A stretch of 64,000 nucleotides of DNA. Origin: Hemileia vastatrix (taxonomy: Eukaryota; Basidiomycota; Pucciniomycetes; Pucciniales; Zaghouaniaceae). The DNA lies in contig JASXTE010000016.1 of assembly GCA_030280995.1 (NCBI GenBank), positions 10,439,001 to 10,503,000 on the forward strand, read 5' to 3'. Made by a program: the position numbers and the translations under genes. The notes below the pieces were generated by a model that worked only from the letters and a program-made list of their open reading frames with translations, had not been told where the DNA came from and searched no databases. Positions 1 through 64,000 of the stretch are shown here, in pieces (position 1 is the stretch's first letter; each line of letters begins with the position of its first letter).

Positions 1-405
1 TGATTTTGAAGCTTTTGGAGCTAATTTAGCAGTGATAAAAGCAGTTTCTTGAGAAGCTAAGGCTAGTCTTTTGGGAAGAGTGCGGGAATCTGAGCTTCTG
101 GATCTTCTGGAAGGAGCTGAAGATAGAGAGGAAGAGGATGGACCAAGTTCTGGAGACCTGGTAGGGGATCTGGAGATGTACTTGTGAGAAGGAGAAGGCG
201 GAGGAATAGGATAGTGGGCATCTCTGTCACATTTCTTTTTTTTGGAATAGCAAGAGTCACAAGCCCTGTTGTAGAATTTGGCTTCTGGATTTGGAAGAGT
301 GAATGTGCAAGGTCTGCACATGTGGATGCACTGTTTGCAGGCATGTTCCCTTGGAGCAGTGAAGCAAGGAAGAGTAGAGGAGTCAACAGCAGGGGATCCA
401 GACAT
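1..405 (-). CDS. Partial small cysteine-cluster (Zn2Cys6-like) protein, N-terminal 135 residues
   Basis: Reading leftwards from the ATG at 405 the frame is open to the window edge, so the C-terminus is missing. Residues 23-59 carry cysteines at 23, 26, 30, 33, 49, 52 and 59; the second half (C-x2-C-x6-C with the run SKKKKC) matches the second half of the fungal binuclear Zn2Cys6 cluster, whose role is usually zinc-dependent DNA binding. The tail from about residue 65 is Pro/Ser/Arg-rich and looks disordered. The next gene upstream (1146-1786, same strand) has the same architecture and a canonical spacing of six cysteines, and related broken genes occur at 40.4 and 42.0 kb. The short-repeat array at 553-1088 lies just upstream of this start. 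Function is inferred from the cysteine spacing only; a structural zinc protein that does not bind DNA is equally possible. Confidence 0.55.
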   Translation of the reverse strand, partial: MSGSPAVDSSTLPCFTAPREHACKQCIHMCRPCTFTLPNPEAKFYNRACDSCYSKKKKCDRDAHYPIPPPSPSHKYISRSPTRSPELGPSSSSLSSAPSRRSRSSDSRTLPKRLALASQETAFITAKLAPKASKS

Positions 406-552
406 GATTTGTGGTGTGAAAGGTGATGAAAAGGATAAGAGAAGATTTTGTCAGTGATGAGTAGAAGATGAAGTGAAGGATAACGCTCCATGGGTCTAGC
501 TGTGTGGGTATTGCATGAAATTGGCTGGGTCAGATTCATGCAAGATTCTGAA

Positions 553-1088
553 AGTCCTCTATGACTCTAAACTGGAAATTTTATCAGTCCATCAAGACTC
601 TAAACTGAAAAAGCTATGGTATAAAGTCAGTCCATCAAGACTTTAAACTGAAATCTGGTTTCTGTTAGTCCTCCAAGACTTTAAACTGGCTGGTTTCAAG
701 ATTTTATCAAGATTAGTCCATCAAGACTTTAAACTGAACACTGTGTTAGTCCCCCAAGACTTTAAACTGAGGGTTGTAAGTCCCCCAAGACTATAAACTG
801 AGGAAAAAGGGTTTTGTTGTTGGAGTTGGTTTGAAAGATTGGTGGAGGGTATCCACAGGGGGAGCCTCCGAATTTAGCAAAGGCAAGTTTGGGGGTAATT
901 GATGGGCTGGCAGCTCTATTCACAATTACCCCAGAATGTTAGTTTTTTCTCTGTGTCTTAATGTGGTTGATCTCTGGTTCTGGGTTTATGATTTAGGTTT
1001 TTGAGTCCCCCAAGACTTTAAACTGAGGGTTTTTGAGTCCCCCAAGACTATAAAATGAGGATGGTCCCCCAAGACTTAAAACTGAGGG
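553..1088. repeat. Ten dispersed copies of a ~23 bp motif between two cysteine-cluster genes
   Basis: The core AGTCCYYCAAGACT followed by TAAACTG starts near 553, 586, 629, 667, 715, 748, 779, 1004, 1036 and 1063, with variable spacers and a ~200 bp gap after the seventh copy. AGTC and GACT at the two ends of the core form a short inverted repeat. All copies point the same way. The array lies upstream of the gene starting at 405 and downstream of the gene ending at 1146, so it occupies the promoter region of the first. It may be a decaying minisatellite or a cluster of binding sites; nothing in the sequence decides which. Confidence 0.85.
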
Positions 1089-1145
1089 TTGTTTGTGGTT
1101 ACATCCTATAGAGGGTGTGGTCAATTTTTCTTTTCTGAATCAAAC

Positions 1146-1786
1146 TCAAGTACTAGTGGAATTACAGAGGGAATCAAGAGATGAAATGAAGTGTTCAGAA
1201 TTAGCTTTGAACTGGTGAATGAGGTGTCTTCTGTTCTCAATGTCCTGTGGATCTCTAGCAGGAGTGGATTGGAAGTGGTGAAGCAGAAGTTGTATCTGTT
1301 GAGATGTGTTTTGTTGGAACTTGGCCTTGATAGTGGGCAAGTGCGTTGGTGTTGGTGGTGCAATGGATCCTACATTGTTATCATCACTATCAGAAGAGGA
1401 AGGAACTGAGAAGTTATCAGTTTTAAAGTTGAAGGAAGGAATGAATGTTCTTTACCATCAGATGGACCAGGGATGGGGAAACTAGTTGTTTTATGGGTTG
1501 TGGCCCTCTTCTGGGAAGGGTGGAGCTTTTTGATTAATCTGGGTATCAGGATGGATGGCCTAGATCTTTTGGTTCTGGCAGAAGAAGGACCGGGTTGAGG
1601 TGGAGGTGAATCTGTTGTGGAAGAAAGTGGACCAGGTCTGTGGCAGGTCTTCTTTCTGGAGTGGCAGACATTGCAGGACGTTCTGTATGGATGAACAGGT
1701 GGTGTCATGGCGCAGATTAAATTATTGTCGATGCAGTATTGGCAGGGGTCCATTTCAGAGGCAGATTTGGGAAGGAGGTTAAACAT
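1146..1786 (-). CDS. Small protein with canonical Zn2Cys6-like cluster, two exons
   Basis: Two exons (1786-1456 and 1405-1146) joined across a 50 bp GTAAAG..CAG intron give an open frame of 196 residues without stops. Cysteines 15, 18, 25, 38, 41 and 48 are spaced C-x2-C-x6-C-x12-C-x2-C-x6-C, the pattern of the fungal Zn2Cys6 binuclear cluster, with basic residues (SRKKTC) before the last one. A Ser/Pro-rich linker with basic stretches follows, then a Gln-rich, probably helical C-terminal segment. There is no fungal transcription-factor middle region and the protein is far shorter than typical Zn2Cys6 regulators (500-900 residues). The ATG at 1786 gives the longest form; ATG 1753 would still keep the cluster. 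It lies in the same orientation as the related gene at 1-405. A regulator role is inferred from the motif; a transposon-derived origin is possible because relatives sit among mobile elements. Confidence 0.6.
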
Positions 1787-1965
1787 GGTGGTTGGATGAA
1801 GAAAGAATGCGGAAATTCTCAATTGGAGGGAGGATGTGGTCTTCCAACATTGGCAGGGGCCTTTGTTGTGTGATTTGGCGCTATTTGTGCATGTCTTAAT
1901 TGACATCTGTTAAGGAATCTGGTATTTTTCTGATTTTATTCCGTGGATATTGGGTCTGCGGGTAT

Positions 1966-2225
1966 GTGGGTACTATCATTGGATAGCCCTGGTTTTTCCC
2001 TATATTTTATGTCTTGTAGACATTTTTCATATTCTGAGTTTTAAGGGGTCATTTCCTCATTTTTCATTTATAAAAGATTGCTGTTTAATTTTGTTTTTTG
2101 TGTTTTATGGGCTAACCTTAAGTCTTAGGGTTAAGTGCTTAGTACCATTGGATAGAGCTAATTTTTCTCTATATTTCATGTCTCAATGTTGTTATAGTGA
2201 AATTCCGTGTTTTAAAGGTTTTAGT
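1966..2225. repeat. Imperfect direct duplication, period ~169 bp
   Basis: The stretch around CATTGGATAG..CTATATTT.ATGTCT near 1977 recurs near 2146 with scattered mismatches. No coding potential beyond chance was seen. It lies upstream of the cysteine-cluster gene ending at 1146 and could be part of its regulatory region or an old transposon remnant. Confidence 0.6.
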
Positions 2226-2279
2226 AGTTGTAGCTAATTTTTCTAAGTAGATTAGTGGTTTTTATTGGTTTTCTGCCTT

Positions 2280-2420
2280 CAGGGAGGCCGGGCCGCTTCA
2301 GGAGGCATCTCCAACGTCGGGAGGCCCGCCCGCCTCTGTTTTAGGAGGTTGGGGAGCGCTCCAGGAGGGGTTTTTATGCAATTTGGCAGGTACAGGCGCC
2401 AGATTGGTGGGTGCGCATGG
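2280..2420. other. GC-rich patch in an AT-rich window
   Basis: About 140 bp with many GGAGG/CCTCC and GCCCGC runs, clearly richer in G and C than its surroundings. No open frame, tRNA-like fold or known repeat was recognised. It may be a remnant of foreign or less mutated sequence. Confidence 0.5.
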
Positions 2421-2429
2421 GCTCTTAGT

Positions 2430-4919
2430 TAGTGGTCTGTGTGTACATAGTGAATAAGACAGTTTGGGGCAACCTTAATCATCATACAACCATCCGGAGG
2501 TGATATCATTGTTCCTCACTCAGTTTTCACTGTTTTCTGGCCACAATTGGCTGTGTTTGTTGCAAGTGAGTTTTTCATTTAACTTAACTTTGGCAACTGT
2601 TTCTCTGTTATAGTCTTGCAAGCTATAGCAAGTATTATTGCTGTCTCTGGTGTGGATTTGCAGCCTACATCAAGTATCTTTGCTGTCTCTGGTGTGGACT
2701 TTGTTCTACATTTCAGTTGTTTGGTCTGGTAGTCTATCTGGTGACTACTTTCTTGGCTCATTAAGCAGTCAAGTGTGTTTAAAAGGGGTCTTTAGCAAAA
2801 CAGGAACCAACTTACTTTAGCAAGTAAATCTCACTCTATTTTTCTAAAGGGACAGGGGATTTTCTCTCTGGTTTTTCTCCAACTCCCTTGGTCAAGGCCT
2901 ATAGCTAGTACTATAGGATTGTCTACAACAATATTTAAGATTCATTTCTAAATATAATTATTATTATTAGAAAAAAATATCCTCAGTAATCAAATCATAT
3001 TTGGTTACTATAAGCTGTCCAACAGAAGAGAAAGAAGAGAAAGTAGAATTTAATATTTAATATTATTTAAATTAAAATATTGAAGCCATTAATTTGTCCC
3101 AATTAAATCTTCTACCCACTCAAATACTCTCATTAAAACGTTTTAAACCCTTACTTAGTTAACATAAAAGCTGACCAATTGGAGGGTTTTTTAAAATTTA
3201 TTGGTAGACAAAAATCTTGATAAAATGTCAAAACCAAAGGATTTGAAGGATTGATTAATTTTATGTTAGGCCATTTTATTGGGTCTTGAGGTCAAGGAAC
3301 TGTCATATTGTTGATAGAGGAGTAGAAAAAACAAAGAACACTATTTTTTTTTTCTTTTTTTTTCTTTTTAAAAAAGACAAATATATATATTTTATTTAAC
3401 TAAATAATGAGATAGGTACAACAAAAAGTCAAAATTTGGTTCTGGTGTGGTGCACATTTTGCAACATCACATGAAAAAAATTTGTGGAAGTGAACTACTC
3501 TTCTCAGGGTTTACCATTAAGAGTCCTCACTCAAGGTGTGAAAAAGGGGGGTGGTAATGGAAGAACAGGGAAAAGAGACTCGCCATGCTCAGTTTCTTTT
3601 AGGAAATATGTTAATGCTGAAGCCATGTTGGAATTTAAGGAGTGGTACAAAAAGACTATACATTTACATGAAAGTATGTAGTTACAACTATCACAGGGAA
3701 TGCAAATTGCATAGGATAAACTTAGTAAATAGTGACTAGCAAAGGTATAATTTTTACCTTAAACTAATATATGAATAAGTACAGTTATTGGTCAGATCTG
3801 TCTCAGAAGCTGTAGTTCTCACAAGCAGTAGCATGGTGTGAAGTGCTAAAGCTATAGGAAGAAGATTTTCAAAGAACCAAAAACACAGTGCTAAATGTCA
3901 AAAAAAAAAGTAACTTGATAAATAAAGGGAAAAAATATTACAAGGAGATGTAAGAATCTATGGTAAGGTGAGTTAGAATCATTATAAGTTGTGTAGAAGA
4001 ACTCTTACATTGGCCTTGCTTTAAGCAGAAACCAGAAGAGTTGGAGAATTCTAACAAATCACCTGTCTTCCTAGAAAAGTAATGTGGGATGTTCTAGTTT
4101 CAGAAAAGTTGGACTGATTTTTTACAGCAAGAAATTAAGAATCTGAGAAAAGTGTTATGCTTAAAAGAAAAAGCATAGAACTCTCAGTCTACTTATATGT
4201 AGAAGTGCTATTAAATCTCTATATATATTTCTTTACACTTTTATAAATGAAGTGTAAAAGATTAAGAAAAGTTCCTTCTAATATTAATCCTAAAATTAGA
4301 AAGTCATTGTAAAAGGTTAGATCCCCTGTATGATCCCCCTTTTTATTTAGAAATCCTCCTTTAAAAAGTCCCTTATCCTTCCACAGACAAACTGGTTGTT
4401 ACATAGCCAGATGTGCTGTAGTGTGCCATAGACAGATGTGACATGGGCATTCTGTAGTTTTCTTTAGCCAGAGGTGCTGTGGGCTTCCTGACCATTCCAA
4501 AATAATAACAAGTAAAAAAGTTAAATTGAAAAACACCAATATAACAACTAAATCCTAAAAATCTCAAAAATATCATCTAAACTTGAAAGAAAGATAAATA
4601 ACTAAGCTATCTACTAGTACTAAACACTGAAATCCCAGATCTAATCTCATTAAATAAAAAGCTAAACTGAAAATCCATAGATATAACAACCAAGAACACC
4701 CAAATTTGTGTCATAAAACAACATAATCACTAAAAAATCATCAAGGCATATAAAAAAGAGAATTTTCTCAGCTGTTTGGCAGTCCCATTCATCTAATCTG
4801 CACAAAAATCTTGTCACTCCAGATAGAAAACTAAATCCTTTAATAAATCAAATTACCAGTTCTTTTCAATATGTATTCTGCTCCTGCCTGCAGGTGTGCC
4901 ACAACACACATTTTATATT
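2430..4919. other. Intergenic stretch without recognisable genes
   Basis: AT-rich, with only short chance frames. Small features: a ~26 bp motif around TGCTGTCTCTGGTGTGGA repeated near 2640 and 2683, an AT microsatellite near 3380, and related short repeats around 4390-4490. The last three bases (4917-4919, ATT) are one copy of the target-site duplication of Harbinger element A. Confidence 0.6.
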
Positions 4920-4935
4920 AGGGGGTATCAATGTT
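4920..4935 (+). repeat. Left terminal inverted repeat of Harbinger A
   Basis: AGGGGGTATCAATGTT, identical to the complement of 12285-12300. The preceding ATT at 4917-4919 matches ATT at 12301-12303. Confidence 0.95.
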
Positions 4936-5003
4936 CAGGGATCGGCAATTAGGGATCAGGAATTTTTTTTCCCGGGATCAGACATTATTAATTGCGGAAG
5001 ATT

Positions 5004-5035
5004 CTTATCCATTAGCCCCAGGGCTAGTGGATAAG
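5004..5035. repeat. Subterminal palindrome of Harbinger A
   Basis: Two 15 bp arms (CTTATCCATTAGCCC and GGGCTAGTGGATAAG) separated by CA, with one mismatch. The same site in element B (13807-13838) is a perfect palindrome. It lies between the left TIR and the transposase, a likely binding site for transposase or its Myb-like partner, or part of the promoter. Confidence 0.85.
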
Positions 5036-5299
5036 AAATCCACGATAATGCATTATCCCGCCTCTTATACCCCAATTTCCATTCCTAATTCCTGATCCCA
5101 AACTCATCTCATCCATGATGGATTTTTAAGAAAGTCACATGACTTATAATTGCTGATGACATCCTTAAGTATTTCCTCACTCTATGCTACTTAATTTTGG
5201 TGGCGAACACTTAAGTTTTTTTTCTATCTACACACCCCAACTGCACATTTGGCGGTGAATTCCCACTTCCCTCATCACATAACCCTTCCACCAGCAACA

Positions 5300-6559
5300 A
5301 TGAAACACCTCTCTACTAGGAAGCTACTTCACTCAACAATGAATGCTATCACTTTTCCTTTAGTTCTTTACTATAAATCTGACTCTGATTTGGAAGATGC
5401 TTTAGCTTATATGTGTTTTCTTTCCAAAAAGCGTTACATCATCACCAGGGGGCCAAATCTTTATCATGATCCCCGATATGATCTGGCCTCCATTCTCAAC
5501 ATTCCTCATTTAAACTTCACACAACTTTTTAGAACTTCTCCCAATTCTTTCTTCAAACTTTATCAACTCATCTCCGATCATCCTATCTTCCATAACAATT
5601 CTCATAACAAACAGGGTAATCCTGCCATCCAACTTGCTGTTGCTCTATGTCGCTTTGGCTCAAATGGAAATGGTGCTGCCGTAAGACGTTTGGATAATCT
5701 CTTAAACATAGGATATGGTACCGTGATATTATACACCAAGCGCTGTATGATTGCTATCCTTTCCCTCAAGTCTCAAACTCTTGCTTGGCCAACTCCAGAA
5801 CAGCGACTTGAATCCTCTCAAGTAATGCAAGCTGAAGGTTTCCCTGGCTGTATAGGTTTTGTTGATGGCACAACCATCCCTTTGAGTCAAAAGCCTGCTC
5901 ATGATGGCAACCATTATTTTGATAGCAAAAAAAGGTTTCTTCAAAATCTTCTCCAAGTTCTCATCTTTCACAATCTAACTTTTTATCTTCTTTCTAGATA
6001 CTCTATTGCCATTCAACTTGTATGCGATGTCAATAAAAAATTTATTGCTTTTCACAGTGGCTTCCCTGGATCATGTCATGACTCTTCCATCTTCCAAAGA
6101 ATGAGGATTTCTCAATCCCCTGAATCATACTTTGACGAATCTCAGTACCTCCTTGCAGACTCAGCATATGCAAGTGGAAAGTACATTATACCTGCTTTCC
6201 GTGGTGCAACTTCAGAAAATGACCCCAAAACTGCCTTTAATTATCACCTTGCACAATCAAGAGTACAAATTGAACATGCTATAGGTATTTTAAAGGGACG
6301 ATTTTCTAGTCTTCGGGAGCTCAGTATCCAATTTCAAAAAAAATTGGAGATCAAAACTGCAAATCATTGGATCTTGACTTGCGTAATACTCCACAATATT
6401 CTAGATGATTTAAAGGATGAGTGGAATGATCTTTATGAAGAAGAGGATCCTGAACCACCACTGGCACTCCCCTCCCTTGATTCACAAATTATTCAATCAA
6501 CCGGCATACGCCCCATTATAATGCCAATTACTCTCCAACATTTCTCTTCACCCTTTTAA
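5300..6559 (+). CDS. PIF/Harbinger (HARBI1-like, DDE superfamily) transposase
   Basis: Nuclease that cuts and joins transposon ends in the nucleus. Predicted exons 5300-5934 and 5998-6559 give 398 residues. The 63 bp intron (GTTTCT..TTCTAG) is a multiple of three with no stop, so the unspliced frame also stays open; splicing restores the continuous family-like sequence KKRYSIAIQLVCD. The catalytic triad is visible: D189 in GFVDGTT, D266 in LLADSAY and E304 in QIEHAIGILKGRF. The start at 5300 (MKHLSTRK) is conserved in element B, and upstream there is no in-frame ATG. Size and motif order fit the family. It lies 364 bp inside the left TIR, opposite in orientation to the SANT/Myb-like gene, the usual two-gene layout of PIF/Harbinger. 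No stops or frameshifts were seen. Broken homologues lie at 14121 and 26453. Confidence 0.93.
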   Translation: MKHLSTRKLLHSTMNAITFPLVLYYKSDSDLEDALAYMCFLSKKRYIITRGPNLYHDPRYDLASILNIPHLNFTQLFRTSPNSFFKLYQLISDHPIFHNNSHNKQGNPAIQLAVALCRFGSNGNGAAVRRLDNLLNIGYGTVILYTKRCMIAILSLKSQTLAWPTPEQRLESSQVMQAEGFPGCIGFVDGTTIPLSQKPAHDGNHYFDSKKRFLQNLLQVLIFHNLTFYLLSRYSIAIQLVCDVNKKFIAFHSGFPGSCHDSSIFQRMRISQSPESYFDESQYLLADSAYASGKYIIPAFRGATSENDPKTAFNYHLAQSRVQIEHAIGILKGRFSSLRELSIQFQKKLEIKTANHWILTCVILHNILDDLKDEWNDLYEEEDPEPPLALPSLDSQIIQSTGIRPIIMPITLQHFSSPF

Positions 6560-6907
6560 TTTTTAATTTTTATGTTTTCATACTTTCCAAATGTCCTCTT
6601 TGTGTACTTTAATCACTTGGTTTTGTATTTTGGTTTGTTGCATATTCATTTTTTTTTTGAATTTACGGTGAATATCTTTTTTTTGGATGGCTCATTGGTT
6701 TTCTTTCACTTCCTCAACATGAAATCACATATTTTCTTATATCGCATATTTTGTCAGTGATTTTTTTTTTCATTCATCACTCATATCCTTTTCATCCTCT
6801 CCTCAAACATCCCTCAAATATTTTGGTTGCATTTATTTTCTCAACTCAACTCACCAGGTAGGTCATTTTTTTTCTTTTTTAATGGTTTTTTATTTGCTAA
6901 TCATGAT

Positions 6908-6938
<31 letters not shown>

Positions 6939-7139
6939 TGCTTTTTTTTTGCTTTTTTTTTGCTTTTTTTTTGCTTTTTTTTTGCTTTTTTTTTGCTTTT
7001 TTTTTGGTTTTTTTTTGGTTTTTTTGGTTTTTTTGTTTTTTTTGTAAGTGCTTCTTTTATTTTTGTTCTACGGTAAACTAATTTTTGTTTTGCTTTTTTC
7101 TCTTTTTTCTCTTTTTTTTTGTTTTTTTTTCTCTCCTTC
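6560..7139. repeat. T-rich region with 11 bp tandem repeat (6918-7016)
   Basis: Downstream of the transposase the sequence is very T-rich. From 6918 to about 7016 the unit GC plus nine T recurs about nine times with an 11 bp period, then decays to GG plus T runs. Open frames here (Lys-rich on minus, Phe-rich on plus) are by-products of the repeat. The 6580-6740 part is found inverted near the right end of element C (about 30440-30600), showing it belongs to the transposon family. Confidence 0.85.
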
Positions 7140-7800
7140 ACCTCTCTTTATCATCCTCAAGGCCCCCCTTTTTCCCTCTCTTTACCTGTCTCTGACCCCC
7201 TTTTTACCCCCTTTTTAGCTGCCTCAAATCCCCCCTTTCCCCCCTCTTTAGGTCCCTCATCACCCCCCTTCCCCTCTTTTTAGGTGCTTCAATACACCCC
7301 CTTCCCCTCTCTTTATGTCCCTCAAACCCCCCCCTTCACCTCTCTTTTGCCGCCTCAAACCCCCCCTTCACCTCTCTTTACCCACATCAAACCCCCCCCT
7401 TTCCCTCTCTTTAGGCGCCTCAAACACCCCCCCTTCCCCCCCTACCCAATCGTTACATCCTCCTCTACCCCCCCCCCCCCCCCTGTTTATTAACGAACGA
7501 TCGTTACAGATCATTTGTTAACAAGGAGGTGGGGGGGGGGGGGGGTAGAGAAAGTGGTAAAGGTTTGGGAGGGGGTAAGGTGATTGGAAGGGGGGGGGTT
7601 TGAGGTGCCTAAGGAGAGGAGAATGGGGGGGGGGGGTTTGAGGCGCCTAAGGAGAGGGGAATGGGGGGGTTTGAGGTGGCTAAAGAGGGGGGAATGGGGG
7701 GGGGATTTGAGGCAGCTAAAGAGGGGGGAAGGAGGGTGATGAGGGACCTAAAGAGGGGGGAAAGGGGGGTATTTCAGTGGGATTTTGAGGCAGGAAAGGA
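7140..7800. repeat. Large C-rich/G-rich inverted repeat built from a ~30 bp minisatellite
   Basis: 7140-7483 contains about ten degenerate units of the type CCTCAAAC(C)n followed by TTCCCCTCTCTTTA. 7529-7800 contains the complementary units (TAAAGAGGGG.., GTTTGAGG.GCC). The arms meet at a C16 run (7468-7483) and a G15 run (7531-7545) around a short palindromic centre with ACGATCGT at 7496-7503. The whole could form a long imperfect hairpin, and the G strand has quadruplex-forming runs. Only the left half has a counterpart in element B (about 15780-15970). Confidence 0.88.
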
Positions 7801-8445
7801 GAGCATTTGAGGGGGAAAAGGGGACATTTATGGGAGATAAAGATGGGTTACCAACTTTCAAATAAAGATACTAACAAATTTTTGTTTGTAATTTTGATTA
7901 TTTTTTTTATTTTTTTTGCAGTAATATAGAAAAAAAAAAAAATTCTTTCTAATAAGGAATGTCCCTCTTATTTACAAAACAAAAAAGGTTTATAATTTTA
8001 TTTTTATTTTTTCTATAATTAATTTTTGTGATTTTGATTTTATTTAAATAATTTTTTTATTTTTTATTTTGATTTTACTGATTTTTTTTTTCATGATCTT
8101 GTGAGAAGGTTTTTAATAACCAATCTTCAGGTTCACTTTTAATTTTTTTTTTAAATTTTTTTTTTGTGATTTAATTTTTACTGAAATTTTCTTTTTTGAA
8201 TGAATTTAATTATTAATTTTTTTAATAGGATTTTGCTTTAATTGTGTTTTTTAAAATAAAACCTCATGTTTTTTTTTATAAATTTTTTTTTTGGAAAAAG
8301 TTTTACTGATTTTTTGGTTTTTTTTTTTTCAATTTTATTTTTAAAATAAAAAAACAGCTTTTTTTATTATTAGGTAGGAATTTTTTTTAGAAAAAATTTG
8401 AGTTAAAATTTTATTGACAATTAATTTTTTTTTCAGATCAAAAAA
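7801..8445. other. T-rich leader of the Tet-like gene
   Basis: Very T-rich with no coding frame. It contains intron-like signals (CTAAC near 7874, a TTTTGCAG acceptor-like site near 7920), so a spliced 5' leader for the dioxygenase gene is possible. The corresponding part of element B (about 17160-17390) is also T-rich. Confidence 0.4.
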
Positions 8446-9695
8446 ATGTCTTCTTCTTATGATCCACCCCTTACTTCTCTCTTATCTTCATCTTTATCTT
8501 CTTTATCATCTTCATCTTTATCATCTCTATCATCTTCTTTGAAATCAACTCTATCATCTTCTTTGAAATCAACTTCCATACAATCATCTTCTAAATCATC
8601 AAAAAAAATTAAAGATAATCAGTCTCATCAGAAGAAAAGATATTTAAAAAAAAAGACTCTCTGTGAAAGTTATTTTTGTCATATCCCAAACATTTTTTTT
8701 TATAAAACTAAAGTAGATAAAAAAATTCAATATCCAAAAAAATTAGCAGAAGATATCAAATATCTAACAGAATTTGGAGATGATTGAGTTGTTGCAGTTA
8801 TCAGCAACGCTTTTAAGCCTCAATTCATTTTGGAAGTTCATTCATTCAATGGTGTAAAAGATGAAGCTTTTAATCAACTATCCGATCTTATCATAACTCT
8901 TTATCAAATGGCTTTGGTTCGGTTACCTATAAGGAATAAGAATTTGTTGGGTGGTATCATGATTGGTTTTGGTTGGAGACCTGGTTTTGTCAAAGGATAT
9001 TCTCTTGGTATGTCTAATAATTTTTGTTCCATTCTTAATATCATTTCACTTATTTCAATTATATAGGTATATATTCATTGCTCAATAATATCACTAAAGC
9101 ACAAAAAGATGAAGATTTTAGCTTATGGGACACTCTACCTTCCTTTAATTCTTTTCTTGCTCTTCGACTCAAAAAGCTCTGTAATAAGGCATTTGAAAAA
9201 AATCATGAACTTGCAACCAAAGTTGGAATACCGAATTGGTGTGACTCCAAATAAGAAGATATCAGCCACGAATATCTTTTATTTTCTAATGTTATTATCA
9301 CTCATTCTGGATTCCACAATAGGATTCATATCGATAGGAATGATGCCAATTTTCTTACTTTTGGAATATTCTCATATATCAATCTGATAACTGGCCACCC
9401 AATACCATCTCCAGCTAAAATCAAAGGACATGGTTTATATTTTCCAGACCACCGGTGCATCATTGATTTTGGTTTGGGAAATGGTATCATTGAAACTATT
9501 TGGAATTCTTCTAAGGATAATCATCAAACGACCAAAGCTCCTCCTGGTTTGGAATCCTGTCAAGATTTCACTCATTTCAGTTGCTCATTTCAAATCAGTA
9601 ATAATTTGATACAAAGAATCAATAAGGTAAAGAAAGAAGGTAAAGTTATTCGATTTAAAAAAACTTTATCTAGATCCAAAAAGTATGGGGATTAG
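8446..9695 (+). pseudogene. Tet/JBP-like 2OG-Fe(II) dioxygenase carried by Harbinger A (two in-frame stops)
   Basis: Members of this basidiomycete family resemble TET/JBP enzymes that oxidise 5-methylcytosine or thymine in DNA using Fe(II) and 2-oxoglutarate. Exons 8446-9007 and 9067-9695 join across a 59 bp GTATGT..ATAG intron. Order: Ser-rich N-terminus, basic linker, the family segment GIMIGFGWRPGFVKGYSLG before the intron, then GFHNRIHID with the HxD iron motif at 9327-9335, the segment LYFPDHRCIIDFG, and NHQTT with the distal His codon at 9522-9524. The expected 2OG-binding Arg is not obvious (THFSCSFQ where I would expect TR). Stops TGA at 8785 and TAA at 9252 break the frame; at the second site elements B and C have TGG. 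Family assignment rests on motif order recalled from Tet-like proteins; activity is unlikely unless the stops are read through or are sequence errors. Confidence 0.78.
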
Positions 9696-9775
9696 AGTTG
9701 TCATCGAAAATTTTATATTTTTTCATAAATTTTTAATAAATATTTTTTATATATCAATTTTCTCAAGTAATGTGA

Positions 9776-9975
9776 TGAGCCATCAACCTTGTGTTGTATA
9801 ACAGGTAATCATGATAACATTTATTTGTTTCATGGGGTTCCTCTTGCCTATACCTGTGGAAAGTCCCAAACTTTTGTTTCTCAACTTGGTCTGCATTTTG
9901 GCTTGAGGGATTGTCATTACTTTAAACTAGTGAAATTGATATATATTAGATATTTATTTAATAATTTATGTAATT
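9776..9975 (+). other. Block conserved downstream of the Tet-like gene in all three Harbinger copies
   Basis: About 190 bp containing TTTCATGGGG.TCC.CT.GCCTA and ACCTGTGGAAAGTCCCAAAC is also present at about 19978-20165 (element B) and inverted at about 27292-27510 (element C). A 67-residue frame over it is open in A and C but shifted in B. It may be a 3' untranslated region, a last exon of the dioxygenase, or another small gene. Confidence 0.55.
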
Positions 9976-9989
9976 ATATTAAATTTAGA

Positions 9990-10425
9990 TGACTTCCACC
10001 CCTTACTTCAATAAAATTCAGGGGGGGGGGTATTGCCAAATTTTCAAATCTGACATGTGAAATTGATGACTTAGAAAAATTTTGGTGATATCCACCCCTT
10101 GCTTCAATAAAATGCAGGGGAGAGTATTGCCAATTTTTTAAAACAGATATAGAATTTTTTTGACTTGTAAATATTTTTGTGATACCCGTCCCTTACTTCA
10201 ATAAAATCCATGGGGGGTTGTGCCAAAATTTCTTATAAGACTTGTGAAATTCTTGACATGTAAGAATTTTTGGGATACCGGTAAAATGCAGGGGGTAGTA
10301 AAGCCAAATTTTCATATAAAACTTTCAAGATTCATGACATGAAAGAATTTTTGTGATACCCACCCCTTACTTCAAAAAAATCCAGGGGTGGGGGATTGTC
10401 AAATTTTCAAAGAAGACTTGAAAAT
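9990..10425. repeat. Tandem array of ~90 bp hairpin-bearing units
   Basis: Five degenerate units each contain CACCCCTTACTTCAATAAAA followed by a short spacer and AGGGG, so CCCCT and AGGGG can pair, then a GCCAAATTTTC-type tail. The array lies between the 3' ends of the convergent Tet-like and Myb-like genes, and AATAAA within each unit resembles a polyadenylation signal. Two or more units remain in element B (about 20170-20340) and, inverted, in element C (about 27120-27295). Confidence 0.85.
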
Positions 10426-10545
10426 TTTATTTAAAAAAAGAATATTTAACATTAAAATACGATATTTCAAGAAATACAGAAAATAATTGTAAAATTTATG
10501 TACAAATAAATATGAACACATGAAGTGTGAAAGAAATAAAGGAAA

Positions 10546-11949
10546 CTAGTAAACAAAAAATTTCATTAAATGTTCTATTTCTTCAACAGATTTGTTTGCT
10601 TTAATGCATTCAATCAAAAAATCTTTCTTTTTTGAACTTTCTTGGAGATCATGCTTATACTTCATCTGTTCCATTAAGTTTTGATGCTTGAGTGTTTTTT
10701 CCTTATTTTTGGATTTTTCAATACTAAGAGTTAACTCAAACTTCTTCTCCTCCAAATCTTGGGCCCTACCATCCTTCTGTAAAGAGAGCTCAAACTTCTT
10801 CTCCTCCAAATCTTGGATCCAATCATCCTTCGGTAAGGAGAGCTCATACTTCGTCTCTTCCAAATCTTGTACTCTGTCATCCCTCCTTAAAGAGAGCTCG
10901 TATTTCTTCTTTTCAAAGCTCAGAGTCTCTTTAGCAATTTCCACTTGTTCTAGAGTGAGAATAAAAATTAACATAAAGTAGAAGAAAAGCAGAGTAAAGT
11001 AATAAGAGGTATGATATCACTTACCAGCATCACGTTTCTCTAAAAACTGTTCCATCGAAGAAAAAGGTGTTTGTGATGAAGTTTCACTTTTTCGTCTTCT
11101 TTGGGAGAGGAAATTTAGACTAGTTGAAGCACTTCTCTTTTTGTTCAACGTAGCATTTTCCTCCTCATCATTGTCACTAGCTTCAGACTCAGTTGATTGA
11201 GGATCCTGGGTTTGTTCATCAGCCTTTTAAGAAATAAGAAAAAGATAAGTGAATAAAAAATAGAATTGATAAGATAAAAGAAAAAAGAAACAGACCTGAG
11301 TTAGATTTGGTTGGGTTAAATCACCTATAGGATCTACAGAAAAGCTATTTAGATATGTCTCATTCAAATGAGGGGAGGCTTGAGTGGAGGAAGAGGATGG
11401 GAAAAGATTTGCTTCGACATCATGTTTGGAGATAGGATCTTCTCCATCCAACATGTTTACAGGATTAACATCAGCTCGCTCTCCAAAAATTGCATCAATC
11501 TCTTTAAAGTAAGGACAGAAAGAATCAAGTTTATTGTCTATGGATTTTATGCCCTTAGTTATATCATTGTCGGTAATCCCAAAACCAGTGGAAGATGAAA
11601 GAGCCTTTGCCTTCTTGTATTTTGCTCGGTAATTCTTGAAGCGTTCAGACATCTGTTTAGGCAAAAGATCAATCCTTCCCTTGGTCTTATTGCGTAATTC
11701 ATTTGCCATTAGAAGATAGCCATTAACTTTTGATGCGGGGGGCCGTCCTACTTTAGTGGCATACTCAGTACCAAAACAAGAATCATAGTTAGATTTGGTT
11801 TTCAGCCAGTTGTTAAGAATGAGATGTTCATCATTTTTTAATTGAACAATCTTTGATTTCTCAGCTGAGCAGGGGAAAGAGGAAGTAGTGGGAATTGAAG
11901 AACAACTGGGTGATGGCTGCCTTTGAGAAGATCTAGGATGACGAGGCAT
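10546..11949 (-). CDS. SANT/Myb-like DNA-binding partner protein of Harbinger A
   Basis: In PIF/Harbinger elements a second, Myb/SANT-like protein binds DNA and helps carry the transposase to the nucleus and to the transposon ends. Exons 11949-11296, 11223-11025 and 10949-10546 join across two introns (72 and 75 bp, good GT..AG sites) into 418 residues without stops. Residues about 37-150 hold the predicted trihelix/SANT-like region (LKNDEHLILNNWLKTKSNYD, then GYLLMANELRNKTKGRI, then FKNYRAKYKKAKAL). The middle is acidic and contains QRRRKSE, a possible nuclear signal. Exon 3 begins a predicted coiled coil with three to four 18-residue repeats of the type KKFELSLQKDGRAQDLEE. I chose the ATG at 11949 because a preceding ATG only adds a hydrophobic stretch absent from element B. 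A decayed homologue lies at 20620-21988. Confidence 0.8.
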
Positions 11950-12284
11950 GTTATTATAAATGAAGATGAAAAGGAGCAGAAACAAGCAGATGAGATAGCG
12001 AGATGAAAAGGAGAAGAACCAAATAGATGAAATGGGGAGGAATTCTGAGCGGACAGAATGAACAGGATGGGATGAGAATGGAAGTGCCCAGCAAGGTAGA
12101 AGGCTGGGATATCCAGAAAGTTGTCCAAGATGTGGTTATGGAAAATTGAGTAAAAAAATGTTGGATAAGAGGTGAACATTGACACGTAAAGTGTCTAATA
12201 ACCCAATTATTAGCAAAAATAATTGCGGAAGATAACTGGGGTATGCAGATTATTTTCCGCAATTAATTTAATTGCGGATTGGTC
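11950..12284. promoter_or_regulatory. Right subterminal region of Harbinger A with palindrome
   Basis: Non-coding upstream region of the Myb-like gene. At 12256-12278 TCCGCAATTA and TAATTGCGGA form a perfect palindrome with an ATT loop. The half-site TAATTGCGGA also occurs near 12223 and near the left end (about 4988-4997). Element C has a related palindrome next to its left TIR. Probably transposase or Myb-like binding sites; this is inference. Confidence 0.65.
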
Positions 12285-12300
12285 AACATTGATACCCCCT
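12285..12300 (-). repeat. Right terminal inverted repeat of Harbinger A
   Basis: AACATTGATACCCCCT, the exact complement of the left TIR, followed by the ATT target-site copy at 12301-12303. Confidence 0.95.
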
Positions 12301-12382
12301 ATTAAGTACAGGAGGAAGTACTTTCAGGCTCAGCTCAAGTAAAGAGACATGAATAGCTTGATTATTCAGCTTTCTAGATAAT

Positions 12383-13723
12383 TTTAATGGTCTAGTATGA
12401 ATCATGTTGTCCAAATCCAATTAAGTAATAAAATATTATTCAATGTAATGGTCCCAGTAATTTGACCTCACTAATTATCAATGGTAGTCATCTTACAGTT
12501 GGTCCAAAAATAGAACTAATGATTTAAAACAATATTTAAAATAAAATAATATTTTTAATGATTATGTATTTTATTGGTTTTGTTATATATTTTTAAAGTG
12601 ATGTAAAAAGAATGTAGAATAAAAGCCCAAAAACCTTCTCCTTATATACCAATAAATTCATCAATGTTCCCCCTTGAGTTACCAATCCTTTACATGGCAA
12701 ATGATGCCCTAAGCTTAAATTTAAATATTCCCATCAACCCAAGGATCATCCAATAACAAAAGAAGAATCATATCACACACAAAAAATACAAGAACAACAT
12801 GTGTTAATTCATCAAAATAAGGTAAAAAACCAAAAAGAGAGTATATGTGTGAATTTCTTAAAATAAAAGACTAATTAAGGAATGAAAGGATTTAAAATTA
12901 ATCTCTAATTAAGGAGTATAAACAGAAGAAATTAAGACATTAATTATAACAAATTTATATGTGAAACCCCCATTTAAAAATGACCAATATAGCCTGAGAA
13001 ACCATTCAGAGACCCAAAAATAGGATGTGAAATGTGGGGTGACTGTATGCAGACTCTTGGCAGGCACTTTCATGGCTAATTCCTTAAATAAATAGGCAAT
13101 TTTGAGTGTGGTAGTGAAATCTGGGTGCCAATCTTGATTTTATTAATGAAATTAGTGCATATAATGAGGTCAATGCACTAATCATAAAATCAAGACACTA
13201 AATAAGCACCTCTTACCTATTTTAGCATTTTTACACATATGGAGAATACACTATGGGGTGATTTTAGTGTAAAATTAATAACTTTTCTAATAATGATGCT
13301 ATGCATGTGGGATAAATGCAGGCAGCATAACACCAGTACACAGAAGCCATTTCTGGCATAAAAAACATCAATTTTTAATATTGTTATTTTTATACACTTA
13401 AGTAGCCAAATTTATAGTCCTAGCTAAGAAAAATTAATATTTCAAAGAGCAATTTTATTATCATTACATTTATAGCACATATATAAACTTTAAGTAATTT
13501 AAAGCACATTTATTTATTATTTCACTATAATAATGAAAACAACAGCTTTAAGACTGCTTAAAAATATGTAACCTTATTTATAAGGGTTTTAAGATTTCCC
13601 TAAGATATTCCAACTTAATATTAAGTACATTAGACCTATAAAAGGTGGATATATGCATGTATTTAAATTATTATAATGGCATATATTTTATTAAATGATT
13701 TATTTCACTTATGTATACATATT
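12383..13723 (-). mobile_element. Distal part of a gypsy 3' LTR, split by Harbinger B
   Basis: The start of this minus-strand LTR is clear at 22392-22299 (TGTCAGCC, then a match to the ACTGAGTA part of other LTRs here), where element B is inserted. By position the rest should continue left of 13721. Support on this side is weaker: near 12383-12395 the complement contains ATACTAGACCAT, resembling the ends of the LTRs at 18903 and 34233, and GGGACCATTA occurs as in those ends. The far border is approximate. No genes are visible here. Confidence 0.4.
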
Positions 13724-13806
13724 AGGGGTATCAATGTAAAGGGATTGGAAATTAGGGATGAAGACTTTTTTTTACTGGGATCAGAACTTATTAATTGGGG
13801 AAGATT

Positions 13807-13838
13807 CTTATCCACTAGCCCCAGGGCTAGTGGATAAG
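13807..13838. repeat. Perfect subterminal palindrome of Harbinger B
   Basis: 15 bp arms CTTATCCACTAGCCC and GGGCTAGTGGATAAG separated by CA, at the same distance from the TIR as the near-perfect copy in element A. Confidence 0.9.
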
Positions 13839-14120
13839 GATTGCACAATAATGCATTATCCCACCTCTTATACCCCAATTTCCATTCCTAATTCCTGATC
13901 CCAAACTCATCACATTCATGATTGATTTGTAAGAAGGTCACATGAAATACAATTGGGGATTTCATCCTTATGTCTCTTGTCACTCTATGCTACTTAATTT
14001 TGGTGGTTAACACATAAAATTTTTTTATATCTACACACCCCACCATCTCATCTGGTGGAAAATTCCCACTTCTCACTCATCACCTAATCCTTCAACCAAC
14101 AAAATTCTCTACCAAAAATA

Positions 14121-15374
14121 ATGAAGAACCTCTCTACTAGAAAGAGACTTCACACAGCTATGAATGCTGTCACTTTAACTTTAGCTTCTGACTCTGATTC
14201 TGACTCTGGTTTGGAAGGAACTTTAGCTTATATGTCTTTTCTTTCCATAAAGTGTTAAATCATACCAAGGGGGCCAAATATTTATCATGATCCCAGATAT
14301 GATCTTGCCTCAATTCTTGAAATCCCTCATTTAAACTTCTTCTGATTCTATTTTGAAACTTTCTCAACTCATCTCTGATCATCCTATATTTCATAATAAT
14401 TCCTATAAAAAAAGCATAATCCTTCCTTTCAACTTGCTGTCTCACTATGTTGCTTTGGTTCAAATGGAAATGGTGCTGCTGTAAGATGTTTAGATAATCT
14501 TCTCAACATAGGGTATGGTACCATCACTTAATACACCAATTGCTTTATGATTGATATCCTTTCTCTCAAGTCTCAATCATTTGCTTGGCCAACTCCACAA
14601 CAGCAACTTGAATCCTCTCAAGTAATTCAAGCAGAAGGTTTCCCTGGCTGTGTAGGTTTTGTTGATGTTAAAACTATACCATCGAGCCAAAAGCCTTCTC
14701 ATGATGGTAAATATTATTTTGATTGCAAAAAAAAGGTTTCTTCAAAATTTTCTGCAATTTCTCTTCATTAATGTAATAAATTTTTATCTTCTCTCTAAAT
14801 ACTCTATTACCATTCAACTTGTGTGCAATTTCAATAAAATTTTTATTGCTTTTCATGGTGGCTTTTCTGGCTCTTTTCATGACTCTTTCTTCTTCCAAAA
14901 AATAATAATTTCTCAAAATCCTGACTCATACTTTGATGAATCTCAGTACCTCCTTGCAGACTCAGAATATGCAAGTGGAAAGTAAATTATACCTGCTTTC
15001 AAAGGCGCAGATTTTGAAAATGACCCAAAATAACTTTTAATTATCATCTTGAACAATCAAGAGTACTAATTGAACATGTTATTGGTATATTAGGGAAGAA
15101 TTTCTAGTCTCCAGGAACTCAGAATCCAATTTTAAAAAAAAATTTGGAAATCAAAACTGCAAATTATTGGATAGTGAATTTTGTTATACTACACAATATC
15201 CTAACTGATTTAAAGGATGAGTGGAATGATCTTTATGAAGTAGAGGATCCCAAACCTGCACCAGCTCTCCCCTCCCTTGAATCACAAAACGTCCTTACCA
15301 CCAACATACACTATCTCATTATTCCAATCACCTTCCAACATTTTGAAACACAATCTTTTAATTTTTTTTTTTAA
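14121..15374 (+). pseudogene. Harbinger transposase pseudogene (element B)
   Basis: Starts MKNLSTRK, as in element A, but has a stop after about 45 codons, several frameshifts and small deletions. The first catalytic region reads GFVDVKTI (the Asp is kept, the following Gly is lost), the second LLADSEYAS, and the third region has frameshifts around IEHVIG. The 63 bp intron of the A copy is present but its acceptor TAG has become TAA and a stop lies inside. Not functional. Confidence 0.88.
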
Positions 15375-17389
15375 ACTCTGCAAATTTTCAACTTGTCTGC
15401 TATATTCACTTGGTTTGGTGTTTTTTATTTTGCATATTCACTTTTATTTTGAATTTACATTAAATGTCTTTTTTTTGGATGTCTCTTTTTTTCATACACC
15501 AGCTCAACATGAAATTGCACTTTTTCTGCAATTGCATAATTTTTCACTGTTTTTTTATTCAACCCTCATATCCTTTTACTCCTTTCCTCAAAAATCCCTC
15601 AAACAATTTGGTCTCATTTATTTTCTCTTCTCATCTCTCCAGGTACATAATTTTATTCAATTTTTTATAATTGTTTGTTTGCTAATTATGAAAAAAAAAA
15701 TTCTGTTTTTTTTTCTGCAATTTTTATTTTTTTAAGTGGTTCTTTTTTTAGTTTTGAAGGTCAAATTGAATCTTTTTTTTTTCTTTCCCTCCCTATTTTC
15801 TCTCTTTTTTTCCTCTCCATCCTACTCTTTATCCTCCTTGGCCTAGTCATTTTCCCCACATTCACCTCTCCTTGGCATGGACATATCCCCCCCTCAACCC
15901 CCCCTACACTCACTTCAACCCTCCCTGGTCCTCCTCAAATACCCCTCCATATCCCCCTACCCCCCTTCTCATTGTTTGTTTAAAAACAATTGACTTTTTT
16001 TCCATGAGACTAACTCAATAGGGTCAAAAAACATCTAAAGAAGACACAGCCATTGCCATATATTAATTTGATGGTAATGCTGTTAATATTTATCTTGTTA
16101 ATGAATAACTCTTCTTAGAGTGAGTGCAATCTTCAAACTAACTTATAGTACCTGAGTAGTTGAAATTGATGGCATATACTAATATGAACCACAAGTAATA
16201 TCAAATCTAAGGATTGGAAATTCTGTTGTATAAAAATTATTGGATCTTTGAATAATACTAAATGCTTAAACTTTTTTGACTGGTGATTCATGAAAAATCT
16301 TTTTAAGTATCTCCATCACCTCCACCACCATTGTGATCTAATCCCCACTTAACACCCTTCTTGGCTGCATCAAAGAAAGCTCCAATTGAAAAAGGATCTG
16401 GAACTTTTTTGTCCTGCTCAGATTGAAAGGGTCTCTGATGAAAAAGAAAAATAAGCATCAGTATTATAATAACTTGTAACAAGTTTTTTATACATCCACA
16501 AGATGAGAAATTTTACACACCTGTCTCTATTGTCTAACAGCTCAGTACCTTCAAACTATTTCACTTTAACACCTAGTTGAAATCAATCATTGCACAAAAT
16601 TTTTCTGATTCACTCTTCAGTTCCTCCCCTTTACTTCTCATAATCTGCAGTTTTACCACCTTTTTTGTATATTGCTGCAGCTACTGAACTTCCAATCAAT
16701 GATGGCTTTTTATAAAGATTTTAGAAATTGTCATCTCCAAAGCTTTTTGAATAGATTTCTTGATTGAAAAGTCAGTAATCAATCATGGCATCATTTCTTA
16801 ATGTAGGCTTAGCCAATTCTAATGCAATCTTCTTGCTAATATCATGACTCTTAATTCAAGAAAGCACTTGCACCCATTTTTTTTACCCATATTTGCAATT
16901 TGCATTTCTCAATCTTTTTCATTTCTTTGTTCTTGACATATTTCATCTCTTTCTTGGGATGCCTCTTTGTCTTCCTCTTCATGTACATTGGAGAGGTTTG
17001 AGGGGGGTTTTTTGAGGTGTTTTTGTGAGGGTTTGGGGGGTTTTGGAGGTAGTTTGGTGTGGGATTCAGAGATGTCTTACCAGGGAAGAAAGGGGACCAA
17101 TGAGAGAGAAATTGACAGAAAATCTCTACATGGACTGATGAGGGAGCCCTTAAAAAATTGACAGAAAAGTTTTACAACTTCTTTTAACATTAATCTTTTT
17201 TTATATTTTTTTCTGTGCAGAATTAACCAAAAGAATTCCTCAAATTCAAGTAAAGTAATAATTTTTTTTATTAATTATTTGCAGCAAATTTTTAAGTTCT
17301 TTTAATTTAAATTTTGTGAATTTTTATTTATTTTTAAAACAAAATTTTGACCTTTTTTTAAACATTAAAAATTTTTTTTAGAAAAAAAA
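15375..17389. other. Internal non-coding region of Harbinger B
   Basis: T-rich and pyrimidine-rich sequence matching the A element downstream of its transposase, including the left half of the C-rich minisatellite (about 15780-15970). The complementary G-rich half seen in A was not found. 16000-17160 has no counterpart I could recognise in A and no convincing gene. Confidence 0.55.
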
Positions 17390-19905
17390 ATGTCTGTTTC
17401 TTCTGATTAAAGCCTTACACCTCTATTTTCACCTTTATCTTCTTTATCTTCTTCATCAAAATCTATTTCATTTCTATTTTCAAAAAAAAAAATTCAGAAA
17501 AAAAATTATGTTCCTTCTGATTTAAGCCTTGCATGTCTATCTTCATCTTTTTCTTCTTTATCATCTTATTCAATTTCTACTTCATTTCAATCTTTTTCAA
17601 AACCTTCAAAAATAAAAAATGATGATTGATCTTATGAAAATAAAAGATTTTTTTTTTAAAAATACACTTGAATATTTTATTTGGCCATATATCACCCATC
17701 TTTTCAGCCTAAGTATCCCCAGGACTGAGTAATTTTTATGTTTAGAATAAGATAACCCTAATTGCATTAAGCTTATAAGTTAAAATTATGTTTATAATAC
17801 TTATATATATGGTTATTATGCTTATATATATGGTTATTATGCTTATATATATGGTTATTATGCTTATATATATAATTATTACACTATCATAGTTTTAATA
17901 GCTTATTCATAGCCCTATAATACTTATTTAGGTGCTAATGTAGTCATAATATACTTATCTTAAGTGATATTGGGTAATTATAGACATACATAAGTTTATA
18001 TGTATGCATAAACCTCATATTCAGTGAAATATGTAGTTATTTTATGTATATATAGGTCTATATGTGGGTTTAAACCTTTAAATAGCCTATAAGCTTTATT
18101 TTCCTGCTTATTTTAGGGCATATGGATGTATTCAATTGACTCACCATTCCTAGATAAGCATATACACCTTTTTCAGGGGCATATATCCTGTTTGGGCAAC
18201 TTAATCTGCTTCCTTTAATGAATTTTCACAGATTTATGGGTTGGGATATGATTACTGGGTTAATATGGTTTCTTGGGGATGTAATTGGGGGCTTGGAAAG
18301 TTGATTTGGTTCCTTTATATGCTTTGAGTTTCATCTTATTCTCTTTGGATGAGTTATTTTACCTGTTTCCTTTTGGTATCCACTTTTATCTGTTTTCTCT
18401 ATTTATGGTATGGGTGTATGATATCATTAATTTTAATTGAGGGTCCTAACTGGAGTTCTGGGTGTTGAGACTTTTTGAAGTGGATGCCATGGGGAGGTTG
18501 TTAACCCTCACAGCTCTGTAATAGCCTTTAATAGCATTGAAATCAGTTGCATTGAAGGTTTTTGCACTCCAGTGGATTTTGGTATAAGGGAGAATTTGAC
18601 AGGTTATTATACATCAATTACCTACTACAACTCAAATAAACATAATAAAACAATTATTAACATATATAAATATATTTTAAAGCCTTTAAAAATTAATATT
18701 ATCTTTATATTAGCAATAAATATATTTTATTAGCCTATTTTCCGCCAATAGTCTGCACCAATCCAAACATTGTGAGTTAAAATTGAGAATAACTACTTTA
18801 TTATTCTTCCCCTGAGTTTTAATCTATAATTAATTTAATATTAATTAATGGGACCATTAATGTTTAATATTAAATCATACTTAAATACTAGCATACACTG
18901 ACACATCAAGTATTATGAAACTAAAGTCAACAAAAAAATAAATATCCCAAGAATTCACTTGAAGATATTAAATATATAACCAAATTAGGAGGCAATGAAA
19001 TTAATTCTGTAATAAGTAATACTTTTAACCCTCAATTTATTTAAGAAAATCATTTATTTGATGGAGTAAAAGATGAATCCTATATTCAACTATCCAATTT
19101 CATTACAACACTATATCAAATGGCTTTGCTTTGCCTACCAATAAGGAATTAGAATTTTTTTTGGTGGTATCATGATTGGTTTTGGATGGATACCAGGCTT
19201 TATTAAATTTTATTCTCTTGTTAAGTCTAATAATTTGTATTTTTTCACTCTTAGTATAGTTCACTCCTTTTAATTCTATAGGCATCTATTCTTTGCTCAA
19301 AAATTTATCTAAAGTGGAAATAGATAATGATTTTTGAAAATGTGACTCTTTACCTTCCTTCCTTTATTCTCTTGCTCTTTGCCTTTAAAAACCCTGAAAT
19401 AAAGCCTTCCAAAAAATCACAAAATTGAAACTAAAGTAGGAATACCATATTGGTGTGATTCTAAATGGGAAGAAATCAGAAATGAATATTTATTGTTTTC
19501 AAATGTTATAATAACTTATTAAGGATTTCATAACAAGATACATACCAATTCAAATGATTACAATTATCTTACTTTGGGGATCTTCTCTTATATAAATCCT
19601 ATTACTGAACACCCTGTTCCTTCACCCGATAAAATCAAACAACATGGGTTATACTTCCCAGATCATAGGTGTATAATTGATTTTGGATTAGGAAATGGAA
19701 GTATCTAATCTTTTTAGAACTCTTCTCACAATAATCACCAGAAAAAAAATCCTCCAGGTTTGGAATCTTGTCACAACTTTAATCATTTTTGCTGCTCCTT
19801 CCAATTAAGTCAAAAGCTAATCCAAAGAATTAACAAGGTAAAAAAAGAAAAAGTAATAAATTTAATAAAACTTTAGTTAGATCAAAAAAGTATGGTGATT
19901 TGTAA
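17390..19905 (+). pseudogene. Tet/JBP-like dioxygenase pseudogene (element B), split by a solo LTR
   Basis: Homologous to 8446-9695: Ser-rich start at 17390, then LTR 17702-18903, then the family segments GGIMIGFGWIPGF (about 19160), GFHNKIHTN (19526-19549), LYFPDHRCIIDFG and the tail RSKKYGD near 19880. Multiple stops and frameshifts. The iron motif HxD reads H-T-N here, which would abolish iron binding. TGG is kept where the A copy has its second stop. Confidence 0.75.
17702..18903 (+). mobile_element. Solo LTR (~1.2 kb) inside Harbinger B
   Basis: About 1.2 kb related to the LTR at 33055-34233, with the same start (TCAGCC, then a CCCAGGACTGAGTA-type stretch) and the same end (CACTGACA). 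Flanking CATCT (17697-17701) and CATCA (18904-18908) look like a slightly mutated 5 bp target duplication. The first G of the TG end has mutated. No coding sequence. It contains a 21 bp unit, TATATATATGGTTATTATGCT-like, repeated about four times at 17801-17877. Confidence 0.8.
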
Positions 19906-20373
19906 ATTCATTGAATCTTTTTGATTATTTCATAAAATTTTAATTAATAAATCTGAAATTTCAGTTTGCTAAACTAAAGTAATGAGCCAACAACTTTGTA
20001 TTGTATAAACAGTAATTATGACAAAATTAAATTGTTCCATGGGGACTCCTCTAGCCTACACCTGTGAAAAGTCCCAAACTTATTTTCTAGACTTGATCTG
20101 CATTTTAGCTTGAGGAATTTTCATTACTTTAAAACTAGTAAGTGAGATTTATCTTATTTATTAATTTACGGAATTATATTAAATTTTGGTGATTTTCACC
20201 ACTTACTTCAATAAAATGCAACGGAGGGTACTGCCAAATTTTCAAATCTGACATGGAAAATTGATAATTTAGAAAAATTTAATGATACCCACCCTTTGCT
20301 TCAATAAAATGCAGGGGAGGTTTTTTCCAAATTTATCAAACAGATATAGAATTTTGTTGATGTAGCTATATTT

Positions 20374-20545
20374 AGAAATCCAAATTGGTGGTGATGTGAT
20401 AAAATTATTTTGGTGAAAAAAATCAGGTAAAAAGTGCTGATTTGAGGTCATAACTGACACCCATTTTTGAAATAAGTGATTTTTTTGCAATATTTAAGTG
20501 CTGATTTGCTTTGAAATCCACACTTGAGTTAGAAGTTACACCCAC
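20374..20545. mobile_element. Fragment of element-C-type Harbinger end inside element B
   Basis: The stretch AAAAGTGCTGATTTGAGGTC, the following ACTGACACCC and GATTTGCTTTGAAATCCACA match the right end of element C (about 30655-30690 and 30895-30990) but not element A. It shows that the two Harbinger subfamilies have recombined or been nested. The terminal GGGGG is not preserved. Confidence 0.65.
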
Positions 20546-20619
20546 TAATGATGGATTGAGTAATGAAAAGAATGAAATTATGAACAAATGAAATATGAAT
20601 GGAATACAAAAAATCATAA

Positions 20620-21988
20620 AACATTTTCATTAAGCATTCAATTTCCTCAAAAGATTTATTAGCTTTAGTGCATTATATCAAGAAAAAATTCTTTTTTGAA
20701 CCATATTCAAGTTGATACTTCAGTTTCATCTGCTTCAATAGGAAATTGTACTTGAGAGACTTCTCCTCTTTCTTTATCTCAAATTTCTTCTCTTCCAAGT
20801 CATGTGCCCTCAAATCTCTTTTTAAGTAAAGCTCAAATTTCTTCTCCTCCAAGTCTTGTACCCTCTCTTCCCCCTGCAAAGAGAGGTTAAATTTCTTCTC
20901 CTTCAAGTCTTGTGCCATATCATCTCTGTGCAAAGAGAGCTTGTATTTTAGCTTTTGAGAGTGAAGAGTATCTCTTTCAACTTCACTTTTACCTAGAGTG
21001 AAAAGGAATATTAAAAAAAGAAAAGAAAATCTCACTAAATTCTTAAGAGGTGTGCCATCACTTAATAAATTCAAATTTCTCCAAAAAATCATCAATCGAA
21101 GAAATAGGGGTTTAGGAAAAACTATCTCTGTTTTGTTTTCTTTGAATGCTTAAATTCAGAGTAGTTGATGGTCTTCACTTTTTTTGGTGGTAACATTTTC
21201 CTCTTCATCATTGATGTTAGCTTCAGACTTACTTACTTGAGGATCCTGGTTTTTTTCATTAGCCTTTTTAGAAATAAAAAATAGAGATATAAATAAAAAA
21301 ATAAAACAAATATAAAGGAAATAAAATCTCACTGGATTTTGATTTGTTTGTTTTATATTTCCATAAGGATCTATTACAAAGATATCTTGATTGGTGAAAG
21401 TCAAATGAGGAGAGGCTTGAGTAGAAGAGGAAATAAAAATATTTCTCTCAACATCATGTTTGTAGATATCATCTTCTCCATCCAACATGTTTTCAGGATT
21501 AACATCAGCTTGCCATCCATATATGGAAGCCATTTCTATATTGAAAGGACATAAAGAATCAAGTTTATTGTATATAGATTTGATACCCTTACTGATATCA
21601 AGGAAAGTAATACCAGAACCAGTGGAAGATGAAAGAGTCTTAGCCTTCTTGTATTTGGATTGATAGTTCTTGAAGCATTGATACATCTGTTTAGGCAAAA
21701 GATAAATCCTTCCCTTTGTCTTATTTTGTAATTCATTGGCCATTAAAAGATATCCAATGACTTCTTATGCAGGGGGCCATCTTGATTTAGTTGCATTATC
21801 AGTACCAAAACAAAAATTATAATTAGTTTTAGTTTTAAGCCAGTTGATAAGTATTAGGAGATCATCTTTCTTTAGTTGAGTGGTCTTTGATTTCTTAGCT
21901 AAGGGAGGGGGGGGAAGGAGGGGGAAGTGGGATTTGAAGAAAAACAGGGGGTAGGCTGCCTTAGAGAAGATCTATGACAACAAGGCAT
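20620..21988 (-). pseudogene. SANT/Myb-like partner pseudogene (element B)
   Basis: Homologous to 10546-11949: start MPCCHRSS at 21988, SANT-like segment MANELQNKTKGRI, acidic middle, and the 18-residue coil repeats (KKFNLSLQGEERVQDLEE and similar) at 20750-20960. Frameshifts and stops occur in the N-terminal part and the exon borders are damaged. Confidence 0.78.
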
Positions 21989-22295
21989 TCTAAGATATTT
22001 GAAGATGAAAAAGAGAAGAAACAAACAAATGAGATGGGGAGAGGTTCTGAATAGATAGAATGAATAGACAGGATGGGAGTTTGCAACAAGGTAGGGAGGC
22101 TGGCACATCCAGAAAGTTGTCCAAGATGTGGTTGTGAGAAAGTAAAAATAAAAATGACAGATATGAGGTGAAAATTGACAAGTAAAGAATCTAATAAACT
22201 AATTATTAGCAAAAAAAATTCAGAAGTTAATTAGGGTATAATAATTTTTATCCACAATTAATTAAATTGCAGATCCCTTAACATTGATAGCCCCT

Positions 22296-22392
22296 ATTGT
22301 ATACCTTCACTTATTGTCCCTATGTGTAATAAATGTTTTTAGAATATTTTATATACTTATTCTACTCAGTCCTAAGAAGATACAGGCTGACA
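22296..22392 (-). mobile_element. Start of gypsy 3' LTR, cut by Harbinger B
   Basis: On the minus strand TGTCAGCC begins at 22392, directly after a polypurine tract (GGGTGGGAAAG) at the end of the gypsy internal region. This is the standard PPT-3'LTR junction. It is cut after about 95 bp by element B. Confidence 0.75.
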
Positions 22393-22639
22393 CTTTCCCA
22401 CCCAAAAAATAATAAAAGAATGATAATTACACAGTTTTTTAATTTCATTTTTTAGGTATTCAGAAAAATATGAAGCATTAAAAAATTATTTAAAGAAATA
22501 AGAAATAATAAAATATTATGAGTACTGGTTTTAGCCTTACAGAAGGTTGAGCAGAAAATCATTTCTGCTTAAATTTTTGAAGAAGGGAGGACATTTTGAA
22601 AATTTCATTTTCAGGTATCCACCTATCAAATTCACTTGA

Positions 22640-23860
22640 TTTTTCCATGTATCTTAACCAATAATCAGTTCTTTTCTCTTTATTAAAGATTGTTTTCTTG
22701 AATATTTTTTCAATCTATGCTTTTCCTAAAAGTTTTTCAGGCTGTTTTTTATGCCTTCCTCTTCTTTTTTGAAATAAAACAGGATCATTTGAATGGTAAG
22801 GTTTTAATAATGAGATATGGAAAACTGGATGTTTCCTATCATATGGGGCAAGTAGTATGACTTCCACAGCATTATTACCAACCATTTTGTGGCCTAAAAA
22901 AGGTCCCAAAAAAGGATCTTTTAATATAACATTGCCTTGTAAGCTAAAATGTAGTGTTGAAATAAGGACCTCATCTCCTTTTTTAAATTCAAATTCTATA
23001 TGGGATCTATCCCATCTTTTTCTTTGAAAATTAAATTATTTCTGAATGCATTCTTCAGCATGCTTTCTACACATATTTTTAAAATGAATAAAGGATCTAG
23101 TGCCAGGGTGTATGTCTAGTTGTGGTAATTTGTTTAAAAGATTTATTGGTGTATTTGGAACATACCCCATCCAGAGCTCAAATGGTTTTTTCTCTGTTGC
23201 AGAATGAGTTGTGCTATTATAAGCAAAATCAATGCCATGAATCAAAGTTACCCATTCATGTGTGAATTTCTCATTGTATTTGTATTCTTATACAAAGGCA
23301 CAATATCTTCTTATCATATCCTCCAGAGTCTGTATCATTCTCTCAGGTATTCCATCAGTTTGCTGATGGTGTGCTGTAGAAAATTAAAATTGACATCATG
23401 ATACTTTCATCAAAGATGTCCAGAATTATGAGATATATTTTGGTTCTCTGTAAGTGATGATGGCTTTGGGGAACCCAGAAGTATTCATCATTTGAGTCTA
23501 CCATATCAATTCTAAGTCTCTTGCATATTCCTCTTTATGGGTAGGAATTAACTTACACATTTTTGTTAGTCTATCCACAATTAACCAGTAAGAATTAAAT
23601 CTTTCTTTTCCTGCTAATGGAAAGCCAGTCAAAAGTCTATATTTATAACTTCCCATGGTGATTTTTGCTTCTCTATTTTCTGTAACTACCCAGATCTCTT
23701 ACCTGTTAATTTTTTAGATTTTTTGCAAGAGTCACATGTTTCAATGTATTTTTGCACATTTTCTTTCATGGTTATCCATCAGGCAGTGTTTTTAACTATA
23801 GTTAATGTTTTGGTGAAATCAGAATTCTCAGCTAAGATGTCATCATGGCAAGTACTTAAC
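22640..23860 (-). pseudogene. Gypsy integrase pseudogene
   Basis: Contains the second half of the zinc-binding region (YIETCDSCKKSK near 23740), core segments (SYWLIVDRLTKM, then TSGFPKAIITYR), FAYNSTTHSATEKKPFELWM, and the C-terminal VGNNAVEVILL..HPVFHISLLKPYH. Integrase inserts retroelement cDNA into the genome. Several stops. The same family's tail occurs at 53916-54540. Confidence 0.8.
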
Positions 23861-23949
23861 ACTAACTCTTTCATAGATTGAGGTATAACTATTACATTAC
23901 TTAGCTTTTTCCTGTAATATATGTATCCATCTTCAATTGAAAATTTATC

Positions 23950-25920
23950 ATTTTACAATGGATTTTTATAATTTGGAGGCAAAGTTTTAATTAATGCACT
24001 AATTGAGGTAATTTTTGGATTATTTAGAATGGTTGTAGACTTAGACAAATCTGTATCAGATGAGTAATTTTCTAATTTTTTTTTCATGAATTCCTCCTCT
24101 AAATCTACTAAATAAATCCCAATTATATGTATCACCTCATTTTCAGGAACATATGTTGGGTTGTCAGTATCATTTGAAAAAGGACTTCTAGATAACAAAT
24201 CCACATTAGAATTCATGTTTAATTCTCTATGTGTTATTTCAATCCTTTCTCTGTACTCTTGTAAATCTAGTTGCCATATAAACATGTGTCTATTTGGTAA
24301 TTTCATCTTTAGTAATGATTTTACTGCACTGAAATATGTAATTAGCTCAAACTTCTGGTCTTCCAGATATTAATGAAGTCTCTCCAGGGCCCACAAAGGG
24401 GCTAAACATTCCAGTTGAGTAGCACCATAACTTAATTCAGTTTTTCTTAAGGTGCTGGATATATGTTAACACCTAGGGGGGAGGACTACTACAAGCACTA
24501 ACACTAGCCTGGGATGGGACTGACTATGCTGGATATAGCAGTGAGACTAACTAAGACTGAATATGTTGAGGCTACCAACAGTAAGGGAAGACAGAAATGA
24601 CTATTCTAACTTAGAAGTGATACTAGAGAGTAGCTATATCACTAGATAAGTTGTCCAAGGAGGAGCGCTCCACAATGCTTTCCCCATATGACCCCCTTAT
24701 GCAATATCTTGTCTTCCAACTCACAGAATGCATAGCCCTCATAGCGCTCCTCCTCCTCACCTCTCATCCAAATCCTAATAATATATAACAAAAAAATACT
24801 TCAGATAATTTACCATTTATTATCTTTTTCTGCTGTAAAGCAGCATCTAACCCTCTAAAGCTTGCATCATTATACAAGATAAAAGGGAGGCTCAATTCTG
24901 GAAGTCCTAATATTGGAGCTGATATTTAATATTCCTTTAATTTATCAAAGGCTTTTTTTCTTTCATTATTACAAAGGAAAGACTCATTTTTTCTGATTAA
25001 TGTTGTTAAAGGGGCTGCATTGGTAAGGTAGTTTTTTATATACTGAATATAATATCCATTCATACCCAGAAATCTTTGAGCATCTTTCAAATTTTTAGGT
25101 ATATCAATATTTTTTATTGCTTCCACTTTATTCTGATTAACAAAAATCTGTAAGCCAGATACAACATGTCCAAGTAACTTTGTGGATTAAAACCCAAACT
25201 TACCTTTTTTCAATGCTATTGTCATGCTGATTTCATCCATTTTTTGAAATACTCTTCTCAGATGATTTAAATGTTTACCATAAGTTTTGGAAAACACTAC
25301 CATGTCATCAATATATACTAAGATCCATCCTTCAATAGTTCCCTGATTAAAAACACTATCCATCAATTTTTGGAAGACTGAAGGGGCATTAATTGGGCCA
25401 AAAGTCATTCTCACATATATATATATTCCCATGTGTGTGTTCATGAGTAAGAAATTCTGAGAATTATTTTCCACAGGAATCTGATTTCAACCTTTTTATC
25501 CATCTAGACAGGCAATATATTTTGCTACTTGTAAGGCAGAATGGATAGAAGCTATCCTTGGGAGAGGGTAAATATAACCGAAAGTGAATATATTTAGAGT
25601 TCTATAATCACCACAAAATCTTGAATTGTCTTTTTATAAGAGATTAAAACTTGTAATATAACACAATATTTAGGAGTTGTGTCTACTTTTTCTAAATTAC
25701 CCATTTCTCTCAACATCTTAACATTTTCTTCAATTTCTTTCCTTTTTTCAGAGGAAGCTGGGTAAGTTATCTTTTTTAAGCTGTCAGGAATATTATCCAA
25801 GACAAAAATTAAGACAATTTTCACCTCATAGTCTTTATCCAATCCTAGCTCATTTAAACCATGCAAAAATGCCATAGGATAAGATATCATTAATCTTAAA
25901 AATATTTTTCTCCCCAATTT
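23950..25920 (-). pseudogene. Gypsy reverse transcriptase-RNase H pseudogene
   Basis: RT palm segment FGPINAPSVFQKLMD and the catalytic box VYIDDMVVFS are intact at 25187-25474; the connection QRFLGMNGYYIQYIK follows at 24926-25126; RNase H residues YGATQLECLA (about 24400) and SNVDLLSRSPF (about 24190) follow. Stops and frameshifts separate these blocks, and a 327 bp insertion (24464-24790) interrupts RNase H. Confidence 0.85.
24464..24790. mobile_element. 327 bp insertion with TGTTA..TAACA ends (possible solo LTR)
   Basis: It interrupts the RNase H reading frame. The ends TGTTAACACC and ATATATAACA are a 5 bp inverted pair and give TG..CA in either orientation, as for an LTR, but no 5 bp target duplication is visible. 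GGAGGAGCGCT at 24659-24669 and AGCGCTCCTCC at 24743-24753 form an inverted repeat inside. No coding sequence. Confidence 0.5.
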
Positions 25921-25989
25921 TTGAGAGTTGAGTACTAAAAGAGGCTTTTTGGATTTAATTTTTCAACTCAACCACTTCAGAGGTGGATC

Positions 25990-26158
25990 TTCCACCTTGA
26001 AATTTTTCTTCTTTAGGAGCAATGGAATAAATTGAATTTTAAGGAAAAATCTTGAATTTTCTCTTCCCATTTATTCCAACTGTGAAGAAACTATTTGCAG
26101 GATCTACTTTAATACCAAACTTGGTCAATGAATCATATCCAATAATAAACCAATCAAT
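25990..26158 (-). pseudogene. Gypsy aspartic protease, C-terminal part
   Basis: Continues the protease frame from 31027 across Harbinger C with IDWFIIGYDSLTKFGI, the usual end of gypsy protease (..LGxDFLxxF). The following bases lead into RT with stops. The active-site part is on the other side of the insertion and is poorly preserved. Confidence 0.7.
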
Positions 26159-26199
26159 AGGGGGTGTCAGTTCTGGCAAATCCGCACTTAAATTTGACC

Positions 26200-26227
26200 A
26201 AATCCGCACTTAAATAAGTGCGGATTT
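26200..26227. repeat. Subterminal palindrome of Harbinger C
   Basis: AAATCCGCACTTA and TAAGTGCGGATTT form perfect 13 bp arms around AA. An imperfect equivalent lies near the right end (about 30980-31007). It resembles the TCCGCAATTA/TAATTGCGGA palindrome of element A. Confidence 0.85.
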
Positions 26228-26452
26228 CCAAAACACACTAGCCCCAATAATGGTGGATTTCAAAATGAAATATGTCACTTATTTCACTCAAATTCACACT
26301 TTCTCAACCAAAAGTGCTGATTTAACCATCAATTCCCATTTCAATGATTTGTCAGCATCATCCCATTCATACGCAGCACTCCACAGCATAACACTTCATA
26401 ACTCAAAACATCGTACATCACTTACATCTTCATATCATATCATATAAGAGTT

Positions 26453-27082
26453 ATGCCTTCCTCACTTTCAAATCGTGATAAATTACATAAAGCAATGACT
26501 TTCATGGCTCTTGAACTGCTCTTGGACTCTGATTCTGATTCTGATTCTGATCTAGAAGAAGATTTTGTCTTTTTATCAAAAATGGCCACAAAACGTTACC
26601 TTCTTCCCAGAAAGCCTCAAGTACTTCATACCCCCAAGTACACCATCCAAACACTTCTTAAACTATCTACACCCAGTTTTAGACAGCTGTTCAGGACTTC
26701 TCAGGATTTTTTCCTTAAATTTCTTGAGCTTATTCAGGATCATCCCATATTTCACAATAATTCTCAAAAAGAACAACGACATCTTTCAATTCAATTGGCC
26801 ATCACACTATGTCGTTTGGGTTCAAATGGTAACAGAGCCGCTTTGAAACGTTTAGAAAATGTCTTTTATTTAGGGTATGGTTCAGTTAACACTTATACCA
26901 AACGATGTATCACTGCCATCAACTCCTTGGAATCTCAACTTCTCACCGGGCCAACAAAAGAAGAGCGACTTAAATCATCTCAGGTTATGCAAGCGGAGGG
27001 CTTCCCAGGATGTATTGGTTTTGTTGATGGTACTTCTATTCCTTTGAGCCAGAAACCTGCTCAAGGTGGAAACAATTATTTT
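26453..27082 (+). pseudogene. Harbinger transposase, N-terminal half only (element C)
   Basis: Open from ATG 26453 through GFVDGTSIPLSQKPAQGGNNYF, which includes the first catalytic Asp; after this the sequence switches to an inverted piece of the element's internal array and the frame soon ends. The second Asp and the Glu are absent. The preserved part has no stops, suggesting a fairly recent rearrangement. It is diverged from A in amino acids, in line with its different TIR. Confidence 0.88.
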
Positions 27083-28179
27083 CACATTCTTGTCAAAAAT
27101 TTTCACCAAAATATTTACAAGTCAAAAAAATTCTATATCTGTTTTAAAAAATTGGCAATACTCTCCCCTGCATTTTATTGAAGCAAGGGGTGGATATCAC
27201 CAAAATTTTTCTAAGTCATCAATATCACATGTCAGATTTGAAAATTTGGCAATACCCCCCCCCTGCATTTTATTGAAGTAAGTGGTGGAAGTCATCTAAA
27301 TTTAATATAATTACATAAATTATTAAATAAATATCTAATATATATCAATTTCCCTAGTTTAAAGTAATGACAATCCCTCAAGCCAAAATGCAGATCAAAT
27401 CTAGAAACAAAAGTTTGGGACTTTCCACAGGTATAGGCTAGGGGAACCCCATGAAACAAATAAATTTTATCATGATTACCATTTATACAACACAAGGTCG
27501 TGGGCCCATTACTTTAGTTGAGGAAATTTATACATAAAAAATATTTATTAAAAATTTATGAAAAAATATAAAATTTTCGATGACAACTCTAATCCCCATA
27601 CTTTTTGGATCTAAATAAAAATTTTTTTAAATCGATTAACTTTACCTTCTTTCATTACCTTATTGACTCTTTGAATCAACTTATGACTGATTTGAAATGA
27701 GCAACCAAAATGTGTTAAATCTTGACAGGATTCCAAACCAGGAGGAGCTTTGGTCGTTTGATGATTATCCTTAGAAGAATTCCAAATAGTTTTGATGATA
27801 CCATTTCCCAAGCCAAAATCAATGATGCACTGGTGGTCTGGAAAATATAAACCATGTCCTTTGATTTTAGCTGGAGATGGTATTGGTTGGCCAGTAATTG
27901 GTTTGATATATGAGAATATACCAAAAGTAAGAAAATTGGTGTCCTTGGTATTGGTGTGAATTTTATTGTGAAATCCAGAATGAGTGATAATAACGTTAGA
28001 AAATAAAAGATATTATCTTCCCATTCGGAGTCACACCAATTCGGTATTCCAACTTTGGTTGCAAGTTCATGATTTTTTTCAAATGCTTTATTACAGTGCT
28101 TTTGGAGTCAAAGAACAAGAAAAGAGTTAAAGGAAGGTAGAGTGTCCCATAAGCAAAAATCTTCATCTTTTTGATCTTT

Positions 28180-29318
28180 TGTTGGTCAGTTGTCTAGAAG
28201 AGGGAAAGAAAAGGGACAAAAAAGAAGAGAAACAAATAGGAAAAGATACTAAAGGTAAATAGAAAAATAAAAGTAGTAATAAAAATAATTTATTTAAAAT
28301 GAAACAACGACGAGTGAGTTGGGAGATGAACAATTTGAGGGTTTATTTAATATTAATATTATTTAAGTAAGAGTTCTGCGCAGCAAACACTATAATTCCT
28401 ATTAGACTTAAGTCAACCTTTAATTTGTTATTGAGAATTTTTAATTAGATGGTAGTACTAATAAAAATAATAATAAACATGATAAAATTATCTTTTAAAT
28501 TGTTGAGTGTATAGTAAGTGATGATGCTACAGGGGATTATCCAAGGCCCTTTTATAGGCAATGGGTCCTCTGAAGCGCCACTATGTTTGTAAATACAATA
28601 GTTAGAATAGAATAAAACAAATATATCAAAGAGTAAATGAAACATAACAATGTAGAGAAAAACATGAAACAAATAATTAAAACCCCAATTAAGAATCCAA
28701 TTTTCCCGCCATTAATTCCCAAATCAGTAAGTAGAAATAGTGAATAACTAAACAAGATTGGAACATAGGAACTATGAGAAAAATAATTCCAAACAGATGG
28801 TACAGTCTGATTTAAGGATATTTTAAGTGAAACAAAAAAATACTTTGACGCAACAAAACATGTAATTAATCTCAATTTAGTATAAATTACTTAATTGGTT
28901 TTTCCTGACATAATTAAGGGTCAAAAGAAGCGTCATTAATTATTGTTTAGTATTATATGAAAGGTGTTATTTAATATATAAATTTAAATAATTAATTTAA
29001 ATATTTTATAAGTAAATTTTACGCTTATAATTATAATATATGTTTTTTCAATTAATTAAATATAAACTTATAATTATTAAGTAACATAAAAATGCGCCAT
29101 TATTTGTAGAATATATAATATTATGTTTAATTTAAATGTATATAAAAATTTATATAACCAATAAAATTATTATAACACTTGTATATAATAAAATACTATA
29201 TAATTTTATTATGCAATAAAATAATTTTTTATATTCATTAAATACAATTCTTACCCACTCTTTCAGGTTTTATAAGTTACATATCATTTACTGGACTCCT
29301 GGAATAGCCTGGCTGACA
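28180..29318 (-). mobile_element. Solo LTR (1.14 kb) inside Harbinger C
   Basis: On the plus strand it starts TGTTGG and ends GGCTGACA. On the minus strand it starts TGTCAGCC like the other LTRs here. Flanks TCTTT (28175-28179) and GCTTT (29319-29323) are a 5 bp duplication with one change; the undisturbed site in A reads GCTTT. No coding sequence. Confidence 0.82.
28548..28556 (-). promoter_or_regulatory. TATA box of the solo LTR
   Basis: TATAAAAGG on the minus strand, about 765 bp into the LTR. The LTR at 38697-39507 has the same box in the same orientation, with the neighbouring TTGCCTATAAAAGG conserved in both. Likely the LTR's promoter. Confidence 0.5.
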
Positions 29319-29433
29319 GCTTTAGTGATATTCTTGAGCAACGAATACATGCCTATATAATTGAAATGCCAAGATAATAATCATATAAGAGTTTCAGAAT
29401 CCTTATCCTCTAAATATGCAATATAAAAATGTG

Positions 29434-29771
29434 AAATAAGACAAGTGAAATTTGGAAAAAAGGCTCAACTTCAAAGGTCAAAATCTCAGCAACCACTGAA
29501 CCTAATTCAAACCTGTTTGAGGGAAATGAAAGATATGCTTTAGTAGAATCTTCAGTTAAAGGACATGTGATTTAAATAAACCTAACCCTAATTTGTTACA
29601 TAAAAAATGAAATAAAAGTTTAAATTGGGAAAAAAAGGCTCAACTTTAACGGTCAATATCTCAGCAACCACTGAATCAAATTCAAATCTGTTTGTGGGAA
29701 ATGAAAGGTAGCCTTCAGGAGAATATTCAGTAAAAAGAAAATTAGATTTGAATAAACCTAACCCTAATTCC
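29434..29771. repeat. Two tandem copies of a 175 bp unit ending in CCTAACCCTAAT
   Basis: GGCTCAACTT begins at 29462 and again at 29637; the units share TCTCAGCAACCACTGAA, GGGAAATGAAAG and AATAAACCTAACCCTAAT with scattered mismatches. There is no counterpart in element A. The TAACCCTAA motif resembles fungal telomere repeats but occurs once per unit only. Confidence 0.8.
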
Positions 29772-31026
29772 GAGTCTGATTTTCAAAATTTTACAAAAAC
29801 TTGAAAAGTGGTAATAAAGATGAGATCAAAAGGAGTTTTATAAGTTCACTGTTTTCCAGATAAGAGTCATACATATATTTAAGTATGAAAATTTCATAAA
29901 AGGAATGAGATATCATATAGGCATGAAAAAAAGGAGATGAAACTTACCTTGATTGAAAAGTAGGAAAAATAGAGTGAGAAAGATTGATGTTGGAATTGTG
30001 GGGAAATTTAATATGGAGTAAGTGAAATGCATTAAGAATGTGCAATGTATGTGTTTCAATGAAATGGAGCCAAAAAAAAGTGAAATAAGGGAAAGGGGGG
30101 ATAATGACCATGCCAAGGAGGGATGAAGAGTAGGGTGATGGAGCTAAAAAAGAAAGTAAAGAGGGAGAGAAAAAAAAGGTTAATTATACCATTGAAATCC
30201 AAAATAACCACTTACAAAAAAAGTTTAGATAAAAAAAAAAAATAAACAGAAAAAAACAAAAAAAATTATAATAGTAATCAAAAAATCAAAAAAAAAGAAT
30301 AAAGTGACTTACCTGGAGAGATGAGATGACAAAATGAATGAAACCAAATTGTTTGAGGGATGTTTGAGGAGAATAGGAAAAGGATATGAGGGATGAATGA
30401 AAAAAAAAATCACTGACAAAATATGTGATTTCAGAAAATATGTGATTTCATGTTGAGCTGGTGAAAGAAAACCAATGAGCCATCCAAAAAAAAAAATTTC
30501 ACCGTAAATTCCAAAAAAAAATGAATATGCAACAAACCAAAATACCAACCCAAGTGAATGAAGTACACAAAGAGGACATTTGGAGAGTACAAAATGGTAT
30601 GGGAAAGAAAGGGATGATGTGGCCAACATGTGGTTTTGAAAAAAAAATCACAAAAAAAGTGCTGATTTGAGGTCAGAACTGACACCCATAGAAAAAAGAT
30701 TAAGAAGTAAAAGAAATAAGTAAAAAAGAATGTAAACATACCTGGCCAAAATATTGAAAATGTCAGGAAGGGGTGTGTGCCGAGGATTGATGGGTAGGTA
30801 GCAAGGAAGGTCAGTGTGTCACATGTGACAGGGATGGGGTAAGAAAGGAAGGGATGTTTTGTGGCCAAAATGTGGTTGTGAAAAAAAACGGGAAAAAAGT
30901 GCTGATTTGAGGTCATAACTGACACCCTTTTTTATAATAAGTGACTTTTTTGCAAAATTTAAGTGCTGATTTGGTTTGAAATCCACACTTAAGTTAAGTG
31001 CAGATTTGCCAGAACTGACACCCCCT

Positions 31027-31250
31027 AATAAAAATATTATTATACATTACTAAAAATTCACATACTTCTCTTATATATCCATTATTATATTGAATGAATA
31101 CAGCAGTATTGTATTTGGCAATTGGACATAATACTGAGCTAGAACCTCTCCAGTTCTTTGTCTGTACTTGTTCCAATTTTTTTTTATACTTACTATCAAG
31201 TTTCATTAATGAATTAACAGAAAATACACTACCTGCAGCCCAAGTTTCAA
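31027..31250 (-). pseudogene. Gypsy aspartic protease, N-terminal part
   Basis: Frame ending in NGYIREVCEFLVMYNNIFI at the Harbinger C border; upstream AAGSVFSVNSLMKL occupies the place of the usual D-S/T-G active site and lacks it. Continues into the gag frame upstream. Confidence 0.6.
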
Positions 31251-32900
31251 GAATGGAATTCAATTCTTTCCCACATATTATAACATGTGCTCTTATTTGT
31301 GTGATTTTTTCAGTATTATTATTTACATATTTTATTATTTCAGCTTCCTCAATGTAAGTTAAAGATTCTTCTGTGGAAGTTATTGCATCATTTAGGAACA
31401 TAATATCCTGTTTTAATACAAGTACCTCATTTTTATTATCAATATAAGATATTTTAATTTTAAAATACTCCCTAGAATCATCCTTTTCATCTTCATGATT
31501 ACTGGGTTCAGAATCTTGGGAGTTTTCAATAACATATATTTTTTTCTTACAAGTATGAATTTTTTCCCAAAGTTCATTGCATTTATAGCAAGTGTTACTT
31601 TCTTGTTTCTTAGGTACAAGAGGAGCAGTAGGGTTTTTCTTCTCCACTAGCAAATTATTTTTAGTAACTTTTACTACCTCAGCATTTTACTTATAATGGT
31701 TATAACTTGCCTCATATTTGTGGTTCAATAATATTTCATTGAATATTTTAATAAACAGAATCATTTCTGATGGTTTCAGTTCTAGCTACAATAATATCTC
31801 CAACTAATATATAGGAAATTGATATATTATTTTTTTCCACTCATCATAATCCATTTTTGGATCCATGACTTTCATGATTTTTATTAAATTCATTAAAAAT
31901 ATCATTGGTTTTCCCCCAGTACTTTGGTTATATCTTGTTTTTTCATACAATAATTTTGTGTGATTTTAAATTTTAAGCCACCAAGTTGTCTTTCAATTAG
32001 TGCCTCCCATTCAGCCCAGGAGTAATTATTCCCCTAACTCAGAGCAGATTTAAACCATGATAAGGCCACATTTTCAAATAAAGATATTGATTTTGATTTA
32101 ATTTTTTCATCAGGTAATTTGTATGAAAATTTTAATTTATCTATTCTTTGGATGAATTGTTGCCAATCAGATTTTGAATCCCCATAAAAAGAAGGTTACT
32201 GATCTAACTTATGCCAGCTCTTTTGGTTATTTCTGACTTACTTAAACTAAGGAATATTTAGTAATTCACTTACTTTGGATAAATTATGATGTATTTCATC
32301 TTTTACTTATTTTTTAATCTCAGAGTCCATGACACTATTTTTTTTCAATCATTAGTTTTTCATATGAATGTTTCATATGAAGCGGTATATTTTTGGCATA
32401 GGTGATTTCATTAATTTTTTCAGTATTTTTCAAAATATTAGCTACTTCTATTTCTAATCTCTGTAATCTATCTTTTATTACAGGTAGGTACATGTGATAA
32501 AGTATCATTTACATTTGAAAAAGGCAATTTTACCCATCCCTCAATGGTAGCCATTGTATTCTGAGAAAGTTCTAATCTACCATATAAATTTTTAATCTCA
32601 GAGTTTAAATTTTCTACTTTCATTAGTTAATCCATAATTTGGAAGTTTTAATTACCTTAAGTTTATTGGCAGTATTACTTAATGATTTTGTAAGATTTAG
32701 TAATACATTTTCTGTATTATTGTTGGACTCTCATAAGAATTTCTTTAATCTTTCAATTCTTAATAATAATTTACTTATGATTTTTGATTCCATTCGATTT
32801 TCTTTCTTGAAATATTCAATCCTATCAGTATCTAACTAAGAATTTTCATCATTATTCTTGGACTCAAAGTAAAATTTATTTGGCTCAATTTTAATGTTTT
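31250..32900 (-). pseudogene. Gypsy gag pseudogene
   Basis: Capsid-like segments are recognisable, GDSKSDWQQFIQRIDKLKF near 32160 and SLFENVALSWFKS near 32065, then SWAEWEALIERQL near 31990. A degenerate zinc knuckle CYKCNELWEKIHTC lies at about 31570, followed by an acidic stretch. Numerous stops. Gag forms the particle that packages the element RNA. Confidence 0.7.
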
Positions 32901-33054
32901 TAGTATTATCCTTGTTTCCAATAAAACTATGTACAGTGTTATCATGTAAAGATAAATCCAAAATAACATCTTCAAATGAATAATCCTCAAGATCCTTATA
33001 AATTATACCCAATAAATCCTTATTAATCTCATTACATATGAGAAATTAATTATT

Positions 33055-34233
33055 TGTCAGCCTAGATATCCCTAGGACTGAGTATTTCTTATGCTCAAAA
33101 TAAGATAACCTTAAGTACATTAAGCTTATATCTTAAAAATAAGGTTAAAACAATTATATATATGATTATAATACATATATATATAATTATTACACTATTA
33201 TGTAACTTATAGTAGTTTAAATAGCTTATCCATAGCCTAATAATACTTATTAAGGTGTTAATGGAGTCATAATATACTTATCTTGAGTGATATTAAGTAA
33301 TTATTGACATACATAAGCTTAAATGTATACATAAAGCTCATATTCAGTGAAATATGCAGTATATTATGTATATTTAGGTCTATAAGTGGGTTTTAGCCTC
33401 TTAATAGCCTATAACCTTTGTTTTTCTGCTTATTTTAGGTCATATGGACAAAATCAGTGGATTCACAACACCTACAGAAGCATAGACATCTATATCAGGC
33501 ATATACACTCAGTTTGGACAACTTAATCTGCTTCCTTGGATGGATATTCAAGGATTAATGGGTTGGAAGGTCATTTCTGGGTTAATATGGATGCTTGGGG
33601 ATGTTATTGGAGACTTGGAAATTTCATTTTTTTCCTTTGAATGCTTTGGGTTTCATTAAATCTCTTTTTGATTACTTATTTTACCTGTTTCTTTATGGTA
33701 TCTGCTTTTATGTGGATTTTCTAATTATGTTTTGGGTCTGTGTTATCATTAATTGTGATGGAGGGTCCTTACTGGAGGTCTGGGTGTTGAATCTGCTTGA
33801 AGTGGAGGCCATGGGAAGGTTATGGGCCCTCAAAGTGCTGTAATTGCCGGGGATAGCAGTGACATCATCTGGATTGAAGGTCTGTGCACTCCAGGGGATT
33901 TGGGTATAAGTAAGGAGGGATTTTGATGGCTATTTATCATCAATTACTTACTACAATTCAATAAAACACTTCAATACAATTATTAACATTTAGAAATATA
34001 TTATAAAGTCTTTTATAAATTTATATTATCATTATATAAGCTATAACTATATTCTATTTATCTATTTTACACCACTACGCACACATTTCAATCCAAGTAT
34101 TGTGAGTTTAAATTGAGTACATCTATTTTATTAGTCTTCCCCTGAGGTTTAATCACTAAATAATTTATAAATAAGTAGTAGGACCATAAATAAACACTAT
34201 TATATAATTCTTATATACTAGACTATACTGACA
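33055..34233 (+). mobile_element. Solo LTR (1.18 kb) with 5 bp target duplication
   Basis: Starts TGTCAGCC and ends ATACTGACA; flanked by TTATT at 33050-33054 and 34234-34238. Homologous along its length to the LTR at 17702-18903 in the same orientation. It lies at the outer edge of the minus-strand gypsy element but points the other way, so it is a separate insertion. Confidence 0.85.
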
Positions 34234-34238
34234 TTATT

Positions 34239-35200
34239 AGTATTATATACACAGCAGGAAAAAAGTATGCACTAGACATCTAGTTTTTTTTTGCTTCCTT
34301 AGATGATTCCATGAAGGATTCTTTTTGTGATTCCATCTTTGTTCTCCCTCCCTTGAAATTTCCATATCTCTCAGCTCCCCTGACTATTATATTTTTCTCC
34401 TCTGCATGCATCTCCTTCCTTCTTGTAATCTAATCTCTTCTTATGTCACTACTACTCCCCATTTTTGATATTTCACCTTTCCCTGGTTAACATCTCCCTC
34501 TCAGTATCCTCATTAAACTCCTCTTCCACTTTACCCCACTATCCTCCCCTTTTACTGAAACTCATTATCCTCCCCTTCCAATTTACCTCATTATCCTCCC
34601 CCTCTAATTTTCCTCTTTATCCTCCCCTTTTGCTTTAACTCATTATCTTCTTCCTCCACTTTACCTCATTATCCTCCCCCTCCACTTTAACTTGTTACCC
34701 TCCACTTCCACTTTAACTCATTACACTCCACTTCAACTTTGCCTTGTTATCCTCCACCTCCATTTTACCTTGTTATCCTCCCCTTCCACTTTACCTTTCT
34801 ATCCTCCTCCTGAATTTTACCATGTTATCCTCCACTTCAGCTTTAACTCATTATCCTCCCCTTACATTTTATCTTGTTATCCTCCCCTTCCAATTCACCT
34901 AGTTATCCTCCCTCTTCATTTTACCTTTTTTTACTCCCCTTCCACTTTACCTCCTTATCTTCCCTGGTTATCCTTCTTTTTCACTTTTCCTTGTTCTCCT
35001 TTCCCTCCTCTTAAAATTTCTCTTCTTATTCTACACTTCAACTTTTACTTTTTATCCTCCCCATACTCTTCAGCTTTCTCTCATTATTCTCATCCTCCAC
35101 TTTCCCTTTTTATCCTCCCTTTCTCCTCTTCCACTATACCTCACTATGATAACCTTCCCTTTTTTTTGCTCTCCTACCCTTCCACTTTATAAGGACAGCC
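34239..35200. repeat. Pyrimidine-rich degenerate minisatellite (core 34480-35190)
   Basis: About 25 units of roughly 24-28 bp, type TTATCCTCCCCTTCCACTTT followed by ACCTCA, with many substitutions. Almost all C and T on the plus strand. The Pro/Leu/Ser-rich frame over it is a by-product. The first 240 bp are unique sequence without genes. Confidence 0.85.
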
Positions 35201-35581
35201 TTCACTAATATAATGGTTTTTTGATTAAAATAGGGTTAGAACTCTTAGTTATTGAAATTTTCCACTGTTACTTCTATCAGAATCTCTTTATAACCTTTAT
35301 TGATATGTCCAGCATATTTCACTTTATAATGGCTACCATAAATCAATTAGTATTGAAATAAATTAAATGAAGTTGGCTTTATTTCTACAAAACCATGGCT
35401 CCATACCACACCAGATAACAGTAGTTGATAATGGGCTATCTCATACAATGAAGTGATTCTATCTCTCTTCAATAAACTGAAATACTAACATGAAATTTGG
35501 AGATTTGATATTGAACTTTAAAGAGTACTGGCATTCAGAAAGGAAGAAGCACTTACTTATCTTTTTTATTTCCTGCTTTTT

Positions 35582-36440
35582 TTACTTTCCGCTTGCATCA
35601 ATTCTTCTTTTTTTTGTTTTTTTCTCCAGGAGTTTTTCTTCTTTTGTTATTTTCTGGAAAAAGCAGTTCGAGGATTTTATGACCCTGTTCAGATAATCCT
35701 CAAGAGTAGTACAATGATCCAATGATAAATCTTCTTCTTCATGATTTTGCCTAATTTTTTCCTCAAGGAGATTCATTTTTTTATGTGGCTCACTGACTGA
35801 AAAGTAATGAGGAATATCAATATCAACCAGACTATAAATTTTTAGTGCATTTGATGACTTTGTGGAAACATGGATAGATGATCCTTTCCTAGTAGATCCA
35901 GTCCCTTCAGCCAATCTTGAAGTGCAATATAGAGCTTGACTAGCTGCCCAGGGTGTCATCCAGATTATATCAAACTGATCAAATTATATCTTATAGCTTA
36001 GCTGAGGGAAGACAAATTTGCACCTTCTTGCCTTGGGAAATTGCTATCATGAGTTTTTTTGTCCAGGAGAAATGTTTTGGTAATTTTAGGATACCAGATT
36101 CCAAATGCAAAAATACCAGAATTTTTTTTCACAGTGAATCTTATTACTGAAGCCTTTTTCTCTTCTTCCAGATGTACATGTAATATTACCAAAAAATGAA
36201 CTTTCAGAGTCTTCACAGCCAGGAATTCTCAACTTCTGACAAATTTATGCTGCCTGCTTGAATAGAGCCTCAGATAAGTACTTGAAAAAGAAAGCATAAA
36301 AAATTGATAGTTGTCTGCTGGCTTCTACTTACTCTTCAGCAGTAATGCCTTCAGTTTTATACTCATCTAAATTAAAATTCAAGTAAAAATAATAACTTGC
36401 TGCACTTGGCCTTGGCTTGATCTCTAATTCTTTACCCTCA
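35582..36440 (-). pseudogene. Unrecognised decayed coding sequence
   Basis: The clearest piece is 35959-35582 (125 residues, from MTPWAASQALYCTS to a Lys-rich end KKTKKRRIDASGK, with a charged, helical middle). Upstream on the same strand, fragments such as NLDEYKTEGITAEE, YAFFFKYLSEALF and IPGCEDSES are separated by stops. I do not recognise a family. Amino-acid make-up is ordinary rather than repeat-derived, so an old gene or transposon remnant is likely. Confidence 0.35.
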
Positions 36441-36699
36441 CTTAACAAATCAATGAAAAACGTCAATCATCTTCCTCTTCCATCTAGATCACTGTACAGA
36501 TCTGAGTCCCTTTTTACTTTGCAGTTGAATATATATTCTAATGGAACTTTACATTCATCTCAGTCTAATTTATCCTTTCATTCCATTGGCAGATCCCTAA
36601 ATCTTCCATAAAGCAATTATTCAAAAAGTATCTCTGGATTAACTAACTATCCACCCAGTGATTAATTTAGAAATCATGTCTCTCCAACTGCTTAACACT

Positions 36700-37280
36700 C
36701 TACTATCCCTACTTTGAAACTTATTTTAGGCAATTCTGGCAAAGCACCATTGTTAGATTTTGACTTTGACCTCTCATTTTTACCTGTCACTAGTAATTTG
36801 GATGGAAGCCTTAAATGTCATCATCTTTATTGTGCTTTCCATAATTCTTTTCTGCCTTTTACTTTAGCTTGTGACACCTACTTTGAACCTGGCCATGCAT
36901 CTAGCTCTGAAACCCAATTTGATGAAGAGTTTCCAATGGGTAAAAGAAATACCATCACAAGCTTATAGAATTTTTTACATTCAACTAATAATACAACTAA
37001 ATTTTATCCTCTTTTATTATTATTATCATCATCAGCCTCTCAAGGTTTTTTTAAATGATGTGACTCATTCCCCTCTATTGCCTCAGAAGTCCAACATGAC
37101 CAAATTCAATGCTAATGTCTCTTAAAAATCTCCTTTAGCCAACTTGGATATATTGGGATCTGCACCTCTTTCTTCTTCAAAATAAATCCTTTCTCCTGTT
37201 AATGGGTTGGAGAAAAAAAAATTCCAAGTTTACTTCTAAAACCAAATTATCTGACAAATATCAGTCTTTTGATTCTGGAA
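36700..37280 (+). other. Possible remnant of an unrecognised gene left of the duplication
   Basis: Frames such as DFDFDLSFLPVTSN and SSETQFDEEFPMGKR at 36714-36968 have a natural composition but end in stops; nothing was recognised. The sequence runs up to the left border of the 7.4 kb tandem duplication. Confidence 0.25.
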
Positions 37281-37308
37281 TTCAAGAGGGCAAACTACCA
37301 GTGAAGAA

Positions 37309-37632
37309 GTGGATCTAGATTCTGGACACCGGCTAGCAGGTGCCAGCTTTTTTTATGGTGAAAATCATTTAATTAATTTCTTGTTGGCCTGTTGTATATT
37401 TTATTTTTATAGTAATAGGGCTGTAATGATGTGTACTTCTATCAATAAAAATGCCTTCCAGACTGCTAGAAATGATATGAATCATGTTTTGACCAAGACT
37501 CTATTGCAACTTTTGAAATTTAAAGAGCCTTATAATAATTCTGCTTATGCTAATCTAAGTTTAGTTGAACATCATAGAGTGCTACCTTTTGGGTGGTATG
37601 CTGTTTCCCCTATGATCATCTCTCCCTGTTGA
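37309..37632 (+). other. Unrecognised open frame at the start of the duplicated unit
   Basis: 107 codons without stop and without an ATG at its left edge; includes QTARNDMNHVLTKTLLQLLK and HHRVLPFGWYAVSPM. A 63 bp GTGAAA..TTATAG stretch (about 37360-37412) inside could be an intron. Repeated identically at 44710-45033. No family recognised. Confidence 0.3.
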
Positions 37633-38696
37633 CTTTTTATTGTTGGCTTATCACAGTTTTTTTAGGCTTGAAATAATACTTTCTGAACTCCATGAGCCAC
37701 AACCTACATTGCCTGGTGCTTTTCCTTATGTAGTTGCAGGTATCTTAGAAAGGTGAGTACTTGGTATTTTTAGTTTAAAGTGATCAGTAGCCATCAACTA
37801 ATCAATTGTGTGCACATCTTTTTTAGCTGTTTTGTAGCAAGTCATACAATTAGCAGACTTCCTGCTGTTACATGTCGATATTGTAAAATTTTAGTATCCA
37901 TGCTCAGCTTTAGATTGACAAGTTAAAAAATAAGGGTATGAGTATTTTAATTTGTGGCTCAATCAGATAAAATTTTTCTTCTTTTTCATGATATTTTTCT
38001 ACTTGATGTATTTTAATTATTAGTGGTATATGCCAATAATTTGTTCTTTGTGGTGTAGAATGTTCTAAAGTACTAAGCAGTAGACACAATGCAATATGGG
38101 TTGGTTCTTCTTTTCAATTTCTAAAAAGAAGCACCTTCCACTCTTATCTTAAAGAAAGCGCGATAATTTGTAACACTAATATCTGACTAGAAAGTTTATA
38201 AGTTGGGAGATGAGTTAAAAGATAAGGAAAAACAAATATTACTATCTGGATACTTCTATTCTTAATAAGTGCTATTATCCACAGCTACTCCCTCTTAAAG
38301 CGCTCTCTTTGAATATGCCTTATTATAGCAATAAAATAAATCTAATAATAGTTTATCCTACTCAATCTATATATTCTCTCTGTGTTGCACTTTTTTACTA
38401 TACTATATGAAATACACACACAGATGCACAAACTCTAAAAGACTCAGAATATATCCAATATTCTCTTAAATACTTAATTGCAGAAAAATCCAATCTCTTA
38501 CTGTTATCAGAGTAATCACAAAATAGACAAATTGCTATATATCACAATATATTTTGAAAGTATATAATATGAAGCTCTAATGTTTTTAATCTAATTAATG
38601 ATTTGAATAATAATTTTCCTACCTAACAGCTACTACAACTACTCCTATTTGATAGCCTTTCCTTCTTATATTTTTCAGCGCTCCAGACACAGTTCC

Positions 38697-39507
38697 TGTC
38701 AAGGTACACTTTTGGTCTAGAAGCTTTGGTACGGATTTATATGAAGACTTTAAGGATTAATTGGACTCTCAGTAATTTAGTATGTATTTCTCAATCAAGG
38801 ATGATCTTTTACTCAATAATAAGAGGTAAGTTTAAAATATTTATATAAGTTATAGATTAGAATTACATCCTTGTAAATACTAAAGATATAAAATATAAGA
38901 AATAAGTGTGTTATTGTAGTTGTAGTAATAAGTAAATTGGTAAAAAGAATGATCAAAAGACAACAAAAAGAGAGGCCTTTTATAGGCAAAGGAGAGACAA
39001 AGCACGGAAATCAAATTCTAAAAACAGTAGTATGAGAGAGAGAAAAGAACATTCCAGAAGGATTATTTCAAATAATAAAGTTATTCTAAAAAGAAGGCGT
39101 CAAAAAGATGTATTTACAGAGTATGTCAGAAATACATCAATTTATTTAATATTTACTGTAGAAGTCAATTCTAAATAAGAAATTTGAATTTTTTGTATAT
39201 ATTTAATATTATTTGAATATTAAAATCTTATTTTATCTTAATATCTATTTTTTAATATAAAATTTTATTTGTTCCAACCTGTCGAATGAGCACGGTGTTA
39301 GAGAAAAATATAAGGGACAATTTTATATTTTTAATTTTAATTATTTATTTAATTTTTTAATTTTATCATTCTGTAATTAGTTAATTTATTATAATTAATT
39401 TTAATGTAACTAAATTATAATTAAATAATAATTAAAATGATAAGGTGCGGCTTCATCCAGTAAATAATTAATTATTTCACTGGGTAAGTCTAGTAGCCTG
39501 GCTGACA
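38697..39507 (-). mobile_element. Solo LTR (811 bp), copy 1
   Basis: Plus-strand ends TGTCAAGG and GGCTGACA; the minus-strand start TGTCAGCC is shared with the LTRs at 29318 and 33055. Perfect target duplication GTTCC at 38692-38696 and 39508-39512. A TATAAAAGG box on the minus strand lies at 38976-38984. No coding sequence. Confidence 0.87.
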
Positions 39508-39859
39508 GTTCCCTAGTGGATCTCCAGCTCTGTCTCTAGTGCCACATTAGTAAAACAATTACTAATCCATTAGTAAACTAAATACACCGCTTTTAACAAC
39601 AACAGTGCCTAAAAAAACCCTATACTTACTAATACTAGTATTAACTTGTTTCACTCATATTCCACATGTGCGCTTATGACTGTACCTTTGCATTGTTTCA
39701 GCGCTACTTCCCATGTTGAGACCTTTTAGCACTGATCCTTGACTCTTCAACTCTTAGGTAGTTTTGTGATTGAGTCCCCATCCTCCTTGCTTAATTACTA
39801 AGTCCATAGTTCTGAAAATTCACTTAACTAGTTAGCCTCTGCAACTTACTTTACCTGTT

Positions 39860-40090
39860 TCAGTAAGTTACCACACTAGCTTCTGTGCAGTATATTATGT
39901 ACTTGAGGCCTTCCTTGAGCCATAATTCCTTCCTTAATGCATAACACACAATTATTGGAAAATCCAAATCCACAATTTTCAGCGCTTGAACTCTTAAGTT
40001 GATAAAACACAATTCCCTTTGTGCAGCACATCTTGTTGCAAAATCCAAGTTCACAGACTCTAAATCCTCTTCAGTGCTTCTCTTTCCCAT
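39860..40090 (-). other. Small divergent open frame, copy 1
   Basis: ATG at 40090, 76 codons (MGKRSTEEDLESVNLD..), reading away from the cysteine-cluster gene 320 bp to the right. Composition is ordinary and a possible donor (GTGGTAAC) lies near its end, so it could be a first exon. No family recognised. Identical copy at 47261-47491. Confidence 0.25.
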
Positions 40091-40411
40091 TGTTCTTTAA
40101 AAAAACAAAATTACATATTTATAATAGCGCTATCTATTGCGCTATGATTCCACTTTGTTATTCCTTGGATACACAAGCTGATTGGTCCAAAAGATAGGTT
40201 AACTGCATGGCACCTACCACATCTTCCCTCTACTTGTTACTGTCACCAGAAGCCTATAAATACCCTGTGCCTTGCAGAATTTCCCCCCTCCATCTTTCAA
40301 CTTCTTCTCCATTTTCTATAAATCATCCTCATCATCAGTTCCTTCTTCTTCCACTACATATTTATACCCCCTTATATTCTTGTATCCCTTTTGATTTATA
40401 GATTCTAAATA

Positions 40412-41465
40412 ATGAGCACAAGAAACACTACCATAAATACCGAGAATACTTCCAATGTCATGAATGCGATCCAACAGTTTGTACACATGCAGCCCCCTGC
40501 TTCCCCTACCATGATGCCAGTCAATATGCTTATGGGTAGGACAAAATGCACCTGCTGCATTAAAAATGGCATAACCCCCTACAACTATTCAAAAGCCTGT
40601 TGTGGAAACACTTATTTTAATGTAAGTTTTCCTTCATTTTTCTTCCTTTCCTTTCATCCTATTGTTACTAACTTCTATTTCCTTTTTCTCCTAGTCATGT
40701 GCTTTTTGCAAAAGTTGCAAAAAAGAAATTTAGCTACAATGGGCTGCCCACCGTTGCACTTCTAGACCTGAATGCCTCTACTACAGATATGATGAGTCAG
40801 ATGACCATCAAGCGCCCTGCGCCTGAACCAGCTACACCACCTGAAGACAAACATGTCAAGTTTGATTTCTGAGCACCTACTCCTGGTAGTGTCACTTCAA
40901 TTCCTAGATCACTCTTTTCAGAAGAGAGTATTCATACTGTAAGTTCCTTTCTCTACTTCCTCCTCTTCTGACCTAACACTAATACCCTTCCTTTCTTTTC
41001 TAGAATGTGACAGCCACTCCTTACACTGAGCCGCCTCCTCCGCCAAACAAACCACTGTTCCTTCCTGCTCTGAAAAAAGATCCCTCCTGGGATGCCAAAG
41101 CTCTTCTGGACTGCGCACCTCATACACCAACTCCTAACTTGACTGCCATGCAGCCAGTTGGTGATGCTGTTGTCCTGGATTATTGGCCTGTCAATACCCC
41201 TTCTTTCAAAAAAAAGGAAGAGTCCGCCATGGCTCAAAACTGGGAATTCACAGAGAATATTGCCTGTGTGCCATATGATGCAACTATGCATCAAATGAAC
41301 AACATTTTTACTGATTTCAAGCAATTCCTTGAGAAATTTCTGGTTTATTCTTGTTCAAAGTATAATCAACTCACACAGCTAATCACTACTATGCAACAAA
41401 ACATGAAAGAGGCTGTTAATGACAGGGATTTCCGTGTCCCAATCTTTGATGACACAGAATACTAA
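40412..41465 (+). pseudogene. Cysteine-cluster protein gene, three exons, damaged (copy 1)
   Basis: Exon 1 (40412-40621) ends in KCTCCIKNGITPYNYSKACC; intron 40622-40694; exon 2 starts SCAFCKSCKK, followed by a TAG and, in the same frame, HRCTSRPECLYYRY; the frame then shifts and runs with one more TGA to intron 40939-41003; exon 3 (41004-41465) is open with a Pro-rich start and a C-terminal probably helical segment ending DDTEY. The parts resemble the related gene at 41971 (ACSF.RSC, RPACNNCFRYYKTC) and the intact gene at 1146-1786, so it belongs to the Zn2Cys6-like family. Both introns have clean GT..AG borders. The stops could mean decay or a more complex splice pattern. A TATAAATA box sits about 160 bp upstream of the ATG. 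Confidence 0.55.
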
Positions 41466-41970
41466 AAAATCTTCTTTCCTTTATCTAAATTGTATCCTTC
41501 ATCCTATAACATGTACATAGCCTGTAAAAAGTAATAAAATATTATATATTCTCAACTTAAATTCTTTGTGAGAGCCCTTCAACTACAAGATGATTTGCTG
41601 ACAGAAAAAAATCCTCCTTCTTCCAAACTTTCCAGCGCACCCTTTTACTAAGTGCTTCTAAAAGATGAAACAACAAAAAAAAACTTAAGATCAGCACTAC
41701 TCCCTATAGCAGCAAATACATCCTCTGCATCATATACGCATGAGCTCCCTTGAAATCTTCAGATCTTTGCAATATATGACTTTCACTCTACTGTGACAGA
41801 TTCCACTTTTCCCTTGGGTCACTTTTTATATGACAAAAATCCTTCACATCTTCCTTAGAGACCATTCAGTACTCAAGTCAGATATTGCGCAACTGATGCC
41901 TTTTCTATAATGTCATTCTTAGCCTATAAATAGCCCATCTAATAATCAACATTTCCATCATCTTAGTATC

Positions 41971-42560
41971 ATGACTCAATGCGGCACCATTCCCAGAGAT
42001 CAAGCATGCTCTTTCTGAAGAAGTTGCAATCTCCATTGCACCTTTTATAGAACTCGGGGGTATACCTCCTTTAGACCTGCCTGCAATAATTGTTTCAGAT
42101 ATTATAAGACTTGTAACACCTCCCTAAATCAAAATAGTCCTCAGCCTACTGGCTACATTTATTTCCCACCTAGTTCCACCAGTAGCGCTTCTACAAAAAC
42201 CACTACTAGTCCTACCAGAATTAATTCTTCTCCCATTACTGATGTCCCTTACAAATAATCATCACTTCCTTTATGTTTCAGGCCCAAAATATCCATTCAG
42301 CCTAGCACTGCACCTTCTTCTTCCCCAAGCTCCAATGCTTCTATGCATTTGGGCTCCTCTACAGCTGCTCTGGAAGCGGTTACTGTCTCATCTCCTTCAG
42401 CACACCCCCATAGCTTATTAGAGAGTAAGTTCCTTTCATTATACTTATGCCTCCATTACCTACTTACTTCTGTTCTATCTTGTAGGCTTCAGAAAATCCA
42501 TCTACATGGGATGGGTTCCTATTCAAATACATTTTGTACATTCCATGTGAATGCTTTCTA
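41971..42560 (+). pseudogene. Second cysteine-cluster gene, damaged (copy 1)
   Basis: ATG 41971 opens MTQCGTIPRDQACSF, then TGA at 42016 where relatives have Cys, then RSCNLHC, RPACNNCFRYYKTC and a Ser/Thr/Pro-rich tail to 42258. After a presumed 38 bp intron (GTCCCTT..TTTCAG) a Ser-rich stretch follows to 42423, then a GTAAGT..TTGTAG intron and a short last exon. The cluster order C-x2-[stop]-x2-C-x3-C-x15-C-x2-C-x5-C places it with the genes at 1-405 and 1146-1786. A single TGC to TGA change explains the first stop. Confidence 0.5.
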
Positions 42561-43443
42561 GAAATTGCCTTATATACAACGCTATGTCTCTATCCTATAG
42601 TGATGCACCAGCCTTTTCTGACACTGAGCTCAAGCTTGTTATACCCATATAAAAATGAAAGGTCAGCTAATTAATGAGATCAGTTCTTTGACTATTCTTG
42701 GATTCCCTGCCAATCCTTGTCGCTTCATCATGCCTGATGAATGGGAATGATATCCTAATATCTTTAAAAACAAAACTGAATAATCCACTAGCTCTTTCCC
42801 TATAAGCCTTCTTTTTCCAATATCTCTGTACATAGTCTCCATCTTTTACTATGCCTTTAAATAAACATCCTAGACACAGCGCTATTCTTTTTTCACCTCT
42901 CTTCAATATTATTTGTCTTTTAAATTTGAAGCGCCTAACTTCACTCCCTCTACTCTCTTTAAAAGACTATAGACCCTTAAAAATCATAGAATAAACTTTA
43001 AAAAATAAAAATTTTACCACCTTTACTGTGATACAAAATATATGATGTAAATAAGTATTGAACTGTTGAGCGCTCCATCTATAAATTGTTATTCCACTCC
43101 TGGTTGATTAACCCATTGGCTAAATTCCCAGTGTCTTTTGCATTTACATGGTACACATCTCAATCCATTTGCCTATTTTGTCATGCCTCCTTGAACAATG
43201 AAAATATAAGATTCCATTTTTCTCTATGTCTCATCTGAGAGCTTATGCCAGTTGCCTGTTCAGCCATGGTCCACCTAACTTCCAGTTAGTGCCCTCTGCC
43301 CATCACAACTGTGTAAAAGCCTCCTGAGAATCCTCTTAGAAAAATAAACCTTAAAAATAACTTGTTAGTTTAACCTCTTCCCGGAGGAAACAACAAAAAG
43401 AATTATAAAAAAGAACATTGATAATTTAGCCTCTTCCCAGAGG
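42561..43443. other. No gene recognised; three related hairpins at 43374-43475
   Basis: AT-rich with only short frames. At its right end CCTC/GGAGG (43374-43387), GCCTC/GAGGC (43429-43444) and ACCTC/GAGGT (43460-43475) form three small stem-loops with related sequence around the end of the gypsy pol frame. Repeated in copy 2 at 50775-50876. Confidence 0.6.
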
Positions 43444-44681
43444 CTATTCTGGTAATTTTACCTCATTCTGGAGGTTATTCTGTACCACTGGAGCAACCCT
43501 TGGGTAGAATATTTTGTTCTGATCTGCTGCTACATGTTGCTTCCATTCAGTACCATCCAATTCCTCCAGTAAATAAGACCCTCCTGTTATTTGCTTCCTT
43601 ATCCTATAAGGACCATTCCATCTGTTAGAAAAAATTTTACCCCATTAGATTTCTAGAATTCTATTATAGACCAAAACCAAATCTCCTGGGTTCAATGGCT
43701 TCCTCAATCTATACGCTAAATTCTCATCCCAATATTTAACTGATTTGTCCCAGATCTGCATCATTCTATCATATGCCTTCTCCACAAACTCATATTTCTT
43801 TTCAAGGTTCACTACCCTTTCTAAAATTAAATCTTCATTTGAGTGCACTTGACCCCAATCGCATCCTAGAAAAGATCCAGCCTCTAGATCAATAGGTATT
43901 ACCACCATTTAACCAAACATAAGTTCATATGGTGAGTGAGAGAAAGATCAGATGCTTGCAAGTTATCTGGAAGATATTTGTCCTCTTGCAGGACATTGTC
44001 AGGTGTGTTGTTTAACTCCCTATTGACCTGCATTGAAGAATCAGAAATATACTTAGCACGTGGGGTGATCAATCCGTGTGACCAATCATTTTCAGTACTC
44101 CAATGCGTTAAAAAGTCATAGCCAAGAATGGTATCATCCATTCTTGGGGTGTCCAAGACTGATAATTCCCACTCGAAGGGGGGAAAATTCAGAAAATTGA
44201 AAACCCATAAAACTTTTTTACTTACCCAATATTTGGGTTCCTCTGATTCGACCAAATAAATTGAAGTTTGATCAATATCTGTGAATTTCAGCTTTAAATT
44301 CTTGGCAAAAGATAAACTGACAAAGGAAATTGAAGCTCCAGAGTCTATAAGACAACTGAAGGGGGTATCCTCCTTGAAAAGAATGAATCTCAAGCGGTTT
44401 AAGGCAACTCCAGTCCTTAAGACATGGAGGTTCTGTGCACTGGGAAAGATAAGATAGTTTGCTTTGCACACAAGTAAACTATCTACTAGTTTTTTGACCT
44501 TGAACTAGTACCTTCTCTGTCCTTCAGCTTTACACAATCATCTAGCTTTTGCTTACCCCCACAATACATAAATAACCCATTATCTGCTTGTCTCTTTTTC
44601 TCAGCTTTTTTAAGTTCCCCTATTAGATCCAGTGCCTTACTGATATTGCCTGGGGTTGAGATTTTTGGTCGAGGTTTGTCC
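43444..44681 (-). pseudogene. Internally deleted gypsy: protease fused to integrase tail (copy 1, truncated gag)
   Basis: Minus strand: a gag/protease linker with CGGKQKLDDC from the duplication junction at 44681, protease with the active site LIDSGAS (about 44350) and TILGYDFLTHW, then from about 43950 the integrase C-terminal region SPYELMFG, VEKAYDRMMQIWDKSV, GDLVLVYNRILEI, and after a TAA RWNGPYRIRKQITGGSY..LEELDGTEWK. RT, RNase H and the integrase core are absent. Two stops in the integrase part. The gag start is missing because the duplication border cuts it. Confidence 0.85.
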
Positions 44682-46097
44682 TTCAAGAGGGCAAACTACC
44701 AGTGAAGAAGTGGATCTAGATTCTGGACACCGGCTAGCAGGTGCCAGCTTTTTTTATGGTGAAAATCATTTAATTAATTTCTTGTTGGCCTGTTGTATAT
44801 TTTATTTTTATAGTAATAGGGCTGTAATGATGTGTACTTCTATCAATAAAAATGCCTTCCAGACTGCTAGAAATGATATGAATCATGTTTTGACCAAGAC
44901 TCTATTGCAACTTTTGAAATTTAAAGAGCCTTATAATAATTCTGCTTATGCTAATCTAAGTTTAGTTGAACATCATAGAGTGCTACCTTTTGGGTGGTAT
45001 GCTGTTTCCCCTATGATCATCTCTCCCTGTTGACTTTTTATTGTTGGCTTATCACAGTTTTTTTAGGCTTGAAATAATACTTTCTGAACTCCATGAGCCA
45101 CAACCTACATTGCCTGGTGCTTTTCCTTATGTAGTTGCAGGTATCTTAGAAAGGTGAGTACTTGGTATTTTTAGTTTAAAGTGATCAGTAGCCATCAACT
45201 AATCAATTGTGTGCACATCTTTTTTAGCTGTTTTGTAGCAAGTCATACAATTAGCAGACTTCCTGCTGTTACATGTCGATATTGTAAAATTTTAGTATCC
45301 ATGCTCAGCTTTAGATTGACAAGTTAAAAAATAAGGGTATGAGTATTTTAATTTGTGGCTCAATCAGATAAAATTTTTCTTCTTTTTCATGATATTTTTC
45401 TACTTGATGTATTTTAATTATTAGTGGTATATGCCAATAATTTGTTCTTTGTGGTGTAGAATGTTCTAAAGTACTAAGCAGTAGACACAATGCAATATGG
45501 GTTGGTTCTTCTTTTCAATTTCTAAAAAGAAGCACCTTCCACTCTTATCTTAAAGAAAGCGCGATAATTTGTAACACTAATATCTGACTAGAAAGTTTAT
45601 AAGTTGGGAGATGAGTTAAAAGATAAGGAAAAACAAATATTACTATCTGGATACTTCTATTCTTAATAAGTGCTATTATCCACAGCTACTCCCTCTTAAA
45701 GCGCTCTCTTTGAATATGCCTTATTATAGCAATAAAATAAATCTAATAATAGTTTATCCTACTCAATCTATATATTCTCTCTGTGTTGCACTTTTTTACT
45801 ATACTATATGAAATACACACACAGATGCACAAACTCTAAAAGACTCAGAATATATCCAATATTCTCTTAAATACTTAATTGCAGAAAAATCCAATCTCTT
45901 ACTGTTATCAGAGTAATCACAAAATAGACAAATTGCTATATATCACAATATATTTTGAAAGTATATAATATGAAGCTCTAATGTTTTTAATCTAATTAAT
46001 GATTTGAATAATAATTTTCCTACCTAACAGCTACTACAACTACTCCTATTTGATAGCCTTTCCTTCTTATATTTTTCAGCGCTCCAGACACAGTTCC

Positions 46098-46908
46098 TGT
46101 CAAGGTACACTTTTGGTCTAGAAGCTTTGGTACGGATTTATATGAAGACTTTAAGGATTAATTGGACTCTCAGTAATTTAGTATGTATTTCTCAATCAAG
46201 GATGATCTTTTACTCAATAATAAGAGGTAAGTTTAAAATATTTATATAAGTTATAGATTAGAATTACATCCTTGTAAATACTAAAGATATAAAATATAAG
46301 AAATAAGTGTGTTATTGTAGTTGTAGTAATAAGTAAATTGGTAAAAAGAATGATCAAAAGACAACAAAAAGAGAGGCCTTTTATAGGCAAAGGAGAGACA
46401 AAGCACGGAAATCAAATTCTAAAAACAGTAGTATGAGAGAGAGAAAAGAACATTCCAGAAGGATTATTTCAAATAATAAAGTTATTCTAAAAAGAAGGCG
46501 TCAAAAAGATGTATTTACAGAGTATGTCAGAAATACATCAATTTATTTAATATTTACTGTAGAAGTCAATTCTAAATAAGAAATTTGAATTTTTTGTATA
46601 TATTTAATATTATTTGAATATTAAAATCTTATTTTATCTTAATATCTATTTTTTAATATAAAATTTTATTTGTTCCAACCTGTCGAATGAGCACGGTGTT
46701 AGAGAAAAATATAAGGGACAATTTTATATTTTTAATTTTAATTATTTATTTAATTTTTTAATTTTATCATTCTGTAATTAGTTAATTTATTATAATTAAT
46801 TTTAATGTAACTAAATTATAATTAAATAATAATTAAAATGATAAGGTGCGGCTTCATCCAGTAAATAATTAATTATTTCACTGGGTAAGTCTAGTAGCCT
46901 GGCTGACA
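46098..46908 (-). mobile_element. Solo LTR (811 bp), copy 2
   Basis: Duplicate of 38697-39507, with GTTCC target copies at 46093-46097 and 46909-46913 and the TATA box at 46377-46385 (minus). Confidence 0.87.
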
Positions 46909-47260
46909 GTTCCCTAGTGGATCTCCAGCTCTGTCTCTAGTGCCACATTAGTAAAACAATTACTAATCCATTAGTAAACTAAATACACCGCTTTTAACAA
47001 CAACAGTGCCTAAAAAAACCCTATACTTACTAATACTAGTATTAACTTGTTTCACTCATATTCCACATGTGCGCTTATGACTGTACCTTTGCATTGTTTC
47101 AGCGCTACTTCCCATGTTGAGACCTTTTAGCACTGATCCTTGACTCTTCAACTCTTAGGTAGTTTTGTGATTGAGTCCCCATCCTCCTTGCTTAATTACT
47201 AAGTCCATAGTTCTGAAAATTCACTTAACTAGTTAGCCTCTGCAACTTACTTTACCTGTT

Positions 47261-47491
47261 TCAGTAAGTTACCACACTAGCTTCTGTGCAGTATATTATG
47301 TACTTGAGGCCTTCCTTGAGCCATAATTCCTTCCTTAATGCATAACACACAATTATTGGAAAATCCAAATCCACAATTTTCAGCGCTTGAACTCTTAAGT
47401 TGATAAAACACAATTCCCTTTGTGCAGCACATCTTGTTGCAAAATCCAAGTTCACAGACTCTAAATCCTCTTCAGTGCTTCTCTTTCCCAT
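47261..47491 (-). other. Small divergent open frame, copy 2
   Basis: Identical to 39860-40090. Confidence 0.25.
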
Positions 47492-47812
47492 TGTTCTTTA
47501 AAAAAACAAAATTACATATTTATAATAGCGCTATCTATTGCGCTATGATTCCACTTTGTTATTCCTTGGATACACAAGCTGATTGGTCCAAAAGATAGGT
47601 TAACTGCATGGCACCTACCACATCTTCCCTCTACTTGTTACTGTCACCAGAAGCCTATAAATACCCTGTGCCTTGCAGAATTTCCCCCCTCCATCTTTCA
47701 ACTTCTTCTCCATTTTCTATAAATCATCCTCATCATCAGTTCCTTCTTCTTCTACTACATATTTATACCCCCTTATATTCTTGTATCCCTTTTGATTTAT
47801 AGATTCTAAATA

Positions 47813-48866
47813 ATGAGCACAAGAAACACTACCATAAATACCGAGAATACTTCCAATGTCATGAATGCGATCCAACAGTTTGTACACATGCAGCCCCCTG
47901 CTTCCCCTACCATGATGCCAGTCAATATGCTTATGGGTAGGACAAAATGCACCTGCTGCATTAAAAATGGCATAACCCCCTACAACTATTCAAAAGCCTG
48001 TTGTGGAAACACTTATTTTAATGTAAGTTTTCCTTCATTTTTCTTCCTTTCCTTTCATCCTATTGTTACTAACTTCTATTTCCTTTTTCTCCTAGTCATG
48101 TGCTTTTTGCAAAAGTTGCAAAAAAGAAATTTAGCTACAATGGGCTGCCCACCGTTGCACTTCTAGACCTGAATGCCTCTACTACAGATATGATGAGTCA
48201 GATGACCATCAAGCGCCCTGCGCCTGAACCAGCTACACCACCTGAAGACAAACATGTCAAGTTTGATTTCTGAGCACCTACTCCTGGTAGTGTCACTTCA
48301 ATTCCTAGATCACTCTTTTCAGAAGAGAGTATTCATACTGTAAGTTCCTTTCTCTACTTCCTCCTCTTCTGACCTAACACTAATACCCTTCCTTTCTTTT
48401 CTAGAATGTGACAGCCACTCCTTACACTGAGCCGCCTCCTCCGCCAAACAAACCACTGTTCCTTCCTGCTCTGAAAAAAGATCCCTCCTGGGATGCCAAA
48501 GCTCTTCTGGACTGCGCACCTCATACACCAACTCCTAACTTGACTGCCATGCAGCCAGTTGGTGATGCTGTTGTCCTGGATTATTGGCCTGTCAATACCC
48601 CTTCTTTCAAAAAAAAGGAAGAGTCCGCCATGGCTCAAAACTGGGAATTCACAGAGAATATTGCCTGTGTGCCATATGATGCAACTATGCATCAAATGAA
48701 CAACATTTTTACTGATTTCAAGCAATTCCTTGAGAAATTTCTGGTTTATTCTTGTTCAAAGTATAATCAACTCACACAGCTAATCACTACTATGCAACAA
48801 AACATGAAAGAGGCTGTTAATGACAGGGATTTCCGTGTCCCAATCTTTGATGACACAGAATACTAA
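47813..48866 (+). pseudogene. Cysteine-cluster protein gene, damaged (copy 2)
   Basis: Duplicate of 40412-41465 with the same introns (48023-48095 and 48340-48404) and the same TAG, frameshift and TGA, so the damage predates the duplication. The only nearby difference seen is the C to T change at 47753, upstream of the ATG. Confidence 0.55.
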
Positions 48867-49371
48867 AAAATCTTCTTTCCTTTATCTAAATTGTATCCTT
48901 CATCCTATAACATGTACATAGCCTGTAAAAAGTAATAAAATATTATATATTCTCAACTTAAATTCTTTGTGAGAGCCCTTCAACTACAAGATGATTTGCT
49001 GACAGAAAAAAATCCTCCTTCTTCCAAACTTTCCAGCGCACCCTTTTACTAAGTGCTTCTAAAAGATGAAACAACAAAAAAAAACTTAAGATCAGCACTA
49101 CTCCCTATAGCAGCAAATACATCCTCTGCATCATATACGCATGAGCTCCCTTGAAATCTTCAGATCTTTGCAATATATGACTTTCACTCTACTGTGACAG
49201 ATTCCACTTTTCCCTTGGGTCACTTTTTATATGACAAAAATCCTTCACATCTTCCTTAGAGACCATTCAGTACTCAAGTCAGATATTGCGCAACTGATGC
49301 CTTTTCTATAATGTCATTCTTAGCCTATAAATAGCCCATCTAATAATCAACATTTCCATCATCTTAGTATC

Positions 49372-49961
49372 ATGACTCAATGCGGCACCATTCCCAGAGA
49401 TCAAGCATGCTCTTTCTGAAGAAGTTGCAATCTCCATTGCACCTTTTATAGAACTCGGGGGTATACCTCCTTTAGACCTGCCTGCAATAATTGTTTCAGA
49501 TATTATAAGACTTGTAACACCTCCCTAAATCAAAATAGTCCTCAGCCTACTGGCTACATTTATTTCCCACCTAGTTCCACCAGTAGCGCTTCTACAAAAA
49601 CCACTACTAGTCCTACCAGAATTAATTCTTCTCCCATTACTGATGTCCCTTACAAATAATCATCACTTCCTTTATGTTTCAGGCCCAAAATATCCATTCA
49701 GCCTAGCACTGCACCTTCTTCTTCCCCAAGCTCCAATGCTTCTATGCATTTGGGCTCCTCTACAGCTGCTCTGGAAGCGGTTACTGTCTCATCTCCTTCA
49801 GCACACCCCCATAGCTTATTAGAGAGTAAGTTCCTTTCATTATACTTATGCCTCCATTACCTACTTACTTCTGTTCTATCTTGTAGGCTTCAGAAAATCC
49901 ATCTACATGGGATGGGTTCCTATTCAAATACATTTTGTACATTCCATGTGAATGCTTTCTA
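49372..49961 (+). pseudogene. Second cysteine-cluster gene, damaged (copy 2)
   Basis: Duplicate of 41971-42560 with the same TGA at codon 16. Confidence 0.5.
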
Positions 49962-50844
49962 GAAATTGCCTTATATACAACGCTATGTCTCTATCCTATA
50001 GTGATGCACCAGCCTTTTCTGACACTGAGCTCAAGCTTGTTATACCCATATAAAAATGAAAGGTCAGCTAATTAATGAGATCAGTTCTTTGACTATTCTT
50101 GGATTCCCTGCCAATCCTTGTCGCTTCATCATGCCTGATGAATGGGAATGATATCCTAATATCTTTAAAAACAAAACTGAATAATCCACTAGCTCTTTCC
50201 CTATAAGCCTTCTTTTTCCAATATCTCTGTACATAGTCTCCATCTTTTACTATGCCTTTAAATAAACATCCTAGACACAGCGCTATTCTTTTTTCACCTC
50301 TCTTCAATATTATTTGTCTTTTAAATTTGAAGCGCCTAACTTCACTCCCTCTACTCTCTTTAAAAGACTATAGACCCTTAAAAATCATAGAATAAACTTT
50401 AAAAAATAAAAATTTTACCACCTTTACTGTGATACAAAATATATGATGTAAATAAGTATTGAACTGTTGAGCGCTCCATCTATAAATTGTTATTCCACTC
50501 CTGGTTGATTAACCCATTGGCTAAATTCCCAGTGTCTTTTGCATTTACATGGTACACATCTCAATCCATTTGCCTATTTTGTCATGCCTCCTTGAACAAT
50601 GAAAATATAAGATTCCATTTTTCTCTATGTCTCATCTGAGAGCTTATGCCAGTTGCCTGTTCAGCCATGGTCCACCTAACTTCCAGTTAGTGCCCTCTGC
50701 CCATCACAACTGTGTAAAAGCCTCCTGAGAATCCTCTTAGAAAAATAAACCTTAAAAATAACTTGTTAGTTTAACCTCTTCCCGGAGGAAACAACAAAAA
50801 GAATTATAAAAAAGAACATTGATAATTTAGCCTCTTCCCAGAGG

Positions 50845-53054
50845 CTATTCTGGTAATTTTACCTCATTCTGGAGGTTATTCTGTACCACTGGAGCAACCC
50901 TTGGGTAGAATATTTTGTTCTGATCTGCTGCTACATGTTGCTTCCATTCAGTACCATCCAATTCCTCCAGTAAATAAGACCCTCCTGTTATTTGCTTCCT
51001 TATCCTATAAGGACCATTCCATCTGTTAGAAAAAATTTTACCCCATTAGATTTCTAGAATTCTATTATAGACCAAAACCAAATCTCCTGGGTTCAATGGC
51101 TTCCTCAATCTATACGCTAAATTCTCATCCCAATATTTAACTGATTTGTCCCAGATCTGCATCATTCTATCATATGCCTTCTCCACAAACTCATATTTCT
51201 TTTCAAGGTTCACTACCCTTGCTAAAATTAAATCTTCATTTGAGTGCACTTGACCCCAATCGCATCCTAGAAAAGATCCAGCCTCTAGATCAATAGGTAT
51301 TACCACCATTTAACCAAACATAAGTTCATATGGTGAGTGAGAGAAAGATCAGATGCTTGCAAGTTATCTGGAAGATATTTGTCCTCTTGCAGGACATTGT
51401 CAGGTGTGTTGTTTAACTCCCTATTGACCTGCATTGAAGAATCAGAAATATACTTAGCACGTGGGGTGATCAATCCGTGTGACCAATCATTTTCAGTACT
51501 CCAATGCGTTAAAAAGTCATAGCCAAGAATGGTATCATCCATTCTTGGGGTGTCCAAGACTGATAATTCCCACTCGAAGGGGGGAAAATTCAGAAAATTG
51601 AAAACCCATAAAACTTTTTTACTTACCCAATATTTGGGTTCCTCTGATTCGACCAAATAAATTGAAGTTTGATCAATATCTGTGAATTTCAGCTTTAAAT
51701 TCTTGGCAAAAGATAAACTGACAAAGGAAATTGAAGCTCCAGAGTCTATAAGACAACTGAAGGGGGTATCCTCCTTGAAAAGAATGAATCTCAAGCGGTT
51801 TAAGGCAACTCCAGTCCTTAAGACATGGAGGTTCTGTGCACTGGGAAAGATAAGATAGTTTGCTTTGCACACAAGTAAACTATCTACTAGTTTTTTGACC
51901 TTGAACTAGTACCTTCTCTGTCCTTCAGCTTTACACAATCATCTAGCTTTTGCTTACCCCCACAATACATAAATAACCCATTATCTGCTTGTCTCTTTTT
52001 CTCAGCTTTTTTAAGTTCCCCTATTAGATCCAGTGCCTTACTGATATTGCCTGGGGTTGAGATTTTTGGTCGAGGTTTGTCCTTTCCCTTATTGGGTTTG
52101 GATTGAGTTGAGGAGGATTGAGTTGTCCGTGGGTGTGAAGAAGGTCCCAATTAAAAATTTAGGCCTTGAGATTTGTTGGCGTATCGACAATGTTGTAGTC
52201 CTCCTTGGTAAACGCCGTCGAGTTCAAGGGTTTTATCCATTAAATCTGTTTAAGTAGTCACCTTCTGACCATGAAGATTTAATTGATCCAGAATCCTTGA
52301 AGGAAGTCCCTTTTTGAAATGATACTTGAGGGCAGCATCATTCCAACCTGCTCAAGTTTGAAGTGCTCTGAACTTTGAGATATATTCCGAGGCTTTACCA
52401 TTATCACTCATGCGGAGGAAATCAAGTTCAATTTCTGTGTTGTCAGTTTCATTAGGGTCACTGAACAATGTAAAAAGTTGGTCTTTGAACTTTTCCCAGT
52501 TTTTAATGAGTAAGTGGGTTTCTGTCAAAGAGAGCATGAGAAGATAAGGTTCGAACCACCTTGCTGCTTTTTGGGGATAGGAATGAAGAAGCGTAAACAA
52601 CCTTTGGTCAGTCGTTATGGAAGAGGAGCTTGCAGGTTTGCAAGAAGGGGTGTAATCTGTCTGGATGTTCTACATCAAATTTATCAGGAGATACAATGGA
52701 AGGAGTTATGAATTTTGATCCCTCCAAATATGTTGGATTTGAAAGGATTTTCATGAAAAGTCTCATGAAGTCTTCCAGAGAATTAGATGCTCCAGGTTCC
52801 AAAGCTTGACCAGAAGGGTGAGTAGCAGGGGTAGATGGTGCCTCATGCATTGTATCCTCTCCTTTTTCTTCCTTGCTAGAATCATCAAAATCATGGGGGA
52901 TGTCTTCTACATATTGGACTGAGTTTCCCCCTTACATAAGGTTGGGAGGTTCCAGGGAGTGAGTGCAGGAAACAGGCTGTGTGGCTGTTGGCCTGCCTCT
53001 GGCGTGAGCCCGAGTGGTAGTGCCCATAGGAGGAGTGCGTTGAACAGGTTCCAT
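50845..53054 (-). pseudogene. Internally deleted gypsy: gag-protease-integrase tail (copy 2)
   Basis: The gag ATG at 53054 begins MEPVQRTPPMGTTTRARA-like sequence; after one TAA the frame continues to FDVEHPDRLHPFLQTCKLLF, then a frameshift/stop, then WFEPYLLML..FKDQLFTLFSDPNETD and SEYISKFRALQT, the usual gypsy capsid region. Protease (51872-51300, active site LIDSGAS) and the integrase tail follow as in copy 1. Same deletion of RT-RNase H-integrase core, hence it predates the tandem duplication. Confidence 0.85.
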
Positions 53055-53915
53055 TTTAAAAAAATCAGAGACACGTGAAAAAGGACGTAGTAGTGCAAAG
53101 AATGAGAACTATAGAGAATTTAATTATAATGTCACCGGATGACCTACGCACAAGGTCCAGGGTGTTACTGGAAGTGAGATGGAGGGAGGAGTTTAGAAAC
53201 TTCTTTGAAGCACAGAGGAAATGTTCAAGGAAGTGATTGGAAGATGACTCGAAGGAAGAGCTACTGCTTTGAGATATGTATGATAAGAATTCTAATATAA
53301 TTTAAAGGTAATATTAATATTATTAAGATCTCACAAAGGGTTGGAAACTCAATAATCAAAGATTTGAGTTTTAGAAATTATTACTGAGAAAAATAAGGAA
53401 ATGTACAATAATAATGATCTAACCTGAAGCTTTACCACTATTAACTATATATATGTTTTATAATTTAATTCTAAAGAAATATTGAACCGAAATCCAACCC
53501 CTTTAATATCCATTACTCCTCCTCGCATTGACCTCATACCCATCCATCATTCCCCACACCACATACCTCCGAAAATACACCCGTTACACCTGGACCCTCC
53601 TTACTAACATCTGTTAACCCTTTAATACTCCACTAACCATCCCATCCATACTCACTACCCCTGTTAATAACCCACAGATACTTAATAAACCTTTTAGCGG
53701 AATATTGCATTAACTATTGTGCTGTGCGTTGCTTATCAAAGAAAAAGACTAAACACACTATTGAGAGATTGACTAATTTAGATATAAAGTTTAGATTAGC
53801 ACGTTTGAATGGTGAGTACACAAAGGAAAGTTGCAGTTTCTGTGTAGAATCGTTTTCTGTGCTTTGAGTATTGATTTAGACCTCTGTATTATTGATTTAA
53901 TGAGCTGCTTTTTCC
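53055..53915. other. Leader/possible 5' LTR of the gypsy remnant; no gene seen
   Basis: Upstream of the gag start on the minus strand an LTR and primer-binding site would be expected, but no second copy is available for comparison and no TG..CA borders could be fixed. Contains a C-rich stretch near 53500-53650. Confidence 0.35.
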
Positions 53916-54540
53916 TCAAGTGTCATATGGCGCGTGACATAGATACTCAACTCCCTTTTCTTTAGTAAGGTGTCTCTTTTGAAGTATCTTTTCAATTTCT
54001 GCCCTTTCAAATATTTCTTCAGGTTGCTGTTTATGCCTTCTTGATCTTCTTGGAAATAGGGCAGTATCATTTGAATGGTATGGTTTTATAAAAGAATTAG
54101 GAAATAATGGATGTTTTCTATCATATTGTGCATATAGAATAACTTCAATAGCATTGTTACCAACCATATTTTTTACTACAAATTGTCCAATGAATGGATC
54201 CTTCAATTTAACATTACCATTTAAATTGAAATGTAGTGTAGAAATACGGACTTTATCACCCTCTTTGAACATTTGTTCTTTATGGGCTTTATCCCATCTT
54301 TTCTTCTCATAATCAAATGCGTTATTTATGAATTCTTAAGCATGCTTTCTGCATAATTCTTGCATCTGAAGAAAAGATTTTGTACCTGGATGGATATCCA
54401 ATCTAGGTAATTTATTAAGTGTTTTAGCAGGGATATTAGGTACATAACCCAACCATAACTCAAATGGCTTTTTGCCAGTTACAGAATGTACTTTCCACAG
54501 AAAATTTGAGGGGGTTTTGCTAGCAATACCCCTCATTTAA
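53916..54540 (-). pseudogene. Gypsy integrase C-terminal fragment
   Basis: KKPFELWLGYVPNIP, LDIHPGTKSFLQMQELCRKHA, stop, FKEGDKVRISTLHFNLNGNV, DPFIGQFVVKNMVGNNAIEV and FIKPYHSNDTALF are close homologues of the integrase at 22640-23250. Homology ends abruptly near 54490-54540. An isolated end of the same gypsy family. Confidence 0.82.
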
Positions 54541-55500
54541 AAATGTTGGGAAGTGGTTGGAAAGCTGTTGGAAAGCTGTTGGGAATTCATTGTGAAACCA
54601 GATTTATATCAATCGGACAAAGATTTGGTAATCAGTTAGACCTAGATTCAACACAACTCATTCACAGGTCTCTTGGAGCTTGGAGATTACTTTGATCTTC
54701 AGCTGAGCACAGATTGAGAAAAGCTTGAACAAATCACTTAAAATATCATAATACTCACTTTCCCATCTTTTGGAAAGAAAAATTTGATATTTGGTCTAAA
54801 AAATCTACAGATATTTTCTTGTAAAGTTGGTAACAGAAGGTTAAACTGTAGTATCTCAATTATTACATTAGACCACATAGATATTTGATAAAAAATACAA
54901 TACAAATTAGTTTTAATATTATTGAGATCACCATAAGTGTCTGTCCAAAGACTTACAAAAAGTATGTTAGTATCAAGACATTGTTATAAGTAGTAGTTTC
55001 AATTTAGATTTTGAACTGCCTTCTAAAGCATTTTACTATTAGACAGAAACATAAATAAGTGTAATAAAAAAGAAATTATTCTTTTTTGTGATTATAATGT
55101 TACAATAAAGCACATTTTTATTAAGAAAATATTTCTTCTTCCACAAACCCAAATTTACTCTATAGGCTCAAGATTTATTTTTAAGCCATATTATTTATTT
55201 CAGTTATCATTCATTTACTTCGAATGTTTTTCAAAAAGATAATATAAATACATGTGAAAGAAATATGATCTTAGCGTAGCATATGCTAAAAAGCTATTTT
55301 CTTGTTTTATTCAAAACTGATTATTCATTTTTTGGTTCAATTCATCTTTTAACAACCACTATCTTCAGATACTATTCTTAATTAATATGTCAAGTCTCAG
55401 ATGTGTTGGACAGTTCTCAATAACAATCGATCAAATTTATATGAATGTAATTTCCAGATTTCAAAATTCACCAACCCCCACAATTTTACAGAGAGGCCAT
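54541..55500. other. No gene recognised
   Basis: AT-rich with only short frames; a small tandem of GGTTGGAAAGCTGTT-type units at about 54550-54590. Confidence 0.6.
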
Positions 55501-55504
55501 TTAA

Positions 55505-57660
55505 ATGTTCATAATTATTGGACTATTTGAAGAAAGAAAACCAACCCTTGTTGGTAATCTTTTTCAAGTGCAGAGTCAGCGCATTGGACCACTATTTGGT
55601 GACATTGGGTCTGGATCTCACCATTTAAACTATAGAAGTGCCTTGAATCCTATGAAGCCATTCTATTTTTATGCTTACGTGGTTCCAGTTTTTGGTAATC
55701 AGTATCAACTTTGGGAATGCCTTTTTTCTTCAAGTACACTAATCAGTCTTTCTAAAGAAGAATTTTCTTCTGCTCAAACTGATTTATGTCTGATCTTGAA
55801 CTACGACTCCACTATTTTTTTTAATATCCTACATGTAATTTTTTGAGACTCTTTCCAAACTTTTCAGAGTACTCAAGATTTGAAAGCTGATCAACTTATC
55901 CAAGGAATCAAAACAGTTCTCAAAACAAATCAACTTCAAGCAATAAATTTTATGATTGACAATGAAAGAATGTTAAAGGAAAAGTTGGATATCATGTGGA
56001 GGCACCAGGACAAACATTGGCTAAGAACTGGATTTGATGACTATGAAGATCAGTTTCCTAACAATCAATTAACCCCTGAAAGAAAAGGGCCAATACTCGC
56101 TGATGATATGTGTTTGGGAAAGACGCTGTCAACTCTTTATCTTATAAGTGCAACTCAAAGTGAAGCAAGATAATTCCAGGTATTGGAAAATCAAGAAGGT
56201 ATTAATTGGAGTTCAGCCACACTGATTATATGCCCACTTGCAACACTATTGAATTGGATAAATGAAATAAGTGTGCACTTTGAAGATAATGCACTTCCTT
56301 TCAAGGTTCTTTATGGGAAGGATTGTCAAAATACTAACGTCAATGAGCTACAGGAGACGGCTATTGTTTTAATGACCTATGAAACAGCTAGCACAACAAT
56401 GTCAAAAAATAAAAGCCAAAAAAAGATACTGGTGACTCAAAAGCTCTTTTGGTATAGAGTTGTTTTAGATGAATCTCAGTTAGTGCCCATTTCTATATCT
56501 AAAACTTAAAACTTAATTTTTATAATCAATTTTTATAAATATTCTTTTACTTAAATTAAAAATCCTTACTTGAAGAGGTCTCAAACAATATTTGACTTGG
56601 AATCCCATCACCCACTATGCTTGAATGGAACTATACTTCAGAACAGGCCAACTGACCTTCAAAGTCTCATATTTTTTCTTAGAATCAAAAAGTGGCAAGA
56701 AGACTGGTTATGGAAGAATTTCCTTTTTCCAGGTTTGCAAAAAGGAAAGGCTAATTCTATTAAATCAATCAATCACTTAAAGAAATTCATAAACCTACGT
56801 AGAACAAAAGATGCAATTTGTCTCTTCAAAAAAGATTCAAAGGGAGATATTGGTTCAATTAGCAGATCCATAAAGGTCTAAACTTGATGTGCTTCAAGAA
56901 GGATTCACTGAGTGATATGGGCCCTCCAGAAGCACTGACCTCCCTTAGGACTCATCTGAGTTTCTTAGGGAACTGATTATTTTAAGAAATTCTGCAACCA
57001 TCCAATCTACAAAAATCTGGATGAAACTCCAACTTTTAATTTCACCTGGCAGCATCCCGCAAAAATTTGTCATCTTATAGGCCACTTGAAAAACTTTTTG
57101 TCTGGTGAAATGGGCATAAATTTTCCAAAAGCTGTTATATTCTCCAACTTTTCAGACTTTTTGCAGATGTTAGTGATTCTATAATGAATTGTTTTAGAAA
57201 ATTGTGTTGGCTTATTCAAATTTTTTTTCTAATATTTCAAAATAGGATAAAAATGGCTCTAGATGACCACAATACTAGGTATACCCAGCTTATGGGTGAA
57301 CTAAGCAAAACCAAGCGAGACAAAAATATGCATGAATTCCATTTTAATAAAAATTTCTAAGTTTTGGTTGGAACAATTCAGGCTGCAGGAGTGGGTATAG
57401 ATCTCATGTGTGCTCAAAATTTATATACAATGGTGAGCTCAATGTCTTATATCTCATATTAAGAGCAAAAATATTAAATTTCTTATATGCTCAACATTGA
57501 AATAGGAGCCGAATTGGAATCCAGCAGTTGAGCAGCAGGCTGTTGATCGGCTGTATAGAATGGGGCAGCAAAATAAAGTAAATGTTTTGAGTTATTTTGT
57601 ACATGGAAGTATATAATTCAGTGTGTAGAAGATTCAAATGAAAAAATGGAGCTAAAAATG
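55505..57660 (+). pseudogene. SNF2-family helicase (Rad5/Rad16/HLTF-like), broken
   Basis: ATP-driven DNA translocase family acting on chromatin and in DNA repair. Order: N-terminal region (55505-55833); Q-motif-like NQLQAINFMIDNE; Walker A region ILADDMCLGKTLS (Gly to Cys change against the usual DDMGLGKT); TAA at 56171; motif Ia ATLIICPLATLLNW; motif II VVLDES, with the last codon probably split by an intron (CA before GTTAGT at about 56477); motif III LCLNGTILQNRPTDLQSL; LRRTKD; then helicase C with GVGIDLMCAQNLYTM, intron 57433-57505, and EPNWNPAVEQQAVDRLYRMGQ. Several stops and frameshifts. Retained introns exclude a processed copy. It ends just before the convergent gene at 57796. Confidence 0.85.
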
Positions 57661-57795
57661 TAAGCCAAATTTCAATTCTATAAATTTTAATGATAATAGT
57701 AATTGTTTAAATTATGTTTTTGTTTTCAAGGCTAAGTGTCCCAAACAGTGGAAATGAGGAGTATGAGTGTGAAAACCTATTATTAAGGGAGTTTG

Positions 57796-58916
57796 TCAAT
57801 CACTCACATTAGAGGAAGCAAGAATTTCAAGGAGAGCAGGTAAATTTATGGGATTTTGAGGATTTAAAAGTCTGAGTTGTTGAGGATTTAGGGATGCAAG
57901 ATATAAGGGAGAATAAAAGTCTTTCCAAAAACCCCAGGGGACATGAGAAGAATTAAGGTTAGGTGATAATGTTGAAACCAAACCTATTCTTTTGTACAAG
58001 GCCAAGTCCTTTAGCACACTTCCAGAGTAGGTCAAAGTATCTTGAATATCAAAGTGTTGTTGGTCAAGATATTGTGCAACTTTAGAAAAATCTTCAGACC
58101 TCCATTGCATTAAGATACGTCTTAAAGATCCATCATTAACAATTTTGGTGTCTGAACAACACTTGATGTTTGTGAAAAGGTTGTGATAAGTTTCACAATG
58201 TGGAAGTTGTTTAAGAAGTTTAGTTTGGTTAACTGAATTCTAAGAATCTTTGTTATTTGAAATAAAGTTCATAAATAAAAATGGTTGAAAAAAAGGGGAT
58301 TTTCATACTTTTTTATTATTCTATATTTATGCTTTCTCACTTTTATTTTTTCTTGAGAGCTATCAGAATACTTCCCAAGTATTAATTTATCAGATGGACC
58401 TAAAAACCAACAGTGAAGAACTCCCATTTGATTTGAGAAGATTTTTTGAGTTGAGTCAATTGTATATGCAATCAAATTATTGGTTTTTAAGGCATTGTCC
58501 CAGTGTTTAATGAGAATATTTGCGAAGAACTGGTTCCATTTGTCAAACCAATCTAGGTTCCAAGCGAAAGTTGACCCTGGGAATTTGCACATGCAAAGGT
58601 GGTCAATAAAAGATTCACAGAGAATTTGTGGAAACTTTTCCAAAACAGCTGAATTTGATTCTGGATGAGGTAGTTCAAAGGCAATGTTGCAAGAATTCAT
58701 GTTGAATGATGAAAATCTGTCTAATTGCTCTTCAGTAGGGTTTTGTTTCCATCCATTTGATTCTGGTGACATATCCAAAAGTGAAAGACAAAAATTGTGT
58801 ATAGATCTACAAAAGTAAGAATTGAATGGAGGCAAAGTCTCATAATAAGTTTTATTAAGTGTTTGTGTGTTTTTGGGCAGGTTTCCATGAGGAAAGTAAG
58901 AGCTACTAGGGTTCAT
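57796..58916 (-). CDS. Unrecognised two-exon protein, 339 residues, apparently intact
   Basis: ATG 58916; exon 1 58916-58341 (576 nt), intron 58340-58240 (101 bp, GTGAGA..TTAG), exon 2 58239-57796 (444 nt, TAA... stop at the end). Both exons are multiples of three and free of stops when joined. Contains LPHPESNSAVLEKFPQIL, WNLDWFDKWNQFFANILIKH, VLHCWFLGPSDKLILGKYS, LLKQLPHCETYHNLF, LRRILMQWRSEDFSKVAQYL and a Pro/Leu-rich end. No signal peptide or membrane segment is evident; Cys and Trp are frequent. It lies between a broken helicase (convergent) and a Plavaka transposase (divergent), so it could be cargo of an element or a host gene. I do not recognise the family. Confidence 0.6.
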
Positions 58917-59990
58917 AAAAAATTAGATTAAGAAAGTGTTCAATAAGATTAAACAAAGAGGAAGGATAAATTGTTGAGCTTCAAAACTTAAAGATTAAAG
59001 TTGATTTGGGGAGAAGTATCACAAAAATTAAGAATAAGGAATATTTCAAATTTATGGCATTATAATATGCATAAATTATATTTTTATATGCAATTTGAAC
59101 GCAAAAGGAATGGTAAAAAAGGAAGAGAATGATTATGTGATAAAAGCAGACTCATTTGAGAAAAGGATTTTTTTTTCTTTTCAAAAAATGTTGCCACAAA
59201 AATAATTTGATAAATGTGAGGTTATGTTCATTTTTTGATTACCAAAAAATTATTTTTGGTGCAATATGATAGTAATACATATTCCATTGAGTAATTTTTT
59301 CAACCTGAATAAATAGACTAGAGTGTCACTTCATCACATTTATATATGAAAATTTATACAAGGTTTCAGATTTTTTGTAATGCTTTAAGGTTTACACTTT
59401 TGTAGCATCTATTATTTGAGTATTTTTGATTATTTCTTTATGGAAAATTCCACCTAGTACAGACCAATTTTCAAAGTGAAGGAAATATGTCTGTGATTGT
59501 TTTTTACAAAAAATTAACCTTATTTTTTTTTTGGGTTTAACTTTGATTTTTGTGGTAATTTTTTAAATAATTATGTTAAAAATATGGATTACTTTTCTTA
59601 TAGTCCATAACTAAATTTTTTTACTAAAATTGAATAATTATAGGGTAGTTAGATATAACTCAGAAGGCATTTGATAGAAAAATAATTAAGATGCTTGTGT
59701 GTACAATAGAATTTTTTCTATGATAGAAAATATTCTGATAAACATGCATGCATTGCTGTACAAATGCAGAGAGTACACAGAATACAAATAAAGTAGACTG
59801 CATAGCTTTTAATTAATATATAATTTATCTGAATAAAAAGTAAACATTTAAACTTAAATAATTTCAACACAAATTCCATCATATTCTTTGATAAAAAAAT
59901 ATAGCTTATATTAGCTAGTGCCTTGAAAAAAAAGGAATACCTTCAATTGGTAACTTCCAACAGCTAACTTATTCCTACATTTATCACAAT
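58917..59990. other. No gene recognised
   Basis: AT-rich spacer between the divergent gene at 58916 and the transposase fragment starting about 59998; no repeats or conserved motifs identified. Confidence 0.6.
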
Positions 59991-59997
59991 TACAATG

Positions 59998-61275
59998 CCT
60001 CCGTTTTTTCATGTATGTCAATGTCAAGAGCTTGGATGTTTCAATATAAAGTATCAAATTATTTTGGGTCATTTGAAGTTGGTATGGCTTTCAAAAGCTC
60101 TAAGTCTTATGCAAAACATCAAGAGGAAAGAAATAGGAAGGCCCAGATGGTTATTTCTTCCAACAATCCACTTAACATTGGAAGTTCCAGCTCCACAGAA
60201 ACAGTAAGCTGTGTATCTATAGCTCAAAGTGAGAATTAAAGTCTTTATGATGTTTCAATGATTTATTGTATAGGGACAGTTGCTATTGGGGGCAGAAGTA
60301 TCTTCAATAGTCTCTAGAAACTCAAATCATGGGGAACGGTATAGCCAAATAATTATGTGGCAGGCAGCAAAGCTTTCTCTGATTCATCATTTGAGCAAAG
60401 AAGGTTGTACTCAATTTTTGGATAAAGAAATTAAGAAGCTCAAACTTCTAGGTGATAGTGAAAGACTGGATTCTGATAGCATTGTCTGCCTGATCCCACG
60501 CTCAATAGATACGGTTTTTAGTCGATTAAAGCTCAAGCAATCATTTTTCACTAAAATATGCTGTCCTAAATGCTTTGCTCTTTATGAGTATAACTCTGAA
60601 TCTCAACCATCTATACTATGTTGCAATCAACCGTTTTTTTCATCATCAAAGCACTATTTAAAAATGTTTGGAGCAGGACAAATTGTAGTTAAATATGATG
60701 AAAGGCTGTATTTTATGAAGGAACATCAAGAACATGTAAAATACTTATCTCTTAAAACATTTCATCACCATTCTTTTATTGACTGGCTTAAGGAAAAGAT
60801 CAAACTGTTTAAATTTGAGCTTCTTATTGAGAAGAAAACCCCTGTGGCAGACAATGTAGAGTGTGATTTAATGAAGGATGTTTGTGATGGTTCATTTTGA
60901 AAAAACTTTCCCATTACCACTCCATCTCTGGGTGGAAATGATGATGAATATATGAAAACTTCAGGCAACTTAATGTTTAATTATATGTTGACTGGTTTAG
61001 GCCTGGTGATTATAGGATTGGAGGTCATCTGAAGTCTTTACACAATATCATGATGGTGTGTATGAACCTACCTCAAGAAAATAGATAAAAAATGGAAAAT
61101 CTTTTTTTGTATTCTATTATACCTGGACCAACAGAAACCACAAGTGAACAGCTTAATAACCTTCTAAAACTGCTGGTTAAAAGTCCTCCCAATTGTGCAC
61201 CGCTAGGGTTTCTTCTACACCTTTCAAAAACATTACCTTGGCCACACATGTGAGCAATGAGGAAACCCTTTGTTT
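59998..61275 (+). pseudogene. Plavaka-type (CACTA-like) transposase, 5' part, broken
   Basis: Plavaka elements are cut-and-paste transposons of basidiomycetes. A Cys-rich N-terminal piece (HVCQCQELGCF, with KHQEERNRKAQ in a shifted frame) is followed by the open frame 60280-60900 with a second zinc-like region KICCPKCFALYEYN..ILCCNQPFF and SFIDWLKEKIKLF. After the stop at 60898, recognisable family blocks continue: YVDWFRPGDYRIGG (catalytic region Asp), VCMNLPQEN, a TAA, then YSIIPGPTETTSEQLNNLL. Similarity stops near 61275 where gypsy sequence begins, so the rest of the catalytic domain is missing. Confidence 0.75.
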
Positions 61276-64000
61276 TTGTTCCAGGTCTGGTGGTGAAGAT
61301 GTCCTGAAGATCCCTCAAGTTAAAGGCGGAGCTTCAAAGTACAAGAAGGTGGTGCAGAAGATTAGGCCTGTCAATGAGCCTATTTCTGTAGGTTTGAATC
61401 CTCCTTTTAAGAGACCTCCTTTTTCAAGAGATCTGTACTGTTCTCCTCTGGTGAAGAATCCTCCTGATTTTGTGGAAACTACTAGGGTGACTGTGGAAAT
61501 GTTGAATGTTGTTAATTTTGGTCCTGATGGGTGGTTGTCTGATGAGGAAAAGAAGTTTCTGTTGTAAGTTATTGTGCTGAGAGAGAAAGCAGTGGAATTT
61601 GTTGAAGAGGAAATGGGTGTGTTGAGACACTCTTATGGGGAATCTTACTTGATTCTTGTGGTTTATCATTAACCTTGGCAAATCAAACCTATTCCAATTC
61701 CAGCTGCTATTAGGGATGATTTTGTAGATATTTTTAGGGAAATAGTCAAGACTGTTTTATACAAACAATCAACTACTAGTTATTCAATTCCGGTTTTATG
61801 TGTAAAGAAGCAGAATGGGAAACTGAGGGTGGTGCATGATCTTAGAGCCTTGAACAGAGTCACTATCAAGGATGTGGGGATGCCTCCAAGTGAAAAGGAT
61901 TTTGTGAAAGATTTTTCTGGAAGGATGTGTTATTTTTTGGGTGATATTATGGGTGGTTATGATAAAAGGGAACTTAACACCAATTCACGGCCACTTACAA
62001 TGTTTAAGACTCCTCTGAAAAGATTTCAGATCACTAGGTTGCCTCAAGGAGCAACTAATTCAGTAGCAGTATATCAAGCGCAAATGTCTTGGACCTTACA
62101 GGATGAAGTTCGAACTCATGCTGGTATTTTTATTGATAGCAGTGGAATTAAAGGACCCTCCAATGATTATGGAAATGAGGTTCTGAAGGAGAACCCAGGT
62201 ATAAGGAGATTAGTTTGGGAATATGAAATTACTCTAGATAGAGTATTGTTTAGGATTGAAGAGGCTGGTTTGACCAGTTCTGGGTCAAAGTTTTGTTGTT
62301 GTTTTCCTGCTCTGGAAATTCTGGGTCATGTTGTATTTAGGGAGGTAAGGATTATGGAAAAGAAGAAAGTCAATAAAATTCAGTCATGGCCAAGGCCTAA
62401 AAATACTACTGAAGTCAGGGGATTTTTGGGGGTTTGTGTGTGCCTCAGGATTTTTATTAAAGATTTTTCTTTGTTTGCTTCACCTTTAAGAACGTTGACC
62501 AGTAAAGATGTGTGGGTGGAAATGGTCTGAAGAGTCTGAAGAGGCTTTTCAGAAGTTGAAGAAAGTGGTAGGTGAAGATATTATTCTTCATAAGTTGGAT
62601 TATGGAGTGGGATCCCTAAAAATTTATCTGGAAGTGGACTCAAGTTATATTGCTGCTGGTGCTGTGTTGTCGCAGGAAGATAATACTGAGAGGGTCAGGT
62701 AAGTAAGGTATGAGTCCGTGGTGTTTAATGAGGTTGAATCTAGATATTCTCAACCTAAGTTTGAATTGTGTGGTGTAGCAAAAATTTTGAAGAATCTGCA
62801 AAATGTTTTGTGGGGGCACCATTTTAAGATGCAGGTGCTTGCAAAGTCTCTTGTTCAAATGATCAATACACCTAGTCTTTCAAATGCTCCAATGACTAGG
62901 TGGGTGGCATTTATTCAGCATTTCTTTTTTGACTTGGTACACAAACCTGGAAAAATTTTTACGATGCCAGATGGATTATCAAGGAGACCACCCACAGATT
63001 AAAATTCAGACTCTGAAGAATTTGATGAAGATGTTCCAGTGGTTAGGGCCAGCACAATGGGTGCTGAAGATTTTTCTCTCCTCCCCTATGAGGCTAAAAT
63101 GGATGATTGTTCTCTCCTCCACCAAGAGGTTAAGCTGGCTGGTTCTGATCTTGATTCTGGTGATCAAGATGTTTTTGCTGATGAAGATGGGGCTGTTGTT
63201 TGGGATGGCTCAAAATTAGATAATGGTGTTTTTGTTGGTAAACTGGATTCTCTTAAAATTCAGTGGAAGGAAAAGGATGTACCAAAGTTTAGACATTGGT
63301 GTCCTGGTTTGGCTGGTGGTGTTGCTCATGTGTACACTGAAGATTTTGATGACAGGGTTGTACTCTTGGATGTTGTTTATTTAGACTTTGAAGATGATAC
63401 CTGGGGTCAGAACCCGTCTTATTTTATTATGGTTGAATATCTGTTAACCTTGGAGAGGCCAGATATTTGTGATGATGATACTTGGGCGGCAATCAAAAAG
63501 AAGAGTCCTGGATTCTATGTGTCAGGAAGGAGGTTGATGAGGAGGAGACATCCAAATCCTCAAGTAGTGGTGACTTAGAAGAAGGGTCAAGAGTTGGTAT
63601 TGTAGTCTTTGCATGAAGACCTTGGTCATAGAGGTTTTGGGGAGACCTATAGAAGAGTAGCAAATAGATTTTGGTGGCCAGGTATGAAGTTGGATGTGCA
63701 GGGTTGGGTTCAATCTTGTGAAGAATGTCAAAGAAGAAGTCACTTGAAACCTTATAAGGTTTGCTGTGCTACTGGTGAAACAACTGTTTTTGGAAGGGTC
63801 AGTCTGGATGCTGTCCATATCAAAGAGTGCAGGTATAAATACTTGATTGTTGCCAGAGATGATTTTTCTGGTTGTGTTGAGGTAGTGCCTCTGCTTAATT
63901 TGACTGCAAAAAATGTGGCAGAATTTTTGAAGAAGGAATGGGTTTTTAGGTATGGGTTGATGAAGTTAGTGACTGTTGATGGTGGGCCAGAGTTTGGAGC
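61276..64000 (+). pseudogene. Ty3/gypsy pol (linker, RT, RNase H, integrase), broken, cut by window end
   Basis: Order: linker IRPVNEPISVGLNPPFKRPP (61360), stops at 61565 and 61670, RT from KKQNGKLRVVHDL (61809) with GDIMGGYD and LPQGATNSVAVYQ; the catalytic box reads IFIDSSGIKG, the second Asp replaced by Ser. A one-base shift near 62510 leads to RNase H (EVDSSYIAAGAVLSQED, SRYSQPKFELCGVA, MPDGLSRRP). After more stops the integrase zinc region HEDLGHRGFGETYRR..CEEC (63610-63735) and the core with LDAVHI and VTVDGGPEF (first two Asp) run to the edge. Orientation is opposite to the other gypsy elements here and the family differs. No LTR is visible. Confidence 0.9.

Follow-up and report, generated by a model that had tools for sequence, protein, structure and literature searches.

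DNA transposons that carry a TET/JBP gene include the Kyakuja/Dileera/Zisupton (KDZ) elements of basidiomycetes, reportedly the subject of work by Iyer and others in 2014, although their transposase differs from that of the element considered here. Among rust fungi, TET-carrying Harbinger families, termed PHISTA, were described in Puccinia and Austropuccinia by Kojima in 2025 (PMC12730594). The idea that TET acts against methylation in rust transposons rests on gene content; Kojima states that this function lacks experimental validation (PMC12730594).

A Harbinger-type element of Hemileia vastatrix

The element lies at positions 4920 to 12300 of the window, the 64,000-nucleotide stretch of H. 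vastatrix DNA that was analyzed, and is a PIF/Harbinger-type DNA transposon of this fungus. Its perfect 16-bp terminal inverted repeats (TIRs), AGGGGGTATCAATGTT at 4920 to 4935 on the plus strand and its counterpart at 12285 to 12300 on the minus strand, are bordered by the triplet ATT at 4917 to 4919 and at 12301 to 12303, which comparison of flanking triplets marks as the target site duplication. A genome-wide search returned 8225 exact copies of this TIR in H. vastatrix and 0 of a control. The flanking 3 bp were identical at 12 of the 14 TIR pairs examined, the triplet being AWT (p = 0.013 under equal chances of A and T at the W position). The TIR itself begins with A, next to the AWT duplication; TWA is the usual target duplication of the PIF/Harbinger superfamily. 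Runs of GGGGG/CCCCC at the element ends are adjoined by TA, but the 3-bp agreement is a better fit than TA.

The transposase open frame (5195 to 6559, plus strand) matches DDE_Tnp_4 (PF13359) with an E value of 4.6e-26, has its first ATG at about 5300, and possibly contains an in-frame intron, suggested by the letters at about 5935 to 5997. Thus, the TIRs, 3-bp duplication, and DDE transposase noted in the initial annotation of this locus were all confirmed. Relatives of the transposase, where named, are DDE Tnp4 or HARBI1 proteins; in the transposase tree, its sister is a Puccinia group (100/98), whose proteins may or may not come from PHISTA elements, followed by Austropuccinia (99/89).

Near the other end, a gene of about three exons lies on the minus strand at about 10546 to 11949, its approximate limits being deduced from the sequence. 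In the encoded protein, the N-terminal part is possibly Myb/SANT-like, and charged repeats abound toward the C-terminus. Among the three proteins scanned, matches to Myb_DNA-bind_4 (PF13837) stayed below the cut-off, with E values of 0.018 for the window copy and 0.0021 and 0.018 for two loci of a second family (F2, see below). The AlphaFold model was poor (pLDDT of 40.4), and the single match in the PDB, at an E value of 1.2, was not credited. The gene reported earlier as SANT/Myb-like is present on the minus strand, and its match to that class is subthreshold; its product is probably a divergent Myb/SANT-like DNA-binding protein such as Harbinger elements usually encode.

The dioxygenase gene and its conservation in two families

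Between these two genes lies a putative Tet-like dioxygenase gene on the plus strand, with limits deduced from the sequence: exon 1 at 8446 to 9007 with the GWRPG..KG motif, a GT...AG intron at 9008 to 9066, and exon 2 at 9067 to 9695 with HxD, YFPDHRCIIDFG, and NHQTT. The window copy is broken by in-frame stops at 8785 to 8787 (exon 1) and 9252 to 9254 (exon 2), while in two other copies, L041 and L048, each exon is spanned by a long open frame. Two pieces of exon 2 in the window copy match the Tet-like profile PF20515 with E values of 4e-8 and 5.1e-17; the later piece of exon 1 reaches only 0.24, and a profile search with the N-terminal piece gave no match. In the F2 dioxygenase the same profile matches across residues 117 to 342, including HxD and the later H, with an E value of 3e-32. 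The H-x-D and NHQTT motifs are present in the F1 (the window's family) and F2 alignment rows that cover them, and the D of HxD is changed in one sampled copy, L051. The roles of the HxD and later H residues are given in PMC12730594; here the distal H was picked by the end of the profile, and no residue was assigned as the Arg that binds 2-oxoglutarate.

No protein relatives of the dioxygenase were found at an E value of 1e-3 (1978 and 7402 candidates scored, from 5.8 billion sequences), no PDB entry matched by sequence at an E value of 10, and the AlphaFold model was poor (mean pLDDT of 33.6), so that both fold and active site are predicted from the motifs and the match to the Pfam profile. 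By profile and iron-site motifs, the middle gene is a predicted Tet/JBP-like 2-oxoglutarate/Fe(II) dioxygenase. This agrees with the Tet-like gene of the initial annotation, and the contrary outcome that it had envisaged, a gene matching no 2-oxoglutarate/Fe(II) oxygenase, did not arise, given the strong match of the F2 relative.

Chance might also have brought the gene in, if a dioxygenase gene or another transposon landed in one Harbinger copy and was then copied along with it. Foreign DNA within elements does occur in the window: in a decayed relative of the first family (13724 to 22295, plus strand, ATT on both sides), remnants of transposase, dioxygenase, and third gene are interspersed with other DNA. 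Another element (26159 to 31026, plus strand, AAT on both sides) has the TIR of the second family and contains a truncated transposase frame followed by an inverted family 1-like block with dioxygenase exon 2. Of the two further copies proposed earlier, the former is thus a decayed relative, but the latter combines a second-family TIR with an inverted block that resembles the first family.

Against chance insertion, the three genes occur in identical order and orientation in F1 (window, L054, and L075) and in F2 (L056), with the dioxygenase between transposase and third gene in both, even though the transposases of the two families are only 56% identical. Identity between F2 and F1 is 75 to 83% for pieces of the dioxygenase domain, 46% for the dioxygenase N-terminal tail, and 51% for the third gene where it is conserved; the loci L056 to L059 were picked by hand from 150 listed matches, chiefly for their long open frames. 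The dioxygenase also shows the lowest protein change between the families, with dN of 0.12 to 0.17 versus 0.28 to 0.40 for the other two genes. For exon 2, dN was 0.12 to 0.13 and dN/dS 0.08 to 0.11 in four comparisons. Exon 1 (dN of 0.17), judged solely by its dN/dS of 0.22, is no more constrained than the N-terminal transposase (dN of 0.36, dN/dS of 0.12) or the third gene (dN of 0.40, dN/dS of 0.20), and the C-terminal transposase had a dN of 0.28 with saturated dS. Since the three-gene order recurs in F2, and no other protein of the element is as well conserved between the families as the dioxygenase, we regard the latter as an inherited gene of the element and a chance insertion as hardly credible. 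The two families, shared layout, and low protein change support the proposal of the initial annotation, in which this PIF/Harbinger transposon regularly has a Tet/JBP-like gene as its third.

Loss of the dioxygenase and CpG decay among copies

Ten complete copies were picked by hand from 100 listed TIR places (C2, first 10.3 Mb), each having a plus-strand TIR followed 5 to 8 kb on by a minus-strand TIR, both exact. Both dioxygenase exons are found in only two of them, each with a stop in the exon 2 match; six have exon 2 without exon 1, and two have no dioxygenase. None of the ten lacks the third gene, and each has the transposase in whole or in part. Genome-wide tags, allowing up to 2 mismatches, numbered 1099 for exon 1, 3578 for exon 2, and 3901 for the third gene, the exon 1 tags amounting to 31% of those of exon 2. 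An alternative first exon in the exon 2-only copies was considered and rejected: no upstream GWRPG-like frame was seen by eye in L025, L050, L051, and L052, and no exon 1 match better than an E value of 0.2 was found in the six exon 2-only complete copies. Given that just two complete copies retain both exons, with a stop in the exon 2 match of either, an element can do without a dioxygenase gene in cis, and the gene may be failing at present. The initial annotation had counted a genome in which most copies lack the gene against its proposal. This outcome arose in part: the full gene is missing from 8 of the 10, but at least exon 2 is kept in 8 of the 10.

These losses and the lower count of exon 1 tags, set beside the third gene and transposase sequence in all ten copies, would also be seen if the dioxygenase, an old capture once under selection, no longer had a function and were now vanishing as a passenger, with the transposase and third gene alone driving the recent spread. 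Consistently with this, dN/dS between one full and one exon 2-only copy within family 1 is 0.39, which in this single pair is a sign of possibly relaxed constraint. However, exon 2 has a dN/dS of about 0.1 across the separation of the two families, the 1099 exon 1 tags persist alongside the long open frames of L041 and L048, and an identical loss is expected from an enzyme that acts in trans. We therefore hold the passenger explanation to be unlikely.

The mutations of the copies themselves were counted over a 2.1-kb stretch inside the element, away from its ends, in 33 of 34 rows (the more diverged L052 was left out). C-to-T change was 0.087 per site per copy at CpG and 0.0032 at other C, so that C was lost about 28 times faster at CpG (Fisher p = 4e-120); TCG had the highest rate (0.116; p = 3e-6 against other NCG). 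This count, like the comparison in cis that follows, leans to well-kept copies because L021 to L050 are those loci that best match the dioxygenase piece from the window itself. Read from these substitutions, the copies decay at CpG, chiefly TCG, as methylated DNA does. The excess of CpG over other C was 14 times in 7 both-exon copies versus 32 times in 28 others (p = 0.005; L052, L074, and L077 left out). The absolute CpG rate was not lower in the both-exon copies (0.093 versus 0.082). As the comparison is confounded by age and sampling, protection in cis by the dioxygenase is not claimed.

It is probable, in our judgment, that the element encodes a Tet-like enzyme acting in trans to shield its family against methylation, and that free-riding copies often lose the gene. 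The dioxygenase would oxidize 5-methylcytosine on elements at large, and this oxidation would reduce both silencing and methylation-linked mutation; copies without the gene could continue to spread on enzyme supplied by others. The counter-silencing role proposed in the initial annotation fits the CpG and TCG decay of the copies, while the activity of the enzyme is one that we infer. The enzyme might instead leave a lasting mark, hydroxymethylcytosine or another modified cytosine or thymine, at the ends or promoter, guiding the transposase or altering expression rather than demethylating. Kojima allows for another activity of the rust-type enzymes, such as cytosine or thymine modification (PMC12730594). 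We found no sequence feature pointing to the ends, however, and the CpG decay was measured in the inner stretch; a lasting mark seems quite improbable to us beside trans-acting demethylation.

Comparison with known TET-carrying transposons

The abundant H. vastatrix family offers test material for such ideas, with copies with and without the dioxygenase in one genome, measurable constraint on the enzyme, and the mutation signature of the silencing that the enzyme should counter. Like canonical PIF/Harbinger elements and Nuwa, as these are presented in PMC12730594, it has a DDE_Tnp_4 transposase, a 3-bp duplication, and a possible Myb/SANT partner; those elements encode two proteins, whereas the window element has the dioxygenase in addition. 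With PHISTA (PMC12730594) it shares a Harbinger-type DDE transposase, a Tet/JBP-type dioxygenase, and one further protein within TIRs, a rust host, and a TA adjoining the G/C runs at the ends. Unlike the TA duplication given for PHISTA, the duplication here reads as 3 bp, AWT, at 12 of 14 pairs. A Myb/SANT-like match, if a weak one, exists for the third protein here, where Kojima found none, and most sampled complete copies have lost the dioxygenase in part, a further difference from PHISTA (PMC12730594).

It is tempting, if somewhat doubtful, to assume a TET-carrying Harbinger lineage separate from PHISTA, set apart by the 3-bp duplication, the Myb/SANT-like partner, and a trans-acting counterdefense that most members have shed, in which intact copies would support thousands of free-riders and TCG mutation would be methylation linked. 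The element is not new in kind, since TET-carrying Harbinger elements are known from other rusts (PMC12730594). Hemileia has 0 mentions in the main text of that paper; what is new here is H. vastatrix as a host, the presence of two families, the evidence from selection and mutation, and the derivatives without the gene.

Structure and gene content of the family 1 element

The family 1 element (F1; window 4920-12300) is bounded by 16-bp terminal inverted repeats (TIRs), exact matches to which number 4116 and 4109 on the two strands of the 747.6-Mb genome (791 contigs), with 0 occurrences for a reversed-TIR control in the same search. Fourteen TIR pairs were compared: that of the window copy, those of ten complete elements and those of three short elements. 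The 3 bp adjoining the TIRs on their outer sides were identical left and right in 12 pairs, the exceptions being L064/L065, which bound the complete element L076, and L070/L071, from a short element. Every one of the 28 flanking triplets was ATT or AAT. Because the middle base was free to differ, the agreement speaks for a 3-bp duplication rather than for just TA (p 0.013).

The open frame of the transposase (5195-6559) has a DDE_Tnp_4 match (E 4.6e-26). When four pieces of the middle, two-exon gene were compared with the Tet-like profile PF20515, two matched (E 4e-8 and 5.1e-17), a further one reached only E 0.24, and the N-terminal piece had no match. The third gene, on the minus strand, gave a Myb_DNA-bind_4 match under the cut-off (E 0.018). 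The dioxygenase of the window copy contains stops at 8785-8787 and 9252-9254; long open frames run across each dioxygenase exon in loci L041 and L048.

Between transposase and dioxygenase, in a stretch of C and G runs, lies an imperfect inverted repeat (7230-7769) with 72-base arms, 89% alike. Elsewhere in the window, 37281-52084 consists of two tandem copies, differing at only two bases, of a 7401-base unit with a frame for a retroviral-type aspartyl protease; this is either a recent LTR-element duplication or an assembly artefact. A reverse transcriptase frame (61673-62530; RVT_1, E 4.2e-9) probably comes from an LTR element, and a diverged tandem array of a 26-base unit occupies 34478-34971.

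A second family, constraint and probable exchange

Four further PF20515 loci (L056-L059) were picked from 150 listed of 10,849 candidates in the genome; a related transposase is present in three and the third gene in all four. Locus L056, representing a second family (F2), is bounded by the TIR AGGGGGTGTCAGTTCTGGCAAATC with AAT on both flanks, and L057 has the same TIR between unlike flanks (ATG and ACT). The L056 genes stand in the same order and orientation as those of F1, and its dioxygenase is a single 393-aa open frame (PF20515, E 3e-32). Identity between L056 and F1 is 56% for the transposase, 75-83% for the dioxygenase domain pieces and 46% for its N-terminal tail, and 51% and 32% for the conserved and C-terminal parts of the third gene.

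By simple counting estimates from few sequences, between-family dN is 0.12-0.13 for dioxygenase exon 2 (four comparisons), 0.17 for exon 1, 0.36 and 0.28 for two transposase parts and 0.40 for the third gene. The corresponding dN/dS values are 0.08-0.11 for exon 2, 0.22 for exon 1, 0.12 for the first transposase part and 0.20 for the third gene, that of the second transposase part being not computable at saturated dS. Judged by dN/dS, exon 2 is the part under strongest constraint, and exon 1 is no more constrained than the other genes. The dioxygenase gene was present in the common ancestor of both families, or passed between them in an old transfer, and selection has kept it.

Copies L053 and L076, an F1 variant lacking the gene, are 98% alike across 1.5 kb standing in place of the dioxygenase (3422-4946 in L053). 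Within this replacement, 365 bases match the interior of the F2 element in L057 at 98% identity, which suggests exchange between families; the segment was not found in L056. The window also contains a chimera (26159-31026): besides F2 TIRs and transposase start it has an inverted block sharing about 92% identity with F1 dioxygenase exon 2 and adjoining DNA, which we read as evidence of such exchange.

Loss of the dioxygenase and CpG decay

Ten complete F1 copies were sampled within the initial 10.3 Mb of contig C2, and all retain the third gene and transposase sequence, L055 with about half its transposase. Both dioxygenase exons are present in two (L054, L075), each with one stop in its exon-2 match; six have exon 2 alone (L051, L052, L055, L074, L077, L078), and L053 and L076 have neither. 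In five exon-2-only copies compared at the DNA level (L023, L025, L051, L052, L055), the equivalent of window ~6951-9052 is replaced by ~800-870 bases of other sequence. Exon 1 occurs in 5 of the 30 best-matching dioxygenase loci (L021-L050, with the window as L021), and tags with up to 2 mismatches numbered 1099 for exon 1, 3578 for exon 2 and 3901 for the third gene. Since F1 copies exist without part or all of the gene, the enzyme is dispensable in cis. Constraint seems looser once exon 1 is lost, given a dN/dS of 0.39 between a full and an exon-2-only copy (one pair).

A 2.1-kb stretch was compared in 33 copies. Its rate of C-to-T change, counted for each site in each copy, was 0.087 at CpG versus 0.0032 at other C, about 28-fold, with TCG the top context (0.116). 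The observed/expected ratio of CpG is 0.48 for this part of the element and 0.18 for the window as a whole. These values indicate that the copies are probably methylated or CpG-targeted in some other way. In the region like window 9052-11194 (L021-L050, L051, L054, L055, L075 and L078), the CpG excess was 14-fold in both-exon copies versus 32-fold in the others (7 and 28 copies, p 0.005). The absolute CpG rate was not lower in the former (0.093 versus 0.082), and the difference is therefore not taken as protection by the gene.

In known TET enzymes, 2-oxoglutarate is bound by an arginine. The best explanation of the whole, which we hold with moderate confidence, is that the dioxygenase would be an active 5mC oxidase whose action in trans, on DNA of its own family, would help transposition. 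Confidence is limited because both two-exon complete copies carry a stop and the one within-family pair is less constrained. AlphaFold models of the dioxygenase and third protein were too poor to inform the mechanism.

Relation to TET-carrying elements of other rusts

Among the literature matches listed, which for Hemileia genome papers took in part of PMC10652848, there was no report of a TET-carrying Harbinger element in Hemileia, and the genus is not mentioned in the main text of Kojima 2025 (PMC12730594). That paper reports TET genes in seven DNA-transposon lineages of rusts, including the fifteen Harbinger families named PHISTA, which come from Austropuccinia and five species of Puccinia, and argues for escape from methylation; earlier work cited there reports TCG hypermutation in repeats of Pucciniomycotina such as Puccinia (PMC12730594).

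In a transposase tree of 45 hand-chosen relatives (144 found, 120 listed) and three H. vastatrix rows, that of F2 being a C-terminal part filling 43% of columns, the H. vastatrix transposases were sister to a Puccinia group (100/98) and then to Austropuccinia (99/89), so that a rust lineage shared with these transposases is likely. PHISTA elements are described as duplicating TA and as encoding a third protein that lacks Myb/SANT (PMC12730594), whereas the H. vastatrix element reads as having a 3-bp duplication and a sub-cut-off Myb match. Because duplication length and third protein read differently, and because the Puccinia proteins of the tree may not derive from TET-carrying elements, we class the F1 element as a TET-carrying PIF/Harbinger element, set apart from PHISTA proper.
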